DNA from: Streptomyces sp. V3I8
GTDB lineage: Bacteria; Actinomycetota; Actinomycetes; Streptomycetales; Streptomycetaceae
Direction of reading: 5' to 3'
DNA: 64,000 nucleotides
Assembly (NCBI RefSeq): GCF_030817535.1
Contig: NZ_JAUSZL010000002.1
Location: 124,001 to 188,000, forward strand
Positions within the stretch are counted from its first letter, which is position 1. The number at the start of each line of letters is the position of its first letter. Shown here piece after piece: positions 1 to 64,000 of the stretch. Below the pieces are notes generated by a model. It made no database searches. It was not told the DNA's origin and worked only from the letters and a program-made list of their open reading frames with translations. The position numbers were made by a program, and so were the translations under genes.

Positions 1-2
1 AA

Positions 3-887
3 CAGTGGCTCGCGGACAACGTGGAACGCCTGCAGTCCCTCGGTTACCCCGCACGGTGGGTCACGCCCGCCGAAGCGGCACGGATCTCGGGTCCGCTGCG
101 GATCCCGACGACCATCACGCGCATCGCGCACTTCCCCGGCGAGGGATACGTGCTGCCCGGCCTCTTCGTGCGCAGCCTGCTCGCGGATGCCGAGCGGCAC
201 GGTGCCGAGTACGTGGTCGGCGAGGCCGTGGAGATCGACGAGGGGCCCGACCGGGTGACCGTCACCCTGGCCGGGGGCGAGGTCAGGCCGGCCGACCGGG
301 TCGTGCTGGCGGCGGGCCGCTGGACGCGGCGGCTCGCCGCGCGGGCCGGGATCGACGTTCCCATGGTGACGGACACCGGGCGCGGATCGCCGGCCGTCGG
401 TCTGCTCGGATACGTACGCCACCCGGGGCTCGCCCTGCGCTGCGTGGTCCACAGCCCCGGCCTCAACCTCCGGCCCGCCGGTGACGGGTGCGCGGTCCTG
501 CAGGCCCTCGACCTGAACGCGGACGTCGATCCGGCCGACCCCCCGTCCGCCGACGGAGACGTCGCGGGCACCTTCGCGCGCCGGTTCTCCGCACTGGTCA
601 CCCGGCGGGGCCGGGCACCGGAGATCGACCTGCGCGTCGGTGTCCGGTCGCTGCCCGCGGACGGCCGCACCATCGCCGGTCACGCCTCGGGGCATCCCCG
701 CGTCTACTGCCTCGTCTCGCACAGCGGCGTCACCCTGGCACCCGTCCTGGGACGCCTGGTGGCGGCCGAGATCACGACCGGCCGGGAACAGGGTCTCCTC
801 GCGGCTTTCCGGCCCACGCGCTTCACCGGCGGCCGGGGTCCGGGCCCGCAGGCCGACCAGCGCGCCACCAGGTTGGGCGAACAGTAG
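3..887 (+). CDS. FAD-dependent amino-acid oxidase (DadA/DAO-like), 5' truncated
   Basis: The reading frame is open from base 3, so the N-terminal FAD-binding Rossmann motif lies outside the window; the GTG at 21 is an internal codon. What remains is the substrate-domain half of a DAO-family flavoprotein: a PGEGYVLP segment, a VVLAAGRWTRRLA stretch typical of the FAD-binding fold, and a C-terminal HSGVTLAPVLGRLVA segment that in the family closes over the flavin. DAO proteins oxidise C-N bonds of amino or imino acids. It points the same way as the HAD-like and tautomerase genes and probably belongs to the same biosynthetic cluster. The substrate cannot be read from the sequence. Confidence 0.8.
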   Translation, partial: QWLADNVERLQSLGYPARWVTPAEAARISGPLRIPTTITRIAHFPGEGYVLPGLFVRSLLADAERHGAEYVVGEAVEIDEGPDRVTVTLAGGEVRPADRVVLAAGRWTRRLAARAGIDVPMVTDTGRGSPAVGLLGYVRHPGLALRCVVHSPGLNLRPAGDGCAVLQALDLNADVDPADPPSADGDVAGTFARRFSALVTRRGRAPEIDLRVGVRSLPADGRTIAGHASGHPRVYCLVSHSGVTLAPVLGRLVAAEITTGREQGLLAAFRPTRFTGGRGPGPQADQRATRLGEQ

Positions 888-936
888 GTCCCTGCGCACG
901 TGAGGGCCGCCGCGCCCGGCGAGACGGTCACCCGGC

Positions 937-953
937 GGGAACGGAACGGGAAC
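937..953. promoter_or_regulatory. GGGAAC direct-repeat pair, 11-bp spacing
   Basis: GGGAAC occurs at 937-942 and 948-953, exactly 11 bp apart, in the 242-bp spacer ahead of the HAD-like gene. The same hexamer with 11-bp spacing recurs before other units of the cluster. SARP activators usually bind short direct repeats at 11-bp spacing. Assigning this site to the SARP at 2839 is inference. Confidence 0.4.
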
Positions 954-1129
954 GGGGCCCGGGACAGTCCTGGTGACCCGGACGGCGGCAGGTCCGCCGC
1001 CGCCCGTGCCGTACTCCCCGCTGCAGTCCCCGCCTTCGTTCCGGCAACCGGTTTGGAGACCCCCATGGACCCGTCACCGCGCACCGGTGGAACGCCGCGC
1101 GTCGTCCGGCACGACGGAAAGGCCGCGGT

Positions 1130-1855
1130 ATGACCTCCGTGTTCGTCTTCGGCATCGACGGCACCCTCACCGACACCCCGGCCGCCACCGTCGAGCTGAT
1201 CGGCGCCGTCGCCCGGGACCTCGGCGCCCGTCCCACGCGGACGGAGGTGTCGGCGGTGCTGGGTAAACCCCCGCAGGCGCTGTTCGCACGGCTGTTGGGC
1301 ACGTGCGTCCACGACACCGTGACCGCCGAGGCCGTCGCCCGGTACCGGCGCCGCTTCGTCACGGACGTCCTGGGCCGGGGCCCGGCGCTCCTGCTGCCCG
1401 GCGTGGCCGAAGGGCTCGACCGGCTGCGGGCGGCGGGGCACCCGCTCGGTGTCGCCACCTCGAAGGTGTACGCCGACGCCCACGCGCTGCTGGACGCCAC
1501 CGGCATCCTCAACAGGTTCGACACCGTCGTGGGCCACAACATGGTCGGACGCGGCAAGCCGCATCCCGACCTGGTGGTGCGGGTCCTGGCCGACCTCGGC
1601 GCACGGGCGTCGCGGTCCTGGTACGTCGGCGGCACCGCCACCGACATGACGACGGCCCGTGCGGCCGGTCTCCGGGCCGTGGGCGTCTCCTACGGCGCCT
1701 ACGGCGCCGACCCCGTCGAGGCGCTCCGTGCCGCCGGTGCCGACCACGTCGTGGCCGACTTCACCTCGGTGACCGAGGTGCTCCTGCGCGGGGCGGCGTC
1801 CACCGCCCGGGCCCTCGGCGGGAACCGCCCGCAACCGGCCGGAGCCCTGCCGTGA
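1130..1855 (+). CDS. HAD-superfamily protein lacking the nucleophilic Asp
   Basis: The 241-residue protein has the fold signature and length of phosphoglycolate-phosphatase-like HAD hydrolases: motif I near residue 8, a Ser/Thr motif II (VATSK), Lys143 in GRGKPHPD, and motif IV near 167-172. Motif I, however, reads FGIDGTLTDT instead of FDxDGT, so the Asp nucleophile is Gly8. Motif IV reads YVGGTATDM, so the first Mg-binding Asp is Gly168. The general acid Asp10, Lys143 and Asp172 remain. A normal phosphatase reaction is therefore unlikely; a pseudoenzyme or an altered chemistry is more plausible. The ATG overlaps the stop of a possible 22-codon ORF (1065-1133) as ATGA. Confidence 0.8.
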   Translation: MTSVFVFGIDGTLTDTPAATVELIGAVARDLGARPTRTEVSAVLGKPPQALFARLLGTCVHDTVTAEAVARYRRRFVTDVLGRGPALLLPGVAEGLDRLRAAGHPLGVATSKVYADAHALLDATGILNRFDTVVGHNMVGRGKPHPDLVVRVLADLGARASRSWYVGGTATDMTTARAAGLRAVGVSYGAYGADPVEALRAAGADHVVADFTSVTEVLLRGAASTARALGGNRPQPAGALP

Positions 1856-1985
1856 CCGCCCGGCCGGGCACCCGCTGGACCGCCTCGCCCGGACCGGGAA
1901 ACCGGACCGGAAAGCGATCGACGAACAACCGGCGGACAGCCGGCCGAACAATCCGGCGAACAACCCGACAAGCAAGGAGAGCACT

Positions 1986-2237
1986 GTGCCTGTGGTGACC
2001 GTGGACTGGTGGAAGGGCAACGACCGACAGAAACGAGCCGATCTTGTGGGCGAGTTGACCACGACGGTGGCCCGGATCGCGGGATGCCCGAGAGATGCCG
2101 TGACCGTACTGGTGCGGGACGTCGAGCAGGATCACTGGGGACGTGGCGGCGTGCTGGCCGACACGCCGGCCGAGGAACCGGCGGGCCCGGCACCGGTGCC
2201 GGACGACGCCGAACCCGTACTGTCGAGGCGCCCTTGA
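1986..2237 (+). CDS. 4-oxalocrotonate tautomerase-family protein
   Basis: The 83-residue product begins Met-Pro-Val-Val-Thr-Val. Removal of Met exposes Pro1, the catalytic base of the 4-OT superfamily. The first 60 residues fit the usual 4-OT beta-alpha-beta unit, including the DAVTVLVRDV strand and the WGRGG segment. The last 20 residues are a Pro/Glu-rich tail not usual for the family. The start is GTG, chosen because AAGGAG lies just upstream and because it places Pro second. Such enzymes move enol/keto or amide tautomers, which suits a small-molecule pathway. The substrate is unknown. Confidence 0.75.
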   Translation: MPVVTVDWWKGNDRQKRADLVGELTTTVARIAGCPRDAVTVLVRDVEQDHWGRGGVLADTPAEEPAGPAPVPDDAEPVLSRRP

Positions 2238-2838
2238 CAAAGCCCGACGCACACGGTCGGTGGCCGGCGGCAGAGGACCGCCGGCCACCGGCCGTGTGCG
2301 CGTGGCGGAGCCGGCGGACACGTGCCCGCGGCGCCCCGCGTTCGCCGCACCACGTCCACCGTCCGGCCCCGCGCTCCGCTCGGCGACGCCGCGGACCCGC
2401 GCCCGTACGCACCGAAACGGAACCGGTTGCTACGCCACGTGACGACGTCCGTACGGGGACGACGCCCGCCGGGTCCGGCCGCCGCACCGCGGCCCGGCGC
2501 TCCGCACGGCGGCGGCGACCGACCGCCTGCGCACAGTCCGGGCACGTCCGTCGGGTCCTGTGGGGGTGCAACCCCACGAGCTGCGCAAAGCCCAAACCCC
2601 TACGAAAACTTGTCCGATATCCGCCAGCGCGCCCTCCGTCAGCGGCACGAGAGGCCGGAACCCGCGCCGACCGGTGCACATCGTGGGCGAAGATGTATAC
2701 GTCGACGACGGCCGCCGAGCGCGGTTCCCTGCGGAGCATCGAGGAACGGGAAACGGTCTCCGGCCCCGCCGTGAGGTGCCCCCTGCAGGTGAGCAGCGCG
2801 GTGACGGCCGCCCCCGTACCGAGGAGAGGGCACGCGCC
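2238..2838. other. 600-bp spacer and probable leader/promoter region of the SARP gene
   Basis: No convincing gene is visible; the open frames here have arginine/proline-rich composition typical of shadows. A relatively A/T-rich stretch at about 2580-2625 and again near 2690-2705 is where promoter elements are most likely. GTTCCC at 2724 and GGGAAA at 2748 lie just upstream of the regulator's ribosome-binding site and resemble the repeats seen elsewhere in the cluster. Confidence 0.4.
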
Positions 2839-5800
2839 ATGCACGAATCAGCGCCCATACGCTTTCGTATCCTCGGGTCCCTGGAATGTTGGGACGGGGA
2901 CGAGCGCGTCCACGTCGGAGGGCCCGTCAGCGAACGGGTCCTGGTGATGCTGCTCCTCGAACCCCAGCGCGTCCTGCCGGTGCACCGGCTCGTCGAAGCC
3001 GTCTGGGACGAGGACGCCCCCGCCACCGCGGCGCACCAGGTGCGCAAGGCCGTGGCCGAGCTGCGCCAGCGCATCCCCGGCGGACGCGATCTCATCGTCA
3101 CGGACGGGCCCGGGTACCGTGCCGCCGTCACGACCGGGCAGCTCGACCTGCTGCAGTTCACCGACGCCCTGCGGCGGGCACGCGACCACGCCGCCGCCGG
3201 CCTGGCCATCGAGGCGACGGCGCTGCTGCGCGAAGCCGTCGCCCTGTGGCGCGGGCCGGTGCTGTCCGGCAGCGGCGGCGCGGTCGTCGACGCCGCCTCC
3301 GCCGCGCTGGAGGAACGGCGCATGACCGCGGTGGAGCAGCTCTTCGAACTCGGGCTGGAGGCCGGGGAGGGTTCCGAACTGGTCGCCGGGATCCGCGAGG
3401 CCATCGGTGGCAACCCGCTGCGCGAGACCCTCCGCGGTCAGCTCATGCTCGCCCTGTACCGCTCGGGCCGCCAGGCCGAGGCGCTGGAGGAGTACGGCAA
3501 CATCCGCGATCTGCTCGACGAGGAACTCGGCATCCAGCCGAGCGACTCCCTGCGTGAACTGCACCAGGCCATCCTGCGCAACGAACCCTCGCTGACCGTC
3601 GCCGCCGCGCCCTCCGCGGCGGCCCCGGCGGTGACCGGCAGCCGCTCCACGCTGCCCTACGACCTGCGCGACTTCACCGGCCGCGAGGAGGAGCTGCACA
3701 AACTCCTCGGCTTCGTCGAGGGCGCCACCGGCTCCGGCCCCCTCATCGTCGCCATCGACGGTATGGGCGGCAGCGGCAAGACCTCCCTCGCCGTGCGCGC
3801 CGCACACCGTCTCGCCGACCGGTACCCCGACGCCCAGCTCCACCTCGACCTGCGCGGCTACACCCCCGGCGAGGAACCCCTCACGCCGGCCGCCGCGGCC
3901 GAAGCCCTGCTGCGCATGCTCGGCGTCCCGGGCGAGCGCATCCCCGACGACCCGGAGGGCCGCATCACCCTGTGGCGCTCCACCATGACCAGACACCGGA
4001 TGATCCTGCTGCTTGACAACGTAGTCAGCGAAGCGCAGGTGAAACCGCTCCTCGCCTCCCCCACCGGCACCGTCGTCCTGATCACCAGCCGAGCCCTGCT
4101 CGTGGACCTGGACGCGGCGCACTCCGTCTCCCTCGGCACCATGGCACCGCCGGACAGCGTCGCCCTGATCGTCGGCATCATCGGGGAACGCCGGGCGGAG
4201 GCCGAACCCACGGCCGTCGCCGATCTGGCCGATCTCAGCGGCCATCTGCCGCTCGCCCTGCGGATCGCCGCGGCACGGCTGCGCAAACGGCCCCGCTGGA
4301 CCGTGCGCTACCTCGTGGACCGGCTCCGCGACGACGCCCACCGCCTCGCGGAACTCAGCGCCGGCGAACGCAGCGTGGAGGTCACACTGCGGCTGTCGTA
4401 CGAGGGACTGGGCGCCGACTACCGCAAGTCCTTCCGGCTGCTGGGGCAGTACCCGGGCTCGGACCTCGACGTCTACACGGCGGCGGCTCTTCTCGACTCG
4501 GGCATCAGGGACGCCGAGGACGTCCTGGAGTACCTGCTCGACATGCACCTCGTGCAGCAGCACGAGCCGGGCCGCTACGCGTTCCACGACCTCGTGCGCA
4601 GCTTCGCCCTGATGCTGTCGCGGACCCGCAGTTCCGGTGGCACCGGCGAGTTCTCCGAGGAGGCCGAGGGCGCGGTGCGCCGCTTGCTGGAGTTCTCGCT
4701 CGCCGCCTCGGACGCCGCCTGCGACCTGCTCTTCCCCGGTCGGGTCCGGATGACGCGTCCCGCCCCCTCGTTCGAGCCGGAACTGGCTCCGCTGGCCTCG
4801 CCGGAGGCCGCCCGTGACTGGTTCGAACGGGAGCAGGACGGTCTCCTCGCGGCGATCACCCTGGCGTTCCGGCGGGGTCTGGACCGCGAGGTCGCCCTGC
4901 TCGCGGCGAACGTCGTCTTCCATCTCGACCTGCGGGGCAGGCTGGACGACTTCCTCGCCCTGTGCCGCACCGCGCTCGCCGCGGCCCGCCGCCTGAACGA
5001 GGCCGATCTGCTGCGGCTGAGCCTGTCCAACCTGGCGGTCGCCTGCTGGAAGCGCGGCAGGTTCGAGGACGGCATAGCGGCGGCGGTCGAGGCCCACGAA
5101 TTGGCGGTCGAGCTCGGCGACCTGCGGGGACAGGCCAAGGACACCGGTGTCCTCGGCCTGCTGCTCGCCACCACCGGCCGCTTCGACGAGGCGCTGCCCC
5201 GGCTGGAGCAGTCGATCGCCCTCAAGCGCGAACTCGGCGCCGAACGGGCGGAGGCGGAGTCGCTGTCGAACGTCAGCGGCGTCTACATGGAGCGCGGCTG
5301 CTTCGAGGAGGCGGTGCGCGCGGCCACCCGGTCCATCGAACTCGCCCGCACACTCGGGGCGTCGGAGAAGGAGCTCGTCGGGCTGAGCGATCTGGCGCAG
5401 GTCCGGCTGGCCATGGGCGACGTGGAGGCGGCGGCCCGTACGCTCGCGGGCGCCCGTGAGCGCGCTCCCGGTGCGCTGGCCCCGGCCGACCGGGCGCTGC
5501 AGCTCGTCCTCTCCGCGGAGGCCGAGGGCCGGCTCGGGCGGCAGCGGCAGGCCCTGCACTGGGTGGAGGAGGCCCTTGCCACGAAAGGGCTGGAGGACGC
5601 GCCCGTACGGGAGGTCACCGTATGGAACACGGCCGGGCGGTTCTTCCACCGGGCCGGGGACGACGAGCGGGCGCTGGGGTTGCACCGGCAGGCGCTCGCG
5701 TCCGCGGCCCGGCTGGGCCACCGGGTGGAGGAGGCCTACGCGCTGGACGGCATCGCCCGGGCGCTGACGGCCCTCGGTGACACCGCGGGCGCCGCCGAGC

Positions 5801-5868
5801 AGGGGGCCGCCGCCGAGGAGGCGTTCCTCGCCATGGGGATTCCCGGGCGTTTCCGCCGGGGGGAGTGA
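2839..5868 (+). CDS. Large SARP-family activator (AfsR-like: wHTH-BTAD-NB-ARC-TPR)
   Basis: This 1009-residue regulator has the full AfsR-like layout. An OmpR-type winged helix occupies about residues 5-95 and a bacterial transcriptional activation domain about 100-245. An NB-ARC/STAND ATPase follows with Walker A GMGGSGKTS at about 308-316 and Walker B RMILLLDNV near 387-395. Tetratricopeptide-like helices run from about 700 to 980. The ATG at 2839 was chosen over the upstream in-frame codon at 2560 because GAGGAG sits 12-18 bases before it and the wHTH begins at once. SARPs bind direct repeats overlapping the -35 region of cluster promoters, so it is the natural cluster-situated activator of the genes on both sides. 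Confidence 0.92.
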   Translation: MHESAPIRFRILGSLECWDGDERVHVGGPVSERVLVMLLLEPQRVLPVHRLVEAVWDEDAPATAAHQVRKAVAELRQRIPGGRDLIVTDGPGYRAAVTTGQLDLLQFTDALRRARDHAAAGLAIEATALLREAVALWRGPVLSGSGGAVVDAASAALEERRMTAVEQLFELGLEAGEGSELVAGIREAIGGNPLRETLRGQLMLALYRSGRQAEALEEYGNIRDLLDEELGIQPSDSLRELHQAILRNEPSLTVAAAPSAAAPAVTGSRSTLPYDLRDFTGREEELHKLLGFVEGATGSGPLIVAIDGMGGSGKTSLAVRAAHRLADRYPDAQLHLDLRGYTPGEEPLTPAAAAEALLRMLGVPGERIPDDPEGRITLWRSTMTRHRMILLLDNVVSEAQVKPLLASPTGTVVLITSRALLVDLDAAHSVSLGTMAPPDSVALIVGIIGERRAEAEPTAVADLADLSGHLPLALRIAAARLRKRPRWTVRYLVDRLRDDAHRLAELSAGERSVEVTLRLSYEGLGADYRKSFRLLGQYPGSDLDVYTAAALLDSGIRDAEDVLEYLLDMHLVQQHEPGRYAFHDLVRSFALMLSRTRSSGGTGEFSEEAEGAVRRLLEFSLAASDAACDLLFPGRVRMTRPAPSFEPELAPLASPEAARDWFEREQDGLLAAITLAFRRGLDREVALLAANVVFHLDLRGRLDDFLALCRTALAAARRLNEADLLRLSLSNLAVACWKRGRFEDGIAAAVEAHELAVELGDLRGQAKDTGVLGLLLATTGRFDEALPRLEQSIALKRELGAERAEAESLSNVSGVYMERGCFEEAVRAATRSIELARTLGASEKELVGLSDLAQVRLAMGDVEAAARTLAGARERAPGALAPADRALQLVLSAEAEGRLGRQRQALHWVEEALATKGLEDAPVREVTVWNTAGRFFHRAGDDERALGLHRQALASAARLGHRVEEAYALDGIARALTALGDTAGAAEQGAAAEEAFLAMGIPGRFRRGE

Positions 5869-5925
5869 CCCGTTCACCCTCCTCGGAGCAACCGCCTTGC
5901 CCTGTGGGGCGGTGGGAGCGCGACA

Positions 5926-5962
5926 TGCCGATGCCCGCCGTTCGTCACGGCGGGCATCGGCA
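5926..5962. terminator. Bidirectional hairpin terminator
   Basis: Bases 5926-5940 pair perfectly with 5948-5962 (15-bp G/C-rich stem, 7-base loop). The hairpin sits between the convergent SARP gene and the repeat-protein gene and could end transcription from both sides. Confidence 0.7.
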
Positions 5963-5997
5963 GGGGGAGCGCGGTTCGGCGGGTGGGGCGGACGCGC

Positions 5998-6618
5998 TCA
6001 GGCGGCGAGGAAGTTGGGCCCTTCGTCGCCCTGCGTCCCGGCGGTGACGACGTTCGGACCTTCATCGCCCTCGACACCGGCCGCCGCGACGACGTTCGGG
6101 CCTTCATCCCCCTCGATGCCGATCGCGACGACGTTCGGGCCCTCATCACCTTCCACACCGGCCGTGACGACGTTCGGACCTTCGTCCCCCTCGATGCCGA
6201 TCGTGACGGCATTCGGGCCCTCGTCGCCTTCCGCACCGGCCGCGACAACGTTCGGACCTTCATCGCCCTCGACACCGGCCGCCGCGACGACGTTCGGGCC
6301 CTCATCGCCCTCGGCGCCAATCGCGACGACGTTCGGGCCCTCATCACCTTCCGCACCGGCCGTGACGACGTTCGGGCCCTCGTCGCCCTCGGTGGCGGTC
6401 GTGGTGACGTTCGGGCCCTCGTCGGAGGCGGGCGTCGGGGCCGGGGCGCGGTGCGAAGGGGCGTCCCAGGCGAGGGAGATGCCGGGGACGACGTTCGGCC
6501 CCTCGTCCGAGGCGGGGCTCGCGGCGGCCGTTCCGGCGGCGACACCGGCCGCGAGGGCCAGCGTGATCGCCGCGTGGGCGAGGTGAGCGGCCGAGGTTCC
6601 GAAGCCCTTGAGAAGCAT
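5998..6618 (-). CDS. Tandem DEGPN-repeat protein, candidate multi-core peptide precursor
   Basis: I do not recognise a family. The 206-residue product starts with a hydrophobic Ala/Leu-rich segment (about 10-33) that could be a Sec signal or a leader ending near AAAS. It then carries twelve copies of Asp-Glu-Gly-Pro-Asn at residues 38, 66, 79, 92, 105, 119, 132, 145, 158, 171, 185 and 198, with 13- or 14-residue spacing from the third copy on. Between copies the sequence is short and aliphatic ([25 protein letters not shown]). There is no Cys, and no Lys or Arg after residue 57, so the repeat part is strongly acidic. The ATG follows a GAAGG ribosome-binding site. The ATP-grasp gene lies directly upstream on the same strand. 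Alternatives are a secreted structural or metal-binding repeat protein. Confidence 0.7.
6013..6507 (-). repeat. DEGPN repeat array, 12 units, 39/42-bp period
   Basis: On the plus strand the array appears as recurring CGACGTTCGGGCC-type words every 39 or 42 bases. A three-unit block (TAG, AIG, AAAG variants) at residues 79-118 recurs at 145-184, so a five-unit segment seems to have duplicated, with silent and conservative changes since. The core DEGPN is invariant in all twelve copies while the next two residues vary (VV, VT, AV, FL), which suggests selection on the core. Confidence 0.9.
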
Positions 6619-6724
6619 GATGTCCGCCTTCTGTCGTCACGGTCTGCGGTGCTGACAGAAAGAAAGGTCGCGTCAGGCGCTCCCAGCACGTTCCGCTTCC
6701 GTTACCGGCCCGCCGGGCGGTGCG

Positions 6725-6741
6725 GGGAAGCACCCGGGAAC
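6725..6741. promoter_or_regulatory. GGGAAG/GGGAAC pair upstream of the repeat-protein gene
   Basis: GGGAAG at 6725-6730 and GGGAAC at 6736-6741 are spaced exactly 11 bp, about 110 bp upstream of the repeat-protein start and downstream of the terminator that isolates it from the ATP-grasp gene. The pair is a candidate SARP operator giving this gene its own promoter. Confidence 0.4.
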
Positions 6742-6795
6742 CCCGTCGGCACGGCCCGCCGCACGTCGGCGGAGGACGACACTAAGGACGACGCG

Positions 6796-6834
6796 GACCG
6801 CCCGCACGGCCCTCTCCGGGCCGTGCGGGCGGTC
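6796..6834. terminator. 17-bp perfect hairpin after the ATP-grasp gene
   Basis: Bases 6796-6812 are the exact reverse complement of 6818-6834, with loop TCTCC. It begins 23 bases past the ATP-grasp stop codon in the direction of that gene, a classic intrinsic-terminator position in Streptomyces, where a U-tract is often absent. It implies that the repeat protein is transcribed separately. Confidence 0.8.
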
Positions 6835-6856
6835 GGGGACAGCGATGTGCCGGACC

Positions 6857-8050
6857 TCAGATGTGGTCGGGACGCCGGCTCACCTCCGCGCGCAGCAGCC
6901 GCCCGGTCGCGGCGACCGTCTCGGCGGCCTCCTGCGTGGATTCCGCGCTGATCATCACGTAGCCCTCCGCGGCGTCGCCGTGGGCGGGTATGTCGTCCCC
7001 GGACACGTACGGGAAGTGCACCCGGTGGACGCCGGGCAGCTCGGACACCGCCTCCAGCCCGGACACCGACAACAGCCGCCCCACCGGCAGGCGGTAGGAC
7101 GCGACGGCCGCGTACCGGTCGGCCGTCGGTACGTCCATGGGTTTGCCGGTCAACGCCTGTACGAGTTCCGCTTCCGCGCTGAAGCCCGTGGCGAGCTCGA
7201 TCAGCGAGGCCAGGGGCTCGTCCGGGTAGTCGGCCTGCGAGCGCACCACGCGTGGACCGTCGGCCGTCAGCACGACCACGGTGTAGGCGTAGCCGAACTC
7301 GTATCCGGCGAGGTCGAGCAGCTCGGTCGCGATGGCACGGGCCTCCGCCTCGTCCCGTTCCTCCAGCGGGGCCGGGAAGAGGTGACTGCTCGGGTGCCAG
7401 GCGCCGTGCAGCGCCACGACCCCGACCACCCGGTGCATGCCGTCGACGGTGAGGGTCACGACGCCGTACTCCGGGCCCTCCAGGTACTGCTCCACCAGAT
7501 AGGAACGCTCACCGGCGCACTCGCTCCGCGGGACGGAGATCCGCGCGGAGGGCGGCAGGGTGCGTACGGTGACCGGGGCGCCGATCTCCTCGACCGCCGC
7601 GGGGAGTTCCTGGGCCGTACGGGCCCGGGCGGCGGCCACGTAGGAGTGCCGGCTGCCGTTGAGCAGGGCCCTCATGGCCGCGGGCTCGCTCAGCAGGCGG
7701 GCCGCGTCGACCGGGTTGGGGGTCACGCCGAGGCGGGCCGCGGTCGCGGCGACCGCGGGCAGGTCCGCCGTCCCCCCGCAGGCGAGCAGCCGCTGCGTCC
7801 CGTGGACGCGGACCGATACCTCGATCGCCTCGGCCAGGGCGGTCCCGTCCGCGAGGTCGACGAGGTCCACCGGTGTTCCCGGCGGGAATCCGTCGTCCCG
7901 GGGCAGCCGCCCGTCCGCGAGCACGCGCACGGCGAAGCCCGCCGACAGGGCCTCGTGCACGAGACGGGCGGAGGGACACAGCAGCAGCAGCCGCTGCGGA
8001 GTGCTGTCCGGGGGGTGGTGCTCCCGGTCGTGGTCGGCCGTCGCGTTCAT
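6857..8050 (-). CDS. ATP-grasp-fold protein with degenerate active site
   Basis: The 397-residue protein matches the carboxylate-amine ligase branch of ATP-grasp proteins (BacD-like layout). It has a preATP-grasp domain (about 18-115), a central domain with VEQYLEGPEYGVV (186-198), the HLFPAPLEERDEAEARAIA segment (223-241), LIELATGF (283-290) and the usual C-terminal lid with VSELPGVHRVHF. Key residues differ: the ATP-binding Lys is Arg163, the His and Glu of the usual HxE stretch are Tyr256 and Val258, and the Mg-ligand ExN pair is Arg270/Gln272. Normal ligase chemistry is therefore doubtful. The start is ATG behind GAGGAG. It is divergent from the serine acetyltransferase gene and upstream of the DEGPN-repeat gene. 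It may be a pseudoenzyme partner or binding protein. Confidence 0.8.
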   Translation of the reverse strand: MNATADHDREHHPPDSTPQRLLLLCPSARLVHEALSAGFAVRVLADGRLPRDDGFPPGTPVDLVDLADGTALAEAIEVSVRVHGTQRLLACGGTADLPAVAATAARLGVTPNPVDAARLLSEPAAMRALLNGSRHSYVAAARARTAQELPAAVEEIGAPVTVRTLPPSARISVPRSECAGERSYLVEQYLEGPEYGVVTLTVDGMHRVVGVVALHGAWHPSSHLFPAPLEERDEAEARAIATELLDLAGYEFGYAYTVVVLTADGPRVVRSQADYPDEPLASLIELATGFSAEAELVQALTGKPMDVPTADRYAAVASYRLPVGRLLSVSGLEAVSELPGVHRVHFPYVSGDDIPAHGDAAEGYVMISAESTQEAAETVAATGRLLRAEVSRRPDHI

Positions 8051-8203
8051 GGCTGGCTCCTCGTCTCCTCGGCGGAGGGCGGGATCCGGCGGCTGTCGCG
8101 CTCGCCCATGTCCCCCGTGCCCCGGACAACCGATGGTTCGTACATGTCTGGATGCTTCCTTGTCCGTAGCCGCGCCGGACCGGCTGTACCGGTCACACTC
8201 ACA

Positions 8204-8372
8204 CGTCCCCGCGCGGAGCACTTCCACGCGGAGCGTCCCCGCGCGGAGCGGCGCTCGACGACAGTGTTCCCGTGGCCGTTCCCGGATCCCTCCCCGTGCG
8301 TTCCCGGTCCGGGTCCCGGCGCGGCTCTCCGGCGCGGCCGGGCGGGGAACGGGCCGGGAAGAGAGCGGGAAC
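8204..8372. promoter_or_regulatory. Divergent promoter region with GTTCCC/GGGAAC arrays and a 16-bp direct repeat
   Basis: This is the spacer between the ATP-grasp (minus) and serine acetyltransferase (plus) genes. A 16-bp direct repeat lies at 8204-8219 and 8234-8249. GTTCCC occurs at 8266, 8278 and 8300. GGGAAC, GGGAAG and GGGAAC occur at 8345, 8356 and 8367, exactly 11 bp apart each time. The two arrays point in opposite orientations, as would suit one activator driving two divergent promoters. Binding is not shown by sequence alone. Confidence 0.5.
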
Positions 8373-8514
8373 GCGGTGGGCCACCGTCTTCCAGGGACCT
8401 CGACCACCGTGGCGGCCGTCAAGGATCCCCCCTCACCACCGGGAGCGGACCGTGTGTCCACGCCCTCCTCCCGGACCTGTGCACGGCCGCTCCCCTTCAC
8501 CGACTGGAGCCCCC

Positions 8515-9207
8515 ATGAGCGCCACCGACAAGGAGCCCGCTTCCGTCCTGCCCTTCCGGCGGACCGAGGCCGCCGGCACGCGGACCGTGCCGACGGCCAC
8601 CCCTCCCGACACCACGGGTGCCGGTCTGCTGCGCCTGATGCGGGAGGACCTGCGTGTCGTCGTCGAGCGCGACCCGTCCGTCCGCGGTCGTCTCGAAGCC
8701 GCGCTGCACCCCGCGCTGACCGCGCTGTGGACGCACCGGGTCGCCCACCGCCTGCACACCCGGGGCCGCAGGATGACGGCACGTCTGCTGGCCCGCTGGG
8801 CCCGGCGGCTGACCGCCGTCGAGATCCACCCCGGAGCGGTGCTGGGCCGCCGGGTGTTCATCGACCACGGAGCCGCGGTGGTCATCGGCGAGACCTGCAC
8901 GGTCGGCGACGACGTGACCATCTACCACCAGGTGACGCTCGGCGCGGTCGGCTGGTGGAGCGACAACGACAGGCCGGCGGGCGACCGGCGGCACCCGGTG
9001 GTGGGCCGTGGCGTCATCCTCGGCACCAACGCCACCGTGCTGGGTCCGGTGACCGTCGGCGACGACGCCGTCATCGGCGCCCAGGCCCTGGTCAACAAGG
9101 ACGTGCCGGCAGGCGCGCGGATGCTGGCCGCCACCGCCACCGGGCGCACGCCGCGCCGTACGTCCGAGGACGTCATCGCGAGCATCGCCTCGGCCGGTTC
9201 CTGGTAG
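8515..9207 (+). CDS. Serine O-acetyltransferase (CysE-like)
   Basis: This 230-residue left-handed beta-helix acyltransferase transfers acetyl from acetyl-CoA to serine, giving O-acetylserine. After a roughly 45-residue extension it shows the CysE core: IDHGAAVVIGETCTVGDD with the catalytic His, a GDRRHPVVG segment with the second conserved His, and hexapeptide repeats through GAQALVNKDVP. The ATG is preceded by GGAG. It stands first in the plus-strand block, next to a cysteine-synthase-like gene. As a second, cluster-embedded copy of a housekeeping function it most likely feeds a beta-substituted alanine rather than cysteine. The N-terminal extension is shorter than that of E. coli CysE, as in many actinobacterial forms. 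Confidence 0.88.
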   Translation: MSATDKEPASVLPFRRTEAAGTRTVPTATPPDTTGAGLLRLMREDLRVVVERDPSVRGRLEAALHPALTALWTHRVAHRLHTRGRRMTARLLARWARRLTAVEIHPGAVLGRRVFIDHGAAVVIGETCTVGDDVTIYHQVTLGAVGWWSDNDRPAGDRRHPVVGRGVILGTNATVLGPVTVGDDAVIGAQALVNKDVPAGARMLAATATGRTPRRTSEDVIASIASAGSW

Positions 9208-9310
9208 CCGCTCCCCCCTTTCCCCTCCCCCGCTTTCCCCTCCCCCGCGCCACCGGAGCAGCTCCCGCTCCGCCCCTTCCGTTGCACCGGATCCCAGAAG
9301 GAAGCACACC

Positions 9311-10288
9311 ATGCGCACCCTCGCACCGAACACCTTGCAGCCGCCCATGGTCCGGCCCGCCGTCGCCGACGGCATCGACGACCTCGTGGGCGCCACCCCC
9401 CTGGTCCGCCTCAGGCTCGAAGGCCTGGCGCAGGGCGCCGAGGTACTGGCCAAACTGGAGGCGGCCAACCCGATGTCCAGCAGCAAGGACCGGGCCGCTC
9501 TGTACATGCTCAAGGCCGCCGAGACACGGGGCGACCTGGCGCCGGGCGGCACGATCGTCGAGGCGACCTCCGGCAACACCGGCATCTCACTCGCCGCCCT
9601 GGCCGCGGCCCGCGGTTACCGCTGCGTCATCGTGCTGCCCGACAACGCGACGACCGAGCGGGTGCGTCTGCTGGCGGCGCTGGGCGCCGAAGTCGTCCGG
9701 ACGCCCGCCGACCTGGGGTACCCGGGAGCGATCGAGAAGGCCGAGGAGATCCACGCGGTCACCCCGGGCTCCTGGTTCCCCTGCCAGCACGAGAACGCGG
9801 ACAACGTCGAGGCCCACTACGCCACCACCGGCCCCGAGATCACCGCGGCCCTCACCTCCACCGGACGCCGCGTCGACACCCTGGTCGTCGCGGTCGGCAC
9901 CGGCGGGACCCTCACCGGCATCGCCCGCCACCTGCGGGAGCAGGATCCCTCGGTACGCGTCGTCGCGGTCGAGCCGGAGGGTTCCCCGCTGCTGTCCGGC
10001 GGGCAGGCCGGACGGCACCGCATCCCCGGTCTCAACGGCGGGTTCATCGCCCCGACCACCGATGTCTCCCTGATCGACGAGGTGATCGCCGTCAGTGACG
10101 CCGACGCCCTGCACACCGCCCGTCGACTCGCCGCCGGGCAGGGCCTGTTCGTCGGCGTCTCCTCCGGTGCGGCCGTGCACGCCGCGCGTCTGGTGGCCGC
10201 CCGGCCCGAATACCGCGACCAGACCGTCGTCACCGTCCTGCCGGACACCGGCGAGCGGTACCTGAGCATGTGGGAAGACCCGTCATGA
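9311..10288 (+). CDS. PLP-dependent cysteine synthase-family enzyme
   Basis: This 325-residue fold-type II PLP enzyme shows Lys59 in NPMSSSKDR as the Schiff-base lysine, the substrate loop EATSGNTG, the PLP-phosphate loop GTGGT and the SSGAA serine near the pyridine ring. OASS-family enzymes replace the acetoxy group of O-acetylserine with a nucleophile through an aminoacrylate. Coupling to the serine acetyltransferase gene and placement in a cluster suggest a dedicated beta-substitution with a nitrogen or oxygen nucleophile, as known for O-ureidoserine synthase DcsD of D-cycloserine biosynthesis, but the nucleophile cannot be read here. Its stop overlaps the cupin start as ATGA, so the two are translationally coupled. 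Confidence 0.87.
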   Translation: MRTLAPNTLQPPMVRPAVADGIDDLVGATPLVRLRLEGLAQGAEVLAKLEAANPMSSSKDRAALYMLKAAETRGDLAPGGTIVEATSGNTGISLAALAAARGYRCVIVLPDNATTERVRLLAALGAEVVRTPADLGYPGAIEKAEEIHAVTPGSWFPCQHENADNVEAHYATTGPEITAALTSTGRRVDTLVVAVGTGGTLTGIARHLREQDPSVRVVAVEPEGSPLLSGGQAGRHRIPGLNGGFIAPTTDVSLIDEVIAVSDADALHTARRLAAGQGLFVGVSSGAAVHAARLVAARPEYRDQTVVTVLPDTGERYLSMWEDPS

Positions 10289-10752
10289 CGCTGCTGGTGT
10301 CGAGCCTGAGGAAGTTCGGCGACGCGATGAAGGTCCGGATCGGGGAGACGACGACCACCCGGTATCTCGCGGTCGCCGCGACCACCGACGGCCGCCTCGG
10401 GATCTTCCACCACCACATGCTGCCGGGCGCCGCCGGAGCGGCCCCGCACTACCACACCCGTATCGCGGAGTCGTTCTACATCATCTCCGGGGAGGTCACC
10501 GTCCACGACGGCACGGGCTGGCACAAGGCCCACGCCGGCGACCTCATGCACGTGCCCGAGAACGCCGTGCACGGCTTCCGCAACGACAGCGACGCACCGG
10601 CGGAGATGCTGATCATCTTTACGCCCGCGGAGAACCGCGAAGCCTTCTTCACGGGTCTCGCGGAGCTCCTGGCCGACGGCAACACCCCGTCCCGGGCCGA
10701 GATGGTCGCGCTCATGGAGAAGTACGACCAGTTCGAGGTCGACGAGCCCTGA
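10285..10752 (+). CDS. Single-domain cupin protein
   Basis: The 155-residue cupin has an intact metal motif: HYHTRIAESFYIISG supplies His-x-His and Glu, and PENAVHGF supplies the third His. A charged C-terminal tail follows. Cupins of this size serve as isomerases, dioxygenases or metal-dependent lyases in biosynthetic clusters, and some act in N-N bond formation when fused to a tRNA-synthetase-like domain, which is absent here. The start at 10285 overlaps the preceding gene as ATGA; an internal ATG at 10327 is possible. The exact reaction is unknown. Confidence 0.8.
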   Translation: MTLLVSSLRKFGDAMKVRIGETTTTRYLAVAATTDGRLGIFHHHMLPGAAGAAPHYHTRIAESFYIISGEVTVHDGTGWHKAHAGDLMHVPENAVHGFRNDSDAPAEMLIIFTPAENREAFFTGLAELLADGNTPSRAEMVALMEKYDQFEVDEP

Positions 10753-10786
10753 CCCGACCGTCGCCCGCCCTCCCCCCCCCTCCTCC

Positions 10787-10827
10787 GTTCCCCGTTCCCT
10801 GTTCCCTGTTCCTCCTTCCTCGTTCCG
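10787..10827. repeat. Heptad tandem repeat of GTTCC words
   Basis: GTTCC-type words occur with a strict 7-bp period at 10787, 10794, 10801 and 10808, then CTTCC at 10815 and GTTCC at 10822, in the spacer before the EamA transporter gene. It may be a variant operator related to the 11-bp arrays or simply a slipped-strand expansion. Confidence 0.6.
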
Positions 10828-10852
10828 CTCGAGAACTTCCAGGAGTCATCAC

Positions 10853-11839
10853 ATGAATCCCGTCAACTGGGCCCGTTTCGGCCTGCTCGCCGCCCTGTGG
10901 GGGTGCAGCTTCGCCTTCATCAAGGTGTCGCTGGACGCCTTCGCGCCCCTCCAACTCGCCTTCGGGCGGCTCCTCGTGGGCGCCCTCGTCGTCACCCTGA
11001 TCCTCGCCGTGACCAAGGGCGCCTTCCCCCGGCGCGCGGTCTGGGGACACATCGTCGTCGCCTCGGTGTTCGGCAACGTCGTGCCGTTCACCCTCTTCGC
11101 CGTCGGGGAGCAGCACACCACCGCCACCATCGCCGGCGTCATCCAGGGCGCCACGCCCCTGGTCACCCTCGGTCTGGCCGCCGTGGCCATCCGCACGGAG
11201 AAGCCCACGGCCCGCAAGGTGACCGGGCTCGTGATCGGGTTCGTCGGACTGATCGTCGTCGTCGGGCCGTGGCGGACCCATGGTTTCGGCTCCCTCGGCG
11301 GTCAGCTGGCCTGTGTCGGGGCAGCGGTCAGCTACGCGATCAGCTTCGTCTACCTCCGTCGCTTCATCTCCCCGTACAAGATCCCGGCGCTCGCGGTGAC
11401 CGCGGCACAGCTCACCTCCGCCATGGTCATCACCGGTCTGATCACCACCTTCTCGATCGGCTGGGACCTGCCGGGCGAGCTGACGGCCGGCCCGCTGCTG
11501 TCCCTCCTGGTCCTGGGCGGTGCCTCCACCGGTATCGCCTTCGTCCTGATGAACCGGCTCATCGCGGACGCCGGCCCGACCACGGCCTCCGGCGTCAACT
11601 ACCTGGTCCCCGTGTTCTCCGTGCTGGTCGGAGCGGTGGCGCTCAGCGAGAGCGTCACCTGGAACGTGCCGGTGGGCGGTGCGGTGGTCATCGCCGCGCT
11701 CGCCCTCGCGGAGGGGCGGCTGCCGCTGCCGGCGCGCCGCGGCGCGGACGCGGACGCGGGTGCGCCGACGCCTGCCGCTCCGGCTCCAGCTCCGGCTTCT
11801 TCTCCGGCTTCGACCGCGGTCGCCCGGGAGGTCTGCTGA
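10853..11839 (+). CDS. EamA/DMT-family exporter
   Basis: The 328-residue membrane protein has ten predicted hydrophobic segments in two EamA repeats. The first repeat begins FGLLAALWGCSFAFIKV and the second near residue 140-150 (LACVGAAVSYAISFVYL). Members export metabolites such as O-acetylserine, cysteine and other amino acids. It follows the acetylserine and cysteine-synthase-like genes and precedes a strong terminator, so it closes the first transcription unit and is the likely product or intermediate exporter of the cluster. The C-terminal 40 residues are Ala/Pro-rich and cytoplasmic. Confidence 0.87.
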   Translation: MNPVNWARFGLLAALWGCSFAFIKVSLDAFAPLQLAFGRLLVGALVVTLILAVTKGAFPRRAVWGHIVVASVFGNVVPFTLFAVGEQHTTATIAGVIQGATPLVTLGLAAVAIRTEKPTARKVTGLVIGFVGLIVVVGPWRTHGFGSLGGQLACVGAAVSYAISFVYLRRFISPYKIPALAVTAAQLTSAMVITGLITTFSIGWDLPGELTAGPLLSLLVLGGASTGIAFVLMNRLIADAGPTTASGVNYLVPVFSVLVGAVALSESVTWNVPVGGAVVIAALALAEGRLPLPARRGADADAGAPTPAAPAPAPASSPASTAVAREVC

Positions 11840-11882
11840 ACCTTCCGCACGAGCCCGTACGGGCCTGAAGAGTCCGTACGAG

Positions 11883-11935
11883 ACGAACGCCGCACGGCGC
11901 GCCCCGCTTCCCGGGGCGCGCCGTGCGGCGTTCGT
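11883..11935. terminator. 24-bp perfect hairpin terminator
   Basis: Bases 11883-11906 are fully complementary to 11912-11935 with a 5-base loop, 43 bases after the EamA stop. It separates the operon at 8515-11839 from the one at 12349-19221. Confidence 0.85.
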
Positions 11936-11948
11936 GTGTCTACCGGGC

Positions 11949-12062
11949 GTTCCCGGGCCCGGCGGGGAACGGCCCGCCGCGGCACGGCTCGCGCGGACCG
12001 TTCCCCGCACGGTTCCCGTGTCCCCTCGTGGGGCGGGAGCGACGTGGGACACGACCGGGAAC
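11949..12062. promoter_or_regulatory. GTTCCC/GGGAAC-rich promoter region of the second operon
   Basis: GTTCCC occurs at 11949, 12000 and 12012, and GGGAAC at 11965 and 12057, in about 115 bases between the terminator and the bicupin gene. The remaining spacer to 12349 holds short GCACCG-type repetitions but no gene that I can support. Confidence 0.4.
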
Positions 12063-12348
12063 CCGCCGCGCGAACCTACGGAGGCAAGCGGAAGAGAGGC
12101 CACGGAAGCCGTTCCGGCCACCATGCCCCTCCCCCGCCGGGCCACCGGCTCACGCGCCACGGCCCACGGTCCACGGCCAGTACCGGTGCACCGAGTACCG
12201 AGCACCAGCACCGGTGCACCGAGCGCTTCGGCGCCACCCCGTCCTCGTACGACGGGCCGCACGGTTTCGCACCCGCCCGCGGTCCCCCACGGCACCAGCA
12301 GGCCGGCGCCACCGCACCGGCCTTCGAACACAGGAAGCAGTCACCGGC

Positions 12349-13191
12349 ATGCCCCCATCCAGCGCACCCGCCACAGCCACCGCCACCACCACCGCCCTCG
12401 GTGACGCCCGCATCATCACCGCGGCCGAATTCGAGTTCCACCCCGTCACCGGCGCCGCCCCCGCCGCCCGGACCACGATCGCGACCCCGGTCAGCCCGGC
12501 CGCCGGTGCCACCCACGTCACCCTCCACGTGGTCCGGATCGCCGCCGGCGAGTCGTACGTCCCCGAGCACAGCGCGGCCGAGGAGAACACCGCCGTGATC
12601 TTCTCGGGCACCGGCTCGGCCGCCGTCGGCGACCTCGCCCTCCCCGTCGAGCGCGGGTCCGCCGCCTACGCCCCCACCGGCCGCTCCCTCACCCTCACCG
12701 CGGACGCCAGGGGCATGACCGCCTACGTGTGGCGCACCCCCCTCGCGAACGCACCCGTCGGGAGCGATCCCGTCCTGCACTCCTCCCTCTGGGACGAGAC
12801 CACTCAGCTGCGCGGCTTCGGCGGGACCGGCCAGGTCGGCGCCGCGGAACGCCGGGCCACCATGAACTTCGTCTTCTGGCCCGGGAACGGCAGCAGCCGG
12901 CTGTGCCTGCACTGCGGCATCCAGCAGCCGGGCGAGACCTTCAACGTCCATCTCCACCCCGACAGCGACGAGGCGTTCATCGCCTTCGAGGGCGTCGGCC
13001 AGATGTACCTGCGCGACCGCTGGATCGACGTGGGCGCGGGCGACGTCCTGTACGCGTCCCCCGGTGTCCTGCACGGCGCCCGCAACCCGCACACCGGTCC
13101 CACCGCCCGCCGCTTCGTGACCTGCGGTGGGCCCAGCCCCTACGACCCGGCGCTCTACTCCGCCGCCGGCTACTCCTCACAGGTCAGGTGA
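12349..13191 (+). CDS. Bicupin protein (ureidoglycine-aminohydrolase-like fold)
   Basis: The 280-residue protein contains two cupin domains. The N-terminal one (about 40-125) has lost the metal His-x-His motif, reading PEHSAAEENTAVIFSG. The C-terminal one (about 165-265) is intact, with NVHLHPDSDEAFIAFEG and PGVLHGARN giving three His and one Glu. A dead first domain with a live second domain resembles (S)-ureidoglycine aminohydrolase and relatives, enzymes that act on ureido carbon. With a dihydroorotase-like gene in the same operon, ureido chemistry is an attractive but unproved idea. The ATG at 12349 follows AGGAAG. It is the first gene of the second operon. Confidence 0.75.
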   Translation: MPPSSAPATATATTTALGDARIITAAEFEFHPVTGAAPAARTTIATPVSPAAGATHVTLHVVRIAAGESYVPEHSAAEENTAVIFSGTGSAAVGDLALPVERGSAAYAPTGRSLTLTADARGMTAYVWRTPLANAPVGSDPVLHSSLWDETTQLRGFGGTGQVGAAERRATMNFVFWPGNGSSRLCLHCGIQQPGETFNVHLHPDSDEAFIAFEGVGQMYLRDRWIDVGAGDVLYASPGVLHGARNPHTGPTARRFVTCGGPSPYDPALYSAAGYSSQVR

Positions 13192-13198
13192 ACGCAGC

Positions 13199-15061
13199 GT
13201 GTGCCGCATATACGGAACCTTCAACGTCCATTCCGACCGGGCCGAGCTGCGCCGCGTCGCCGACCTGATGCACCACGGCGGTCCCGACGCCCAGGGCGTC
13301 GCGCACCGGCCCGACTGGGCGCTCGGCAACAACCGTCTGTCGATCATGGACCCCGAGGGGGGCGCCCAGCCCTACCACCTCGGCCGGGTCACCGTGGTCT
13401 TCAACGGTGAGATCTACAACCACCGCGAGCTGCGCGAGCGCCTCACCGGCCTCGGCTTCCACTTCGACGACCAGTGCGACGGCTCCGTGCTCCCCGCGCT
13501 GTACCTCACGTACGGGGACCGGTTCGCCGAGCACCTGGACGGCATGTACTCCGTCGCGATCATGGATCTGCGGCAGACCCCGCGCATGGTGCTGGCCACC
13601 GACGACTCGGGCATGAAGCCGCTGTACTACCACTGGGACCGTGCCGCCGGCCGCTTCCACTTCGCCTCCGAACTGCCCGCGCTCCTGGGCTTCGCCGGGG
13701 TGAGGGCCGAGGAGGACGAGGCGGGTCTGGACGCCTACCTGACCTCCAAGACGCCGTTCGGCAACCGCACCATGTTCCGCGGGATCCAGGTGTTCCCGCC
13801 GGCCACCACCGCCGTCCTCAGCCACCGGGACGGGCTGCGGCTCAGGCAGCGTCCGATGGCCCACGAGCTGGGCCTGCGCCCCGACAGGGACCGCACCCTC
13901 ACCGAGGCCGGCGACCAGCTGCGCGACCTGCTGTCCGAGGAGGTGTCGCGGCTCCTGATCGCGGACGCCCCCGTCGCGGCGGTCACCTCCGGCGGGCTCG
14001 ACTCCAGTCTCGTCACCGCGCTCGCCGCCCGGGCGCTGCGCGACGGCGGCGGCAGTGGCAGCCTGCACACCTTCAACATCGCCTACACCGGCACCTGGCC
14101 GAGCGACGAGCGCGCCTACGCCGCCGAGGTGGCACGCGCCGCCGGCACCACGCACCACCAGGTCGAGGTCGATCCGGCCACCTTCCCGGACCTGATGACC
14201 GACGTGGTACGCCACCTGGGGCAGCCGAACGCCGACCCGATCACCCTGTCGACGTTCTCCCTCTTCCGCGCGGTCCGTGACGCCGGCTTCAAGGTCGCCC
14301 TCACCGGCGACGCGGCCGACGAACTGTTCAGCGGATACTCCCGGATGACCCAGGCGGTCGCCGCGCACCACGGTTCGCACTGGATCGACGGCTACCTCGA
14401 CCACCTCGCCGCCGTCCCGCGGGCCCTGCGCGAGAGCCTCTACACCGACGAGTACGCCTTCGCCGTGAACGCGGTCGGTCCGGCCCTGCCGCCCGGCGTC
14501 CGGCGGATCCTGCACAGCAGCCCCGGCACCCGGTTGCAGCGCATCGGCGCGGTGGAGCAGCGCTACCGGCTGCCCGCCTACCACCTGCGGCGCGTCGACC
14601 ACCTGTCGATGGCGAGCTCGGTCGAGGTGCGGCTGCCGTTCACCCAGCCGTCCGTCGTGCGCTTCGCCGCCGGTCTCACCGACGAGCAGCGGCTCGTACC
14701 GGGCGTGGGCGTGAAGCGGGCCCTGTACCAGGCCGCGCAGGGGCTCATCCCCCGCAGCGTGCTGGAACGGCCCAAGCAGCCCTTCACCCTCCCGGTCACC
14801 GCGATGCTCGCGCCCGGCCAGCGGCTGTGGACCCTCGCCCGGGACGTCCTGTCCCCCCAGGCGCTGCGCGCCGACGGCCGGATCCGCCCGGAGCGGGTCG
14901 ACGCCCTCTTCGACGAGCAGGCCGCCCGGCCGGGCGACACGGTGTCCCTGGCCCTGTGGTCCCTGATGTCGCACCAGCTGTGGCGCCAGGAGTTCTTCGG
15001 CGCGGCGGGAGCGCCCCTCACCCTGCACACCCCGGTACGAGTCCTGCAGGAGGCGGCATGA
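13199..15061 (+). CDS. Asparagine synthetase-like glutamine amidotransferase
   Basis: This 620-residue AsnB-family protein starts GTG-TGC, so Cys2 becomes the N-terminal nucleophile of a class II glutaminase domain, supported by FNGEIYNH. The synthetase domain has the PP-loop motif TSGGLDSSL near residue 264, which adenylates a carboxylate. The usual HRGPD signature reads HHGGPDAQG, losing the Arg that helps bind glutamine, a notable change. AsnB homologues in clusters form amides or close lactam rings, as in beta-lactam synthetase and lasso cyclase. It begins 8 bases after the bicupin and its stop overlaps the next start (ATGA). Confidence 0.85.
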   Translation: MCRIYGTFNVHSDRAELRRVADLMHHGGPDAQGVAHRPDWALGNNRLSIMDPEGGAQPYHLGRVTVVFNGEIYNHRELRERLTGLGFHFDDQCDGSVLPALYLTYGDRFAEHLDGMYSVAIMDLRQTPRMVLATDDSGMKPLYYHWDRAAGRFHFASELPALLGFAGVRAEEDEAGLDAYLTSKTPFGNRTMFRGIQVFPPATTAVLSHRDGLRLRQRPMAHELGLRPDRDRTLTEAGDQLRDLLSEEVSRLLIADAPVAAVTSGGLDSSLVTALAARALRDGGGSGSLHTFNIAYTGTWPSDERAYAAEVARAAGTTHHQVEVDPATFPDLMTDVVRHLGQPNADPITLSTFSLFRAVRDAGFKVALTGDAADELFSGYSRMTQAVAAHHGSHWIDGYLDHLAAVPRALRESLYTDEYAFAVNAVGPALPPGVRRILHSSPGTRLQRIGAVEQRYRLPAYHLRRVDHLSMASSVEVRLPFTQPSVVRFAAGLTDEQRLVPGVGVKRALYQAAQGLIPRSVLERPKQPFTLPVTAMLAPGQRLWTLARDVLSPQALRADGRIRPERVDALFDEQAARPGDTVSLALWSLMSHQLWRQEFFGAAGAPLTLHTPVRVLQEAA

Positions 15062-16092
15062 CCATCAGCCTCGCCCGGGCGCACGGCACCCCGTGCCCGA
15101 CCGCCGTCGTGGACGCGCGCACCATGCCCGAATCGGAACCCGAACTGCTCGCCCGGCTCACCGAACTGCGGGCGGCCCTCGCCGACCAGGGAGCCGCCGA
15201 CGTCCTGAAGAACGCCCTCGTCCAGCCCTCCCGGCACCCCCTGTTCGACCTGGACTACCGCTTCGTCCAGTCGATGCCGGACCGTCTCGACAGCTTCGAC
15301 CTGCGCGGCTCCTGCGGACACTCGATCCTGGCGGCGGTCGAGGCGGCGGCCCGTACCGGCATGATCCAGCCCCTCGTGCCGGGCTGCCGGGTCCGGGTCA
15401 ACGTGCTCAACAACGGGGACAACGTGGTGTGCGAGGCGGAGGAGACCACGGACGGGGGCACCCGCTTCACGGCGCACTTCCTCTGCTCGCCGCCGCGGCC
15501 GGTGAACGAGCTCCTGATCACCGGTGAGCCCGTCACCGGCGTCCGGTTCGACGGGAGCACGGTCCCCGTCTCCCTGGTCTCCATGGGCAATCCGTACCTC
15601 TTCGTGCACGCCGCCGAACTGGGCGTCCACACCGTCGAGGACCTCTTCGCCGACGACCTCGTGCTGTTCGACCGGATGACCAGGCTGCGTCTGGCGGTCT
15701 GCCGGGCCCAGGGGTGGGACACCACCGGCGCCTTCCCCAAGGTGGCCGCGCTGCTCCCCGACGGTGTGGGCTCCCTCGCGGTCCGTGCCATCTCCGTCCC
15801 GTCCTGGCATCCGACGGTGGCGCTCACCGGCGCCACCTGCCTCGCCGCCGGCGCCGCCGTGGAGGGCACGATCCCCTACCTCCTGTCCGGTGTCTCGGAG
15901 CAGTCGGACAGCGGCATGCTCGCCCTGCGCACGCCGGGCGCCACGGTCCGCGCCTCGGCCCGTACGACGGGCGGCCCCCACGACCGCCGGCTGGCCTGGA
16001 TCTCCGTCGCGGAGAAGCAGGTCGACTACCGCGGCCCCTTCCTGCCCGCCACAGCCTCCGAGGAGTTGTCATGGCTTCCGCTGACAGCCTGA
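15058..16092 (+). CDS. PrpF/DapF-fold isomerase
   Basis: The 344-residue product resembles the PrpF branch (methylaconitate isomerase, oxalomesaconate tautomerase) of the diaminopimelate epimerase fold: two pseudo-symmetric halves, GSCGHSILAAVEAA near residue 82 with the candidate catalytic Cys, and MGNPYLFVHAAELG near 179. These enzymes shift double bonds or racemise a carbon without cofactor. In the D-cycloserine pathway a relative (DcsC) racemises O-ureidoserine, which makes a racemase role worth considering beside the cysteine-synthase-like gene. Its start overlaps the AsnB-like stop, and its 3' end overlaps the next gene by 22 bases. Confidence 0.75.
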   Translation: MTISLARAHGTPCPTAVVDARTMPESEPELLARLTELRAALADQGAADVLKNALVQPSRHPLFDLDYRFVQSMPDRLDSFDLRGSCGHSILAAVEAAARTGMIQPLVPGCRVRVNVLNNGDNVVCEAEETTDGGTRFTAHFLCSPPRPVNELLITGEPVTGVRFDGSTVPVSLVSMGNPYLFVHAAELGVHTVEDLFADDLVLFDRMTRLRLAVCRAQGWDTTGAFPKVAALLPDGVGSLAVRAISVPSWHPTVALTGATCLAAGAAVEGTIPYLLSGVSEQSDSGMLALRTPGATVRASARTTGGPHDRRLAWISVAEKQVDYRGPFLPATASEELSWLPLTA

Positions 16093-17246
16093 CGGTGCCC
16101 GACGCGCCGACGCTCACCGGCCTGCCGCCCGCCCCGTCGGCCGCCGCTCTGACCGCGCCCGTGCGCAAGCTGCTGGCCGCCCATGCCCAGGACGCCGACG
16201 AGAGCGGCGAACCCGACCGGCCGGCCCTGGCGGTGCTGCGCGAGAGCGGCCTGCTGGGTCTGGCGCTGCCCTTCGAGTACGGCGGCGCGGGTGCGGACGC
16301 CGAAGGGCTCAACACGGCCGTCGAAGAGGTGGCGCAGGTCAACGCCTCCGCCTCGATCATGCTCTTCCAGCACTACGCGGTCAGCCGGCGCATCCTCGAA
16401 CACGGCAGTCCGGCCCTGCGCCGCAGGCTGCTGCCCCGGCTGGCCCGGGGCGACTGGCTGGCCGCCTCCGCCTGGAGCGAGCCGGGGGCCGGCGCGAACA
16501 AGAAGCAGCTGTCCACCACCGCCCGCCGCACGCCCGACGGCGGCTGGGTCCTGAACGGCGCCAAGTCCTTCACCACCAGCGCCGGTCTGGCCGACATCTA
16601 CCTGGTGCTGGCCCGGACGGAGGAACCGGCGCCGGACGCCGCCCCGGACACCGGCTACGGTTCCGTCGGCCAGACCTTCTTCCTGATACCGGCCGACACC
16701 CCGGGGCTGGTGCCCGACACCTCGCTGCGGCTGACCGGCATGCGCGGTTCGGCGACGGGGTTCGTCTCCGTGCACGACTGCCACGTCCCCGACACCGCCC
16801 GGCTGGGGCCGATCGGCACGGCCGCCTCGATCATCGCCGGCGTCCGGGACAGCGGTGCCACGCTCGGCGCCGTGTCCGTGGGCCTGGCCCAGGCCGCCCT
16901 CGACCTGGCCCATCGGCACGCGGAGCGCCGCGGCCTGCTGGCCCAGCAGGCGGTACGTCACCGGCTGGTGGACATCGCCGGCGAGGTGGAGACGGCCCGT
17001 GCGGTCGTCGAGCGGGCCGGCCGGCGTACCGCTCCCGACCCCGGGATCGCCACGCTGCACTCCAAGCTCGTCGCCTCCTCGGCCGCCGAGCGCGTCGTCA
17101 ACGCCGTCGAGCGGCTCCTGGGCTCGGCCGGCTACGTCGCCTCGAACGAGATCAACCGCTACGGACGCGACGCCCGCGCCGTCGCCCTGATGGGACCGAC
17201 CAACGACCTCTGCAAGGAACTGGTGAGTCTGACGTGGAACCGTTGA
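16071..17246 (+). CDS. Acyl-CoA dehydrogenase-fold flavoprotein, catalytic Glu absent
   Basis: The 391-residue protein has the ACAD three-domain layout, with SAWSEPGAGANKK (FAD/substrate loop), the NGAKSFTTSAGLAD strand and a C-terminal helical domain with GSAGYVASNEINRYGRDARA. The family's YEGT segment reads MGPT near residues 374-377, so the Glu base of straight-chain dehydrogenases is Gly375. A flavin reductase is encoded in the same operon. Together this favours a two-component monooxygenase of the ACAD fold, such as nitrososynthases or the isobutylamine N-hydroxylase VlmH, over a dehydrogenase. This is inference; some dehydrogenases carry their base elsewhere. Confidence 0.8.
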   Translation: MASADSLTVPDAPTLTGLPPAPSAAALTAPVRKLLAAHAQDADESGEPDRPALAVLRESGLLGLALPFEYGGAGADAEGLNTAVEEVAQVNASASIMLFQHYAVSRRILEHGSPALRRRLLPRLARGDWLAASAWSEPGAGANKKQLSTTARRTPDGGWVLNGAKSFTTSAGLADIYLVLARTEEPAPDAAPDTGYGSVGQTFFLIPADTPGLVPDTSLRLTGMRGSATGFVSVHDCHVPDTARLGPIGTAASIIAGVRDSGATLGAVSVGLAQAALDLAHRHAERRGLLAQQAVRHRLVDIAGEVETARAVVERAGRRTAPDPGIATLHSKLVASSAAERVVNAVERLLGSAGYVASNEINRYGRDARAVALMGPTNDLCKELVSLTWNR

Positions 17247-18655
17247 ATCCCCTGCCCGCCGGCCTTCCCACCGATCCGGCCGGCCCTGCCGAACTGAGCG
17301 TCGTCGGCGGCCGGCTCGTCACCCCCGACGGTGTCCGCGACGGAACGGTCGTCGTCCGTGACGGCAAGGTGGCGGCCCTGCTCGCACCCGGTGAGCCGGT
17401 GCCCCCGGGTCCCCGTCTCGACGCCCGCGGCCGCTACGTGCTGCCGGGACTCATCGACTCCCACGTCCACTTCCGCACTCCTGGCCTGGAGTACAAGGAG
17501 GACTGGGAGCACGGCAGCCGGGCCGCCCTCGTCGGCGGTGTGACGACCGTGATGGACATGCCCAACACCCGCCCGCCGTCCCTCGACGAGTCCAGCATGC
17601 TCGCCAAGGCCGAGGTCATCGAGGGCACGTCCCGGGTCGACTACCGCTTCCACATGGGCGCCGATCCCGACCGCCCCGAGCTGCTGGCCGAGCTCGACCC
17701 GCGGATAGCGTCCTCGGCGAAGGTCTTCATGGCCGGCCACCACACGGCTCCGGTGGTGTTCCGGGACGGCGAGCAGTTGCGGCGCGCCTTCGCCGCGGCC
17801 GCCCGCGGCGGTGTCCGGCTCGTGCTGCACGCCGAGGACCAGCACGTCTTCGACCTCCTCGACGCGAGCGCGGGCACCCCGGACTCGTACGGCGGGTACG
17901 AGCCGCACCGGCCGCGGTCGGGAGGCATCGTCGCCGTCGCCCAGGTCGTCCGGCTGGTGCGCGAGTTCGGCACGAACGCGCACATCCTGCACGTGTCGTC
18001 GGCGGAGGAGGCCGACCTGCTGGCGGCGGCCGCCGCCGAGGGACTGCCGCTGACGTACGAAGTGACGGGCCACCACCTGTCGTTCACCCACGACGACACC
18101 ACCCGGCGCGGTCCCCGTACGCGGCTCTCCCCGGCCATCCGCGAGTCCCGTGACCAGAGGCGCCTGTGGCAGGCGGTGCTGCGCGGGGAGGTCGCCACCC
18201 TGGGCAGCGACCACGCCCCGCACACCGTGGAGGAGAAGAACCGTCCGCCGGCCGACGCGCCGCCCGGCCTGCCCGGTGTGCAGGAGCTGGCCACGGCCGT
18301 CTGGACGGGCCTGCGCACCAGGGACATCGGCCCGGACGAGGCCGCCGCGCACCTGGCCCGGCTGATGGGCGCGGGACCCGCCGCGCTCTTCGACCTGCAC
18401 GGCAAGGGACGGCTCGAACCGGGCGCGGACGCCGACCTGGCCCTGCTGGACCCGTCCGAACGCTGGCAGTTCTCCTCCCGTGACGTACAGGCGCTGTGCG
18501 GCTGGTCCGCGTACGAGGGCTGGACCTTCACCGGACGTTTCACCAGCACGGTGAAGGCGGGCCGCGTCGCCTGGGACTTCCGCGACGGTTTCACCGGGGC
18601 TCCGGAGGGCCGCTGGCTGCAGGGCGCGGCCCGGCCCCTGGAGGTGGCCCGATGA
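17234..18655 (+). CDS. Dihydroorotase/allantoinase-like cyclic amidohydrolase
   Basis: The 473-residue amidohydrolase has a binuclear metal site as in dihydroorotase: DSHVHFRTPGLEYKEDW with the first His pair, the carboxylatable Lys in SSAKVFMAG, later His in LHVSSAEEAD and VTGHHL, and the GSDHAPHT Asp. MPNTRPP is the typical substrate loop. These enzymes open or close cyclic ureides and amides. In this operon it may close a ureido-amino acid into a ring, or hydrolyse one; direction and substrate are unknown. The GTG start overlaps the preceding gene by 13 bases. A housekeeping pyrC role is unlikely in this location without pyrimidine neighbours. Confidence 0.83.
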   Translation: MEPLNPLPAGLPTDPAGPAELSVVGGRLVTPDGVRDGTVVVRDGKVAALLAPGEPVPPGPRLDARGRYVLPGLIDSHVHFRTPGLEYKEDWEHGSRAALVGGVTTVMDMPNTRPPSLDESSMLAKAEVIEGTSRVDYRFHMGADPDRPELLAELDPRIASSAKVFMAGHHTAPVVFRDGEQLRRAFAAAARGGVRLVLHAEDQHVFDLLDASAGTPDSYGGYEPHRPRSGGIVAVAQVVRLVREFGTNAHILHVSSAEEADLLAAAAAEGLPLTYEVTGHHLSFTHDDTTRRGPRTRLSPAIRESRDQRRLWQAVLRGEVATLGSDHAPHTVEEKNRPPADAPPGLPGVQELATAVWTGLRTRDIGPDEAAAHLARLMGAGPAALFDLHGKGRLEPGADADLALLDPSERWQFSSRDVQALCGWSAYEGWTFTGRFTSTVKAGRVAWDFRDGFTGAPEGRWLQGAARPLEVAR

Positions 18656-19221
18656 CGTCGACGCTGCTCAAGTCCCAGTCGTCGCACGCCCGTACGCCCG
18701 TACCTGTGCCTGTGCCGGCACCCGCTCCCGCGGCTTCGCAGGATCTGGCCGACGCCTTCCGGACCGCGATGTCGGCCCTGGCGGCCCCCGTCACCATCGT
18801 CACCTGCTACGACGAACTGGGCAGGCCGCGCGGTCTGACGGCCAGCGCCGTCAGTTCGCTCTCCCTGGCCCCGCCGCTGTTCCTCGTCTGCCTCGACCGG
18901 AACTCCCGTACGCACGACGCGCTGACCGGCGCCGAGGACTTCGCCGTGCATCTGCTCGGGCCCGGCGAGGAACACCTCGTCGAGCGTTTCATGCGGCCGG
19001 CCGAGCAGCGCTTCGACGGCATCCCGCTGGCCACGGAGTTCCACCGGGCGCCCGTCATCAGGGACGCCTCCCTGACCCTGCGCTGTGTCCGCCACGACGT
19101 CCTGGAAGGAGGCGACCACACGATCCTGGTGGGCCGGGTGACCGGTGTGGGCGGTGAGCCCGCACACTCGGGCGGCCTGCTCTGGCACCGACGGGGCTTC
19201 GCGCACGCGCGCCGCCCGTGA
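18652..19221 (+). CDS. Flavin reductase family protein
   Basis: The 189-residue protein carries the FMN-binding split-barrel typical of HpaC/VlmR-like NAD(P)H:flavin reductases: AAPVTIVTCYDELGRPRGLTASAVSSLSLAPP near residues 40-72, then FAVHLLGPGEEHL. It supplies reduced flavin to a partner monooxygenase; the best partner is the ACAD-fold protein three frames upstream. The first 25 residues are low-complexity Pro/Val-rich. The ATG overlaps the previous stop (ATGA), making it the last gene of a coupled run from 13199 to 19221. Confidence 0.87.
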   Translation: MTSTLLKSQSSHARTPVPVPVPAPAPAASQDLADAFRTAMSALAAPVTIVTCYDELGRPRGLTASAVSSLSLAPPLFLVCLDRNSRTHDALTGAEDFAVHLLGPGEEHLVERFMRPAEQRFDGIPLATEFHRAPVIRDASLTLRCVRHDVLEGGDHTILVGRVTGVGGEPAHSGGLLWHRRGFAHARRP

Positions 19222-19228
19222 CCCGGAC

Positions 19229-19265
19229 GGGGGCCGCCACCGCTGCGACGCGGCCGGCGGCCCCC
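19229..19265 (+). terminator. Hairpin after the flavin reductase gene
   Basis: A 10-bp G/C stem (19229-19238 with 19256-19265) lies just after the last stop codon of the operon, followed by an 18-base palindrome at 19264-19281. It is a likely operon end and the right border of the cluster. Confidence 0.6.
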
Positions 19266-19500
19266 GTCGGCGCGCCGACGGACCCTCCTCGACCGCCCTC
19301 GGACCCTGCCGACCGGCAACCCCTCCTGCCGCGCGGGAAGTTCTGCCGCCCTCGGGACAGCACCGCACGCAACATCAATTACGCTGGCCCCGATCGTACG
19401 GCGAACACCTTTACGAACAGCCCACAGGCGCAGCTCCCAGCGGCCTCTGCCGATCTACCGCAACTTCCGAGTTGAACCGCGAGGAAAGGTACGGAAGTCC

Positions 19501-20823
19501 ATGTCCGACCAGCAGCGGGCGTCAGGTGAGACCTCCGCCCCGCACACGGCAGCCACCACGCCCGACGCCGAGGCCGTCGCGGCCCAGATCACCGGCACCG
19601 GAAAGCCGCCGACCACCTCCGCGCAGCAGGGCGGCGCCGCGGGGAAGGCTGCCGAGGGCGGACCGGAAGCCGGAGCCGACACCGGCACCGGTACCGGTAC
19701 GAAGACGGGTACGGGCGCCGACACCGGCACGGGCGAGGCGGCCGGGTCCGCCGGAGCGACGGGCGCGTCGGAGGCCGGTACCGCGGCGGCCGGTCCGGCG
19801 AGCGAAGCAGGCGGGGCGGGCGGGGCCGAGGGCGCGTCCGCCGGCGAGCAGGCCGGGGACACCGACGGAGCCCAGGGCGAGGGCGGTACGGACAACGGCG
19901 CACGAGCGCTTTCCGCCGCTGCGACCAGGGGCCGGCCCGAGGCCATCGCGGCCGCCGTGGACAGCGGCGGCGCCAACAGCTCCACCGCGAGCGGAATCGG
20001 CCGCCCCCGCAAGCCGGTCCTCGCCGGTGCCGCGCTGGCGGGCGCCATCCTGGTAGCCGTACCGCTGCTGATCACGGCGACCGACAAGGACGAGGAGAAG
20101 AAGACCGTCGACACGGCGGCCTCCGACACCGTACTGAACAAGGCGGACGATCCGGCCGGCGTCTTCGTCACCCAGGCTCCCTCCCCCTCGAAGACGAAGG
20201 CGAAGAAGAAGGAGGCGAAGAAGGCGGAGCCCGCGCCGCCCGCCGCCGAGAAGGCCACCGCGCCCTCCCCCAGCGCCAGCCCTTCGCCGAGCCGGACGCC
20301 GAAGACGAAGAAGAAGGCCGCCGCGAAGAAGACGGTGAGCACCCTGCCGGCCGTCCTGACCAGGGTGCTGATCAAGAACAACACCAACGGCACCTGCGTG
20401 GACGTCCCCGGCTTCACCAGTGGCAGGCGGGACGGGCCGGTCACGCACGCGACGTGCAACAGCAACACCGACGACAACCAGCTGTGGAACGTCGAGAAGC
20501 GTTACGACAAGGCCGGACCCGGCGGAGCGCCGCTCTTCCAGATCCGCAACGTCATGGACAGCATGTGCCTGGACCTGCCCGGCTACGGGGGCGTCGGAGG
20601 CGCCACCAAGGTCACGGAGTTCCCCTGCAACGGCACCACGAAGGACAACCAGCTGTGGTGGCTGGACAAGCAGGCCGACGGGAAGTTCTGGATACGCAAC
20701 GCGGCCAGCGACAACCAGTGCCTGGACTCCTACGGCCGCGACGACGGGACACGCGACCTGATCATCTGGCCCTGCGCCCCGGAAGGCCAGAACAACCACG
20801 AGTGGATCTTCACCCGCTCCTGA
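19501..20823 (+). CDS. Membrane-anchored ricin-type beta-trefoil lectin protein
   Basis: The 440-residue protein has a low-complexity Gly/Thr/Ala-rich cytoplasmic region (1-165), one membrane helix (about 172-191), a Lys/Pro/Ser-rich linker and a C-terminal ricin B-type lectin domain (about 290-440). The lectin has three repeats ending in QLW-like motifs (DNQLWNV, DNQLWWL, NNHEWIF) and paired Cys. Such proteins bind sugars on the outer face of the membrane or wall. The ATG follows GAGGAAAGG. The A/T-richer spacer at 19370-19440 probably holds its promoter. No link to the upstream cluster is evident. Confidence 0.85.
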   Translation: MSDQQRASGETSAPHTAATTPDAEAVAAQITGTGKPPTTSAQQGGAAGKAAEGGPEAGADTGTGTGTKTGTGADTGTGEAAGSAGATGASEAGTAAAGPASEAGGAGGAEGASAGEQAGDTDGAQGEGGTDNGARALSAAATRGRPEAIAAAVDSGGANSSTASGIGRPRKPVLAGAALAGAILVAVPLLITATDKDEEKKTVDTAASDTVLNKADDPAGVFVTQAPSPSKTKAKKKEAKKAEPAPPAAEKATAPSPSASPSPSRTPKTKKKAAAKKTVSTLPAVLTRVLIKNNTNGTCVDVPGFTSGRRDGPVTHATCNSNTDDNQLWNVEKRYDKAGPGGAPLFQIRNVMDSMCLDLPGYGGVGGATKVTEFPCNGTTKDNQLWWLDKQADGKFWIRNAASDNQCLDSYGRDDGTRDLIIWPCAPEGQNNHEWIFTRS

Positions 20824-20955
20824 ACCCCGGCGGCGTACGGGGTTCGGTGGGCGGACGGCCGCGCCGTTACTCCGCCCGCGGCTGAGTACCTCGGCCGGGC
20901 CGGCTGAGTACGTCACCCGATGCCGTGGCGGCCGGGCGGCTGCTGAACTGCCGTC

Positions 20956-21336
20956 ATGACCCAGGAGCAGCCACGCCCCCGCCCGTTCCGCATCGCCGGC
21001 AGCAGGGCGGCCACCACCGGTTCCGCCCTCGCGGTGGTCCTGATTCCCCTGGTGGTGGGGGCGCTGGCCTCCCGGGCGGCGGGCGGCGACCCGATGGCGT
21101 CGGTCAACGCCCTGATGACGGGCGGCGGACAGCGTGCCCGCCTCTCCCGCAGCCAGCTGCGCACCTGCCGGGGCCGGGCGCTCACGACGGCGCGGCACGT
21201 GTGGGACCGCTCGGCCGGCCGGACGGACAGGAAGCCGCTCCGCCCCGCCGCCTTCGCCGGGGTCGGCCGGCGTACGGGACGGGAACGTCCGGCGGCACCA
21301 CGCCCGGAGGCGCGCAGCACGGCCGGCCGGCCGTGA
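20956..21336 (+). CDS. Small predicted membrane protein, unknown function
   Basis: I do not recognise this 126-residue product. One hydrophobic segment (about 24-41, ALAVVLIPLVVGALAS) is followed by a basic, Arg-rich tail. Third codon positions are strongly G/C in this frame, which favours a real gene. It fills an otherwise empty 550-bp gap between the lectin gene and the convergent esterase. Confidence 0.45.
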   Translation: MTQEQPRPRPFRIAGSRAATTGSALAVVLIPLVVGALASRAAGGDPMASVNALMTGGGQRARLSRSQLRTCRGRALTTARHVWDRSAGRTDRKPLRPAAFAGVGRRTGRERPAAPRPEARSTAGRP

Positions 21337-21378
21337 CCGCCGCGAGGGCGGGAAGCCGGCCGGCCGGCGGATCCCCGC

Positions 21379-22014
21379 TCAGGCGGCGGCGTCCCCTCCC
21401 GCTTCCGCCCGCAGCCAGTCGGACAGGGCGGCGAGTGCGGCGGGCGCGAGGGCGTGCCCGACCGGGTCGCGGCGGGCGGTGGAGCGCGCGCCCGACCCGG
21501 CGGTGACGTACTGCCAGGTCCGGTCGAGGAGGTCGCGCGGGATGACCTGGTCGCGATCGCCCCGCGCGACGAGGACAGGCACACCGGCCAGGTGCCCCGG
21601 GCCGGTGGGCAGCCCGGCGTCGAAGGGGAGTGTGCCGTACAGGACGGCCGCTCCCGCGTAACAGTGCGGATCGTCGAGGAGCAGGCCCCCGGCGAAGGCG
21701 GCGCCACCGCTGAAGCCGACCAGGAACACCGGCCCGCCCGCCGGCCGGACCTCGTCGAGCCACGACCGGAACCAGTCCATGGTCTCCCGCAGCGAGTCGG
21801 GCACGGGACGGCCGATGCCACGGTTGGCGAACCAGGCGAACCCGCCGTGCTCGGCGATGGGCGCGCGCACCGCGGCGTAGTGGAAGCCGGCCGGCAGGGC
21901 GTCGGCGAGTGCGATGATCTCGCTCTCCCGCGACCCGCGACCGTGCAGCAGGACGACGAGCGGCCCGTCCGGATCGCCCTGGGTCATGACGGTGGGCGGC
22001 GCGAATGCGGTCAT
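21379..22014 (-). CDS. Alpha/beta-hydrolase, phospholipase/carboxylesterase type
   Basis: The 211-residue hydrolase shows the family's LLHGRGS oxyanion segment and the nucleophile elbow GFSGGAAFAGG, with Asp in VARGDRDQVIP and His in GHALAP completing the triad. It resembles YpfH/carboxylesterase-type enzymes acting on small esters, often found near DoxX or quinone-stress genes. The ATG at 22014 was chosen because upstream sequence in this frame is low-complexity. It lies 137 bases downstream of the DoxX gene on the same strand and is probably co-transcribed. Confidence 0.8.
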   Translation of the reverse strand: MTAFAPPTVMTQGDPDGPLVVLLHGRGSRESEIIALADALPAGFHYAAVRAPIAEHGGFAWFANRGIGRPVPDSLRETMDWFRSWLDEVRPAGGPVFLVGFSGGAAFAGGLLLDDPHCYAGAAVLYGTLPFDAGLPTGPGHLAGVPVLVARGDRDQVIPRDLLDRTWQYVTAGSGARSTARRDPVGHALAPAALAALSDWLRAEAGGDAAA

Positions 22015-22151
22015 GGGTCGGCTCCAGGGCTGGTCGGTGGCTGATCGGTGGCTGATCGATGACCGGCCGGTGACCGGTCGGGAGGGACGCCGGGCTACGG
22101 CTCCGACGAGACGGGACGGGATCCGGACCGTGGGCCCGGCGGCCGGCCCGG

Positions 22152-22697
22152 TCAGTCGCGTACGAGCAGGACGAGCGCGGCGAGGACGACGGCCAGGACG
22201 ACCGCGGCGACGCCGTGTACGAGCCGGTGGGCGCGCAGCACCGGAAGGTGCCGGTCGACGGCCAGGCGCCCGGGTCCGGTCAGGGCCAGGGCGGCGGCCG
22301 CCGCGGCGAGGACGAGCTCGTACTCGACGCCGTCGGGTGCGAAGAAGCCGCCGCCCCACTTCACGGCGAGCGCGTTGATCATCGTCCCGAGGACGGCGGC
22401 GCCGGCCAGCGGCGTGAACAGGCCGACGACCAGGCCGAGTCCGCCGAGGGTCTCGCTCAGCCCGGCGACGACAGCCATCGACCTGCCGGACGGGTAGCCG
22501 CTCATGGCGAAGAACTGTCCGGTGCCGTCGAGACCTCCGCCGCCGAACCAGCCGAACAGTTTCTGGGTGCCGTGCGCGGCGGCGGTGAGGCCGATGGTGA
22601 CGCGCAGGATCAGCAGGCCGACGTCATAGGCGTGCAGGGGTGCCGGGACGGTGCCGGAACCGGCGGTGGGGCGCGGGGGGTTGAGGGTGGACGTCAT
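22152..22697 (-). CDS. DoxX-family membrane protein
   Basis: The 181-residue protein has four hydrophobic segments and the DoxX hallmarks GLLILRVTIGLTAAAHGTQK, GWFGGGG and FFAMSGYP, followed by a fifth C-terminal helix. DoxX-like proteins are linked to redox, thiol or quinone stress in bacteria, but their biochemistry is poorly defined. Two inverted-repeat operator candidates lie just upstream at 22726-22772. It pairs with the esterase gene downstream. Confidence 0.85.
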   Translation of the reverse strand: MTSTLNPPRPTAGSGTVPAPLHAYDVGLLILRVTIGLTAAAHGTQKLFGWFGGGGLDGTGQFFAMSGYPSGRSMAVVAGLSETLGGLGLVVGLFTPLAGAAVLGTMINALAVKWGGGFFAPDGVEYELVLAAAAAALALTGPGRLAVDRHLPVLRAHRLVHGVAAVVLAVVLAALVLLVRD

Positions 22698-22725
22698 GGG
22701 GGCCCTCCTGAACAGGATCGAGTCT

Positions 22726-22772
22726 TTGAAGGTTCAAGCTTCCTCGACTCTATCCAATGCCTGAAAGTTCAA
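22726..22772. promoter_or_regulatory. Tandem TTGAA-TTCAA-type operators
   Basis: TTGAAGGTTCAA (22726-22737) and TGAAAGTTCAA (22762-22772) are near-identical short inverted repeats 36 bp apart in an A/T-rich patch just before the DoxX start. They are likely sites for a MarR- or HxlR-type dimer; no regulator gene lies next to them. Confidence 0.5.
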
Positions 22773-23419
22773 CAATTCCGGTCGCGCAGCTGCCCGGCCG
22801 CGACCTGCCACGCGGCCACCACCGCCCGATGCGCCGCGGCGGTGGCTGTCGCGGTCCCCGCCGGCAGGTGGAGCGGCGCGCCGACATGGACGTGGAGCCG
22901 GGGACGGCGGACGGGAGCGGTCAGGAGACCCGCGATCTGCTGGGCGCGGCTGCCGGACGTGACCCGTCGCGCCCCTGCCTGGCCGACCGGCACGACGGGG
23001 GCGCCGGAGGCCATGGCGAGGCGGGCGGGGCCGCTGCGGAACGGTTCGGGTGCCGCTTCGGCGGCGTCCGCCCGGCGCGGCAGCCGTCCCTCGCCGTAGA
23101 CGAGGACGTGGCGGCCCGCGTCGAGGGCCGCCGCGGCCGCGTCCAGGGCGTCGGCCGCCCGGGCGGTACGGCGGTGGACGGGAACGTGGCCGCCACGGTC
23201 CAGCAGGTACCCCAGGACGGGGACGCGCCACAGTCCGGCGGTGGCCAGGACCACGGGCTCGATGCCGAGGGAGCGCAGGGCGGCCAGCACGATGCCGGGG
23301 TCCGCCAGGGAGGTGTGGTTGGCGACGAGGATGCCCGGGGCCGGAAGCCCGGTGAGCTCGGTGGAGGTCGTCAGACGCCCGAGGGCGGGGACGACGGCGG
23401 CGGCGATGCGACTGAGCAC
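22769..23419 (-). CDS. 1-acyl-glycerol-phosphate acyltransferase-like protein (PlsC family)
   Basis: The 216-residue protein has the acyltransferase motif ANHTSLADP (HxxxxD) near residue 33 and a later GEGRLP block in place of the usual EGTR motif. It probably transfers an acyl group to a lysophospholipid or other alcohol at the membrane. I chose the GTG at 23419 because AGGAG sits five bases ahead, rather than the upstream ATG at 23494. Its 3' end runs into the DoxX operator region. Confidence 0.8.
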   Translation of the reverse strand: MLSRIAAAVVPALGRLTTSTELTGLPAPGILVANHTSLADPGIVLAALRSLGIEPVVLATAGLWRVPVLGYLLDRGGHVPVHRRTARAADALDAAAAALDAGRHVLVYGEGRLPRRADAAEAAPEPFRSGPARLAMASGAPVVPVGQAGARRVTSGSRAQQIAGLLTAPVRRPRLHVHVGAPLHLPAGTATATAAAHRAVVAAWQVAAGQLRDRNC

Positions 23420-23697
23420 GTGACTCCTGCGTTCCGGTGCGCTGTGGCGGTGCGGCAAAGGCGGGGCGCGGCAACGGCGCGTGGCGGACTCCATCGTCGC
23501 GCCGGGACGGTCCGAGGACCTGAGTCGCCGTACTCATCGGGTCCCGTGCGCCGCCTCGCCGTGCGGTGCCGTCGTACTCATCCGCCCGCGTCCCGGGCAC
23601 GCGACGAGCGGCTCCGACCGGTGCCGGACGGGCGTTGCGGGCCCGTGTGCCGTCCGGCGTACCCTGTGCGCAGTACGGACACGGCCAGGGGGAGCAC

Positions 23698-25827
23698 GTG
23701 AAGGCTGCGACGGTTCAGGACTGGGATTCGACCCTCGACTCGGTCGTGGTGCACGCGCAGGGCGCGCTCTGCCGGCGTCTCGCGCGCGGCAGCGTGCCGC
23801 CGGACGGCAGGGTGCGGATCCCCGGGCTGCCCCGGACGGTGGACCCCGGTTCGCTGCGGGCCCGTGTCGTGGGCACCTCCGGGGTGCGGGTCGTCGAGGC
23901 CCGTATCGAGGTCGACGCCGAACCGGCCGGCGCCGGCGCACCGCGTGAACTGGACCGTGAGGTGGAGCGGCTGCGCGAGGAGTGCGCCGCGGCGCGGGCA
24001 CGCCGGGACCGGCAGCTGGGCCTGATCGAGGAGGTCCGGGCGCTGCGCCCGATCCCGCCGGGCCGCGAGCGCGAGGACCTGCCCCGCCGCACCCCGGTCC
24101 ACGCCTGGCTGGAGCTGGCCGACTTCGTCGAGGCGCGGCTTACCGGCCTGCACGACCGCCTGGCCCGGCTGGAGGAAGCGCTGCTCCGTGTCGAGCACGA
24201 CTTCATGGTCGCGGCGGACGCGCTCACCCGTGCCTCCACCGACGCGCCGTCGGCGCACGTGGCGACCACGGTCTCGGCGCTGGTGACCCTCCACGGCACG
24301 GACGACCCGGGGCCGGAGGTGGAGGTGGAGGTGGAGTACGGGGTGCCCGGCGCGGTCTGGGCCCCGGCCTACCGCCTCGACCACCGCCAGGGCGACGACA
24401 GCGGCCGGCTGGTGCTGCGCGCCTCGGTGGCCCAGCGCACCGGGGAGGACTGGAACGGCGTACGCATCGCCCTGGCCACCGCCGACCTCCACCGCCGCAC
24501 CGATCTGCCCCGGCTCCGCTCGATCCGCATCGGACGCCGTCAGCCGGCTCCCGCGCCCGCCGGCTGGCGCGAGCCCCCCGCCGGGCTCTCCGGCCTGTTC
24601 ACGGGATACGACGCCTCGGCGGCCCGTCCCGCTCCGGCCGCCGCGCGCCAGGCCTCCGCGGCGGAAACCGTGGCAGGGGTCGTGGCAGGAGCCGCCGCGG
24701 GCCCCAGGGCCGACCGGGCCGCGGCCGGTCCGGTTCCGATGCCTCCGCCCGCGGCACCGCAGGCCTACGGGGCTCCGCCTCCCCCGTTCCCGGCGCCCGG
24801 CGCCACCGGCGCGCCGCCCGGACACGCACAGCCGACCCGCTCACGACGGGGCGCTCCGCCCCGCGGTGGCGGCGCTTCCTTCGAGACCTCCGTGGCCGGG
24901 CCGCCCCCGGCTCCCGGCGGCCCCGCGCGAGCGACGGCCCCCGCCGGCGCCGTACCGGCCGCCCCCGCGCCGGCGGCGCCTCCTGCCGGTCCGCCGCAGC
25001 CCAGCGGCGCCGAACTCGACTACGCGGCGCTCGTCCTGGCGGGCCCGGGGGAGCCGGCCGGGCGCAGGGGCCTGCTCTTCCCCGACTCGTCCTTCGATCC
25101 GGTGGCGGCGGAGCACCGCCGCCGCGCCGAGGCGGTCGCCGCGCTGCCGCTGCCCGGCCACGCCGTACGGCCCCGCGAGTCGGCCGGTTCCTTCGACCAC
25201 CGCTTCGACGCGACCGCCCGTACCGACATCCCCTCCGACGGCACCTGGCACACGGTCACCGTCACCGGGATCCCGGTCGGCCTGCGCACCGAGTACCTGT
25301 GCGTGCCGGCCGTCGAGGAGACCGTCTACGCGACGCTGGTGCTCTCCAACGCCACCGGACAGGCCCTGCTGGCCGGACCGGTGGAGGTCACCGTCGACGA
25401 CGAGTTCCTGCTGACCACCGCTCTGCCGACCCTCGCGCCGGGCGGCGGGCGCCGGGTGGGGCTCGGTCCCGCCGAGGCCGTCCGGGTCACCCGCCGTACC
25501 GAACTGCGCGAGTCGTCCGCGGGCCTGCGCGGGGGCACCACCGTGCTCGACCACCGTGTCCACGTGGAGCTGGCCAACCGGCTGGCACGGCCGGTCACCG
25601 TCGAGGTCCGTGAACGGGTGCCGGTCACCTCCGATCCGGACGTCAGGATCGACGAACGGGCCGACTGGACGGTCCCCGAGGAGGGCGCGGGCCCCGACCG
25701 GCTCGCCCCGGGCACCCGCGTGTGGCGGGTGGACCTGCCCGCCGGCGGCACCGCCGTGCTCGACGGCGGCTACGAGATACGCATCCCGGCCGGCAAGGCC
25801 CTGGTCGACGGCAACCGCAGGAGCTGA
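23698..25827 (+). CDS. DUF4139 domain protein (MuiA-like), long form
   Basis: The 709-residue protein begins with a DUF4140-like segment (TVQDWDSTLDSVVVHAQGALC), then a coiled coil (about 85-160), the first part of DUF4139 (YGVPGAVWAPAYRLD near 215; QRTGEDWNGVRIALATAD near 245), a roughly 160-residue Ala/Pro-rich insert (280-440) and the rest of the DUF4139 beta domain. The mucoidy-inhibitor A family has no firm biochemical function. GTG at 23698 is preceded by GGGGGAG. The next gene, 8 bases on, is a shorter paralogue, so the two are probably partners. Confidence 0.8.
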   Translation: MKAATVQDWDSTLDSVVVHAQGALCRRLARGSVPPDGRVRIPGLPRTVDPGSLRARVVGTSGVRVVEARIEVDAEPAGAGAPRELDREVERLREECAAARARRDRQLGLIEEVRALRPIPPGREREDLPRRTPVHAWLELADFVEARLTGLHDRLARLEEALLRVEHDFMVAADALTRASTDAPSAHVATTVSALVTLHGTDDPGPEVEVEVEYGVPGAVWAPAYRLDHRQGDDSGRLVLRASVAQRTGEDWNGVRIALATADLHRRTDLPRLRSIRIGRRQPAPAPAGWREPPAGLSGLFTGYDASAARPAPAAARQASAAETVAGVVAGAAAGPRADRAAAGPVPMPPPAAPQAYGAPPPPFPAPGATGAPPGHAQPTRSRRGAPPRGGGASFETSVAGPPPAPGGPARATAPAGAVPAAPAPAAPPAGPPQPSGAELDYAALVLAGPGEPAGRRGLLFPDSSFDPVAAEHRRRAEAVAALPLPGHAVRPRESAGSFDHRFDATARTDIPSDGTWHTVTVTGIPVGLRTEYLCVPAVEETVYATLVLSNATGQALLAGPVEVTVDDEFLLTTALPTLAPGGGRRVGLGPAEAVRVTRRTELRESSAGLRGGTTVLDHRVHVELANRLARPVTVEVRERVPVTSDPDVRIDERADWTVPEEGAGPDRLAPGTRVWRVDLPAGGTAVLDGGYEIRIPAGKALVDGNRRS

Positions 25828-25835
25828 CACACGCC

Positions 25836-27443
25836 ATGTCCACGGATCCGAAACCGGTCGCCGTCCCCGTGACCGACGCCCCCGCGACCGCCGTTCCGGT
25901 CACCGCCCTCCCCGTGACCGCCGTCACCTGCCTGGAGGACCGCACCCACATCGAGCGCACCGCCGTGCTCGGCCTGCGGTCCGGGGTCCAGCGGCTGCGG
26001 CTCGGTCCGGTCAGCGCACTGGCCGTCGACCGCACCCTCCACGCCGAGCTGACCGGCGAGCACCCGGCGACGGTCCTCGACGCGCGGATCGTACGCAACT
26101 GGACGCCGCGCGGGCCCCTGCCGTCCCCCGACGAGGACTCGGCGCTCCGCCTGCGCCTGCACCTCCTCGAAGAGGAACAGGCCGAGCTGGGCCGGCGCCG
26201 CGAGCGGCTGCACGCACGCCTCGACCTGCTCGGGCGCCTCGCGGCGGATCTGCTCCGGGAGATCGGGGAGAGGGCCGGCGCCGGTGAGACCGAGAGCTCC
26301 CGCTGGTCCGGCGAACTGGACCGCGTGGACACCGAGCGCGACACGTACGGCGAACAACTGCGGGCCATGGAGCACCGGCTGGGCACCCTCACGGGCGAAC
26401 TCGCCGAGGCGCAGCAGGCCCTGCGGCTCAGCGAGAGCGAACCCGCCGAGCTGGTCGGCCATGTCGAGCTGACCGTGGAAGCCACCGCCGCCGGACCGGC
26501 CGAGCTGCGCCTGAGCCACCTCCTGCCGTGCGCGCTGTGGCGTCCCGCCTACCGGGCCGTACTGGACGGCGGCTCCCTGACGCTGGAGACCGACGCGATG
26601 GTCTGGCAGCGGACCGGCGAGGACTGGTCGGACGTACGCCTGACGCTGTCGACGGCCCGGTCGGCGCTGGCCACCGAGCCACCGCGGCTGGCCGAGGACC
26701 GGCTGACCCTCCGGGACCGCTCGGCGGCCGAACGCCGTACGGTCGACGTCGAGGTGCGGGAGGAGGAGATCGGGAACCTCGGCCCGGCTCCGGTGCTCGG
26801 CCTGCCCGGCGTGGACGACGCCGGCGAGACCCGGGTGTTCCACTCCCCCGTGCCGGTCTCCGTCCCCGGCGACGGCCGTGCCCATCGGGTGCCGCTCTCC
26901 TCCTTCACCGCGGCGGCGGCCACCGAGTACGCCTGCGCACCCGAGCTGTCCCCCCTGGTCACCCGGGTGGCACGGTTCGACAACCGGTCCGGGCACGCGC
27001 TGCTCGCCGGTCCCGTCGACCTGATCCGCGGGGGCGCCTTCACCGGACGCGGCACCCTGGAGTTCACCGCCCCCGGCACGCCCGTCGAGCTCGCCTTCGG
27101 CAGCTCCGACGACCACCGGGTGGTGCGGCACACCGAGGAGTCCCGCACCTCCACCGGGATGACCCAGCGCACCCTGGTCACCCGTACGGTGCGGCTGCAC
27201 CTGTCCCGGTTCTCCGCTCCGGGGGAGGACGAGGAGCGGACGGTGGTCCTGCGGGAACGCGTCCCCGTCAGCGAGGTCTCGGCGGTCGAGATCCGCCTGC
27301 GCGAGGAGGACTGCTCCCCCGCGCCCGACGCCGTCGACGACGAGGGGATCGTCCGCTGGGACGTCGCCGTCCCGCCCGGCGGGCGCCGCACGGTCACCCT
27401 GGTCTACGAGATGTCGGCAAGCGCCAAGGTCACCGGTGTCTGA
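25836..27443 (+). CDS. DUF4139 domain protein (MuiA-like), short form
   Basis: The 535-residue paralogue of the preceding protein has the same order (short N-terminal strand domain, coiled coil at about 105-205, DUF4139 with LPCALWRPAYRAVLDGG and QRTGEDWSDVRLTLSTA) but no Ala/Pro insert. Pairing of a long and a short DUF4139 protein is common in Streptomyces. The ATG follows GCAGGAG that overlaps the end of the previous gene. A structural or adhesive role is only a guess. Confidence 0.82.
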   Translation: MSTDPKPVAVPVTDAPATAVPVTALPVTAVTCLEDRTHIERTAVLGLRSGVQRLRLGPVSALAVDRTLHAELTGEHPATVLDARIVRNWTPRGPLPSPDEDSALRLRLHLLEEEQAELGRRRERLHARLDLLGRLAADLLREIGERAGAGETESSRWSGELDRVDTERDTYGEQLRAMEHRLGTLTGELAEAQQALRLSESEPAELVGHVELTVEATAAGPAELRLSHLLPCALWRPAYRAVLDGGSLTLETDAMVWQRTGEDWSDVRLTLSTARSALATEPPRLAEDRLTLRDRSAAERRTVDVEVREEEIGNLGPAPVLGLPGVDDAGETRVFHSPVPVSVPGDGRAHRVPLSSFTAAAATEYACAPELSPLVTRVARFDNRSGHALLAGPVDLIRGGAFTGRGTLEFTAPGTPVELAFGSSDDHRVVRHTEESRTSTGMTQRTLVTRTVRLHLSRFSAPGEDEERTVVLRERVPVSEVSAVEIRLREEDCSPAPDAVDDEGIVRWDVAVPPGGRRTVTLVYEMSASAKVTGV

Positions 27444-27487
27444 CCTGCCCGGAGGGCATCCGGCCCACTCCTCCGAGGGCACTTGGC

Positions 27488-28558
27488 CTACTCGAAGAAC
27501 TTGAGGCTCCAGCCCGTTTCGGTGTTCGCGCCGGGGACGCCGGTCCGGCGGTAGGTCGTACCGCCCCACCAGGCGAAGCTGCCGGTGTACCAGTACCGGT
27601 TCGCCCATGCGTACGGGGTCCCCTTCGCGACCGCGTGGAACATCAGGGGGAACCTCGGCCCGGCCGGCGGGCTCGTACCGATGTCGCCGTCGAGCAGGAC
27701 GAAGCTGTGGTGGCCGGGGCCGTCGACGTACAGCGTCGGGTCCCAGCCCGCCATCATCGTGGAGCGGTGGGAGCCGAACAGGCAGCCGTTCGACTTGTAC
27801 CAGTCCCACACGTACGTCGGATCGCCGCCGGCCCGCAGCCTCAGGTCGGCCAGGCAGTACTGGTCGCTCCAGCTGCCGTTGGCGGAGTACACGATGTGCA
27901 GCTTCCCGTCGGGATCCTTGATCGCTTCGGGCGACTCGTTGATGAAGCGGTTGCCGACCACCCGCTCCCAGCTCTCCCGCGGCTGCGAGATGACGTGGCG
28001 TGCGCCGGTCGGTGCGGTCGGGCTGCTCATCCGGGCGATGTAGAGGTTCTGCTCCACGTTCGTGTCGCCGGCCCAGCCCGACCACACGAACCAGCGCTGC
28101 CCGTTGAAGGTGAACAGGGTTCCGTCGATGGCCCACTTGTCGTCCGGCAGCGCCAGCTTCGTCTCGGCGGTGTAGCCGCTGTCCGCGGTGGCGGAGCTGA
28201 TCACGTACATGCGGTGGGCCGCGCCCCGGCCGCCCGAGAAGTAGATGTGGAAGCGGCCGCCGTCCGTGGTGATCTCCGGAGCCCAGATCTCACCGAGGTC
28301 GCGGGTGTCCGACCAGACCTGCCGGGGCGGGGCCGACGCCAGGGCGTCCGTCGAGGAAGCCTGCCGTACGGCGATGCCGGTGCCGGTCGACTGCACCGAG
28401 ACGTAGGTGCCGCCCACCCGCAGCACACTGGGGTCCGCGGCCCTGAGACCGGTCCGGCCCGCCTGGGCGGGTCCGGCGGACGACAGCGACAGCCCTGCGG
28501 CCAGGGCGAAGGTCAGGGCCAGCGCCGCGAGGGCGGAGCGAAAACGAGAGAGCTTCAT
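27488..28558 (-). CDS. Secreted GH43-like glycosidase (arabinofuranosidase-type)
   Basis: The 356-residue product starts with a clear Sec signal (KLSRFRSALAALALTFALAAG, cleavage near AQA) and continues as a five-bladed propeller of the GH43/GH117 kind: AADPSVLRVGGTYV (Asp base), IWAPEITTDGGRFHIYFSG and FINESPEAIKDPDGKLHIVYS with the acid Glu. It should act outside the cell on arabinose- or galactose-containing glycans. The ATG at 28558 fits the signal peptide. A LacI-type palindrome lies 118 bases upstream, suggesting sugar-induced expression. Confidence 0.83.
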   Translation of the reverse strand: MKLSRFRSALAALALTFALAAGLSLSSAGPAQAGRTGLRAADPSVLRVGGTYVSVQSTGTGIAVRQASSTDALASAPPRQVWSDTRDLGEIWAPEITTDGGRFHIYFSGGRGAAHRMYVISSATADSGYTAETKLALPDDKWAIDGTLFTFNGQRWFVWSGWAGDTNVEQNLYIARMSSPTAPTGARHVISQPRESWERVVGNRFINESPEAIKDPDGKLHIVYSANGSWSDQYCLADLRLRAGGDPTYVWDWYKSNGCLFGSHRSTMMAGWDPTLYVDGPGHHSFVLLDGDIGTSPPAGPRFPLMFHAVAKGTPYAWANRYWYTGSFAWWGGTTYRRTGVPGANTETGWSLKFFE

Positions 28559-28675
28559 GGTCCCCGTCCGTGGTCGGCCCCCGCTTCGGCGCCGGGCGGA
28601 CAGCACGACGCCCGCGTACGGCGTTGGTCCCACCTGTCTGCGTCTCTGCGTTCCGCTTGGGTGTGTCCCCATGGG

Positions 28676-28689
28676 TGAGAGCGCTTTCA
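28676..28689. promoter_or_regulatory. LacI-family-type operator (TGAGAGCGCTTTCA)
   Basis: The 14-bp near-palindrome differs from perfect symmetry at one position pair and centres on GCGC, like CebR-type and other LacI-family boxes in Streptomyces. It lies upstream of the GH43 gene. Confidence 0.55.
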
Positions 28690-28790
28690 AGCATCGTTAA
28701 TTGCGCTGTGCATGTCAACGCTTCGGAACGGATGACGCCGTCCGGCCGGCGGGCAACACCCCACCGGCCGGACCCTCCTCGTGCGTGTGC

Positions 28791-29528
28791 TCAAGCGCGT
28801 GGCTGTATCCGGCCCTCGGCCGGAGGCACGCCGGCGATGTTGGTGATCAGCTCGGCGCACAGGTCGCGGAGCTTGACGTTGCGGTGCTGGGATGCCGTGC
28901 GCAGCACCTCGAAGGCCTTCTCCGGCGTGCAGCGCTGCTGGCCCACTATGACGCCGATCGCCTGGTCGATGACGGCGCGCGAACGCAGGGCCGCCTCCAG
29001 ATCCGCGGCGAACTCCACACCGTCCGCGATGCGTTGGGCCAGCGCGATGGCACCGGTCGCCTCCGCCGCGAGCAGCCGCAGCGGCGTGAGGTCGATGTCG
29101 TCGAAGGCGCCCGGCCGGGGCGCGTACAGGTTGAGCGCTCCCGCGGTGTGGCTGCGGGGGGCTATCGGCAGCGAGAGCGAGGAGCGGGCCCCGCAGGCCG
29201 CGGCGTACGCGGGATAGTCGCCCCAGCGGTTCTCCCGGAGGGTGTCGGGCACGCTGACCTCCAGACCGGTGCGCATCGCCTGGAGGCACGGTCCGTCGTC
29301 CTGGCCGTACTGGGCCTCGTCCAGCTTGGTGGCACTGTCGCCCGCACTGGAGACCGTGACGGGCCGCCCCTGCCGCTCCAGGGTGACTCCGCATCCGTCC
29401 GCTCCGGGAGCCAGCCGGAGCGCGCTCTTGGCCAGCGCACGGAGGAACTGGTCCAGGGAGTCGGTCTCCAGGAGCAGTGTGATCGTGTCCAGCGCTTTCA
29501 ATGCCTCAGAAGCAGGCATATCAGTCAT
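28791..29528 (-). CDS. GAF-ANTAR sensor/antiterminator
   Basis: The 245-residue protein has a GAF domain (about 20-160, with DDGPCLQAMRTG and SLSLPI) and a C-terminal ANTAR domain (about 170-230, ALRSRAVIDQAIGVIVGQQRC). ANTAR domains bind paired RNA hairpins and prevent transcription termination in response to a signal sensed by GAF. These are common orphan regulators in Streptomyces. Two close ATGs (29528 and 29519) are possible. The target RNA is not evident nearby. Confidence 0.9.
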   Translation of the reverse strand: MTDMPASEALKALDTITLLLETDSLDQFLRALAKSALRLAPGADGCGVTLERQGRPVTVSSAGDSATKLDEAQYGQDDGPCLQAMRTGLEVSVPDTLRENRWGDYPAYAAACGARSSLSLPIAPRSHTAGALNLYAPRPGAFDDIDLTPLRLLAAEATGAIALAQRIADGVEFAADLEAALRSRAVIDQAIGVIVGQQRCTPEKAFEVLRTASQHRNVKLRDLCAELITNIAGVPPAEGRIQPRA

Positions 29529-30189
29529 GTTCGTCTCGTTCTGAGCGGTGCCCGCCGGCTTCGGTCGGCGGCGCAGAGCCTGTGCGGCCTCTCTCCGGCC
29601 GCGGATACCTGTTACCTGTCGTCAGCCGCGCGCGCAGGCGTCGGGGAACACCTGGATCGCGCTCGCGGCGGGGGATCAGCCGACGGGCGGCGGGGAGGCC
29701 GGCGAGGCGCCGCGACCGATCGGCACGACGAGCCCGCTCGCGCCCCGCACGCGGTCCGGACGGAGCCACGGGCCGTACGGAGGACGGGAGACGGACGCAG
29801 GACGGGGAACGGACAGGGAACAGGAGACGAACGGGGGACGAGAGGCGGACGACGTGCCCGGGGCCGACGGGGCCGAGGGCCGAAGCGTCACCGCCGTGGT
29901 GGTCCGCCGCCGTGCGGTGGATCCGTACGGCATCGAAGCAGGGCGCCGACCGCTATGGAAGCAGGGACGGAAGCTGAAGCGGTGGCTCACAGCAGAACTC
30001 TCCTTGAGGACAGAAGGGTACTTTTGCGGAGCCGCTTCCTGACTTCCCGACCATTCATTATGCCCTGTGCGGCGGACACGGTCGGACGCCTCGGGAGGTA
30101 TACGACGTCCACGGACCGAACGCGCCGGCACGCTCGCCGCGGACGTGTAACGCCTGCTCCCGGTGGTGGTGGCCGCTGGGCGGCGCCGC
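29529..30189. other. 660-bp spacer with a purine-rich direct-repeat tract
   Basis: I see no convincing gene; open frames here are Arg/Gly/Pro-rich. Bases 29780-29870 form a purine-rich tract of GGGA/GGAC words, including GGGAAC at 29805 and 29816 (11 bp apart), the same pattern seen in the cluster at the left end. Confidence 0.35.
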
Positions 30190-30813
30190 TCAGCGGCGGC
30201 CGAACAGGGCGACCGTGTCCGCGTCGGCGAAGTGCGGGGATTCCGCTTCCGCGACCATGAGGGCGGCGATGCCCGCGCGCGGCGCCATGGGCGGGATCGC
30301 CCGCGGCCTGAACTCCCCGGCGCGCAGGAGCCGCCCGTCGCCCCGGTAGGGCTTGTCGGTGAGCGGCCCGGCGTGAACGGTGGTTCCGCCGGCCTCGCGG
30401 ACGGCCCGGCCGGCGACGTCCTTGGCGTCCCATTCGTGGCGCAGGACGCGCTTGAGGAGCGCACCGTTGAACGCGCCGAGCGCTCCTCGGGTCGCGCCCA
30501 TGCCCAGCGAGGTGAGCCAGACGACGCGGGGCGCGGCAGCGGCGATCTGGCGGGCGCCCTCGACGAGGATCGAGGGGTCCTGCTTCTTGGTGACGCCCAG
30601 GCCGCTGACCACGACGTCGGCGCCCTCGACGGCGGCGGCGACGCTGCCGGGGTCGGTCACGTCCGCCCGGGCCACGCGCAGGTTCGCGGAGGCCGGGGCC
30701 CGGACCTGTTCCGGACGGCGGGCCAGGGCCACGACGTCATGTCCGCGTTCCAGGGCGTGCGCCACGATCAGGCGGCCCGTCTTTCCGGTGGACCCGAGTA
30801 CGGCGATCTTCAC
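30190..30813 (-). CDS. NAD(P)H-binding atypical SDR (NmrA-like)
   Basis: The 207-residue protein starts MKIAVLGSTGKTGRLIV, the GxxGxxG dinucleotide motif of atypical short-chain dehydrogenases. It lacks an YxxxK pair, as is normal for NmrA-like redox sensors or flavin/biliverdin-reductase-type enzymes. It sits downstream of the IMPase-like gene on the same strand and probably shares its LysR-controlled promoter. The substrate is unknown. Confidence 0.82.
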   Translation of the reverse strand: MKIAVLGSTGKTGRLIVAHALERGHDVVALARRPEQVRAPASANLRVARADVTDPGSVAAAVEGADVVVSGLGVTKKQDPSILVEGARQIAAAAPRVVWLTSLGMGATRGALGAFNGALLKRVLRHEWDAKDVAGRAVREAGGTTVHAGPLTDKPYRGDGRLLRAGEFRPRAIPPMAPRAGIAALMVAEAESPHFADADTVALFGRR

Positions 30814-30889
30814 GATGATGTCCAGTTCCGCAGGAGGAGGAGGGAGTTGAGGAGGGAGTTGAGGAGCGACTGCACGAGGGTGATGCGGG

Positions 30890-31738
30890 TCAGGACCGGT
30901 CGGCCAGGACCTCGACCGCCCGGGCGTGCACGCCGGGCGCGGAGGCGAGGAAGTCGGCGCTGGCCAGGCTCCACGGCTCGCCCCGGGTGTCGGTGACCGT
31001 GCCGCCGGCCTCGGCGACCAGCAGCGCGCCGGGCAGGAGCCCCGAGCGCACGTCGGAGAACTGCCAGAAGGTGTCCATGCGGCCGGCCGCGACGTGGATG
31101 AGCTGCATGGTGGCGGGCACCGAGACCCGTACCACCAGAGCGTCGAGCAGCATGCCGGTCACCGAGGCACCCATGCGGCGCAGGGCCTCCTCGGTCTCGC
31201 CGGGCTTGGCCTGGCCGGTGCCCACCAGGGCCGCCCGCAGGTCGGTCTTGGCGGAGGCGCGCAGCCGCTCGCCGTCGAGGAAGGCACCCCCGCCGCGGAG
31301 GGCGGTGTAGGTGTCGCCGGTCAGCGGCACGTGGACGACGGCCAGCACCGGGACGTTGTCGCGCACGAGCGCGGCGGTCACCGCCCATTCGCCCATGCCG
31401 TGGATGTGGTTGATGTTGCCCTCGGCCGTGTCGACCACCCACCACTCGCCCTCGGGCAGTACGCCGCCGGCCAGCTCGTCCTCCACCCACTGCGACCCGG
31501 GACGCGCGTCGAGCAGCGGCTGCCGGACGAGGGGCAGGACCGCCTCGTCGTTGGCGTGGATGGCGCGGACGACCTCTTCGAGGTCGTCGTGGCGCGCGCT
31601 CACGTCGAAACGCTCCAGCAGAAGCTCTCCGGCCGTCTTCAGCGCGGTCACCACACGCTCCAGGACCGCCTCGAACTCGGCGGTCCCGTCCGATGCGGCG
31701 GCGCCCGGCACGGCAGGGGAGTTCGAGAAAGTGTTCAT
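30890..31738 (-). CDS. Inositol monophosphatase-family protein, divergent metal site
   Basis: The 282-residue protein follows the IMPase/FIG fold. The metal motif DPxDGT reads DTAEGN and the second motif WDxAAG reads SDVRSG, while the EAGGTVTD segment is kept. It may be a specialised phosphatase or a redirected relative. The ATG at 31738 has AGGAG just upstream. A LysR gene starts 115 bases away in the opposite direction, which suggests that the LysR protein controls this gene and the NmrA-like gene behind it. Confidence 0.75.
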   Translation of the reverse strand: MNTFSNSPAVPGAAASDGTAEFEAVLERVVTALKTAGELLLERFDVSARHDDLEEVVRAIHANDEAVLPLVRQPLLDARPGSQWVEDELAGGVLPEGEWWVVDTAEGNINHIHGMGEWAVTAALVRDNVPVLAVVHVPLTGDTYTALRGGGAFLDGERLRASAKTDLRAALVGTGQAKPGETEEALRRMGASVTGMLLDALVVRVSVPATMQLIHVAAGRMDTFWQFSDVRSGLLPGALLVAEAGGTVTDTRGEPWSLASADFLASAPGVHARAVEVLADRS

Positions 31739-31853
31739 GATCGCTCCTGAGGAAGAAAGGTGGTTCCCGCGGCCTCCTGGCCGGTCGCTTTCGACGTTAG
31801 AACCAGGCATCATTAACTTCAAATGCAATCTAGTTACGACTGGATTTACTCAC

Positions 31854-32873
31854 ATGCAACTGGATTTGAATCTGCTGACCGCGCTCGACGCCCTGCTGGA
31901 GGAGGGCAGCGTGACGGACGCCGCCGCCCGCCTCCATGTCTCCGCCCCCGCGATGAGCCGCACCCTGGGCCGCATCCGGCGGGCCACCGGGGACCAGATC
32001 CTCGTACGCACCGGGCGCACGATGACCCCTACGCCCCGCGCCCTCGCCCTGCGCGCGACGGTGCACGACCTGGTGCAGCAGGCCCACTCGGTCCTCTCAC
32101 CGCACGCGGAGGTCGACCTGGCGGTCCTGGAGCGGACCTTCATCCTCAAATGGCACGACGCCTTGGCCGCCGCCGCCGGTCCGGCCCTGCTCCGTTCCCT
32201 GCGCGCCGAGGCGCCCGGGGTGCGCGTCCGCTTCCTGGCCGAAGCCAGTACCGACACCCACGACCCGCGCCGGGGGGACGTCGATCTCGAGGCCGGCGCC
32301 AGTGCACCCGCCTCGCCCGAGATCCGCCACGAGATCGTGGGCCACGACCGGCTCGTCCTCGCCCTGCGCTCCGGCCACCCGCTGTCCCGCGGCCCGCTCA
32401 CGCTCGAGGACTACGCGGCCGCCGAGCACGTCACCGTCTCGCGCCGGGGGCGGCTGCGCGATCCCATCGACGACGTGCTGGAGGCCGGGGGCCTGGGCAG
32501 ACATGTGGTGGCGGCCGCCCCCACCATCGCCACGGCCCTGCAGTTCGTACGCCACCACGACCTCGTCGTGCCGGTCCCCGAACTCATGAGCCGCCCGCTC
32601 CTGGACGGCCTCGGCCTGTGCACCCGCCCCCTGCCGCCGGCGATGCCGCCCATCCCGGTCCACCTGACGTGGCACCACCGCTACGACAACGACCCCGCCC
32701 ACATCTGGCTGCGCGCCCGGGCCCGTACCGCTCTGGCGGACGCGTGCGGCCGTCCCGCCGACGACACCGCCGACGCCGCCGCCGACGGGCACTTCGGGGA
32801 AGACACTCCTTCCGCGCCCGGTGCCCGAGGCGGACGACGGACGGGGCAGGGCGTACCGCAAGCGGGCCCGTGA
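31854..32873 (+). CDS. LysR-family regulator
   Basis: The 339-residue regulator has an N-terminal winged helix (LDLNLLTALDALLEEGSVTDAA, about 2-60) and a LysR substrate domain (about 90-290). It probably controls the divergent IMPase-like/NmrA-like pair from the A/T-rich 115-bp spacer, where TTCAAATGC and GGATTTGAA form a loose inverted pair. The last 30 residues are low-complexity and may not be original, because another coding-like frame begins inside the gene's end. Confidence 0.87.
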   Translation: MQLDLNLLTALDALLEEGSVTDAAARLHVSAPAMSRTLGRIRRATGDQILVRTGRTMTPTPRALALRATVHDLVQQAHSVLSPHAEVDLAVLERTFILKWHDALAAAAGPALLRSLRAEAPGVRVRFLAEASTDTHDPRRGDVDLEAGASAPASPEIRHEIVGHDRLVLALRSGHPLSRGPLTLEDYAAAEHVTVSRRGRLRDPIDDVLEAGGLGRHVVAAAPTIATALQFVRHHDLVVPVPELMSRPLLDGLGLCTRPLPPAMPPIPVHLTWHHRYDNDPAHIWLRARARTALADACGRPADDTADAAADGHFGEDTPSAPGARGGRRTGQGVPQAGP

Positions 32874-33138
32874 CGGGACCCCGTCGCCCGTCCTGCTGTG
32901 GTGGGTCGGCGGCTCGGACCGCCATCCGGTCCTGGACGCTCACGCACGGCCGGCCGCGGCGATCGCCGAGTCGGTCACGCCGCCGGTGCCGTACCCGCCC
33001 CGCACGGCGCCGGCCGACGAGATGGCCGCGCGGACCACACCTGCGGTACGCCGCTACGAGGCCGAGCCGGTCCGGTTCGCCGGACCGCTCCTGGCCCGAC
33101 AGCTACGGGAGCCGGTCGTGGCGCAACGTCCTGCCTGA
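32821..33138 (+). CDS. Hypothetical protein overlapping the LysR 3' end
   Basis: I do not recognise this 105-residue frame. From about 32870 its third codon positions are strongly G/C and its composition is protein-like (PVLLWWVGG, DAHARPAAAIAESV), so some coding past is likely. It overlaps the LysR gene by 53 bases, which suggests a remnant or a frameshift near the LysR end. Confidence 0.35.
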   Translation: MPEADDGRGRAYRKRARDGTPSPVLLWWVGGSDRHPVLDAHARPAAAIAESVTPPVPYPPRTAPADEMAARTTPAVRRYEAEPVRFAGPLLARQLREPVVAQRPA

Positions 33139-33365
33139 CACTGGCCGTTGACCGGCGGGGCGGCCGAGTGCCACCGCATCGCACGCGAGGTGGACGCCGA
33201 TCGTCGGTGGACCTCCGCCCGGCCCTGCCACTGCCACTGCCACCGCCGTCCGTCACCCGCTCCGCCGGTCCCGCACCGGCGCGGTGGTCGGACACGCGGG
33301 CATCACCGCCGGTGCCGACGGCCTCGTCGTGCGCGGGCCGCGTCTTGGCTGCCTACTCTGGTGGC

Positions 33366-34277
33366 ATGCGCATGCGTCCCACTGTGAGCTGGACCCCCAC
33401 CCCCGACCTGCCGCCGGGCACCACGGACCCGCAGCCGGTCGTCGACGCGCTGCGCACCGGCGGTGTGCTGGTGCTCAGCGGCGCGGGCATCTCCACCGAG
33501 TCGGGCATCCCCGACTACCGGGGCGAGGGCGGCAGCCTGAGCCGGCACACCCCGATGACGTACCAGGAGTTCGTCGGCGGCCCGCAGGCGCGGCGCCGGT
33601 ACTGGGCACGCAGTCACCTCGGCTGGCGCACCTTCGGCCGCGCCCGCCCGAACGCCGGGCACCGGGCCGTGGCCGCCTTCGAGCGGCACGGTCTGCTCGG
33701 CGGGGTGATCACCCAGAACGTCGACGGCCTGCACCAGGCCGCCGGCAGCGTGGACGCCGTCGAGCTCCACGGGAGCCTGGACCGGGTCGTCTGCCTGTCC
33801 TGCGGCACCCTCAGTCCGCGCCGTGAACTCGCCCGGCGGCTGGAGGAGGCCAACGCGGGCTTCGATCCGGTGGCCGCCGCGATCAATCCCGACGGGGACG
33901 CCGACCTCACCGACGAGCAGGTCGGGGACTTCCAGGTGATGCCCTGCGCGCTCTGCGGCGGCGTCCTCAAGCCGGACGTGGTGTTCTTCGGTGAGACCGT
34001 GCCCGCGCCGCGCGTGGAGCACTGCCGCGAGCTGGTGCGCGGGGCGGCCTCGCTGCTGGTCCTCGGTTCCTCGCTGACGGTGATGTCCGGGCTCCGGTTC
34101 GTCCGTCAGGCGGCCCAGGACGGGAAGCCGGTCCTGATCGTCAACCGGGACCCGACCCGCGGCGACGTGCACGCCGTGACCCGGATCGCGCTCCCCCTGG
34201 GCCCGACCCTCACCACCGTGGCCGACCGGTTGGGCATCCCGCTCGACCGCGGGGAGGCGGCCGGGACCGGCCGGTGA
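33366..34277 (+). CDS. Sir2-family NAD-dependent protein deacylase
   Basis: The 303-residue sirtuin shows GAGISTESGIPDYRG (NAD-binding), TQNVDGLH, the catalytic His in ELHGS, a four-Cys zinc site (CLSC and CALC separated by a long insert) and GSSLTVMSG. It removes acyl groups from protein lysines using NAD. The zinc module carries a roughly 35-residue insert (RRLEEANAGFDPVAAAINPD...), as in class II/III bacterial sirtuins. Two ATGs six bases apart are possible starts. Neighbours give no substrate hint. Confidence 0.92.
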   Translation: MRMRPTVSWTPTPDLPPGTTDPQPVVDALRTGGVLVLSGAGISTESGIPDYRGEGGSLSRHTPMTYQEFVGGPQARRRYWARSHLGWRTFGRARPNAGHRAVAAFERHGLLGGVITQNVDGLHQAAGSVDAVELHGSLDRVVCLSCGTLSPRRELARRLEEANAGFDPVAAAINPDGDADLTDEQVGDFQVMPCALCGGVLKPDVVFFGETVPAPRVEHCRELVRGAASLLVLGSSLTVMSGLRFVRQAAQDGKPVLIVNRDPTRGDVHAVTRIALPLGPTLTTVADRLGIPLDRGEAAGTGR

Positions 34278-34350
34278 CGGCACCGCCACGACACCGGCAC
34301 CGCTCCGGACCTGCCCACCGGGGTCCGTCGATCGTTATGATGCCTGAAAT

Positions 34351-34360
34351 CGCTCAAACG
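34351..34360. promoter_or_regulatory. Operator candidate CGCTCAAACG upstream of the sugar regulator
   Basis: This 10-mer is the exact reverse complement of CGTTTGAGCG at 35500-35509. It lies 25 bases before the GTG start of the hybrid regulator, consistent with autoregulation. Confidence 0.5.
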
Positions 34361-34385
34361 AACATCGCAGGGTGGGGGAAGCAAG

Positions 34386-35498
34386 GTGCGGGAGCCGGTC
34401 GATCTCAGGCGTCAGCGGATCCTGGCGGCGGTCCAGGCACGCGGGGCCGCGCGGGTCCGGGACCTCGCCGACGAGTTGCAGGTCTCGGTCGTGACGGTGC
34501 GCCGGGACGTGGAGGAGCTGACCCGGGAGGGCAGGCTGCGCCGCGGGCACGGCGTCGTGCGCTCGACGCTGCCGGCCCAGGAGATCCCGGCGGGCGACCT
34601 GGCCGGCGGGGACCGGGTGGCCGTCGTGGTGCCGGAGCGGCACTCCTACCTGACCGAGACGCTGCACGGCGCCCGCACCGCGCTGGAGGAGGCCGGCCTG
34701 CGCATGGCGCTGCACATCGCCCCCCAGGTGGCCGGGGCGGAGCGCCCGCTGGTGGAGCGGGCGCTGGCCGACGGAGCCCGCGGTCTGCTGCTCGCGCCCC
34801 GATGGCACACCAGGGCCGCCGAGGAGGGCGACTACGACTGGCTCGCCGCCCTGGAGGTGCCCACGGTGCTCATGGAGCGCCGGCCCCGGCGGGGCGGCGC
34901 GGCGCACGCCCTGGACTCGGTGTGCTCCGACCACTGGTACGGCGCGCATCTCGCGGTGGAGCACCTGGTGGGCCTCGGCCACCGCCGGATGGTGTTCGCG
35001 ACCCGGGAGGACAGCCCCACGGCACGCACCCTGCGGGCGGCGTTCACCGGCATCGCCGGGGCGCATCCGCTGCTGGAGGAGTGGGCGTGGGCGCTGATCT
35101 CGGAGCAGGCGGGGCGCGAGGGGCCGTACACCCGAAGCGAGACGGCGGACCTGCCGGAGCTGCTGCGCGGGGTGCGGGCCACCGCGGTGGTGCTGCACAG
35201 CGACGTGGACGCGTTGATGGTCGTGCAGCGGCTGGCCGACGACGGGGTGCGGGTGCCCGAGGACGTCTCGGTCGTGGCGTACGACGACGTGGTGGCCGCG
35301 CTCGCCACGGCTCCCCTGACCGCCGTGTCCCCGCCCAAGGCGGAGGTCGGCCGGACGGCCGCCGAGCTGCTGACGCGGCGCCTCGGGGGGAGCGGGGAAC
35401 GACCCGCGCACCGCGTCGAGCTGCTGCCGCGGCTGATGGTGCGCGGTTCCACCCGTCAGGTGGGGGACGCGGTCGGCGTCACCACCTCACACGAGTGA
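34386..35498 (+). CDS. Hybrid regulator: DeoR-type HTH with LacI-type sugar-sensing domain
   Basis: The 370-residue protein has a DeoR-type winged helix (RRQRILAAVQARGAARVRDLADELQVSVVTVRRDV) at residues 8-42 and a periplasmic-binding-protein-like effector domain from about 75, ending in LacI-like VPEDVSVVAYDD and PPKAEVGRTAAELL. The arrangement is known in actinobacteria but less common than a LacI HTH. It lies directly upstream of a carbohydrate ABC operon, with matching 10-bp motifs before both genes, so it is probably the operon's repressor. GTG start. Confidence 0.87.
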   Translation: MREPVDLRRQRILAAVQARGAARVRDLADELQVSVVTVRRDVEELTREGRLRRGHGVVRSTLPAQEIPAGDLAGGDRVAVVVPERHSYLTETLHGARTALEEAGLRMALHIAPQVAGAERPLVERALADGARGLLLAPRWHTRAAEEGDYDWLAALEVPTVLMERRPRRGGAAHALDSVCSDHWYGAHLAVEHLVGLGHRRMVFATREDSPTARTLRAAFTGIAGAHPLLEEWAWALISEQAGREGPYTRSETADLPELLRGVRATAVVLHSDVDALMVVQRLADDGVRVPEDVSVVAYDDVVAALATAPLTAVSPPKAEVGRTAAELLTRRLGGSGERPAHRVELLPRLMVRGSTRQVGDAVGVTTSHE

Positions 35499-35499
35499 G

Positions 35500-35509
35500 C
35501 GTTTGAGCG
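35500..35509. promoter_or_regulatory. Operator candidate CGTTTGAGCG before the ABC operon
   Basis: The 10-mer sits in a run GAGCGTTTGAGCGTTTG just past the regulator's stop codon, about 117 bases before the lipoprotein gene, followed by the A/T-rich promoter-like stretch at 35511-35560. It pairs with the inverted copy at 34351. Confidence 0.5.
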
Positions 35510-35625
35510 TTTGTTTTTCTTCTGATCGATCTATTGACCGTTTAGGTCGACAGCATTGAGTATTCCCGTGTCCCGAACAGTCGTGTCCGCAGAGCCGCGG
35601 GCACGCAGGAGCCGCGGGAGGCGCC

Positions 35626-36957
35626 ATGCCCGGACGACCCGATCGTCGGTCCGTGCTCGCCGCGATGGCCGCCGTACCGCTGACAGGAGCCGTGGGCGCC
35701 TGCAGCGGGGGGAACGGAGCCTCGTCGGCCGGCACGGGCCGCACCACACGCATCACGTTCTGGTCCGCCCTGCGCGGCAGCCAGGAAGTGGTCGACGCCT
35801 TCAACCGCACGCACACCGGCGTGCGGGTGGACTTCCAGCAGATCCCCTCCGGCGGGCAGGGCGGCTACGCCAAGCTCAGCAACGCCGCCCGGGCGGGCAA
35901 CGCGCCCGACGTCGCGACCATCGAGTACCCGCAGGTGCCGGGGTTCGCCATCGACGGGGTCGCCCGGGACCTCACCGGCCTCGTCAGCGACTCCCTGCGC
36001 CGCAAGCTGCTGCCGCAGGCGCTGCGGCAGACCACGTTCGAGGGGCGGGTGTTCAGCATCCCGCTGGACGTCGAGCCCATGGTGATGCACTACCGCGCCG
36101 ACCTCTTCGAGCGGTACGGGCTCCGCGTCGCGCGTACCTGGGACGAGTTCGCCGCACAGGCGGCCACCGTACGCCGCAAGGCCTCCGACCGGCGGCTCGT
36201 GCTGTTCCCGACGGACGGCATGACGCAGTTCGCCGCCTACGCCTGGCAGGCCGGTGCCCGCTGGTTCGACACCTCCCGGGGTGCCTGGAACGTCTCCCTC
36301 GCCGACGCTCCCTCGCGGCGCGTCGCGGCGTACTGGCAGCGGCTCATCGACCGGGACGACGTGTTCGTGAACGCGGTCGAGAGCAGGCAGTCCGACGCGC
36401 AGATCGGCAACGGGCTGGTCCTCACCCGGCTCAGCGGCGCCTGGGACGCCGGCGCGCAGATGAACGCGCGGCCCGCGCAGAAGGGTCTGTGGCGGATCGC
36501 CCCGCTCCCCCAGTGGGACACCGCCGACCCCGCCGTGGGCACGCACGGCGGTTCCACGTTCGCCGTGACCAAGGACAGCCGCCACCCCGAGGCGGCGATG
36601 GAGTTCATCGAGTGGCAGGTCTCCCACCCCGACGCCCTGCGGGCCCGCCTCTCCAGCGGCACCAGCAGCCAGTACCCGGCCGCCCCCGGCCTGGTCGCCG
36701 TGGGCCGCAAGGCCTTCGACCGGTCGTACTACGGCGGACAGGACATCTACGGCCTGTTCGAGCAGGAGGCACGGAAGATCGGCGCGGACTGGCTGTGGGG
36801 ACCGCGGATGAGCGCCACCCAGCGGGTCATGCAGGACTCCTTCGCCCGCGTCGGCGGCGGCCAGGGATCACTGGCCGAGTCCCTGCGCGCCGCGCAGGAG
36901 GGCACCATGCCCGACCTCAAGGCCCTGGGCCTGTCCACCACCCAGCGCTCCACCTGA
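35626..36957 (+). CDS. Carbohydrate ABC transporter substrate-binding lipoprotein
   Basis: This 443-residue extracellular binding protein of the MalE/UgpB type starts with a Tat-like twin Arg (DRRSVLAAMA) and a lipobox ending at Cys26 (AVGAC). It should be exported folded and lipid-anchored. Later segments (HGGSTFAVTKDSRHPEAAMEFI) are typical of sugar-binding proteins. It is the first gene of an operon with two permeases, a dehydrogenase and a DUF2264 protein. No ATPase gene is present, as usual in Streptomyces, where a shared MsiK energises such transporters. Confidence 0.9.
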   Translation: MPGRPDRRSVLAAMAAVPLTGAVGACSGGNGASSAGTGRTTRITFWSALRGSQEVVDAFNRTHTGVRVDFQQIPSGGQGGYAKLSNAARAGNAPDVATIEYPQVPGFAIDGVARDLTGLVSDSLRRKLLPQALRQTTFEGRVFSIPLDVEPMVMHYRADLFERYGLRVARTWDEFAAQAATVRRKASDRRLVLFPTDGMTQFAAYAWQAGARWFDTSRGAWNVSLADAPSRRVAAYWQRLIDRDDVFVNAVESRQSDAQIGNGLVLTRLSGAWDAGAQMNARPAQKGLWRIAPLPQWDTADPAVGTHGGSTFAVTKDSRHPEAAMEFIEWQVSHPDALRARLSSGTSSQYPAAPGLVAVGRKAFDRSYYGGQDIYGLFEQEARKIGADWLWGPRMSATQRVMQDSFARVGGGQGSLAESLRAAQEGTMPDLKALGLSTTQRST

Positions 36958-36981
36958 CGACGAGAAGGCAGGTGACACCGC

Positions 36982-37968
36982 ATGACCACCACCGCTCAGC
37001 CCCGGACACCGGCCGACGCGTCCAGCGCCGGGGGTCCGGCCCTCTCCACCTCCGGCCGGCGCGCCCGCCGGGCCGCCGGACGCCGCCGGTCCGGCGCGGC
37101 CGTCGTCCTCATGGCGCCGTTCTTCGCCCTGCTGACCACCGTCTTCCTGATCCCCGTCGGCACGGCCGTCTACCTCAGCTTCTTCAGTGACGACCAGCCC
37201 GGTCTGGGATTCGGCGCCGAACGCACCGTCTTCGTCGGCCTGCGCAGCTACGCCGCCGTCCTGACCGACCCCACGTTCCTCGGCGGACTGGGCACGGTCG
37301 CCCTCTACTGCCTGATCTACATTCCGCTCATGGTCGTCGGGGCGCTCGCCCTGGCCCTGCTGCTGGACTCCGGGGTGGTCCGGCTGCGCGCCTTCGCCCA
37401 GCTCGGCCTCTTCCTCCCGCACGCCGTGCCCGGCATCATCGCCGCCCTGATCTGGCTGTACCTCTACACGCCCGGCATCAGTCCGGTGATCGACCTGTTC
37501 GCCCGCGCGGACGTCACGATCGACTTCCTCGGCATCCACACGGTCATCCCCTCCATCGTGAACATCGCCCTGTGGAGCAACCTCGGCTACAACATGGTGG
37601 TCTTCTACGCGGCGCTGCAGGCCGTGCCCCGCGAGGTGATCGAGGCGTCCGTGGTCGACGGGGCGGGGCCGGTGCGCACGGCGCTCCAGGTCAAGACCCC
37701 CCTGGTGCGCGCCTCGATCGTCATGGTCGCCATCTTCACCCTGATCTGGGCGCTGCAGCTCTTCACCGAGCCGATGCTGCTCAGCCAGTCCTCCCCCATG
37801 ATCAGCTCCCGTTTCTCGCCGAGCATGTACATCTACGACGCGGCCTTCACCCGCACCAACTACAGCCTGGCGGCGGCCGCCTCGGTGGTCCTGCTGGTGT
37901 GCACGATCGCGCTGTCCTACGGCGTCACCCGCTTCGCCGGCCGCGCCGACGCCGAGGAGGCCCGATGA
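36982..37968 (+). CDS. Sugar ABC transporter permease (MalF-type)
   Basis: The 328-residue permease has six or seven hydrophobic segments and the EAA loop near VIEASVVDGAGPVRTALQVKTPLV, which contacts the ATPase. A roughly 30-residue basic N-terminus precedes the first helix. It begins 24 bases after the binding-protein gene and overlaps the next permease by ATGA. Confidence 0.9.
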   Translation: MTTTAQPRTPADASSAGGPALSTSGRRARRAAGRRRSGAAVVLMAPFFALLTTVFLIPVGTAVYLSFFSDDQPGLGFGAERTVFVGLRSYAAVLTDPTFLGGLGTVALYCLIYIPLMVVGALALALLLDSGVVRLRAFAQLGLFLPHAVPGIIAALIWLYLYTPGISPVIDLFARADVTIDFLGIHTVIPSIVNIALWSNLGYNMVVFYAALQAVPREVIEASVVDGAGPVRTALQVKTPLVRASIVMVAIFTLIWALQLFTEPMLLSQSSPMISSRFSPSMYIYDAAFTRTNYSLAAAASVVLLVCTIALSYGVTRFAGRADAEEAR

Positions 37969-38828
37969 GCACCACCGGCAGTTCCCTGCTCCGCCCCGGT
38001 CTGCTGGGCCGGGCGACGGTCAACGCGGTCGTCGCGGTCTCCGTCCTCTACACCCTGCTGCCGGTGCTGTGGCTGGTGCTGGCCGCCGCCAAGGACCGGG
38101 ACGCGCTGTTCAGCAGCGACCTGCTGTCCCTGGGCGGCTTCTCCCCCGTACGCAACCTGCGGGACCTGTTCGCGATGGACGGCGGGCTGTACGGCCGCTG
38201 GTACCTCAACAGCCTGCTGTACGCCGTGCTCGGCGCCGCGATCGGCTCGCTGCTGAGCGTGGCCTGCGGGTACGCCTTCGACAAGTACCGCTTCCGGCAC
38301 AAGGAGAAGCTGTTCGGCCTGGTCCTGGCGGCGGTCATGGTGCCGCAGACGGTCCTCGCGCTGCCGCTGTACCTGATGGCCTCCGAGGCCGGCCTGGTCA
38401 ACACCTTCTGGGCGGTGTTCGTCCCGGTGCTGTTCAACCCCTTCGGCGTCTATCTCGGCCGCATCTTCAGCCGGGGCTACGTACCCGACGAGGTGCTGGA
38501 GGCGGCACGGGTGGACGGGGCCGGCGAGCTGACCACGTACGTCCGGGTCAGCCTGCGGATGCTGGGCCCCGGCCTGGTCACCGTCTTCCTCTTCCAGCTG
38601 ACCGCGATCTGGAACAACTTCTTCCTGCCCATGGTGATGCTGTCCGACCAGGACCTGTATCCCGTCAGCCTCGGCCTGTACCAGTGGAACAGCTCGGCGT
38701 CCGTGTCGCCGGAGTACTACCCGGTGGTGATCATGGGATCGTTGCTCGCCGTGCTGCCCCTCATCCTCGCCTTCGTCCTGCTCCAGAGGTTCTGGCGCAG
38801 CGGACTGACCGCCGGAGCCGTCAAGTGA
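37965..38828 (+). CDS. Sugar ABC transporter permease (MalG-type)
   Basis: The 287-residue partner permease has six helices and the EAA motif EVLEAARVDGAGELTTYVRVSL. ATG overlaps the stop of the MalF-type gene, and its own stop overlaps the next GTG, giving translational coupling along the operon. Confidence 0.9.
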   Translation: MSTTGSSLLRPGLLGRATVNAVVAVSVLYTLLPVLWLVLAAAKDRDALFSSDLLSLGGFSPVRNLRDLFAMDGGLYGRWYLNSLLYAVLGAAIGSLLSVACGYAFDKYRFRHKEKLFGLVLAAVMVPQTVLALPLYLMASEAGLVNTFWAVFVPVLFNPFGVYLGRIFSRGYVPDEVLEAARVDGAGELTTYVRVSLRMLGPGLVTVFLFQLTAIWNNFFLPMVMLSDQDLYPVSLGLYQWNSSASVSPEYYPVVIMGSLLAVLPLILAFVLLQRFWRSGLTAGAVK

Positions 38829-39856
38829 CCCCGCACGTCCCCGGCCCCGGTTTCCGGCCCCGTGCCGCCGTGGCCATGTCCCAGGACGCCGCTGCGGCCG
38901 TCCTCGACCGGCGGGCGCTCGACGCGTTCCGCCAGGTCTGCGACCTCGCCCCGCCCCCGGTGCTCGACGACCTGTCGACACCGCGGGCGCGGTCGGTGCT
39001 GGCCGACGTCGACCTGCTGGTCACCGGGTGGGGCTGCCCGGTCCTGGACGCGGAGGTGCTGCGCGCGGCGCCCCGGCTGCGGGCCGTCGTGCACACCGCG
39101 GGCAGCGTGCGCGGCCACGTCACGGACGCCTGCTGGGAGCGCGGGATCGAGGTGTCCTCCGCCGCCGCGGCCAACGCCCTGCCGGTCGCCGAGTACACCC
39201 TCGGCATGATCCTGCTCTCCGGGAAGCGGGTCCTGGAGCGCGCCCGCGACTACCGGGTGTCGCGGACCCGCGGCAACTCGCTGCGCACCTCCCACGGCAT
39301 CGGCAACTACCGCAGCACCGTCGGCATCCTCTCCGCCTCGCTGATCGGGCGCCGGGTCGTCGAGCTGCTGCGGCCGCACGACATCGAGGTCCTGCTCCAC
39401 GACCCGTACGTCGGGGACGCGGACGCCGCCGAACTCGGTGTGGAGCGCGTCGGGTTGGCGGAGCTGTTCGCGCGCTGCGACACGGTCAGCGTGCACACCC
39501 CGCTGCTGCCCACCACCCGGGGCCTGGTCGGCCGGCCCCTGATCGACGCGATGCCGGCCGGCGCCCTGCTCATCAACACCTCCCGCGGAGCGGTCGTCGA
39601 CCAGGAGGCGCTCACCGACGCCGTCCTGGCGGGCCGGATCAGGGCCGTGCTGGACGTCACCGACCCCGAGGTGCTGCCGGCGGACCATCCCCTGTGGGAC
39701 TGCGAGAACGCGCTGATCACCCCCCATCTGGCGGGTTCCGAGGGCAACGAGTGGCGGCGCCTGGCCGACCTCGCGCTCGCCGAGACCGCCCGCTGGGCGT
39801 CCGGTACCGGCTTCCTCCATCCCGTACGACGCGAAAGGCTGGCGTTCCTGGCATGA
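38825..39856 (+). CDS. D-isomer-specific 2-hydroxyacid dehydrogenase
   Basis: The 343-residue oxidoreductase keeps the family triad: Arg in NTSRGAVVDQEAL, Glu in DVTDPEVLP and His in TPHLAGS. The NAD-binding region is odd: the usual GxGxxG loop reads GILSASLIGR, so the second and third glycines are lost. Members reduce 2-oxo acids or oxidise sugar acids. Its place in a sugar-uptake operon suggests action on a sugar-acid breakdown product. The start GTG overlaps the upstream stop. Confidence 0.83.
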   Translation: MTPHVPGPGFRPRAAVAMSQDAAAAVLDRRALDAFRQVCDLAPPPVLDDLSTPRARSVLADVDLLVTGWGCPVLDAEVLRAAPRLRAVVHTAGSVRGHVTDACWERGIEVSSAAAANALPVAEYTLGMILLSGKRVLERARDYRVSRTRGNSLRTSHGIGNYRSTVGILSASLIGRRVVELLRPHDIEVLLHDPYVGDADAAELGVERVGLAELFARCDTVSVHTPLLPTTRGLVGRPLIDAMPAGALLINTSRGAVVDQEALTDAVLAGRIRAVLDVTDPEVLPADHPLWDCENALITPHLAGSEGNEWRRLADLALAETARWASGTGFLHPVRRERLAFLA

Positions 39857-41742
39857 GCATCCCCTTCGAACTCCCCTCCGAGGGCCGTGCGTCGAGCCCG
39901 TACACCGGCTACACCCGCGCCCATTGGGAGGCCGTCGCGGACGGGCTCCTGGCCGCCGCGTGGCACTGGAGCACACCGGGTCGCGCCCTGCTCGACCTGC
40001 CGGGGCGGCCGTCGCGCTCGGGAGTGCGCTCCGACGGTCTGGAGGGCTTCGCCCGGACGTTCCTCGCGGCCGGTTTCCGGGTCGCGGGCGCCGACGGGGA
40101 GGACCCGCACCACTGGCTGGAGCGGTACGCGCAGGGGCTGGCCTCGGGCACCCGTTCGCCGGGGCGCGACGACGCCGAGTCCTGGCCGCTGATACTCGAC
40201 CACGACGTCCAGGGCCAGCCCATGGTGGAGTCGGCGTCGGTCGCGCTCGGCCTGCGCCTGACCGCGCCCTGGCTCTGGAAGCGTCTCGACGCCGGGGTCC
40301 AGGACCGGGTGGAGGAGTGGCTGCGCGGTGCGCTGCGGCACGTGCCCGCGCCGAACAACTGGTACCTCTTCCCGTACACGGTCGCCGGGTTCCTGGAGTC
40401 GGTGGGACGCGGCGACGCCGAAACCGCCGCGGTACGGCGGCGGGCCCTCGACCTGCTGGAGGGCTGGTACCGGGGCGGCGGCTGGTACGCGGACGGGGAC
40501 GGACGCGCCTTCGACCACTACAACGGCTGGGCCCTGCACCTGTATCCGGTGCTGGACGCCCACCTGGCCGGGGACACGGAGCTCCTCGCACGGTACGGCG
40601 GACGGTTGCGCGAGCACCTCGACGGCTTCGCGCTGATGTTCGGCGCGGACGGGGCGCCCCTCCACTTCGGCCGCTCGCTCGCGTACCGCTTCGCCGCCTC
40701 CGCGGCCGTCGGCCTGGGGGCGGTGACCGGGCACACGCCGCTGACGCCGGGCGCCTCACGCCGGCTGGCGAGCGGCAGCCTGCGGCACTTCCTCGACCGC
40801 GGGGCGCTCACCGACGACGGTCTGCTGAGCCTGGGCTGGTACGGGCCGCACGAGGCCACCCTGCAGTCGTACTCCGGCCCGTCCTCGCCGTACTGGGCGT
40901 CGAAGGCGTTCGTCGCGCTCCTCGCGCCCGCCGGCCACCCCCTGTGGACCGCGACCGAGGAACCCGCGCCGGTGGAGGAGGCCGACCGCGTGCTGGCCCT
41001 GCCCGCGCCGGGACTGCTCGTCCAGGCGACGCGCGAGGACGGGATCGTACGGCTGCACAACCACGGCAGCGACCATGTGCGGCCGCACGAGGCGGAGACG
41101 GCCGCCGAGGACGACCCGCACTACGGACGGCAGGCCTACTCGACCCGGACCGGGCCGACCGCGGCCGGGAACACCGCGGACAACCACCTGTCGGTGGAGG
41201 TGAACGGCCGGCCCGGTGTGCGGCGCCGGATCCATCCGCTCGGCGCGGGACACGGGGACGGCTGGGGCTGGGCGGCGTCGTGGCACCGGCCCGTCTTCGC
41301 CGGCGGCCCCCCGATGGTCCCGGGGCTGCGGGTGGAGAGCGTGACCGTGGCACGGGGGCCGCACGAACTGCGGGTGCACCGCGTGGTGGGGGCGCCCCCG
41401 GGGGCCCGTGTCACCCACACCGGATGGGCGACCGGCCCGCGGGAGTCCCTGGTCTCGGCGCTGCACGGCCTGCACGGCTGGGCCCCGGAGACCGAGACGG
41501 TCCGGGCCCCGCAGGGGACGGCGTACGTGCCGTGGGCCGAGATGCCGCGCCTGACCGGCACGGCGGAGGGTACCTCCCTGCACGTCTCCCTGGCCGCCCT
41601 CACCGACGGACCGGGTGCCGGCCCGCCGGCGGAGGCCGTCACGCACGTCCTCGCCGACGACACCGGTGTCGAGGTGGTCTGGGCGGACGACGGCGCGCGT
41701 ACACGGGTGTCGTTCGACCCGGTCCGGGTGACGCACGGGTGA
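39853..41742 (+). CDS. DUF2264 family protein, probable glycan-degrading enzyme
   Basis: The 629-residue protein matches DUF2264, an alpha/alpha-barrel-like N-terminal domain (about 1-360, rich in WxW and YNGWALHLYP-type segments) with a beta-rich C-terminal part. My recollection that members act as glucuronidase-like enzymes on plant glycans is tentative. There is no signal peptide, so it would act on imported oligosaccharides. It is the last gene of the ABC operon (ATGA overlap), supporting a role in degrading the transported sugar. Confidence 0.78.
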   Translation: MSIPFELPSEGRASSPYTGYTRAHWEAVADGLLAAAWHWSTPGRALLDLPGRPSRSGVRSDGLEGFARTFLAAGFRVAGADGEDPHHWLERYAQGLASGTRSPGRDDAESWPLILDHDVQGQPMVESASVALGLRLTAPWLWKRLDAGVQDRVEEWLRGALRHVPAPNNWYLFPYTVAGFLESVGRGDAETAAVRRRALDLLEGWYRGGGWYADGDGRAFDHYNGWALHLYPVLDAHLAGDTELLARYGGRLREHLDGFALMFGADGAPLHFGRSLAYRFAASAAVGLGAVTGHTPLTPGASRRLASGSLRHFLDRGALTDDGLLSLGWYGPHEATLQSYSGPSSPYWASKAFVALLAPAGHPLWTATEEPAPVEEADRVLALPAPGLLVQATREDGIVRLHNHGSDHVRPHEAETAAEDDPHYGRQAYSTRTGPTAAGNTADNHLSVEVNGRPGVRRRIHPLGAGHGDGWGWAASWHRPVFAGGPPMVPGLRVESVTVARGPHELRVHRVVGAPPGARVTHTGWATGPRESLVSALHGLHGWAPETETVRAPQGTAYVPWAEMPRLTGTAEGTSLHVSLAALTDGPGAGPPAEAVTHVLADDTGVEVVWADDGARTRVSFDPVRVTHG

Positions 41743-41849
41743 GGTGAGTTCCGCAGGACGCCAATTCCCTTGCCACGTACGGGGGATGAGGCCGTGCACT
41801 GGGTATCCATCCCGGGGACGGCAACTGCGGCGTTGGGGGGACTGGCACT

Positions 41850-42554
41850 GTGGCACGCCTGTCGTGGACGTCCGGCCCTCCCCGCTCGTCACGGTCGTCC
41901 CGTTCGCGCAGACGGCACACCGTGCGCCGGCTGCGGGCCGAGGGCCGGTACGGGCCAAGATTCCGTGACGTCCTGCCCGGGTTCGCCGGTGTGGTCGTGG
42001 CCGTGTGCGCGGTGGTCGCCGGCCTGGCCGTGGGGTACCGCGCCGCCGGATCCGCCGTCCCGGCCGGCGGGGTCGTCGTCGTGGCCTTCGTCATCGCGTT
42101 CGAGATCCGGCGCCGGCGTCCGGGCGCGCGCCGGCGGCGCGGTCGTTACACCGCGGACGAACTGCGCGAACTCGACGTCCAGGGGCTGGCGCTGGCCGTC
42201 GCACGGATGTTACGGAGGGACGGCTGGCGGGTCCGGCTGCTGCCGGCGCCGGACCGGCCGCGATTGTACGCGCGGGACGCGGCCGGCCGACAACTCGACG
42301 TGGTCTTCCGTCCGGTGGCCGAACCGCTGCCCGACGAGGACCTGCCGGGTCCCCGGCCGCACCGGGACACCGCGGGGCCGCGCCGCCGGCTGGTCGTGCA
42401 CCGGGGCGCCTTCAGGGAACGCGACGTCCGGTGGGCCCAGCGTCAGGCGGACACCGGGCTCCTCGACGGCCCCGCGCTCGAACGCTGGGCGGGGGGTGCC
42501 CGCCTGCACGACCTGCTCGCACCGGACCTGTGGGACGACACCCCGGCCGACTGA
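41850..42554 (+). CDS. Membrane-linked restriction-endonuclease-like protein
   Basis: The 234-residue protein has a basic N-terminus, two hydrophobic segments (about 45-85), a linker and a C-terminal Mrr-like nuclease fold, in which VVFRPV, LVVHRGAFRERDVRWA and LLDGPALERWA resemble the core strands and the QxK/active-site region. The canonical acidic-QxK set is not obvious, so catalysis is uncertain. Such proteins are widespread in Streptomyces and their role is unknown. GTG start; ATG alternatives are lacking. Confidence 0.6.
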   Translation: MARLSWTSGPPRSSRSSRSRRRHTVRRLRAEGRYGPRFRDVLPGFAGVVVAVCAVVAGLAVGYRAAGSAVPAGGVVVVAFVIAFEIRRRRPGARRRRGRYTADELRELDVQGLALAVARMLRRDGWRVRLLPAPDRPRLYARDAAGRQLDVVFRPVAEPLPDEDLPGPRPHRDTAGPRRRLVVHRGAFRERDVRWAQRQADTGLLDGPALERWAGGARLHDLLAPDLWDDTPAD

Positions 42555-42724
42555 CGGGCACGTTCTCCGAGGCCGTCACCGTGGATCCGCTCGGCGGCCA
42601 TCCTCAGCCGTTTTCCATCAGTCCCGGTCAGGCTCCGACCAACAAGGTTCAGCGGCCCTCAGAAGCGTTGGTGCGTAGTTACGTTGGCGCTCCACTGCTC
42701 CACCGCACCACTCTGGGACCGCAA

Positions 42725-42991
42725 GTGAGAACCGCACTCTGGGCCGTCCTGGCCGGCTTCCTGACCTACGTCACCGGCGCCGCCCTCTACAACGCCGCCG
42801 CCGGTGACGACGTGAAGAGCCTCGTCGGCAACGTGCTGCTGGCCCTGTCCGTGGGCTGGTACATGGTCAGCAGCTGGCGGCGTGCGTACCGGGCGGCGTG
42901 TCCACCCCCGCCTCGGGGCACGGCGGACGCGGACGTGGACGGGGACGCGTCCGCGGACGCGAGTGCCGGTACCCGCAGCGGTGCCGGCTGA
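42725..42991 (+). CDS. Small two-helix membrane protein
   Basis: The 88-residue protein has two hydrophobic segments (about 4-24 and 33-50) and a charged, repetitive tail of Asp/Ala/Ser. G/C-rich third positions support it as real. It is not a family I recognise. Confidence 0.5.
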   Translation: MRTALWAVLAGFLTYVTGAALYNAAAGDDVKSLVGNVLLALSVGWYMVSSWRRAYRAACPPPPRGTADADVDGDASADASAGTRSGAG

Positions 42992-43039
42992 TTCGGCCGG
43001 CGGGGGCCGGCTCGGCTTCGACGCCGCGCCGGTGGATCG

Positions 43040-43315
43040 TCAGGGGCTGTCGCCCGACCAGTCGAAGCGTTCCGGATCTCCCGGGCGCGGGTCGTACAGG
43101 GCCCGGCCGCCGGCGCCGAACTGCCCGAGCTCGGTGGGCAGGGCGACACCGCTCGCCCTCTGGTCCGGCGGCCGGTCCGTGACGTCCAGGAGCAGTCCGT
43201 CCAAGGGCCCGCCGACCAGGGCGACGTAGGAGCGGCCCGGGCGTGGGCCCGGGTCGGGATCGTCGTGGTCGTGGCCGTATATCCGACCGCGCAGCAGCTG
43301 CTCGTCGCCGTTCAT
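43040..43315 (-). CDS. Small hypothetical protein
   Basis: The 91-residue protein includes SYVALVGGPLDGLLLDVTD, a phrase seen in short Streptomyces proteins of unknown function, and an acidic Asp/Pro tract. I chose the ATG at 43315; an upstream start to 43393 exists. It is divergent from, and just touches, the alginate-lyase remnant. Confidence 0.5.
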   Translation of the reverse strand: MNGDEQLLRGRIYGHDHDDPDPGPRPGRSYVALVGGPLDGLLLDVTDRPPDQRASGVALPTELGQFGAGGRALYDPRPGDPERFDWSGDSP

Positions 43316-44042
43316 GACGTCCAGCCTCGCAGCCGCCACTGACATCGCGCCTTCGCGCAGGCTCGACCGGGGCCCCTGGACGGTCGTCGACAAGCCCGGG
43401 CCCGCGCCGGGCGGCGACGTCCGCGACTATCCGAGCCAGGCCCCGTACTGGTGGCCGAGCCGGACTCCCCCGACCGGCGATCCCTACGGCTGCCCGTACG
43501 TCCAGCGGGACGGCGAGCGCAATCTTGAGGCCGACACGGGCACCGGCCGCCAGGATCTCGAGAAGGTCTTCGACTCCTCGTACGATCAGCAGGAGGGTGC
43601 CGCGGAGAACAACCACGGCAGGTTCCACGACCTGTTGGTGGCCGGCCCGGCGTCCGCCACCGGCGACCGGGACCTGGTCCGCCGGACCGTGCGCGACGCC
43701 GCCCCCCGGCGGGTCGCCGCCCAGATCGCGGCGGACGGGAGCCGGCCGCAGGAACTCGCCCGGACCAGGAGCCGGCACTACTCGACCTTCGGCCTCGTCG
43801 CGTACGTCAGGCCGGCGGCGATCGGACGGCACGTCGGCGTGGACCTGTGGCGCTACCGGGGACCGCCGGGCCGGAGCCTCTCCAGGGCCGTGCGCCATCC
43901 GCTCCCCGCGGCGACGGGACAGGTCGCGGACGCCGGCGACGCCGGAGCGAGGAAGGCGGTCCCCCGGCTGGAGGAACCGCCGGGCGGTGACCTCTGGGCC
44001 CTGCGGCCCGCGGCCGAGCAACTCGACTCCATCACGGGCTGA
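43314..44042 (+). pseudogene. Alginate-lyase-family remnant with internal deletion
   Basis: The 242-codon frame matches the alginate-lyase/heparinase-like family at both ends: SRRLDRGPWTVVDKPG, PYWWP and PYVQRDGERN near the start, and ENNHGRFHDLLVAG, RRVAAQIAADGSRPQELARTRS near the middle and end. The stretch between ERN (about 70) and ENNHG (about 99) is only some 28 residues, whereas the family normally has over 100 there with the barrel core. The signal peptide is also missing. I read it as a decayed gene rather than an active lyase. Confidence 0.7.
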
Positions 44043-44063
44043 TCCGCGGACCTCTCCGGGCCC

Positions 44064-44456
44064 TCAGGAGTGCCGGTGGTACGCCTTGTTGGCGATGCGC
44101 CAGCCGTCGGCGACGTGGACCAGCAGAAAGACGTCCGTGAAGGTGTCCGCGCCGTGCCGCAGCGTCATCGTCGCCGTCGCCACGGTGCCGTGCGCGTCGA
44201 CCGTGTCGACACGGCGGGTACGGGCCGGTTCGTCCAGTGCCGGCTCCCCCTGGAAGAGGGCGCAGTAGTCGTCCAGGGACCACGAGACGAACACGCCGTC
44301 CCGGACCCCCTCGATGTGGGCGGTGGGCAGGAACGCCTCCCGGAAGTGGACGGGGTCGCCCGTGGCGTGTCCGCGGATGTAGGCGCGGAGCGGTTCGAGG
44401 ACGGCGGTCGTGTGCTGTGCGTTCGCGTGCTGTGCGGTCGCGTGCTGTGCGGTCAT
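44064..44456 (-). CDS. SnoaL/NTF2-like protein (lumazine-binding-type)
   Basis: The 130-residue protein has the NTF2-like cone fold: EPLRAYIRGHATGDPVHFREAF, VSWSLDDYCALFQGEP and DVFLLVHVADGWRIANKAYHRH. Members isomerise, hydrolyse or bind small ligands. Residues 2-17 are a threefold Ala-Gln-His repeat, encoded by near-identical GTGCTGTGCG words, a recent slippage product. It diverges from a LysR gene across a 102-bp spacer and is its likely target. Confidence 0.75.
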   Translation of the reverse strand: MTAQHATAQHANAQHTTAVLEPLRAYIRGHATGDPVHFREAFLPTAHIEGVRDGVFVSWSLDDYCALFQGEPALDEPARTRRVDTVDAHGTVATATMTLRHGADTFTDVFLLVHVADGWRIANKAYHRHS

Positions 44457-44558
44457 GTCCGCCACCGTGGTGCAGGCCGATGCCTGCGACAAGCGCAGAT
44501 CTCGCACGGATCCCCTGCGACAGCCGCATACCGGCTGGTCGACGGGGATACTTCCCCC
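44457..44558. promoter_or_regulatory. Divergent promoter with paired CTGCGACA sites
   Basis: CTGCGACA occurs at 44484-44491 and 44515-44522, 31 bp apart (about three helical turns), each followed by a CGCA-containing word. The layout suits a LysR tetramer controlling the SnoaL-like gene. Confidence 0.5.
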
Positions 44559-45440
44559 ATGGAACTGACGGTGTGGCGGACCTTCGTGACCGTGTGCCGG
44601 CTCGGATCGCTGTCGGCCGCCGCCGCCGAACTCCACCACACGCAGTCGGCCGTCTCCCGGCAGATCGCCGGCCTCGAGCGGCAGCTCGGCGCGGCCTTGA
44701 TCCGGCGTCATGCCCGAGGCGTGCGTCCGACGCCCGCCGGCGAGGTCTTCCGGCGCCACGCCCTGGCCACGCTCGACGAGGCCGACCGTGCCGTCCGCGC
44801 CGTACGGGAGGTGCGCGACGGGACCGCCGACCGGCTGCTGGCCGTCGGCGCTCCCCCGTCCCTGGCCGCGGGCGTCGTCCCCGGGGCCGTCCGCGCCCTG
44901 CTGGAACGGACCGGACCCCGGCGGTGGAGCCTGCTGCCCGGCCTGAGCGCGCAACTGCACCACCGCGTGACCGCCGGCGACCTCGACATCGCCGTCGTCA
45001 CCGACGCACCACCCGGTCTGCTCCACGACCCGCGCGTCGAGCGCAGGTTCCTCGGTCTCGACGACATGGTCGTCGTACTGCCCGTCGGCCATCCGCGGGC
45101 CGGGAACGGCCCGGTGCACATACGGGAGCTGGCGGACCGGACCTGGGCCGAGGACAACGACGGCTCGGCCGCCCTCCTGGGACAGCACGCCGCCCGCGCC
45201 GGAGTCGACGCCCGCATCGACCTCTCCGCGGCCGACCTGCCCGGCAAGCTGGCCCTGGTCGCCACCGGCCACGCCATCGCGCTGGTCCCCGGGGTGCTGA
45301 CAAGCGCGCTGCGGGCCGACGTCACCACCGTGCCCCTCGTCGATCCCCCGACCCGCGGCATCTACACGATCACCCCGCGCCACGACGCCCACCCGTGCGC
45401 ACCGCTCCTCCTCGACCTGCTCGCCGCGGCCTTCGCCTGA
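44559..45440 (+). CDS. LysR-family regulator
   Basis: The 293-residue regulator has a classic N-terminal HTH (FVTVCRLGSLSAAAAELHHTQSAVSRQI) and a two-lobed effector domain from about 90. ATG at 44559. It probably regulates itself and the divergent SnoaL-like gene. Confidence 0.9.
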   Translation: MELTVWRTFVTVCRLGSLSAAAAELHHTQSAVSRQIAGLERQLGAALIRRHARGVRPTPAGEVFRRHALATLDEADRAVRAVREVRDGTADRLLAVGAPPSLAAGVVPGAVRALLERTGPRRWSLLPGLSAQLHHRVTAGDLDIAVVTDAPPGLLHDPRVERRFLGLDDMVVVLPVGHPRAGNGPVHIRELADRTWAEDNDGSAALLGQHAARAGVDARIDLSAADLPGKLALVATGHAIALVPGVLTSALRADVTTVPLVDPPTRGIYTITPRHDAHPCAPLLLDLLAAAFA

Positions 45441-45549
45441 AGCCCCGGGTCCGGCCGATCCGGAGACGAGCCGAGCCACCCTTTTGACATGAGCACGCCT
45501 TATGTGGGGAATGCATGCACCTGCGGCTCCTCCAGAGAGGTGATACGTC

Positions 45550-47406
45550 ATGGCGGTACGCCCCCACCCCCTCCCCGGCGCACTCCTGGCCCTGTTGCTC
45601 GCCCTGACCGGCCTCGTCGCCCTGCCCTCCCCCGCCCGTGCCGCGACACCGGTCTGCGCGCTGGCGTGCGACACCCTCGACCCCTCGAAGGCACAACGGG
45701 ACACGTTCCCGGTGCCGGACAGGACCGTCAACGGCAGGGTCGTGCGCCTGCACGTCTCCGACCCGGACGGCATGGCCTGGGCGAGCATCGACGGCGGCAC
45801 GGCCGGCGACGCGGTCTGGCTGGACCGCTCCTGGGACCGGGGCGCCACCTGGGAGGGCCTGCTCGGCAGGGCGAGCGTCCCCGGCTCGTGGACCGGCACC
45901 CGTACCCTCATGCACAACATCACCGACCCGGTCGGGCATCGGCGCGGCTGGATCCGGGCCTGCGGTGACGCCGCCGGCGTGACCTGTACCGACTGGGTGT
46001 ACCCGAAGGTGTGCGACGGCACGTCCTGCGACGGCGCCGACCCATCCACCGCGGCCGGTGACGACACCCCCGTCCCGGCCACCAGCCTCTTCGGACGCGC
46101 CATCAGCCTGCACGTCGACCACCGGAGCGGCATGGCCTGGGGCGTCGTGGCGAACGGCGGCGCGGGCGACGAGATATGGCTGGACCGCTCCTGGGACGGC
46201 GGCGCGAGCCACCCCGAGGGCTCCTCCCTCGGCCGCACGAGCGTGCCGGCCGGAGCCGCCTCCACCCGGACCGCGATGTTCGCCACCCGGGACCCGCGCG
46301 GTCTGCTGTACGGCGGGGCGGTCCGCGCCTGCGGCCGCGAGGCGGCGCACCAGGAGGGCAGCTGCACGGCCTGGGCCAGGCCCGCACCGACCCGGGCCCG
46401 CGCGGCGGCAGACGCGCTGATGGCCTCGTATCACACGAACGAGGGCTGGTGGCAAAGCAGTTGGTGGAACTCTGCCGTCGCGCTCACCTCGGTGATCGAC
46501 TTCGCCGAGCAGAGCGGCCGGCACGACTACGACTGGGTGATCGCCCGTACCTACGAGCAGAACCGGGGCACCTTCCCGGCGGGCGGACGCGGTTCGGATC
46601 CGATCGAGGGCCACTTCATCAGCCGGGCGATCGACGACGCGGGCTGGTGGGCGGTGGCCTGGCTGGCGGCGTACGACCACACGGGCGAGCGGCGCTACCT
46701 GGAGGAGGCCGTCACCATCACGGACTACGTGCACCGTTACTGGGACACCGGTACCTGCGGCGGCGGTGTGTGGTGGGACCGGGAGCGCACCTACAAGAAC
46801 GCCGTGACCAACGGGCTGTACCTCTGGCTCACGACCTCGCTGCACCAGCGGATCGGCGGTGACACCGTGTGGGGCGGCCGGGCGACCGCGGCGGCCGACT
46901 GGTACCTCGCCAGCGGGATGATCGGTTCCTCCGGTCTGGTCAACGACGGAATCACCGCGGGCTGCGCCAACAACGGGCAGACCGTGTGGAGTTACAACCA
47001 GGGACTCGCCATCGGCGCCTTCACCCAGTTGTGGCGGTCCACCGGGAGCGGCCGGTACCTGGACACGGCCGAGCGGCTGGCGGACACCGCGATCTCCTCG
47101 CCGGCGCTGACCCGCGGCGGCGTGCTGACGGAGTCCTGCGACCTCGGCACGGCCTCCTGCGACGACAACCAGAAACAGTTCAAGGGCATCTTCGTACGGC
47201 ACCTCGCGGACCTGGCGGACGCCACCGGCTCGGCCAGGTACGGGACGTACCTGGCGAAGCAGGCCGACTCGGTCTGGACGACCGACCGGGACACGCTCAA
47301 CCGCCTCGGCCAACGCTGGTCGGGGACCGTCCCGAACCCGTCGGACTGGCGCACCCAGGCCAGTGCGCTGGGAGCGTTGACGGCGGCCGGCCGACTGGCG
47401 GACTGA
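45550..47406 (+). CDS. Secreted GH76 mannanase with duplicated N-terminal module
   Basis: The 618-residue exported enzyme has a signal peptide (1-32, cleavage near ARA), two homologous modules of about 110 residues (about 35-150 and 155-280; both contain AWLDRSWD-like and GWIRACG/GGAVRACG segments) and a GH76 alpha-1,6-mannanase domain (about 290-610). The GH76 catalytic pair is Asp362-Asp363 in AIDDAGWW. It should cut alpha-mannan of fungal or bacterial walls outside the cell. The start follows GAGAGG. An IS remnant begins a few bases after the stop. Confidence 0.87.
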   Translation: MAVRPHPLPGALLALLLALTGLVALPSPARAATPVCALACDTLDPSKAQRDTFPVPDRTVNGRVVRLHVSDPDGMAWASIDGGTAGDAVWLDRSWDRGATWEGLLGRASVPGSWTGTRTLMHNITDPVGHRRGWIRACGDAAGVTCTDWVYPKVCDGTSCDGADPSTAAGDDTPVPATSLFGRAISLHVDHRSGMAWGVVANGGAGDEIWLDRSWDGGASHPEGSSLGRTSVPAGAASTRTAMFATRDPRGLLYGGAVRACGREAAHQEGSCTAWARPAPTRARAAADALMASYHTNEGWWQSSWWNSAVALTSVIDFAEQSGRHDYDWVIARTYEQNRGTFPAGGRGSDPIEGHFISRAIDDAGWWAVAWLAAYDHTGERRYLEEAVTITDYVHRYWDTGTCGGGVWWDRERTYKNAVTNGLYLWLTTSLHQRIGGDTVWGGRATAAADWYLASGMIGSSGLVNDGITAGCANNGQTVWSYNQGLAIGAFTQLWRSTGSGRYLDTAERLADTAISSPALTRGGVLTESCDLGTASCDDNQKQFKGIFVRHLADLADATGSARYGTYLAKQADSVWTTDRDTLNRLGQRWSGTVPNPSDWRTQASALGALTAAGRLAD

Positions 47407-47410
47407 ACAG

Positions 47411-47768
47411 TGTCTTCAAAAGATCTTGCGTAGTGGATCACGGTGTGGTGATGCGTCGTCATGAACTGTCCGATGAGGAGTGGGATGTCGTCCGGCCGCT
47501 GCTGCCTGAGTCGTTGCGCCTGAGTCGTCGCGGGGGCGGAAGCGGCTGGACGACCGGACCGTGCTGAACGGGACGGTGTGGAAGTTCCGCACGGGCACGG
47601 CCTGGCGGGATGCGCCCGAGCGGTATGGCCCGTGGGCCACGCTGCACACCCGGTTTCGCCGGTGGGCCCTGGACGGCACTTTCGAGCGGATGCTCCGGGC
47701 GGCCCGGGCCCGGGCGGATGCGGTTGACGACATCGACTGGCCGGTGTCGGTCGACTCCACCAACCACC
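47411..47768 (+). mobile_element. IS5-family transposase remnant, frameshifted and truncated
   Basis: From the ATG near 47451 the frame reads MRRHELSDEEWDVVRPLLP, the standard start of an IS5-group transposase. It then needs a frame change near 47555 to continue as NGTVWKFRTGTAWRDAPERYG and ends at about VSVDSTNHR, before the remaining DDE residues. The sequence then switches abruptly to a short-chain dehydrogenase gene read from the other strand. Only one IS end (near 47411) is left. Confidence 0.8.
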
Positions 47769-48266
47769 GAACTCTTCGGCCAGTGCCTTGCCGAGGTTCG
47801 ACAGCGCGGCCTTGGCTGCCGACTGGGCGACCAGACGCGGCTGTGGCAGCCGGTCGTTGACCGAACCGATGTTGACCACCGCGCCTCGGCGGTTCAGGAG
47901 ACTCGGCAGCGCCGCGCGCGTTGTGCGCACGGCCGACATGACCGTCATCTCGAACGTGTGATGCCATGCGGCGTCGTCGAGTTCGAGGAATCCACCGGCC
48001 GGTGTCGACGTGCCGGCGACATTATTGACGAGCAGGTCGATCCCTCCGTGCCGCTCGACAGCATTCCGCACGAGCCGGCCGGGACCGTCGGCGCTGGACA
48101 GATCGACAGCGAACGCGTCCGGGGTGGCGGTCCGCAGGTCATCGGTGATCGTGCGGCTGCCCGCGACGACGGTGAATCCGTCCTCGACCAGTGCCCGCAC
48201 GATCGCCGGCCCGATCCCCCGGCCCGCTCCGGTCACTACGGCGATGCGCGTACTCGAAGTCGTCAT
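47769..48266 (-). pseudogene. Short-chain dehydrogenase cut by the IS remnant
   Basis: The first 165 or so codons form a good SDR: TGAGRGIGPAIVRALVEDG for NAD(P) binding, NNVAG and VVNIGSVNDR. After LGKALAEEFGG it runs into the IS5 remnant and loses its C-terminal third. The active-site Tyr is also absent, since YxxxK reads QSAAK. It diverges from a MerR remnant across a preserved palindrome. Confidence 0.75.
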
Positions 48267-48333
48267 AGCAGTCTCCTTCGCCCTTTTCCGCGGGGCGCGG
48301 CATGCGTGATCTTCACGTCGACAAACATCCAGG

Positions 48334-48349
48334 TTGAACCATGGTTCAA
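48334..48349. promoter_or_regulatory. Perfect 16-bp MerR-type palindrome TTGAACCATGGTTCAA
   Basis: The palindrome lies between the broken SDR and MerR genes where a MerR dimer would sit in the promoter spacer. It is intact although both genes are broken. Confidence 0.65.
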
Positions 48350-48353
48350 GTCA

Positions 48354-48434
48354 ATAAGTGAGCTGTCGATATCCGAACTGCGGGCGCGCACCGGACTGGC
48401 GTCGTCCGCCGTGCGCTTCTACGAGCGCAAGGGC
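48354..48434 (+). pseudogene. MerR-family regulator remnant (HTH only)
   Basis: The frame starting at 48357 reads SELSISELRARTGLASSAVRFYERKG, the MerR DNA-binding helix-turn-helix and start of the wing. The expected ATG is ATA at 48354-48356, so the start codon seems lost. After the wing the frame fuses to an IS630-like transposase fragment. Confidence 0.65.
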
Positions 48435-48804
48435 CCCGCCGCCTACCTGCGGAAAGTCCACGGCCGCGTCATATGCATCGGCTGCGAGGCATTACGTTGC
48501 CTGCTCGCCCGCCGCGGTATCACCTTCCAGCGCACCAAGACCTGGAAAGAGTCACCGGGCCCCGAGCGCGACGCCAAGTTCGGCCGCATCGAGCACGTCC
48601 TGGACCGCTTCCCGGACCGGGTGTTCGCGTTCGATGAGTTCGGGCCCCTGGGCATCCGCCCGACCGCCGGGTCGTGCTGGGCCGAGCAAGGCCGACCCGA
48701 GCGGCATCCCGCGACGTACCACCCCACCCACGGGGTGCGCTACTTCCACGGCTGCTACTCGAGGGATCCACTGGGGCAGACGCCCCCTCGCCACCGCAGC
48801 CTGA
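48435..48804 (+). mobile_element. IS630-family transposase remnant
   Basis: The fragment runs through ALRCLLARRGITFQRTKTWKES, a DDE-domain Asp in DRVFAFDEFGPLG, and THGVRYFHGCYS. It then jumps, with a frame change, to GIHWGRRPLATAA, which matches the family's C-terminus. The middle of the DDE domain is deleted. Confidence 0.75.
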
Positions 48805-48813
48805 ACGATCCGA

Positions 48814-48834
48814 CGAATCTACGCGGTCACAGCA
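48814..48834. repeat. 21-bp repeat, left copy, flanking the MarR/hydrolase module
   Basis: The 21-mer CGAATCTACGCGGTCACAGC(A) recurs at 50335-50355 with two mismatches in the same orientation. Both copies adjoin IS remnants. Confidence 0.6.
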
Positions 48835-48884
48835 CTGGCGAGCAGGGGTTCACCGGGCGAGCGAACCGCTCGTGACCATGGAAC

Positions 48885-49298
48885 TCATGCGGGCGAGAGC
48901 ATCTCCTGAAGGATGCGCTGCAGCTCGGTGCGGTCCCGCGGAGTGATTCTCGCCAGCCTGCGGTCATACTCCGCCGCGAGGGCTGCAAGTGCACGATCCC
49001 GCGCCTCGGTGCCCTCAGCGGTTAGTACGAGCCGGTGACGCCGCAGGTCCGCGTCGTCGATCTCGCGCCGGATGAACCCCTTGGCGACGAGGTTGCGGAC
49101 GTAGACCGTCACGCTCGCCTTGGGCAGCAGCAGCGCGGTCGCGATCTCGGCCGGGTACGGCGATGCCTCCACCTCGGCCAGGACGAAAAACTCCTTCGTC
49201 TCCAACCCGAGCTCGGCCAGCTCCTGCGTGCAGGCATCCATCACGACTGCCAGCAGCCGCTGGTTCAGCGTCCACAGCTGCGCCCCGTCGACCGCCAT
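48885..49298 (-). CDS. MarR-family regulator
   Basis: The 137-residue winged-helix regulator has the MarR layout: FFVLAEVEASPYPAEIATALLLPKASVTVYV recognition region and the RREIDDADLRRHRLVLTAEG wing. It diverges from the alpha/beta-hydrolase gene across a 108-bp spacer holding a perfect palindrome, so it is probably that gene's repressor, responding to a small aromatic or lipophilic compound. Confidence 0.88.
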   Translation of the reverse strand: MAVDGAQLWTLNQRLLAVVMDACTQELAELGLETKEFFVLAEVEASPYPAEIATALLLPKASVTVYVRNLVAKGFIRREIDDADLRRHRLVLTAEGTEARDRALAALAAEYDRRLARITPRDRTELQRILQEMLSPA

Positions 49299-49343
49299 GC
49301 GACTCCCCTTCCCAAGTGGTACAGTTCTGTATTAGTTTCAAAT

Positions 49344-49355
49344 CGTACTAGTACG
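49344..49355. promoter_or_regulatory. Perfect palindrome CGTACTAGTACG
   Basis: The 12-bp palindrome lies in the A/T-richer MarR/hydrolase spacer, followed by a further CGTACT half-site at 49361. It is the likely MarR operator. Confidence 0.6.
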
Positions 49356-49406
49356 CGTTTCGTACTGGGCATCTACGGAACAACAATCTCACGAAGGAAG
49401 CCGCTC

Positions 49407-50321
49407 ATGCTTCAGCACCTCACGATCCCGCGCGGTCCCATCAACCTCGCCGCGGACCTCCACCTGCCCGACAACGCCGACAGCAGCGCACCGCTGCCCG
49501 CCGTGGTGCTCTCCACCCCAGGCAGCAGCGTGAAGGAGCAGATCGGCGCCAACTACGCCTCCCGCCTCGCCGCCCGCGGCATCGCGGCGCTCGTCCTCGA
49601 CCCCGCCCATCAGGGCCAGAGCGAGGGCGAGCCCCGCGACCTCGAAGACCCCTACCGCCGCGGCGAGGACATCTCCTACGCCATCGACGCGCTCACCACG
49701 ACCCCCGGCATCGACCCGCAGCGCATCGGCGTCCTCGGCATCTGCGCCGGCGGCGGCTACGCCGTGCACACCGCCCGCACCGACCACCGCATCAAAGCCG
49801 TCGGAACCGTCGTCCCCGTCAACATCGGCGCCGCGTTCCGCAGCTTCTCCCCCAACGGTCCGGCCGCAGCACTCGACGCCCTTGCCGGCGCGCGCATCGA
49901 AGAAGCCCGATCCGGCGAGGCGACCCGCGTGAACTGGCTGCCCGACACCCTGGAGGACGCCACGGCAGCGGGCCTGACCGACATCGACACCACTCAGGCC
50001 GTCACTTACTACCGCACCGAGCGCGGCGGTAACGAACACTCCACGAACCGGCGCCTCCTGCGCAGCGACTCCCTCCTGCTGGGCTACGACGCCTTCCACC
50101 TCATCGACCAGCTCATGACCCAGCCCCTGCAGGTCATCCTCGCCGGACGCATCGGCAACACCGGCTCCTACGACATGGGCATGCAGCTGTGGAAACTGGC
50201 CCCCAACCCGGTCGACCTCATGACGATCGACGGCGCCGGCCACTACGAGATGTACGACGAGCCCGAATACGTCGACGCCGCCGTCGAAAGGCTCACCAAC
50301 TTCTACGTCAACAACCTGTAA
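49407..50321 (+). CDS. Alpha/beta-hydrolase (dienelactone-hydrolase/CocE-like)
   Basis: The 304-residue hydrolase has VVLSTPGSSVKEQ, an LDPAHQGQSEG loop and a nucleophile elbow that reads GICAGGGY, so Cys replaces Ser as in dienelactone hydrolases. The His lies in DGAGHYEMYD. It probably hydrolyses a small ester or lactone and is under the divergent MarR regulator. The ATG follows GAAGGAAG. Confidence 0.8.
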   Translation: MLQHLTIPRGPINLAADLHLPDNADSSAPLPAVVLSTPGSSVKEQIGANYASRLAARGIAALVLDPAHQGQSEGEPRDLEDPYRRGEDISYAIDALTTTPGIDPQRIGVLGICAGGGYAVHTARTDHRIKAVGTVVPVNIGAAFRSFSPNGPAAALDALAGARIEEARSGEATRVNWLPDTLEDATAAGLTDIDTTQAVTYYRTERGGNEHSTNRRLLRSDSLLLGYDAFHLIDQLMTQPLQVILAGRIGNTGSYDMGMQLWKLAPNPVDLMTIDGAGHYEMYDEPEYVDAAVERLTNFYVNNL

Positions 50322-50334
50322 GACATCCACCCGG

Positions 50335-50355
50335 CGAACCTATGCGGTCACAGCA
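50335..50355. repeat. 21-bp repeat, right copy
   Basis: This is the second copy of the sequence at 48814-48834 (two mismatches). It begins 14 bases after the hydrolase stop codon. Confidence 0.6.
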
Positions 50356-50559
50356 TCAGCCACTCGCAGGTGCTGCTGTTCGAACTTCACTGGTGAGAAG
50401 ACGTTCCAATTGAAGACCGGATAATTCATGGATCATCCAATTTATGGGTGTTTCGCCGGTTGCTCGTTTTGCGAGGTTGGAGATCATCGCGAAGCAGATC
50501 ATGCTCTCGGAGTGGGTGGGTTTGATCTCATAGTCGCGGGCGAGGCGGCGGTGCATCAT
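50356..50559 (-). mobile_element. Transposase C-terminal fragment (IS5-group)
   Basis: The minus-strand frame reads HRRLARDYEIKPTHSESMICFAMISNLAKR, the usual C-terminus of IS5-group transposases (RDYE Glu of the DDE triad and a following helix). The rest of the gene is replaced by an IS3 remnant on the plus strand. Confidence 0.7.
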
Positions 50560-51549
50560 GATGCAACCGGATGGGTGGGCCGCGCAGCGAGGTTCTCACC
50601 GAGGCGAGCTTTTCCGCGGGGTCTCCACCCCGAGGGCGGAGTCGTCCGCCGAGTCGCCCATGCCGCTGGAGGCGGAGAACGCCGCTCTGCACAAAAAGGT
50701 CCGCGAGCTGGAGGAAGAACGCGAGATCCTGCGCAGAGCCGCGAAGTATTTCGCCGGCCAGACGCGCTGGTGAACCGCTTCCAGTTCGTCGCCGACCACC
50801 AGTGCCGCTACGACGTGAAGCGGCTGTGCACCCTCCTCGGCATCGCCCGCTCGAGCTTCTACTGCTGGTGCGGGACAGCAGCCGCCAGGGCGGCCTGCCG
50901 GGCCGCCGACGTGAAACTCGTTGCCCGGATACGCGCGGTTCACCGGGCCTGGGACGGCACCTGCGGCGTCCCCAGAATCACCGCCGAGCTTCGGGAGAAC
51001 GGCGAGGTGGTGAATCACAAGCGCGTCGCGCGGGTCATGAAGACGACCGGGCCGGCCGGGCTCCGCCTGCGCCGCAGGCACCGCACCACCATCCCCGGCC
51101 CGGCCGCCGCGAAGGTCCCGGACCTGATCGGCTGTGACTTCACCGCCGACCAGACGAACATCCAGCACGTCGGCGACATTACCTACCTTCCTCTGGACGG
51201 ACCCGTGGGAGCCTCGCCGGTGCTGTCTTTCACAGCGATCACGGGGCCCAGTACTGCAGCCGGGCCTTCGCCGACGCCTGCCGCGCGGCCGGCGTCACCC
51301 GGGCCATGAGCGCGATCGGCTCCAGCGCGGACAACGCACCCGCCGAGTCGTTCAACTCGACCTGCAAATGAGAGATCCTCCAAGGCCACCGGGCCTGGGA
51401 CACCGAGCGCGAGGCTCACCCGGACCTCTTCTGCCGGCCGCACCGCTACAACACCGCCCGACGGCACTCCAGCCTCGGCCACCACAGCCCGATCGCTTAC
51501 GAGCGAGCACTCGAAACAACATCAACTAGGCCGGCCAAAGCCGCATAAC
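50558..51549 (+). mobile_element. IS3-family element remnant (orfA tail and broken orfB)
   Basis: The orfA end (LEAENAALHKKVRELEEEREILRRAAKYFAG) stops at 50773 and orfB starts at GTG 50770, the overlapping arrangement of IS3 elements. OrfB proceeds through RRFQ-, HRAWDGTCGVPRITAELRE- and DFTADQTNIQHVGDITYLP-type segments with the first DDE Asp. It then loses about 60 residues and changes frame before MSAIGSSADNAPAESFNST and YNTARRHSSLGHHSPIAYE. It cannot move on its own. Confidence 0.85.
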
Positions 51550-51551
51550 CC

Positions 51552-51764
51552 GTGTTCAGGATCAAGGATCAAGGGTCAAGGCCCGTCAAGGACATCACCA
51601 ACGCCCTGGACCTGTCGATGTTGCTGGGCCTGTCGCCAACGGTGTCGCAGGCCTGTGTCCAGTTCTGTCGGACAGTGCTCGCCGACCTCGGCGAGGAGAA
51701 CCCCGATCAGTCGGAGATCGCCCGCTACCTGGCGAAGGCGACCGGCGTCGACCTGACCCGGTAA
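51552..51764 (+). CDS. Hypothetical short protein or fragment
   Basis: I do not recognise this 70-residue frame (ALDLSMLLGLSPTVSQACV, ARYLAKATGVDLTR). Third-position G/C is high, so it may be the end of a displaced gene. A following in-frame piece near 51778-51885 (RIIISATRSHERLRLGV) also looks like decayed coding sequence. Confidence 0.35.
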   Translation: MFRIKDQGSRPVKDITNALDLSMLLGLSPTVSQACVQFCRTVLADLGEENPDQSEIARYLAKATGVDLTR

Positions 51765-52216
51765 CCGCACCACCACCTCAAGCGGATCATCATCTCGGCC
51801 ACGCGCTCCCACGAGCGGCTGCGTCTGGGGGTTGCGTCCCCGAAGGTGACGTCCTTGCTCCAGCGCCCGGCCTTCTCGATGTTCTAGCGCGGGTCGAGCA
51901 CCTCGGCCAGACGGTTCAGCGGTCCTTCGGGCACCGGACGGACTCCGGACCCTCACTCCGGCGACAGGGCCCACGGCCGGACCGGACGCGGACGGGGTGC
52001 GGACGGAGCGCGACGGGCGGCGCCGCGGGCACGGACAGGGCGGAGCAACGAGTGAGCACGGCACCTGTGGGTCATGAAGTCTGAAGAGCTTCATGACCCA
52101 CAGGTGCCGTGCTCGTTCCGCGTCATCCCCCTCGCCGGCTGAGATCCGGACGAGTCCGGGAACCCCGGGACCCTGCGGGCAGGGGCAGGGGCCTCCAGCT
52201 GGGAGTTTGGCCGTGG
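51765..52216. other. Spacer with decayed coding traces and a long hairpin
   Basis: No intact gene is visible. The left part looks like decayed coding sequence; the right part contains the 26-bp perfect inverted repeat listed separately. Confidence 0.4.
52054..52114. repeat. 26-bp perfect inverted repeat (hairpin)
   Basis: Bases 52054-52079 are the exact reverse complement of 52089-52114, with a 9-base loop. It lies about 100 bases past the TetR stop. It could be a terminator, a miniature transposable element or an IS end pair. Confidence 0.8.
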
Positions 52217-52789
52217 TCAGTCGGGCAGCAGGCGTGACACGAGGGTGCGTGTCCATTCGGGGGTGAGGGGCTCGTTGGTGAAGACGGCCCGGTAGTAGAG
52301 GGGGGCGAGCAGGGCGTCCGTGGTGTGTTCCAGGGTCGGGGGCCGGCCGTCGCGGGCCTGTTCCCGTTCCAGGATGGCTTCGAGCCCTCGCTCGCGTTCT
52401 CCGCGGCAGGCGGCGGCGCCCTGTTCTCCGCCGGTGCCGATGGTGGCGCGTACGAGGGCGAGGGTGTCCGGGTCGCCGAGGTCCCTGGCGAGGTCGAACG
52501 CATAGCGCTGCAGGTCCTCGCGGAGGCTTCCGGTGTCCGGCACGACGATGTCGCCGGAGAAGCGGCTGGTCGCGACGTCGGCGAGCAGATCGCCGATGGA
52601 GCCCCAGCGTCGGTAGACCGTGGTGGCGTGGACGCCTGCGCGGGCGGCCACCACCGGGATCGTCAGTACGTCGAGACTGTCTTCGCTCACCACCTCCTGG
52701 ACGGCCCGGTGGACGGCCGCACGGACCTTGGCGGAGCGGCCGCCGGGACGGCTGCCGGCGTGGGGTGCGGGAGAAGTCGGCGTGGTCAT
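52217..52789 (-). CDS. TetR-family regulator
   Basis: The 190-residue repressor has an N-terminal TetR HTH (VPVVAARAGVHATTVYRRWGSIGDLLADV, about 38-66) and a TetR_C-type ligand domain. It diverges from the old-yellow-enzyme gene across a 98-bp spacer with a CACTGC-GCAGTG inverted repeat, so it very probably controls the OYE/MFS/hydrolase run. Confidence 0.9.
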   Translation of the reverse strand: MTTPTSPAPHAGSRPGGRSAKVRAAVHRAVQEVVSEDSLDVLTIPVVAARAGVHATTVYRRWGSIGDLLADVATSRFSGDIVVPDTGSLREDLQRYAFDLARDLGDPDTLALVRATIGTGGEQGAAACRGERERGLEAILEREQARDGRPPTLEHTTDALLAPLYYRAVFTNEPLTPEWTRTLVSRLLPD

Positions 52790-52809
52790 GAGACCAGTAT
52801 CGCATTGAT

Positions 52810-52830
52810 CACTGCTTTTTTAGTGCAGTG
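52810..52830. promoter_or_regulatory. TetR operator candidate CACTGC-N9-GCAGTG
   Basis: An inverted repeat with arms 52810-52815 and 52825-52830 in an A/T-rich spacer between the divergent TetR and OYE genes. It is a standard place for a TetR operator. Confidence 0.6.
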
Positions 52831-52887
52831 GTAGATGCGTTTGTGCTACGTTGAGCCCACAAACGCAACGACCACTGCGAGGTCTGC

Positions 52888-54000
52888 GTGTCTCAGGAAG
52901 TGAGTTCCCCTGTGTCCGGTACACCTTTCGCGGGCCCCGAGATGAGTCCCCTGCACCTGCGGGACGTCACGGTCGCCAACCGTGTGTGGATGTCCCCGAT
53001 GGCTCAGTACTCCGCAGCGGCGGACGGCAAGCCGACCGACTGGCACCTCGTGCACTACGGGGCGCGGGCGGTCGGCGGAGCCGGGCTGGTCATGGTCGAG
53101 GCCACGGCCGTCGGGCCGGCTCACCGGTGCACGACGGCGGACCTCGGCATCTGGAACGAAGAGCAGGCCGCCGCGCACCGGCGTCTGGTCTCGTTCATCT
53201 CCGAGCAGGGTGCGGTTCCCGCGATCCAGCTGCAGGCCGCGGGCCGGAAGGGGTCGCACCAGCTGCCCTGGGTCGGGCTGGGCCAGAACGACCCGGTGGG
53301 CGTGGCTGACGGCGGCTGGAAGACGGTCGCGCCGTCGACAGTTCCCTTCGGGAACCTGAGCCTTCCGCAGGAGGCGAGCCACGCCGACATCGACGCGGTC
53401 GTCGCGGACTTCGCCCACGCGGCCGAGATGGCTCACCTGGCGGGATACCAGGTGGCCGAGATCCAGGCGTCGCACGGATACATCCTCCACGCGTTCCTCT
53501 CCCCCCTGTCCAATCACCGGACGGACGAGTTCGGCGGAAGTCTGCAGAACCGGATGCGCTTCCCGCTGCGCGTGGCCCGAGCCGTTCGGCAGGCCTTCCC
53601 GGCGGAGAAGCCCGTCTTCGTCCGCATCACGGCCACGGACTGGGTCGAGGGCGGCGTCTCCATCGAGGAGGCGGCGGCATTCGCCAAGGAACTGGCCGCC
53701 GTGGGCATCGACTTCCTCGACGTCACCTCCGGGGTGCTGGTGCAGGACGCACAGGCCCGGCCGCCGGTGCGTGAAGGGGTTCACGTCGAGTTCGCGGAGA
53801 CGCTCAAGCAGGCCTCGGGGCTCCCGGTCGCCCCGGTCGGGCAGATCGGCGACCTGTCGCTGGCGGGCGAGGTCGTGGCGAGCGGCCAGGCGGACGCGGT
53901 GCTGATGGGACGTGCTTGGCTGCGCGATCCCTACCTCGTCCTGCGCCACCGGCGCGACGACCCCTCGTCCTGGCCGAACCAGTACTACCGCGCCCTGTGA
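52888..54000 (+). CDS. Old yellow enzyme-family NADH:flavin oxidoreductase
   Basis: The 370-residue TIM-barrel flavoenzyme has the YqjM-like pattern MSPMAQYSAAADGKPTDWHLVHYG, ASHGYILHAFLSP and TDEFGG. It reduces activated C=C bonds of enones, or nitro-compounds. Two usual YqjM residues differ: the FMN-tuning Cys in MCxYS is Ala, and the HAGRK His is Ala (QAAGRK). It is first in a TetR-controlled run with an exporter and a hydrolase. GTG start at 52888; the fold itself begins near residue 18. Confidence 0.87.
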   Translation: MSQEVSSPVSGTPFAGPEMSPLHLRDVTVANRVWMSPMAQYSAAADGKPTDWHLVHYGARAVGGAGLVMVEATAVGPAHRCTTADLGIWNEEQAAAHRRLVSFISEQGAVPAIQLQAAGRKGSHQLPWVGLGQNDPVGVADGGWKTVAPSTVPFGNLSLPQEASHADIDAVVADFAHAAEMAHLAGYQVAEIQASHGYILHAFLSPLSNHRTDEFGGSLQNRMRFPLRVARAVRQAFPAEKPVFVRITATDWVEGGVSIEEAAAFAKELAAVGIDFLDVTSGVLVQDAQARPPVREGVHVEFAETLKQASGLPVAPVGQIGDLSLAGEVVASGQADAVLMGRAWLRDPYLVLRHRRDDPSSWPNQYYRAL

Positions 54001-54038
54001 GATCAGAGTCGCAACCGGAGATATGAGGGGAAAATCTG

Positions 54039-55340
54039 ATGACAATCGCACACCGCGCTGCCGGGGACCGTAAGGGCGGCAGGGCGTACGGCACGAGAAC
54101 ACAGCACGTACCAGCGGCCCGCGGTTCGGACCGCCGCCCGGGAAAGGGTGCCTTCCTCGCCGTAGCCGCCGTCTTCATGCTCTTCCTGGCCGCTTCCAGC
54201 GCGCCGTCGCCGCTCTACGTGATCTACCAGCAGCAGTGGCATTTCGCGGCGTGGGCGCTGACCGTCGTCTTCGCCCTGTACGTGTTCGGTCTGCTGACCA
54301 CGTTGCTCACCGTGGGAGGACTGTCGGACCACCTCGGCCGCCGGCCGGTACTCGCTGCCGCGATCGCACTGGAGGTGGTCGCACTGGTCCTGTTCCTGGT
54401 CGCCGGGAACGTGTTCGTCCTGTCCGCCGCACGGGTCCTGCAGGGCATCGCGACCGGGGCGGCGACCACCACCCTGAGCGCCATGCTCGTCGATCTCGAA
54501 CCCTCGCGCGGGCGGGCAGGCGTCGTCACCTCCATAGCGCCCCTGAGCGGACTCGCGCTCGGCGCTCTGGGCAGTGGCGCGCTGGTGCAGTTCGCCCCGT
54601 CCCCGACCCGGCTGATCTACGCACTGCTGCTGGCCGGAATGACGGCGGCAGCGGTGATCGTCGCCCTCACCCCCGAGACGTCACCCCGTCGGCCGGGCGC
54701 CGTCGCCTCCCTGCGCCCGCGGGTCGCGATGCCCGCGCACCTGCGAGCGGACCTTGTCCCACTCGTGCCGGCGGGGATCGCCGCCTGGGCACTCGCCGGG
54801 ATATACCTCTCGCTCGGCCCGTCCGTCGCGGCCCAACTGCTGGGACTGGACAGCCACCTGATCGGCGGTGTCGTCGTGACCCTCCTGGCGGGCACCGGAG
54901 CGGTCGCGATCAGCCTGCTCCGCTCCCGGCCGGCGTCCTCGCTGCTGGCCCCCTCGTCCGCACTGCTCGGGCTCGGCACCCTGACATCGCTCGCCGGAGT
55001 GACGCAGGACCTCGCCTGGCTGGCCGCCGTCGGCACCGTCGTTTCGGGTATCGGCTTCGGCGCGTCGGTGCTGGCGACCTTCGGCACCTTGGCCCGCGTG
55101 GCCAAGCCGCATGAGCGCGGGGCCGTGTTCGCCATGGCGAACGTCATCAACTACCTGGGAAACAGCGTGCCTTCCGTACTCGGGGGAATCGCCGTCACCA
55201 ACATCGGTCTGAGGCCGGCCGCCGAGATCTCCGCGCTGACCATCGTGGTGATCGCCTCCTCCGCCTTCGTACTGCGCCTGAACCAGGTACGGGCGAAGCG
55301 CCACGAGGTCATGGTCCCGCAGAGCGTCCCGTGCAACTGA
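54039..55340 (+). CDS. MFS transporter
   Basis: The 433-residue protein has twelve hydrophobic segments, with GGLSDHLGRRPVL as the loop 2-3 MFS motif. It probably exports a toxic compound. It lies 38 bases after the OYE gene and shares the TetR control region. Confidence 0.88.
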   Translation: MTIAHRAAGDRKGGRAYGTRTQHVPAARGSDRRPGKGAFLAVAAVFMLFLAASSAPSPLYVIYQQQWHFAAWALTVVFALYVFGLLTTLLTVGGLSDHLGRRPVLAAAIALEVVALVLFLVAGNVFVLSAARVLQGIATGAATTTLSAMLVDLEPSRGRAGVVTSIAPLSGLALGALGSGALVQFAPSPTRLIYALLLAGMTAAAVIVALTPETSPRRPGAVASLRPRVAMPAHLRADLVPLVPAGIAAWALAGIYLSLGPSVAAQLLGLDSHLIGGVVVTLLAGTGAVAISLLRSRPASSLLAPSSALLGLGTLTSLAGVTQDLAWLAAVGTVVSGIGFGASVLATFGTLARVAKPHERGAVFAMANVINYLGNSVPSVLGGIAVTNIGLRPAAEISALTIVVIASSAFVLRLNQVRAKRHEVMVPQSVPCN

Positions 55341-55404
55341 GGTGCCGAACGGCGTCACCGCACCAACCCATAGGTTTCTTCACCATTCCCAAAAAGGAGA
55401 CATT

Positions 55405-56208
55405 GTGACTACCGCACACAGGACCAGGGAGAACCTCGAGGTTCAGCGGGGGGACCACACGACCATCCGGTACACGGTCAGCGGCCCGGCCACGGGGCCG
55501 ACCCTTACGCTCATCCACGGATGGGGATGCAGCCGGAACGACTTCGACGCGGTCACCGATCATCTGCCCGACACCTACCGAGTCCTCGCGATCGACCTCG
55601 CCGAGCACGGCGAGTCTCGGTCGACGCGGGACGACTGGACGATCGAGGAATTCGCTCGTGACGTAGCCGCCGTGCTGGAAGCCGAATCGGTGGACACGAC
55701 GGTCGTGGCCGGGCACTCCCTGGGCGGGGCGGTCGCCGTCGAAGCCGGCCGACAGTTCCCGGACACGGTCTCGCACGTGGTCGCCCTCGACGCGCTGCAC
55801 TACCTGGGCCTGTTCCCGGCGCAGAGCGAGGAGCAGACCAAGGCGATGAAGCACATGTTCCGCGAGGACTTCGCCGCAACGGTGCGGGGCCTGGTCGAGG
55901 GAGGCTCGCCCGCCGGGACCGACCAAGCCCTCAAGGACACCTACTTCAAAAAGATGGTCGCCGTACGGCAGCCCGCCGGCCTGCGGGCCATCGAGGGTCT
56001 GGTGCACTGGGACATGGACGCAGCGCTGCGTGAGACGAAGCAGCCGATCACCGTGTTCGCGATACGAGAACTGACAGAGCAGGAAGCGATCGACCGCTAC
56101 GGGGACCGTTTCGACATCACCCTCGTCGACCTGGGCAGCCACCACTTCCAGGTGGAGTCGCCCGAGGGCACGGCGCAGCTTCTGGCGGGGGTGGTGGGCC
56201 GCAAGTAA
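55405..56208 (+). CDS. Alpha/beta-hydrolase
   Basis: The 267-residue hydrolase has HGWGCS (oxyanion hole), the nucleophile in GHSLGGAVA, and His in GSHHFQVE. It resembles haloperoxidase/esterase-type enzymes of the AB-hydrolase 1 family. The GTG start follows AAAAAGGAGA. It is third in the TetR-OYE-MFS run and likely acts on the same compound. Confidence 0.85.
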   Translation: MTTAHRTRENLEVQRGDHTTIRYTVSGPATGPTLTLIHGWGCSRNDFDAVTDHLPDTYRVLAIDLAEHGESRSTRDDWTIEEFARDVAAVLEAESVDTTVVAGHSLGGAVAVEAGRQFPDTVSHVVALDALHYLGLFPAQSEEQTKAMKHMFREDFAATVRGLVEGGSPAGTDQALKDTYFKKMVAVRQPAGLRAIEGLVHWDMDAALRETKQPITVFAIRELTEQEAIDRYGDRFDITLVDLGSHHFQVESPEGTAQLLAGVVGRK

Positions 56209-56339
56209 CCACAGGGGACCGCCACCCACCTCTCCTGGATCTGGATCACCGCGAAGAATCCGATGAGACACGATGTGGGCCACGGGCAGACCGATGGACC
56301 ACACCGTGTCGAACGGGCGGGGCATTGGCGGCGCCTTCC

Positions 56340-56460
56340 CCCGCACGTCAGACCCTGCTCGCCCTGGCCCACCTGCGGTGTGGTGATACCTACGCTCAGC
56401 TCACCGCCGGGTTCGGCATCGGGACCGCGACCGTGTACCGCTACAGCCGACGCGACTGAG
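56340..56460 (+). mobile_element. DDE transposase N-terminal fragment
   Basis: The stretch translating as LLALAHLRCGDTYAQLTAGF and GIGTATVYRY is the N-terminal HTH of an IS5-group transposase. It stops at a TGA near 56458 and nothing else of the element remains. It separates the TetR module from the AraC module. Confidence 0.6.
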
Positions 56461-56569
56461 CCGTCCACCGCGTGCATCAGAGCCTGGTGGAGCAGATGCG
56501 GGTCAGCGCCGCCGTAACCCCCCGCCGAACACCGTGCCTGAGCAGAAATGTCGCCGTTACCATTGACCG

Positions 56570-57529
56570 GTGATCGGCAACCTTGAGTCGTTCCAGGACG
56601 AGCTGGCCGCCAGCGGGTTTCCGCCGCTGATCAACAAGCGGGCCGGGGCCGGCTTCCGGGGCAGGATCACCACCCGTGAACTCGGGCCGCTGCGGCTGGT
56701 CTCCCTCGACACGCCCGAGAGCACCTGCATCGGGCGGGAGCGCGACGCCTCTGACGGTGAGAACCTGGCGATCAAGGTGATGACCCGGGGCCGGACGCGG
56801 ATCGAGCAAGGGCGCGGCGACGCCGAACTCGGGCCGACCGACCTGGTACTGCTCGATCCCACGCGTACGCTCCAATTCGAGAGCACCGCCGCGACGCACG
56901 TCACCATCCTGGTTCCGCGCCGGGAGCTTCGGATCCGGCCCGCGCAGATCGACCGGCTCATCGGCGTACGCATCGACGGCAGCCACGGCCCGGGCGCTCT
57001 CGTCTCCGTGCTGGCCCGGGAGTCGGTGTGGTCGGCGACCGAGTTCCGCGAGGCGGAGGCGCTGCGGTCGGCGGCGGCCGTCGTCGAGCTGATCGCGGTC
57101 GCACTGGAGGCCCGGCTCGGCGACGAGCAACCGGCCCCGGACGAGTGGCTGCGGAGCCGGATCGCCGGCTACATCGAGGCCCGGCTGGCCGATCCCGATC
57201 TGTCCCCGCCCGGCATCGCCGCCACCCACAACATATCCGTACGCCGGCTGCACAAGCTGTTCGAGGACCAGCCGCTCACCGTCGCGGCCCTGATCCGCCG
57301 TCGCCGCCTGGAGCGCTGCCGGGCCGAGCTGACCGGAAGCGGACGTACGGTCACCGCCGTGGCCGCCCGATGGGGATTCTCCGATCCCACCCATTTCAGC
57401 AAGCTCTTCAAGGCGACGTACGGCTACAACGCCCGTGCACTGGTAACCAGCAACCGTGCACGGACGACCAAGACGCGCACAGCCGGCCCGGACAAGGATG
57501 GTGGTGACCAAGGCAGGCAAGAGCAATAG
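56570..57529 (+). CDS. AraC-family regulator
   Basis: The 319-residue protein has an N-terminal AraC-binding-like beta domain (about 40-170) and a C-terminal double HTH (about 205-300: ISVRRLHKLFEDQPLTVAAL and WGFSDPTHFSKLFKATYG). GTG start. It precedes a cupin and a quinone oxidoreductase on the same strand and is their likely activator. Confidence 0.9.
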   Translation: MIGNLESFQDELAASGFPPLINKRAGAGFRGRITTRELGPLRLVSLDTPESTCIGRERDASDGENLAIKVMTRGRTRIEQGRGDAELGPTDLVLLDPTRTLQFESTAATHVTILVPRRELRIRPAQIDRLIGVRIDGSHGPGALVSVLARESVWSATEFREAEALRSAAAVVELIAVALEARLGDEQPAPDEWLRSRIAGYIEARLADPDLSPPGIAATHNISVRRLHKLFEDQPLTVAALIRRRRLERCRAELTGSGRTVTAVAARWGFSDPTHFSKLFKATYGYNARALVTSNRARTTKTRTAGPDKDGGDQGRQEQ

Positions 57530-57537
57530 GAGAAGTC

Positions 57538-57999
57538 GTGGCGAAGGTAAACATCGTCCGCCCCGGTGAAGGCGAGATCCTCGGCAGCGGGGCGCAGCAG
57601 ATCCGCATCCTGGAGAACGGCGAACACACCGACCACCGGCTGGGGTTCGCCGAGGTCACCATTCCGCCGGGCACCCCGAGCCCGTTGCAGCATCGCCACG
57701 CCCAGCATGACGAGGGCTTCTATGTGCTGGCGGGAACTTTCCGGTTCACCGTCGGCGAGGACCACTACGACGCCGGGCCGGGCACCTGGGTCATCGTGCC
57801 GACCGGGGCGCCGCACACGTTCGCCAACGTCGGCGACGAGAACGCGGTCATGCTGAACACCTTCACGCCGGATCTGTATGTGCAGTACTTCCGTGACTTC
57901 AAGGCCATGATCGATTCCGGGCAGCCGGTCAACGCCGAGACCATGCAACCGCTCTGGAAGAACTACGCCACCGAGATCTCGAACGAATACGCCTCGTGA
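57538..57999 (+). CDS. Cupin protein
   Basis: The 153-residue cupin has the intact metal set: PLQHRHAQHDEGFYVLAG (His-x-His, Glu) and PTGAPHTFAN (His). It starts 9 bases after the AraC gene and its stop overlaps the oxidoreductase start (GTGA). Its function is probably a small-molecule isomerase or quercetinase-like enzyme. Confidence 0.85.
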   Translation: MAKVNIVRPGEGEILGSGAQQIRILENGEHTDHRLGFAEVTIPPGTPSPLQHRHAQHDEGFYVLAGTFRFTVGEDHYDAGPGTWVIVPTGAPHTFANVGDENAVMLNTFTPDLYVQYFRDFKAMIDSGQPVNAETMQPLWKNYATEISNEYAS

Positions 58000-58910
58000 A
58001 GCGCCTTGAATACGACCGCTACGGCGGCCCGGAGGTGATGCGGCTCGCTGAGTTCGAGCCACCACGCCCGGGTCCGGATGAGGTTCTCGTCCGCGTCCGA
58101 GCGGCGGCTTCCAACCCGCTGGACTGGAAGATGCGCAACGGCGAGATGAAGCTGATGACCGGCCGCTCCTTTCCCCGGGCGATGGGGCACGACTTCGCCG
58201 GAGTCGTCGAGGCGGTCGGCGCCGGCGTCACCCGCCTGAAGGCCGGCGACGCGGTACTCGGCCAGGCTCGGTTCCGGCAGGCGGGGGCGTTCGCCGAGAT
58301 GGTGACGGCCCCGGAGAAGGTGGTCGTGCTCAAACCGGTGGACCTTTCGTACGAGCAGGCCGCCGCCCTGCCGACCGTGGGCGTGACCGCCTATCAGGCC
58401 ACGGCGGAGATCCGGCCCGGGCAGGCGGTCTTCGTCAACGGGTGCCTGGGCGGGGTGGGCCGGGCCGCCGCCCAGTTCGCCCGGGCACGGGGAGCCTCGG
58501 TCGCCGGCAGCTGCCGCAACCCTGCGGCCGACGAGGCCCACGAGCTCGGCGTCGAGCCCGTCGTAGGTTTCGGCTTCGACCCGGCTGCCCTCGCGGAACG
58601 GTTCGATCTCGTCCTCGACACGCCCGGCATGCTTCCCTTCGCCGCGGCCCGAACGCTGCTGAAGCCCGGCGGAACCATCATCGACATCATCCCGACCCCG
58701 GCCAAAATGATCAGAAGCGCACTGCCCGGCCCGTTCCGGGTGATGATGGCCCGGCCGGTGACCGCCGACCTGGAGGAGGTGGCCCGAACCCTGCGCCTGC
58801 CCATCGCCCGTACGGTCCCGTTGGCCGAGGCGATTCCCGCCCTGACGGAGCTGGAGCGCGAGCAGCGCCCGAAGGGCGGCAAACTGGTCATCGCCATGGC
58901 CGGAAGCTAA
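57996..58910 (+). CDS. NADP-dependent quinone oxidoreductase-like MDR protein
   Basis: The 304-residue zinc-free medium-chain dehydrogenase has GHDFAGVVEAVGAGV, PTVGVTAYQA and the dinucleotide motif GGVGRAAAQFARARG. It reduces quinones or enones with NADPH. It is translationally coupled to the cupin. Confidence 0.88.
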   Translation: MKRLEYDRYGGPEVMRLAEFEPPRPGPDEVLVRVRAAASNPLDWKMRNGEMKLMTGRSFPRAMGHDFAGVVEAVGAGVTRLKAGDAVLGQARFRQAGAFAEMVTAPEKVVVLKPVDLSYEQAAALPTVGVTAYQATAEIRPGQAVFVNGCLGGVGRAAAQFARARGASVAGSCRNPAADEAHELGVEPVVGFGFDPAALAERFDLVLDTPGMLPFAAARTLLKPGGTIIDIIPTPAKMIRSALPGPFRVMMARPVTADLEEVARTLRLPIARTVPLAEAIPALTELEREQRPKGGKLVIAMAGS

Positions 58911-58951
58911 GCCGGGCCGAGCTAGGGCGTGTCCTGACAGGGCACGCTCTA

Positions 58952-59595
58952 AAGGGTGTTGCAGAAGGCCGTGATCTGGGCATATCCGGTGTATGGCTGG
59001 GGTGTTGAGGGCCGAGCGGGTGTGGGTGGAGACGTTCACCGGGTTGCGGGTCGATCAGTTCGGCCGGTTGCTGAAAGCGGTCCGGGAGTGGACGGCACCC
59101 TCGTCCCGGTCCGCGACCGCAAGATCGGAGCCTCGTCCCGCAACTACCGGTTCTCGGCGAACGTGCAGGTCATTGTGGACGTCGAGACGCGCCTGGTCGT
59201 GGCCACCGCCCGCCCAGTGCCGGCAACACGGCGGACGCGAAAGCCTCGCGGGGCTCCGGCCTGGCCAACACCTGCGCAGGTGTGACGGTCCTCGGCGACG
59301 GCGCCTACATCAACACCGGCCTGATCGTCCCGCACCGCAAACGCCCCGGACGGCCCCTGCTGAAAGGCGAGGAAGAGGACAACGCGCAGCACCGCAAGGT
59401 CCGCGCCCGCGTCGAGCACATCTTCTCCCGCATGAAGAACTACAAGATTCTCCGCGACTGCCGGCAACGCGGCGACGGCCTCCACCACGCCGTCCAGGCC
59501 GTCGCCCGCATGCACAACCTCGGCCTCACCGCATGACCAGCACACACCAACAGCCCAGTTCAGCCTGCATGATCACGGCCTTCTGCAACACCCTT
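58952..59595 (+). mobile_element. IS5-group insertion sequence, internally deleted, complete ends
   Basis: Terminal inverted repeats are perfect over 25 bp (58952-58976 and 59571-59595). Inside, pieces of a DDE transposase remain in several frames: RAERVWVETFTGLRVDQFG, VRDRKIGASSRNYRFSANVQ, GDGAYINTGLIVPHRKRPGR and VEHIFSRMKNYKILRDC. The 644-bp length is well short of the roughly 900 bp normal for such elements; a piece is missing near 59095. It may still be mobilised in trans. Its right end overlaps the stop codon of the LuxR gene. Confidence 0.88.
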
Positions 59596-61114
59596 AGTCC
59601 GTGAGGAGCCGGGTGAGGGCGACCCGGGAGCGTACTCCCAGGTGGGTGAAGACGTTCCGCAGGTGGTACTCGACCGTGCGCGTGCTGATGGACAGCTGCC
59701 GGGCCACCTCGCGGTTCGTGGCGCCCTCGGCGACGCAGCGGGCGATGCGCAACTGCTGCGGGGTGAGCAGGTTCAGCGGTCCGGGTTCGGGGGCGGCGGC
59801 GGGCGTCTCCCCCGCGGCGCGCAGTTCCGCGCGGGCGTGCTCGGTCCACACGTCCGCGCCGCTCCGCTCGAACCCCAGCACGGCGTCGCGCAGTTGCGTC
59901 CTGGCCTCACCGGGGCGGCGCCTGCGCCGCAGCCACATGCCGTAGGCGAGATGGGTCCGGGCGTGCTCGTAGGGGCCGTTGACCTTCTCGTGCCGCGCCA
60001 GGGCCTCGGTGAACAGTTCCTCGCTCCGCCCGTCGCCCGCCACCAGCGCCCGGCAGCGCGACAGCAGCGCCGGGGCCTGCGGGTCGGCGCCCATGGCCGC
60101 CCACACGGCGTACTGGTCGATCATGTCCTGCGCGTCGACGTCGTGGCCCGCGAGCACCGCGGACTCGACGTAGCAGGGCACCGCCATCACCCACAGGCCG
60201 AAATGGCCCTGGCGCGGACCTGCGTGGACGAGCGGAGCGAGCCGGGCCGCGGCGTGGTCGGCGTTGCCGTGCCCGAGGTCGGCGCGGGCCTGCGCCCACT
60301 CGGCGAGGGTGCTCGTCTGGCGCAGTCCGTGGGCGTGGGCGACGCGCAGGGCCGCCTGGGCGTGCGTGGCGACGGTCGCCGGCCGGCCCGCGATCGAGGC
60401 CGCCAGCGCGAGCACGGCCGACAGACCGGCCGCCACGTTCCGCTGCCCGTCTTCGCCGACCGCCGCCAGACCGGCCTCGGCGTGTACGCGGGCCTGGTGG
60501 TAGCTGCCCTCACGCAGTTCGGCGTACGCCAGATGCTCCAGGATGCGCGGCACGAGGGCCGTCGCCCTGTCGGCGCGGGCGGTGGCCAGCGCGGTGCCGA
60601 GCAGCTGGCGTGCTGTCGCGAGGTCGCCCAGCATGAGCGCGATCGTGCCGGCCGACATCAGGCCCGGCAGTCCGGTCCGCGTCGTCAGCACGCCGAGCAC
60701 GGGACGCAGCAGCTCCTTGGCACGGGCGAAGTCCCCGTCGACCACGCAGCGCATCCCGTCGCGGTAGCCGCGCCAGAGGGCGTCGGCCGGGCCGGCCGGG
60801 CCGGTGGGGGCGCACAGGTCGTCGAGGGCCCTGTGGTACCCGTCGCGGTCGCCGGCCGCCCAGGCGGCGAGCATGGCGTGCACGCAGGCGGTGCGCGCCA
60901 GGGCCGGGTCGGCGGTACGCAGGGCCGTGGAGGTGAGCAGGAGCAGGTTGTACGCGTCGGCGACCGGGCCGTCCCGCAGCAGCAGGAGCCCTTGGTCCAG
61001 CTCGGCGGGTGTCGGGGACGGACCGGCGGGCGCCTGCGGTGGCTCGCCGCCGGGGTGTTCGGTCCGGTGGTCGGCCTGGTGGTCGGAGTCCGTCCGAGTT
61101 GCTTCATGGCTCAC
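59594..61114 (-). CDS. LuxR-family regulator with TPR-like sensor region
   Basis: The 506-residue protein has helical TPR-like repeats (about 60-410) and a C-terminal LuxR HTH (about 445-506: LTPQQLRIARCVAEGATNREVARQLSISTRTVEYHL). The nucleotide-binding part of LAL proteins is absent. The GTG at 61114 is preceded by AGGGA. The stop codon TAA (59594-59596) is formed by the last bases of an inserted IS, so a few original C-terminal residues may be lost. Confidence 0.85.
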   Translation of the reverse strand: MSHEATRTDSDHQADHRTEHPGGEPPQAPAGPSPTPAELDQGLLLLRDGPVADAYNLLLLTSTALRTADPALARTACVHAMLAAWAAGDRDGYHRALDDLCAPTGPAGPADALWRGYRDGMRCVVDGDFARAKELLRPVLGVLTTRTGLPGLMSAGTIALMLGDLATARQLLGTALATARADRATALVPRILEHLAYAELREGSYHQARVHAEAGLAAVGEDGQRNVAAGLSAVLALAASIAGRPATVATHAQAALRVAHAHGLRQTSTLAEWAQARADLGHGNADHAAARLAPLVHAGPRQGHFGLWVMAVPCYVESAVLAGHDVDAQDMIDQYAVWAAMGADPQAPALLSRCRALVAGDGRSEELFTEALARHEKVNGPYEHARTHLAYGMWLRRRRRPGEARTQLRDAVLGFERSGADVWTEHARAELRAAGETPAAAPEPGPLNLLTPQQLRIARCVAEGATNREVARQLSISTRTVEYHLRNVFTHLGVRSRVALTRLLTD

Positions 61115-61358
61115 GTGCAGCACCGTTCCCTGTGGCCTCGCTGTGCCGAGCGTAGCGAGCGACGGACGCACTCGGGTGCGATCGCCGGTATTACTGACCG
61201 ATTGTCCAACAGTGGACCGCCGGTGGGCCACTGGTGATTCCACTGATACGCGAGGGGCGCGGAGCTTCCTACGTTGCTGTTGCGCTCGCCGTACAGGTCC
61301 CCACTGGATCCCCGGAGGGCGCTCGTACCACCGCTCCGCTCAGGAAAGAGGTACCCCC

Positions 61359-62023
61359 ATGTCCCACCGCGCATCGCGACGCCGGCTCACCCTCGTGTCC
61401 GTCGCCGCCGCAGGCGCCCTCGGCGCCGCCGGACTCACGCTCCTGCCCTCGATGGCGTCCGCGGCCCCGTGCTCCGACGTCGAGGTCGTCTTCGCCCGGG
61501 GTACCGGCGAGGCCCCGGGGCTCGGCATCACGGGGGCGCCGCTGGTGCGGAACATCAAGAGCGGGCTGTCCGGCAAGACCGTCACCTCGCACGCCGTCGA
61601 CTACGCGGCGAACTTCTCGCAGACCAGCGCCGGGCCGGGCGCCACCGCATGACGGACCACGTCAGGTCCGTGGCCGCGAACTGCCCGGACACCTCGTTCG
61701 TCCTCGGCGGCTACTCGCAGGGCGCCAGCGTCACCGACATCGCCCTCGGCATCCGTACGACGCTGGGCAGCGGCCGGTCCATCCCGGCCGACCTGGCGCC
61801 CCGGGTCAAGGCGGTCGTGGTCTTCGGCAACCCGCTGCGGCTGTCGGGCCGGACCATCGACTCGGCCAGCCCGCTCTTCGGCCCGAAGGCGAAGGAGTTC
61901 TGCAACACGGGCGACCCGGTGTGCGGCAACGGGCGCAACACGACGGCGCACCTCACGTACCACGTCAACGGCAGCGTGCAGACGGGGGCGCGCTTCGCCG
62001 TCGACAAGATCAACGCGGGCTGA
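61359..62023 (+). pseudogene. Secreted cutinase split by a frameshift
   Basis: The first frame (61359-61652) carries a signal peptide and the cutinase start (CSDVEVVFARGTGEAPGLG). The second (from ATG 61649 to 62023) carries FVLGGYSQGAS with the nucleophile, CNTGDPVC with the Asp and HLTYHVNG with the His. Stop and restart overlap as ATGA at 61649-61652. All catalytic residues are present, so this is a recent single-base indel, a sequencing error or, less likely, a coupled two-part gene. Cutinases hydrolyse cutin and polyesters outside the cell. Confidence 0.8.
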
Positions 62024-62858
62024 GCGGCGGGCTGGGGCGCGGCCTGGCGCCGGGCGCCTGGACGCCTGCAGTCGGGCCGCCTGCTGCCGCACGGACGCCG
62101 CTGCGGGCCGGCTCCGCGCGAGTGGCTGGTGGCTGGTGGCTGGTGGCTGGTGGCTCAGCCGTACTGTCTGCCGTCGGGGTGCCGTGCCGGGATCCGGCCG
62201 CCGGTGGCCGGCCGTGCCGGACGCCCCGCACGTGAGGCGGACGTCACCGGGCGGCGGCACGGTGCGGGCCGCCGCCTTGCGCGGGCCGCCTGGTTCCAGC
62301 TCGGCGTCCCGAGGGCGCGGCCGGGCGCGGCGGGTGTGGCGGGACACAAAGGGAGACGCCCGGGTTCTCGTGCGTACGGGGCAGCTGGGCCACCGGGCCA
62401 CCTGTCTCACCGTGTCGCCGTGTCGCCGTGTCGCCGTGTCGCCGTGTCGCCGTGTCGCCGGGCGGTGTCGAGCACGCCTGTGGTGAATCCTTCCCGTACC
62501 GGAAGCCCACGTTCGTGGCTGCTGGTGCTAGCGTGACGGTCATGACCGCGTACCCGATCCTGTGTGACGACCGGCCGAAGAGCCGTGTCGCACGTGGTGT
62601 GTGCGCTCCCCGCGGCCTGTGCTTCCTGCGCCGCCGCGGCCGGGTCGGGTCTCCCCCGGTCCCCGCCTCTTCCTGTTACTGACCCGACGCCCCACCGGAT
62701 CCGCCGCCCCGCCCACCTGCCCGGCGCCGCGATCCCCGCTCGAGGTCCGCCCCGCCCCGCCACCGGTGTCACCATCGCCTGCGATCCGCAGGGCGGGCCC
62801 ACGCCAGGTGTTCCACGCCTTCCGTTCGACGGCCGTGTCCGCCCCCGATCACCAGGAG
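62024..62858. repeat. Repeat-rich 830-bp spacer
   Basis: Bases about 62120-62157 are a tandem of the 7-mer GGCTGGT, and about 62409-62460 are a tandem of the 9-mer CCGTGTCGC. No gene is convincing apart from the short Cys-containing frame listed next. Such microsatellite-like tracts are unusual in Streptomyces spacers. Confidence 0.7.
62542..62682 (+). other. Possible short leader ORF upstream of the dioxygenase gene
   Basis: A 46-codon frame starting MTAYPILCDD contains four Cys (two in the middle, one at the penultimate position) and ends before the dioxygenase leader region. Upstream Cys-rich short ORFs occur before some actinobacterial sulfur genes; here this is only a suggestion. Confidence 0.2.
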
Positions 62859-62867
62859 ATGTTCCCG

Positions 62868-63824
62868 TTGACCACCACCACACCGCCCGTCTCCCCCGTC
62901 CTTCCCTCCTTCCCGGTCCTGCGCGACCACCGCATACCCGCCGACGGGCTCTACGAGGGCACCCGCATCCTTGAACGGCTGCCCACCGGGGTCCCTGAAC
63001 GCCCGTACGAACGCTTCGAGTTGGTGCCACAGGCACGTACGATCGGTGCGGTGGTGCGGAGCGTGGACCTGTCCCGGCCCCTGACGGACGAGCTGCGCGA
63101 GGAGCTGAACCGTGCCCTGCTGGAGTGGAAGGTGCTCTTCTTCCGCGGTCAGCACCTCACCTCCGCCGCCCAGCGCGACTTCGCCCGCAACTGGGGTGAG
63201 CTGGAGACCAATCCGCTGCTCGCGACCGGTGACGCCGCCGAGGTGGTGCGCTTCGACAAGGCGACGGGGGCGGCTCCGACGTTCGAGAACGTCTGGCACA
63301 CCGATGTCACCTTCCGGCCGCGGCCCGCGATGGGCGCGGTGCTGCAACTGCGCGAGGTGCCGCCCTTCGGCGGGGACACCATGTGGGCGGACATGGCCGC
63401 GGCCTACGACAACCTCCCCGAGGACGTGCGGGCCCGTATCGACGGCGCCCGCGCGGTCCACGACTTCCTGCCGGGCTTCGCCCGCTTCTACCCGGCCGAG
63501 CGTCTCGCCCCGTACCAGGAACAGTTCCCGCCGGTCGAACACCCCGTGGTGCGCCGGCACCCGGAGACCGGGCGGCGCATGCTCTTCGTCAACACCTCCT
63601 TCACCACGCGGATCGTCGGCATGGGCCAGGAGGAGAGCGACCGCCTGCTGCGCCTGCTGTTCCAGCAGGCCCATGTGCCCGAGTTCCAGGTGCGGTTCCG
63701 CTGGCAGCAGGGCGACGTCGCGTTCTGGGACAACCGCGCGACCCAGCACTACGCGGTGAACGACTACGCACCGCACGGGCGCGTGGCCGAGCGGGTGGCG
63801 ATCGCCGGGGACCAGCCCTTCTGA
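62868..63824 (+). CDS. TauD/TfdA-family Fe(II)/2-oxoglutarate dioxygenase
   Basis: The protein of about 318 residues has the facial triad HxD in WHTDVTF and the distal His in TQHYAVND, with the 2-oxoglutarate Arg in RVAERVAI. It resembles taurine and other alkylsulfonate dioxygenases that release sulfite. I prefer the TTG at 62868 because AGGAG at 62854 is too close to the ATG at 62859. An exported-protein gene follows, as expected for a sulfonate uptake set. Confidence 0.85.
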   Translation: MTTTTPPVSPVLPSFPVLRDHRIPADGLYEGTRILERLPTGVPERPYERFELVPQARTIGAVVRSVDLSRPLTDELREELNRALLEWKVLFFRGQHLTSAAQRDFARNWGELETNPLLATGDAAEVVRFDKATGAAPTFENVWHTDVTFRPRPAMGAVLQLREVPPFGGDTMWADMAAAYDNLPEDVRARIDGARAVHDFLPGFARFYPAERLAPYQEQFPPVEHPVVRRHPETGRRMLFVNTSFTTRIVGMGQEESDRLLRLLFQQAHVPEFQVRFRWQQGDVAFWDNRATQHYAVNDYAPHGRVAERVAIAGDQPF

Positions 63825-63880
63825 GGGGCCGTAGGAGAAAACCCTTACGGCGCTGTCGGTTGCCCCTGTTAGTTTCGAGC

Positions 63881-63899
63881 GCTCGTGTGATCCACGAGC
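63881..63899. terminator. Small hairpin GCTCGTG-TGATC-CACGAGC
   Basis: A perfect 7-bp stem with 5-base loop lies 57 bases after the dioxygenase stop and 28 bases before the next start. It may attenuate read-through or act as a 5' stabiliser. Confidence 0.4.
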
Positions 63900-63926
63900 C
63901 TCAACCGCTCACGCAGGAGGCACAAG

Positions 63927-64000
63927 TTGACAGGGTTCAGAAGGACGGGCCGACGCAGACGGACGGCGGTGGGGAGCTGTGCGGTGGCGCTGCTCGTCAC
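63927..64000 (+). CDS. Start of an exported protein, truncated by the window
   Basis: A TTG preceded by AGGAGG opens the frame TGFRRTGRRRRTAVGSCAVALLV, a basic start followed by a hydrophobic stretch, typical of a signal or lipoprotein signal. Behind a TauD-like gene, a sulfonate or taurine ABC binding protein is the likely identity, but only 24 codons are visible. Confidence 0.5.
   Translation, partial: MTGFRRTGRRRRTAVGSCAVALLV

What the first reader, a model, noticed from the sequence alone, without database searches (positions are those of the whole stretch)
5998..8050. Twelve-copy DEGPN repeat protein next to an ATP-grasp gene inside an amino-acid cluster: possible new multi-core peptide system
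Seen: 12 invariant DEGPN cores, 13-14 residues apart, after an N-terminal hydrophobic segment; same strand and adjacent to an ATP-grasp-fold gene; flanked by a SARP and a non-canonical amino-acid operon. Known: in pheganomycin biosynthesis the ATP-grasp ligase PGM1 joins a non-proteinogenic amino acid to peptides cut from a repeat precursor, with Asn-Val at the acceptor N-terminus; graspetides also pair repeat precursors with ATP-grasp enzymes. Inference: processing before Asn would give peptides such as [13 protein letters not shown], a similar Asn-Val start, that could be capped by the product of the neighbouring operon. Graspetide-type esters are less likely because many units lack Ser/Thr/Lys.
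Basis: partly seen in the sequence, partly recalled or inferred. Interest (0 to 1): 0.85.

Follow-up and report, generated by a model that had tools for sequence, protein, structure and literature searches.

The report
Repeat peptide paired with antibiotic regulator
A Streptomyces gene for an apparently exported protein made of twelve copies of a short motif sits beside a large antibiotic-cluster regulator and carries that regulator's type of promoter; dozens of related regulators have such a partner, which looks like an undescribed peptide signal that may control antibiotic genes.

Summary
In detail: 12 DEGPN cores after a signal-like N-terminus, beside an ATP-grasp-like gene, an AfsR-type SARP and an amino-acid operon. 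The proposed ligase chemistry is not supported: the ATP-grasp relative has lost catalytic residues, and related peptides occur without it and without the operon. What the peptide follows is the SARP. Of 74 relatives of this SARP (window included), 72 are assessable and 68 have a small signal-like protein at the 3' side, with 1 to 17 copies of a short acidic core, mostly D-x-(x)-G-P. A strict filter finds it in 54 of 72 SARP windows against 3 of 500 control windows. Upstream lies a SARP-type operator (three heptamers, 11-bp period) in 49 of 63 cases, with a -10-like hexamer exactly 8 bp on in 45 of 49. The best such site of this 64-kb window precedes the DEGPN gene; the ATP-grasp-like gene and the CysE operon have weaker ones. 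AfsR's known partner AfsS is a D-N-x-x-P repeat protein under AfsR control. Best reading: an exported, often multi-copy peptide in a loop with the SARP, probably a pheromone sensed by its TPR domain. Export, processing and binding are inferred, not shown.

The parts
5998..6618 (-). DEGPN repeat peptide precursor, 206 aa: signal-like N-terminus and 12 DEGPN cores
6678..6706 (-). predicted SARP operator of the repeat gene: GGTAACG-N4-CGGAACG-N4-GGGAGCG (11-bp period); best-scoring site in the 64-kb window (this site was among those used to build the matrix)
6664..6669 (-). predicted -10 hexamer GACCTT, 8 bp after the third heptamer
2560..5868 (+). large SARP (BTAD + NB-ARC + TPR), proposed receptor/activator; true start probably somewhat inside the ORF
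6857..8050 (-). degenerate ATP-grasp / L-amino-acid-ligase-like protein (P0002), catalytic residues replaced
8277..8305 (-). predicted SARP operator (score 18.7, with -10 AACACT) facing P0002
8345..8373 (+). predicted SARP operator (score 19.8, with -10 CACCGT) facing the CysE operon
8515..9207 (+). serine O-acetyltransferase-like CysE (ATG 8515 is my choice of start; ORF from 8272)
9311..10288 (+). cysteine-synthase-like PLP enzyme (CysK)
10270..10752 (+). single cupin protein
10853..11839 (+). EamA transporter
11923..13191 (+). bicupin (ORF; true start probably later)
13127..15061 (+). asparagine-synthase-like amidotransferase (ORF)
14827..16092 (+). PrpF-like isomerase (ORF)
15714..17246 (+). 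acyl-CoA dehydrogenase-like (ORF)
17234..18655 (+). amidohydrolase (ORF)
926..954 (+). further predicted SARP operator with -10 GACAGT; target uncertain (HAD hydrolase ORF starts at 1130; in L006-L008 a similar site lies about 1 kb before the HAD homologue)

Best explanation
The DEGPN gene encodes a multi-copy peptide precursor, apparently exported, that belongs to a large family of small proteins paired with one clade of large SARPs. Shown here by sequence: position next to the SARP, signal-like N-terminus, a short acidic core (mostly D-x-(x)-G-P) in 1 to 17 copies, and a SARP-type promoter. Inferred: the SARP transcribes the gene; the product leaves the cell through Sec and is cut into short peptides around the core; the peptide re-enters and is bound by the TPR domain of the SARP, relieving autoinhibition and switching on the CysE operon, so that the loop is autoinducing. 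Copy number would raise signal yield, as proposed for multi-copy propeptides of Bacillota. AfsR with its repeat partner AfsS looks like the same logic without export. The degenerate ATP-grasp protein is a frequent but not universal third part, probably non-catalytic here, perhaps an amino-acid or peptide sensor.
For: Association: 68 of 72 assessable SARPs have a small signal-like ORF at the 3' side (53 of the 68 match the regular expression, the other 15 were accepted by eye with variant cores such as ADDRDP, ADERPP or C-terminal NNGNG). With a strict filter, 65 of 72 SARP 3' windows hold a signal-like ATG ORF and 54 the motif, against 42 and 3 of 500 control windows of the same size in the same loci. 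The strict motif is in 0 of 7 more distant TPR-SARPs, 0 of 8 own paralogues (of 13 fetched) and 0 of 25 assessable AfsR loci. Three annotated plasmid records with other biosynthetic genes, of 6 records matched, each have the peptide (P0003-P0005), annotated only as hypothetical protein. Regulation: heptamer spacings upstream peak at 11 bp (32) and 22 bp (24), with 0 at 9, 10, 12 and 13. Sites score above 99% of background in 49 of 63 (30 of 44 not used for the matrix); nAnnnT follows at 8 bp in 45 of 49 and in at most 1 of 49 at any other spacing 0-19, the layout reported for SARP promoters (PMC10936776, passages); the three plasmid genes, not used for the matrix, have both. Amplification: at least 5 changes between single and multi-copy on a quick TPR tree. 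AfsS: NF053616 names the own-genome AfsS, whose D-N-x-x-P repeats resemble the cores; AfsR activates afsS, and its NOD and TPR domains inhibit the SARP domain (PMC10936776, passages). Precedent: RRNPPA systems pair a TPR receptor with an exported propeptide encoded next to it, some with up to six pheromone copies (PMC9765709, passages).
Against: Nothing here shows export, cleavage, uptake or binding. Export rests on a hydropathy rule, not on a trained predictor. In AfsR the inhibition by NOD and TPR was relieved in vitro by ATP binding alone (PMC10936776, passages); no peptide ligand appears in the passages seen. The core filter was written after seeing the sequences, and related loci are not independent, so the contrasts with controls overstate significance; several of the 49 operator sites come from near-identical relatives. 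Four assessable SARPs lack a recognised peptide (L102, L170, L179, L198). 14 of 63 peptide upstreams score below the operator threshold. Core similarity follows TPR similarity only weakly (Mantel r 0.21, 79 of 5000 permutations at least as high, 26 representatives of 47 parsed loci). AfsS has no signal peptide, and a secreted D-N-x-x-P or D-D-H-x-T companion was seen in 3 genomes only. AlphaFold gives the repeats as beta strands with moderate confidence (blocks of about 60-79, whole model 59.6), which would also fit a structural protein.
Confidence: 0.55

Rival explanations
1. Exported effector without signalling back: a SARP-driven extracellular peptide or protein (public good, metal-binding helper, surface or matrix protein), made with the antibiotic but not sensed by the SARP.
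For: SARP-type promoter and signal-like N-terminus need no receptor role; AlphaFold draws one strand per repeat, block pLDDT about 60-79.
Against: Tight adjacency to the SARP across clusters of different content; 43 of 68 family members are single-copy and only 45-73 aa long, too small for a repeat fold.
Confidence: 0.22
2. AfsS-like intracellular regulator: the N-terminus anchors or only partly exports the protein, and the repeats act inside the cell on SARP, RNA polymerase or another regulator.
For: AfsS is a repeat protein without signal sequence, driven by AfsR; shared D-N-x-x-P look.
Against: Basic-hydrophobic N-termini in the members listed (this was also a condition of the filter); P0001 does not match the AfsS model NF053616 at E<=0.1.
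Confidence: 0.12
3. One reading: multi-core RiPP precursor whose cut peptides are capped or cross-linked by the ATP-grasp protein with the amino acid of the neighbouring operon.
For: ATP-grasp relatives near 60 of 72 assessable SARPs; intact-looking ligase in the cluster of a related peptide in L022 (ATP-grasp_4 E=8.8e-16); conserved synteny.
Against: P0002 has lost the expected catalytic residues, and each of the 38 proteins whose motif one search printed lacks at least one of the two glutamates; some relatives are fragments of about 130 aa; 10 of 68 peptide loci lack it and 61 of 74 loci show no CysE/CysK in the fetched region; signal-like N-terminus instead of a RiPP leader; PGM1 not listed.
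Confidence: 0.08

Closest known systems
AfsR-AfsS of Streptomyces
   Same: Large SARP (NB-ARC, TPR) with a small adjacent gene under a SARP promoter that encodes tandem D-N-x-x-P repeats
   Different: AfsS has no signal peptide and lies downstream of afsR on the same strand; the DEGPN protein does not match NF053616, has a signal-like N-terminus and is convergent with its SARP
RRNPPA peptide quorum sensing of Bacillota (Rap-Phr, PlcR-PapR, AimR-AimP)
   Same: TPR protein next to a gene for a small exported propeptide; some propeptides carry several pheromone copies (PMC9765709 passages; PMC11343458 abstract)
   Different: The proposed receptor here is a 1,102-aa SARP with OmpR-type DNA binding and NB-ARC, outside the 250-500 aa limit of RRNPP_Detector (PMC10075063 passages); copy number reaches 17; peptide binding untested
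Pheganomycin PGM1/PGM2 and graspetides
   Same: ATP-grasp relative beside a multi-core peptide gene
   Different: ATP-grasp relative is degenerate here; PGM1 not listed; precursor has an export-type N-terminus. The features of these families are recalled; the papers were seen as a search listing only

Membership tests
RRNPPA quorum-sensing systems | TPR protein encoded next to the propeptide gene | tested here: met
   TPR_12 (4 stretches) and NB-ARC in the SARP; 3' gene in 68 of 72
RRNPPA quorum-sensing systems | propeptide exported (Sec-type signal) | tested here: inconclusive
   hydropathy rule only; helix 8-31 in the model at pLDDT under 50
RRNPPA quorum-sensing systems | receptor of 250-500 aa | tested here: not met
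   1,102-aa ORF with BTAD, Trans_reg_C, NB-ARC and TPR; criterion from PMC10075063 (passage)
RRNPPA quorum-sensing systems | mature peptide binds the TPR pocket | not testable with these tools
   no complex prediction or assay available
AfsS family (NF053616) | match to the curated model | tested here: not met
   0 families for P0001 at E<=0.1; own AfsS matches at 82 bits, cut-off 60
SARP regulon | direct heptamer repeats with 11-bp period, last one 8 bp before the -10 element | tested here: met
   window site 28.2, best of 64 kb (it was a training site); family 49 of 63 and 45 of 49; three plasmid genes outside the training set 3 of 3
Pheganomycin-type peptide ligation | PGM1-like active ATP-grasp ligase | tested here: not met
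Graspetides | active ATP-grasp macrocyclase with a leader-core precursor | tested here: not met
   expected catalytic residues lost, no ATP-grasp Pfam domain in P0002

The most novel reading that the evidence does not exclude
A peptide-signalling class widespread in Streptomyces: large SARPs are receptors for short peptides cut from exported, SARP-driven precursors with D-x-(x)-G-P-type cores, each antibiotic cluster having its own private peptide, and AfsR-AfsS is the housekeeping, non-exported form of the same system, which would explain what AfsS does.
Probability: 0.4. Interest if true: 0.93.

Novelty: new variant of a known kind. Interest (0 to 1): 0.8.

Why it matters
Signals of Actinobacteria are typically small molecules made by enzymes (PMC10075063, passage). 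A private peptide beside each large SARP of this clade would give a general, cheap way to wake silent clusters: add the predicted peptide. It would also give the TPR domain of large SARPs a ligand, and a testable role to AfsS, whose mode of action is, as far as I recall, still open. The table of cores and operators makes both questions directly testable.

Tried and rejected
Rejected: PGM1/graspetide chemistry (see rivals). The Peribacillus plasmid hit to P0001 (H1) lies next to a BclB-related exosporium gene and was set aside as low-complexity similarity. L002-L004 look like compositional similarity only (judged by eye). A conserved hairpin over the ribosome site of the repeat gene folds no better than shuffles (z -0.85). 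Search with the 50-aa secreted companion of AfsS gave, besides itself, two weak matches in 61 genomes (E 4e-4 and 0.009) that I did not follow, so the AfsS parallel rests on position and motif. No convincing NCBIfam or Pfam family fits the peptides (eight small peptides and the AfsS companion, best E 0.031 and far below cut-off; three peptides and the companion). Literature: searches list no paper, by title or abstract start, on an exported peptide beside a large SARP; only open-access PMC is held and most listed papers were not opened.

Not done: AlphaFold of P0002 and fold search of the P0001 model, complex prediction, a trained signal-peptide predictor.

Full report
The gene. window:5998-6618 (-) encodes 206 aa with a basic-hydrophobic N-terminus and 12 DEGPN cores. 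Units are 13 or 14 residues apart, except the first interval of 28. Codons of the core vary synonymously while the residues do not. Four named relatives were found among 27 pattern stretches: S. apricus, Streptomyces sp. M41, S. dioscori and S. tauricus, with 11, 12, 9 and 7 exact DEGPN. In all four the order peptide - P0002 - CysE - CysK - cupin - EamA - bicupin - AsnB - PrpF - AcDH is kept, and the SARP lies on the other side in the three loci that reach that far.

The ATP-grasp relative. P0002 matches only LAL_C2 in Pfam at E<=0.1 and BL00235 in the PDB at E<=0.01. Where BL00235 has HTE...VIE...R, P0002 has YTV...VVR...D; that these positions are catalytic is recalled. A homologue at about 40% identity keeps them (L022: HTEV...VES...R; ATP-grasp_4 E=8.8e-16), so P0002 looks like a decayed ligase. 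Of 38 SARP-linked proteins whose motif one search printed (the window and its five closest orthologues included), 3 keep the first glutamate and 1 the second, none both (read by eye); L022, not among the 38, keeps both, and L099 at least the first. Some relatives are reduced to about 130 aa. A capping or cross-linking role is therefore unlikely here, though not in every relative.

What the peptide follows. A search with P0001 itself matched 4 of 100 genomes: the window's own and three that look compositional. Related clusters, however, have a different small gene in the same place: L022 a single ADNHGPG, L023 a run of NAGPG. I therefore searched with the TPR part of the SARP: 121 genomes, then 353 genomes, of which 69 have 72 matches at E<=1e-40. 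I fetched 20 and 48 further regions; one match (G364) was left out because its contig ends inside the SARP. With the window, L022, L023 and the named L006-L008 this makes 74 SARP loci. Two more end at or just after the SARP (L086, L091). Of the other 72, 68 have a small signal-like ORF at the 3' side: 64 by the filter (L102's candidate discarded) and four by eye (L089, L090, L157, L174). None was recognised in L102, L170, L179 and L198. 25 of the 68 are multi-copy and 43 single-copy, the latter 45-73 aa long. 53 of 68 match the regular expression; the other 15 have variant cores accepted by eye. Cores include DEGPN, GEGPN, DDQGPTVI, DNQNPTV, DDKGPT, ADNQGP, DDHGPS, ADDRGPG, ADDRDP and a C-terminal NNGNG or DHGN[GV]; the C-terminal type is encoded on the SARP's own strand (8 of the 64 filter hits).

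Controls. With an ATG-only filter and a fixed pattern, 65 of 72 SARP windows hold a signal-like ORF and 54 the motif; 42 and 3 of 500 control windows do. An earlier, smaller count gave 14 of 21 SARP-adjacent candidates against 5 of 39 elsewhere. The pattern was written after seeing the family, and loci are related, so I give no weight to a p-value. Outside this clade the pattern is in 0 of 7 distant TPR-SARPs, 0 of 8 own paralogues (of 13 fetched) and 0 of 25 assessable AfsR loci. An ATP-grasp relative is near 60 of 72 (in L098 and L187 about 5 kb away; in a few loci the nearest hit may be another ATP-grasp), CysE/CysK in 13 of 74; 10 peptide loci lack the former, and two loci (L170, L179) have it without a peptide. 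Fetched regions end about 6 kb downstream in most of the 48 later loci, so absences are provisional. The peptide is thus the closest companion of the SARP, in clusters of differing content: three annotated plasmids, of six matched, show it beside a MupA-like monooxygenase, a methylaspartate mutase and a SidA-like monooxygenase with a class I tRNA ligase-like and a cupin-like gene.

Promoter. The 220 bp upstream of 63 peptide genes (those with an ATG and a score above 2.8) hold heptamers of the type GG[GT]AxCG whose spacings are 11 bp 32 times and 22 bp 24 times, and never 9, 10, 12 or 13. A matrix from 13 distinct sites scores 49 of 63 above 99% of 7,118 background chunks, 30 of 44 among those not used to build it; 14 of 63 fall below. 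A hexamer nAnnnT follows after exactly 8 bp in 45 of these 49, and in at most 1 of 49 at each other spacing from 0 to 19. This is the SARP promoter layout described in PMC10936776 (passages). The three plasmid genes, not used for training, all show operator and hexamer. In the window the four sites with hexamer are 6706 (-) before the repeat gene (28.2, the best, a training site), 926 (+), 8345 (+) before CysE and 8305 (-) before P0002; the sites before peptide, CysE and P0002 recur in L006, L007, L008 and L085.

AfsS. The own-genome AfsR (L041) is followed by AfsS (NF053616, 82 bits) with four DNGMPxPP repeats, and by a 50-aa signal-like protein containing ADNSMPAPPP. In G006 AfsS has ADNHAPxPP and the next gene SDNHAPIGP; in G018 the AfsS-like gene (found by my filter, not by NF053616) has xDDHVT and the secreted one ADDHST. 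Among 30 AfsS loci fetched by NF053616, AfsS could be read in 27 and a secreted companion in 2, so the companion is rare, but in the three genomes where it is present it copies the local motif.

Reading. A SARP-type promoter, adjacency to the SARP, an apparently exported product and a short core amplified at least five times on the TPR tree (quick tree) fit most simply a signal that closes a loop on the SARP, whose C-terminal domains are autoinhibitory in AfsR (PMC10936776, passages; there ATP binding relieves the inhibition, and no peptide appears in the passages seen). The weak point is the absence of any binding or export evidence; core and TPR similarity correlate only weakly (r 0.21). Precedents for multi-copy propeptides exist in Bacillota (PMC11343458 abstract; PMC9765709 passages). 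RRNPP_Detector limits receptors to 250-500 aa (PMC10075063 passages), so it would pass over these SARPs.

Noticed in passing
L041:6763-7005 and 7192-7344; L111; L118: AfsS repeats and a neighbouring secreted small protein share a genome-specific motif (DNxMP, DNHAP, DDHxT) in three genomes.
   Followed up: partly
window:926-954 (+): A predicted SARP operator with -10 hexamer, 175 bp before a HAD hydrolase ORF (1130-1855); in L006, L007 and L008 a similar site lies about 1 kb before the HAD homologue, so its target is unclear.
   Followed up: partly
P0002 family, e.g. L103, L104, L196-L201, L095-L097: Degenerate ATP-grasp proteins linked to SARPs often have Ser/Gly-Cys-Arg where the ligases have their second glutamate motif, and in some loci sit directly upstream of the SARP on the same strand.
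   Followed up: partly
L025, L026, L027: Related CysE/CysK/ATP-grasp genes (L025, L026) or ATP-grasp alone (L027) occur without a SARP hit in the fetched stretch and without a recognised peptide; the peptide filter there required a GP.
   Followed up: partly
window:62122-62155 and 62410-62460: Perfect short tandem repeats (GTGGCTG x4.9 and CCGTGTCG x6.4).
   Followed up: no
window:19501-20823 (+): Protein with a ricin-type beta-trefoil lectin domain at its C-terminus, near the amino-acid cluster.
   Followed up: no
window:6619-6680 (-): Inverted repeat CTTTCTGTC/GACAGAAGG, identical in six orthologues, can pair with the ribosome site of the repeat gene; folding energy is not unusual.
   Followed up: partly
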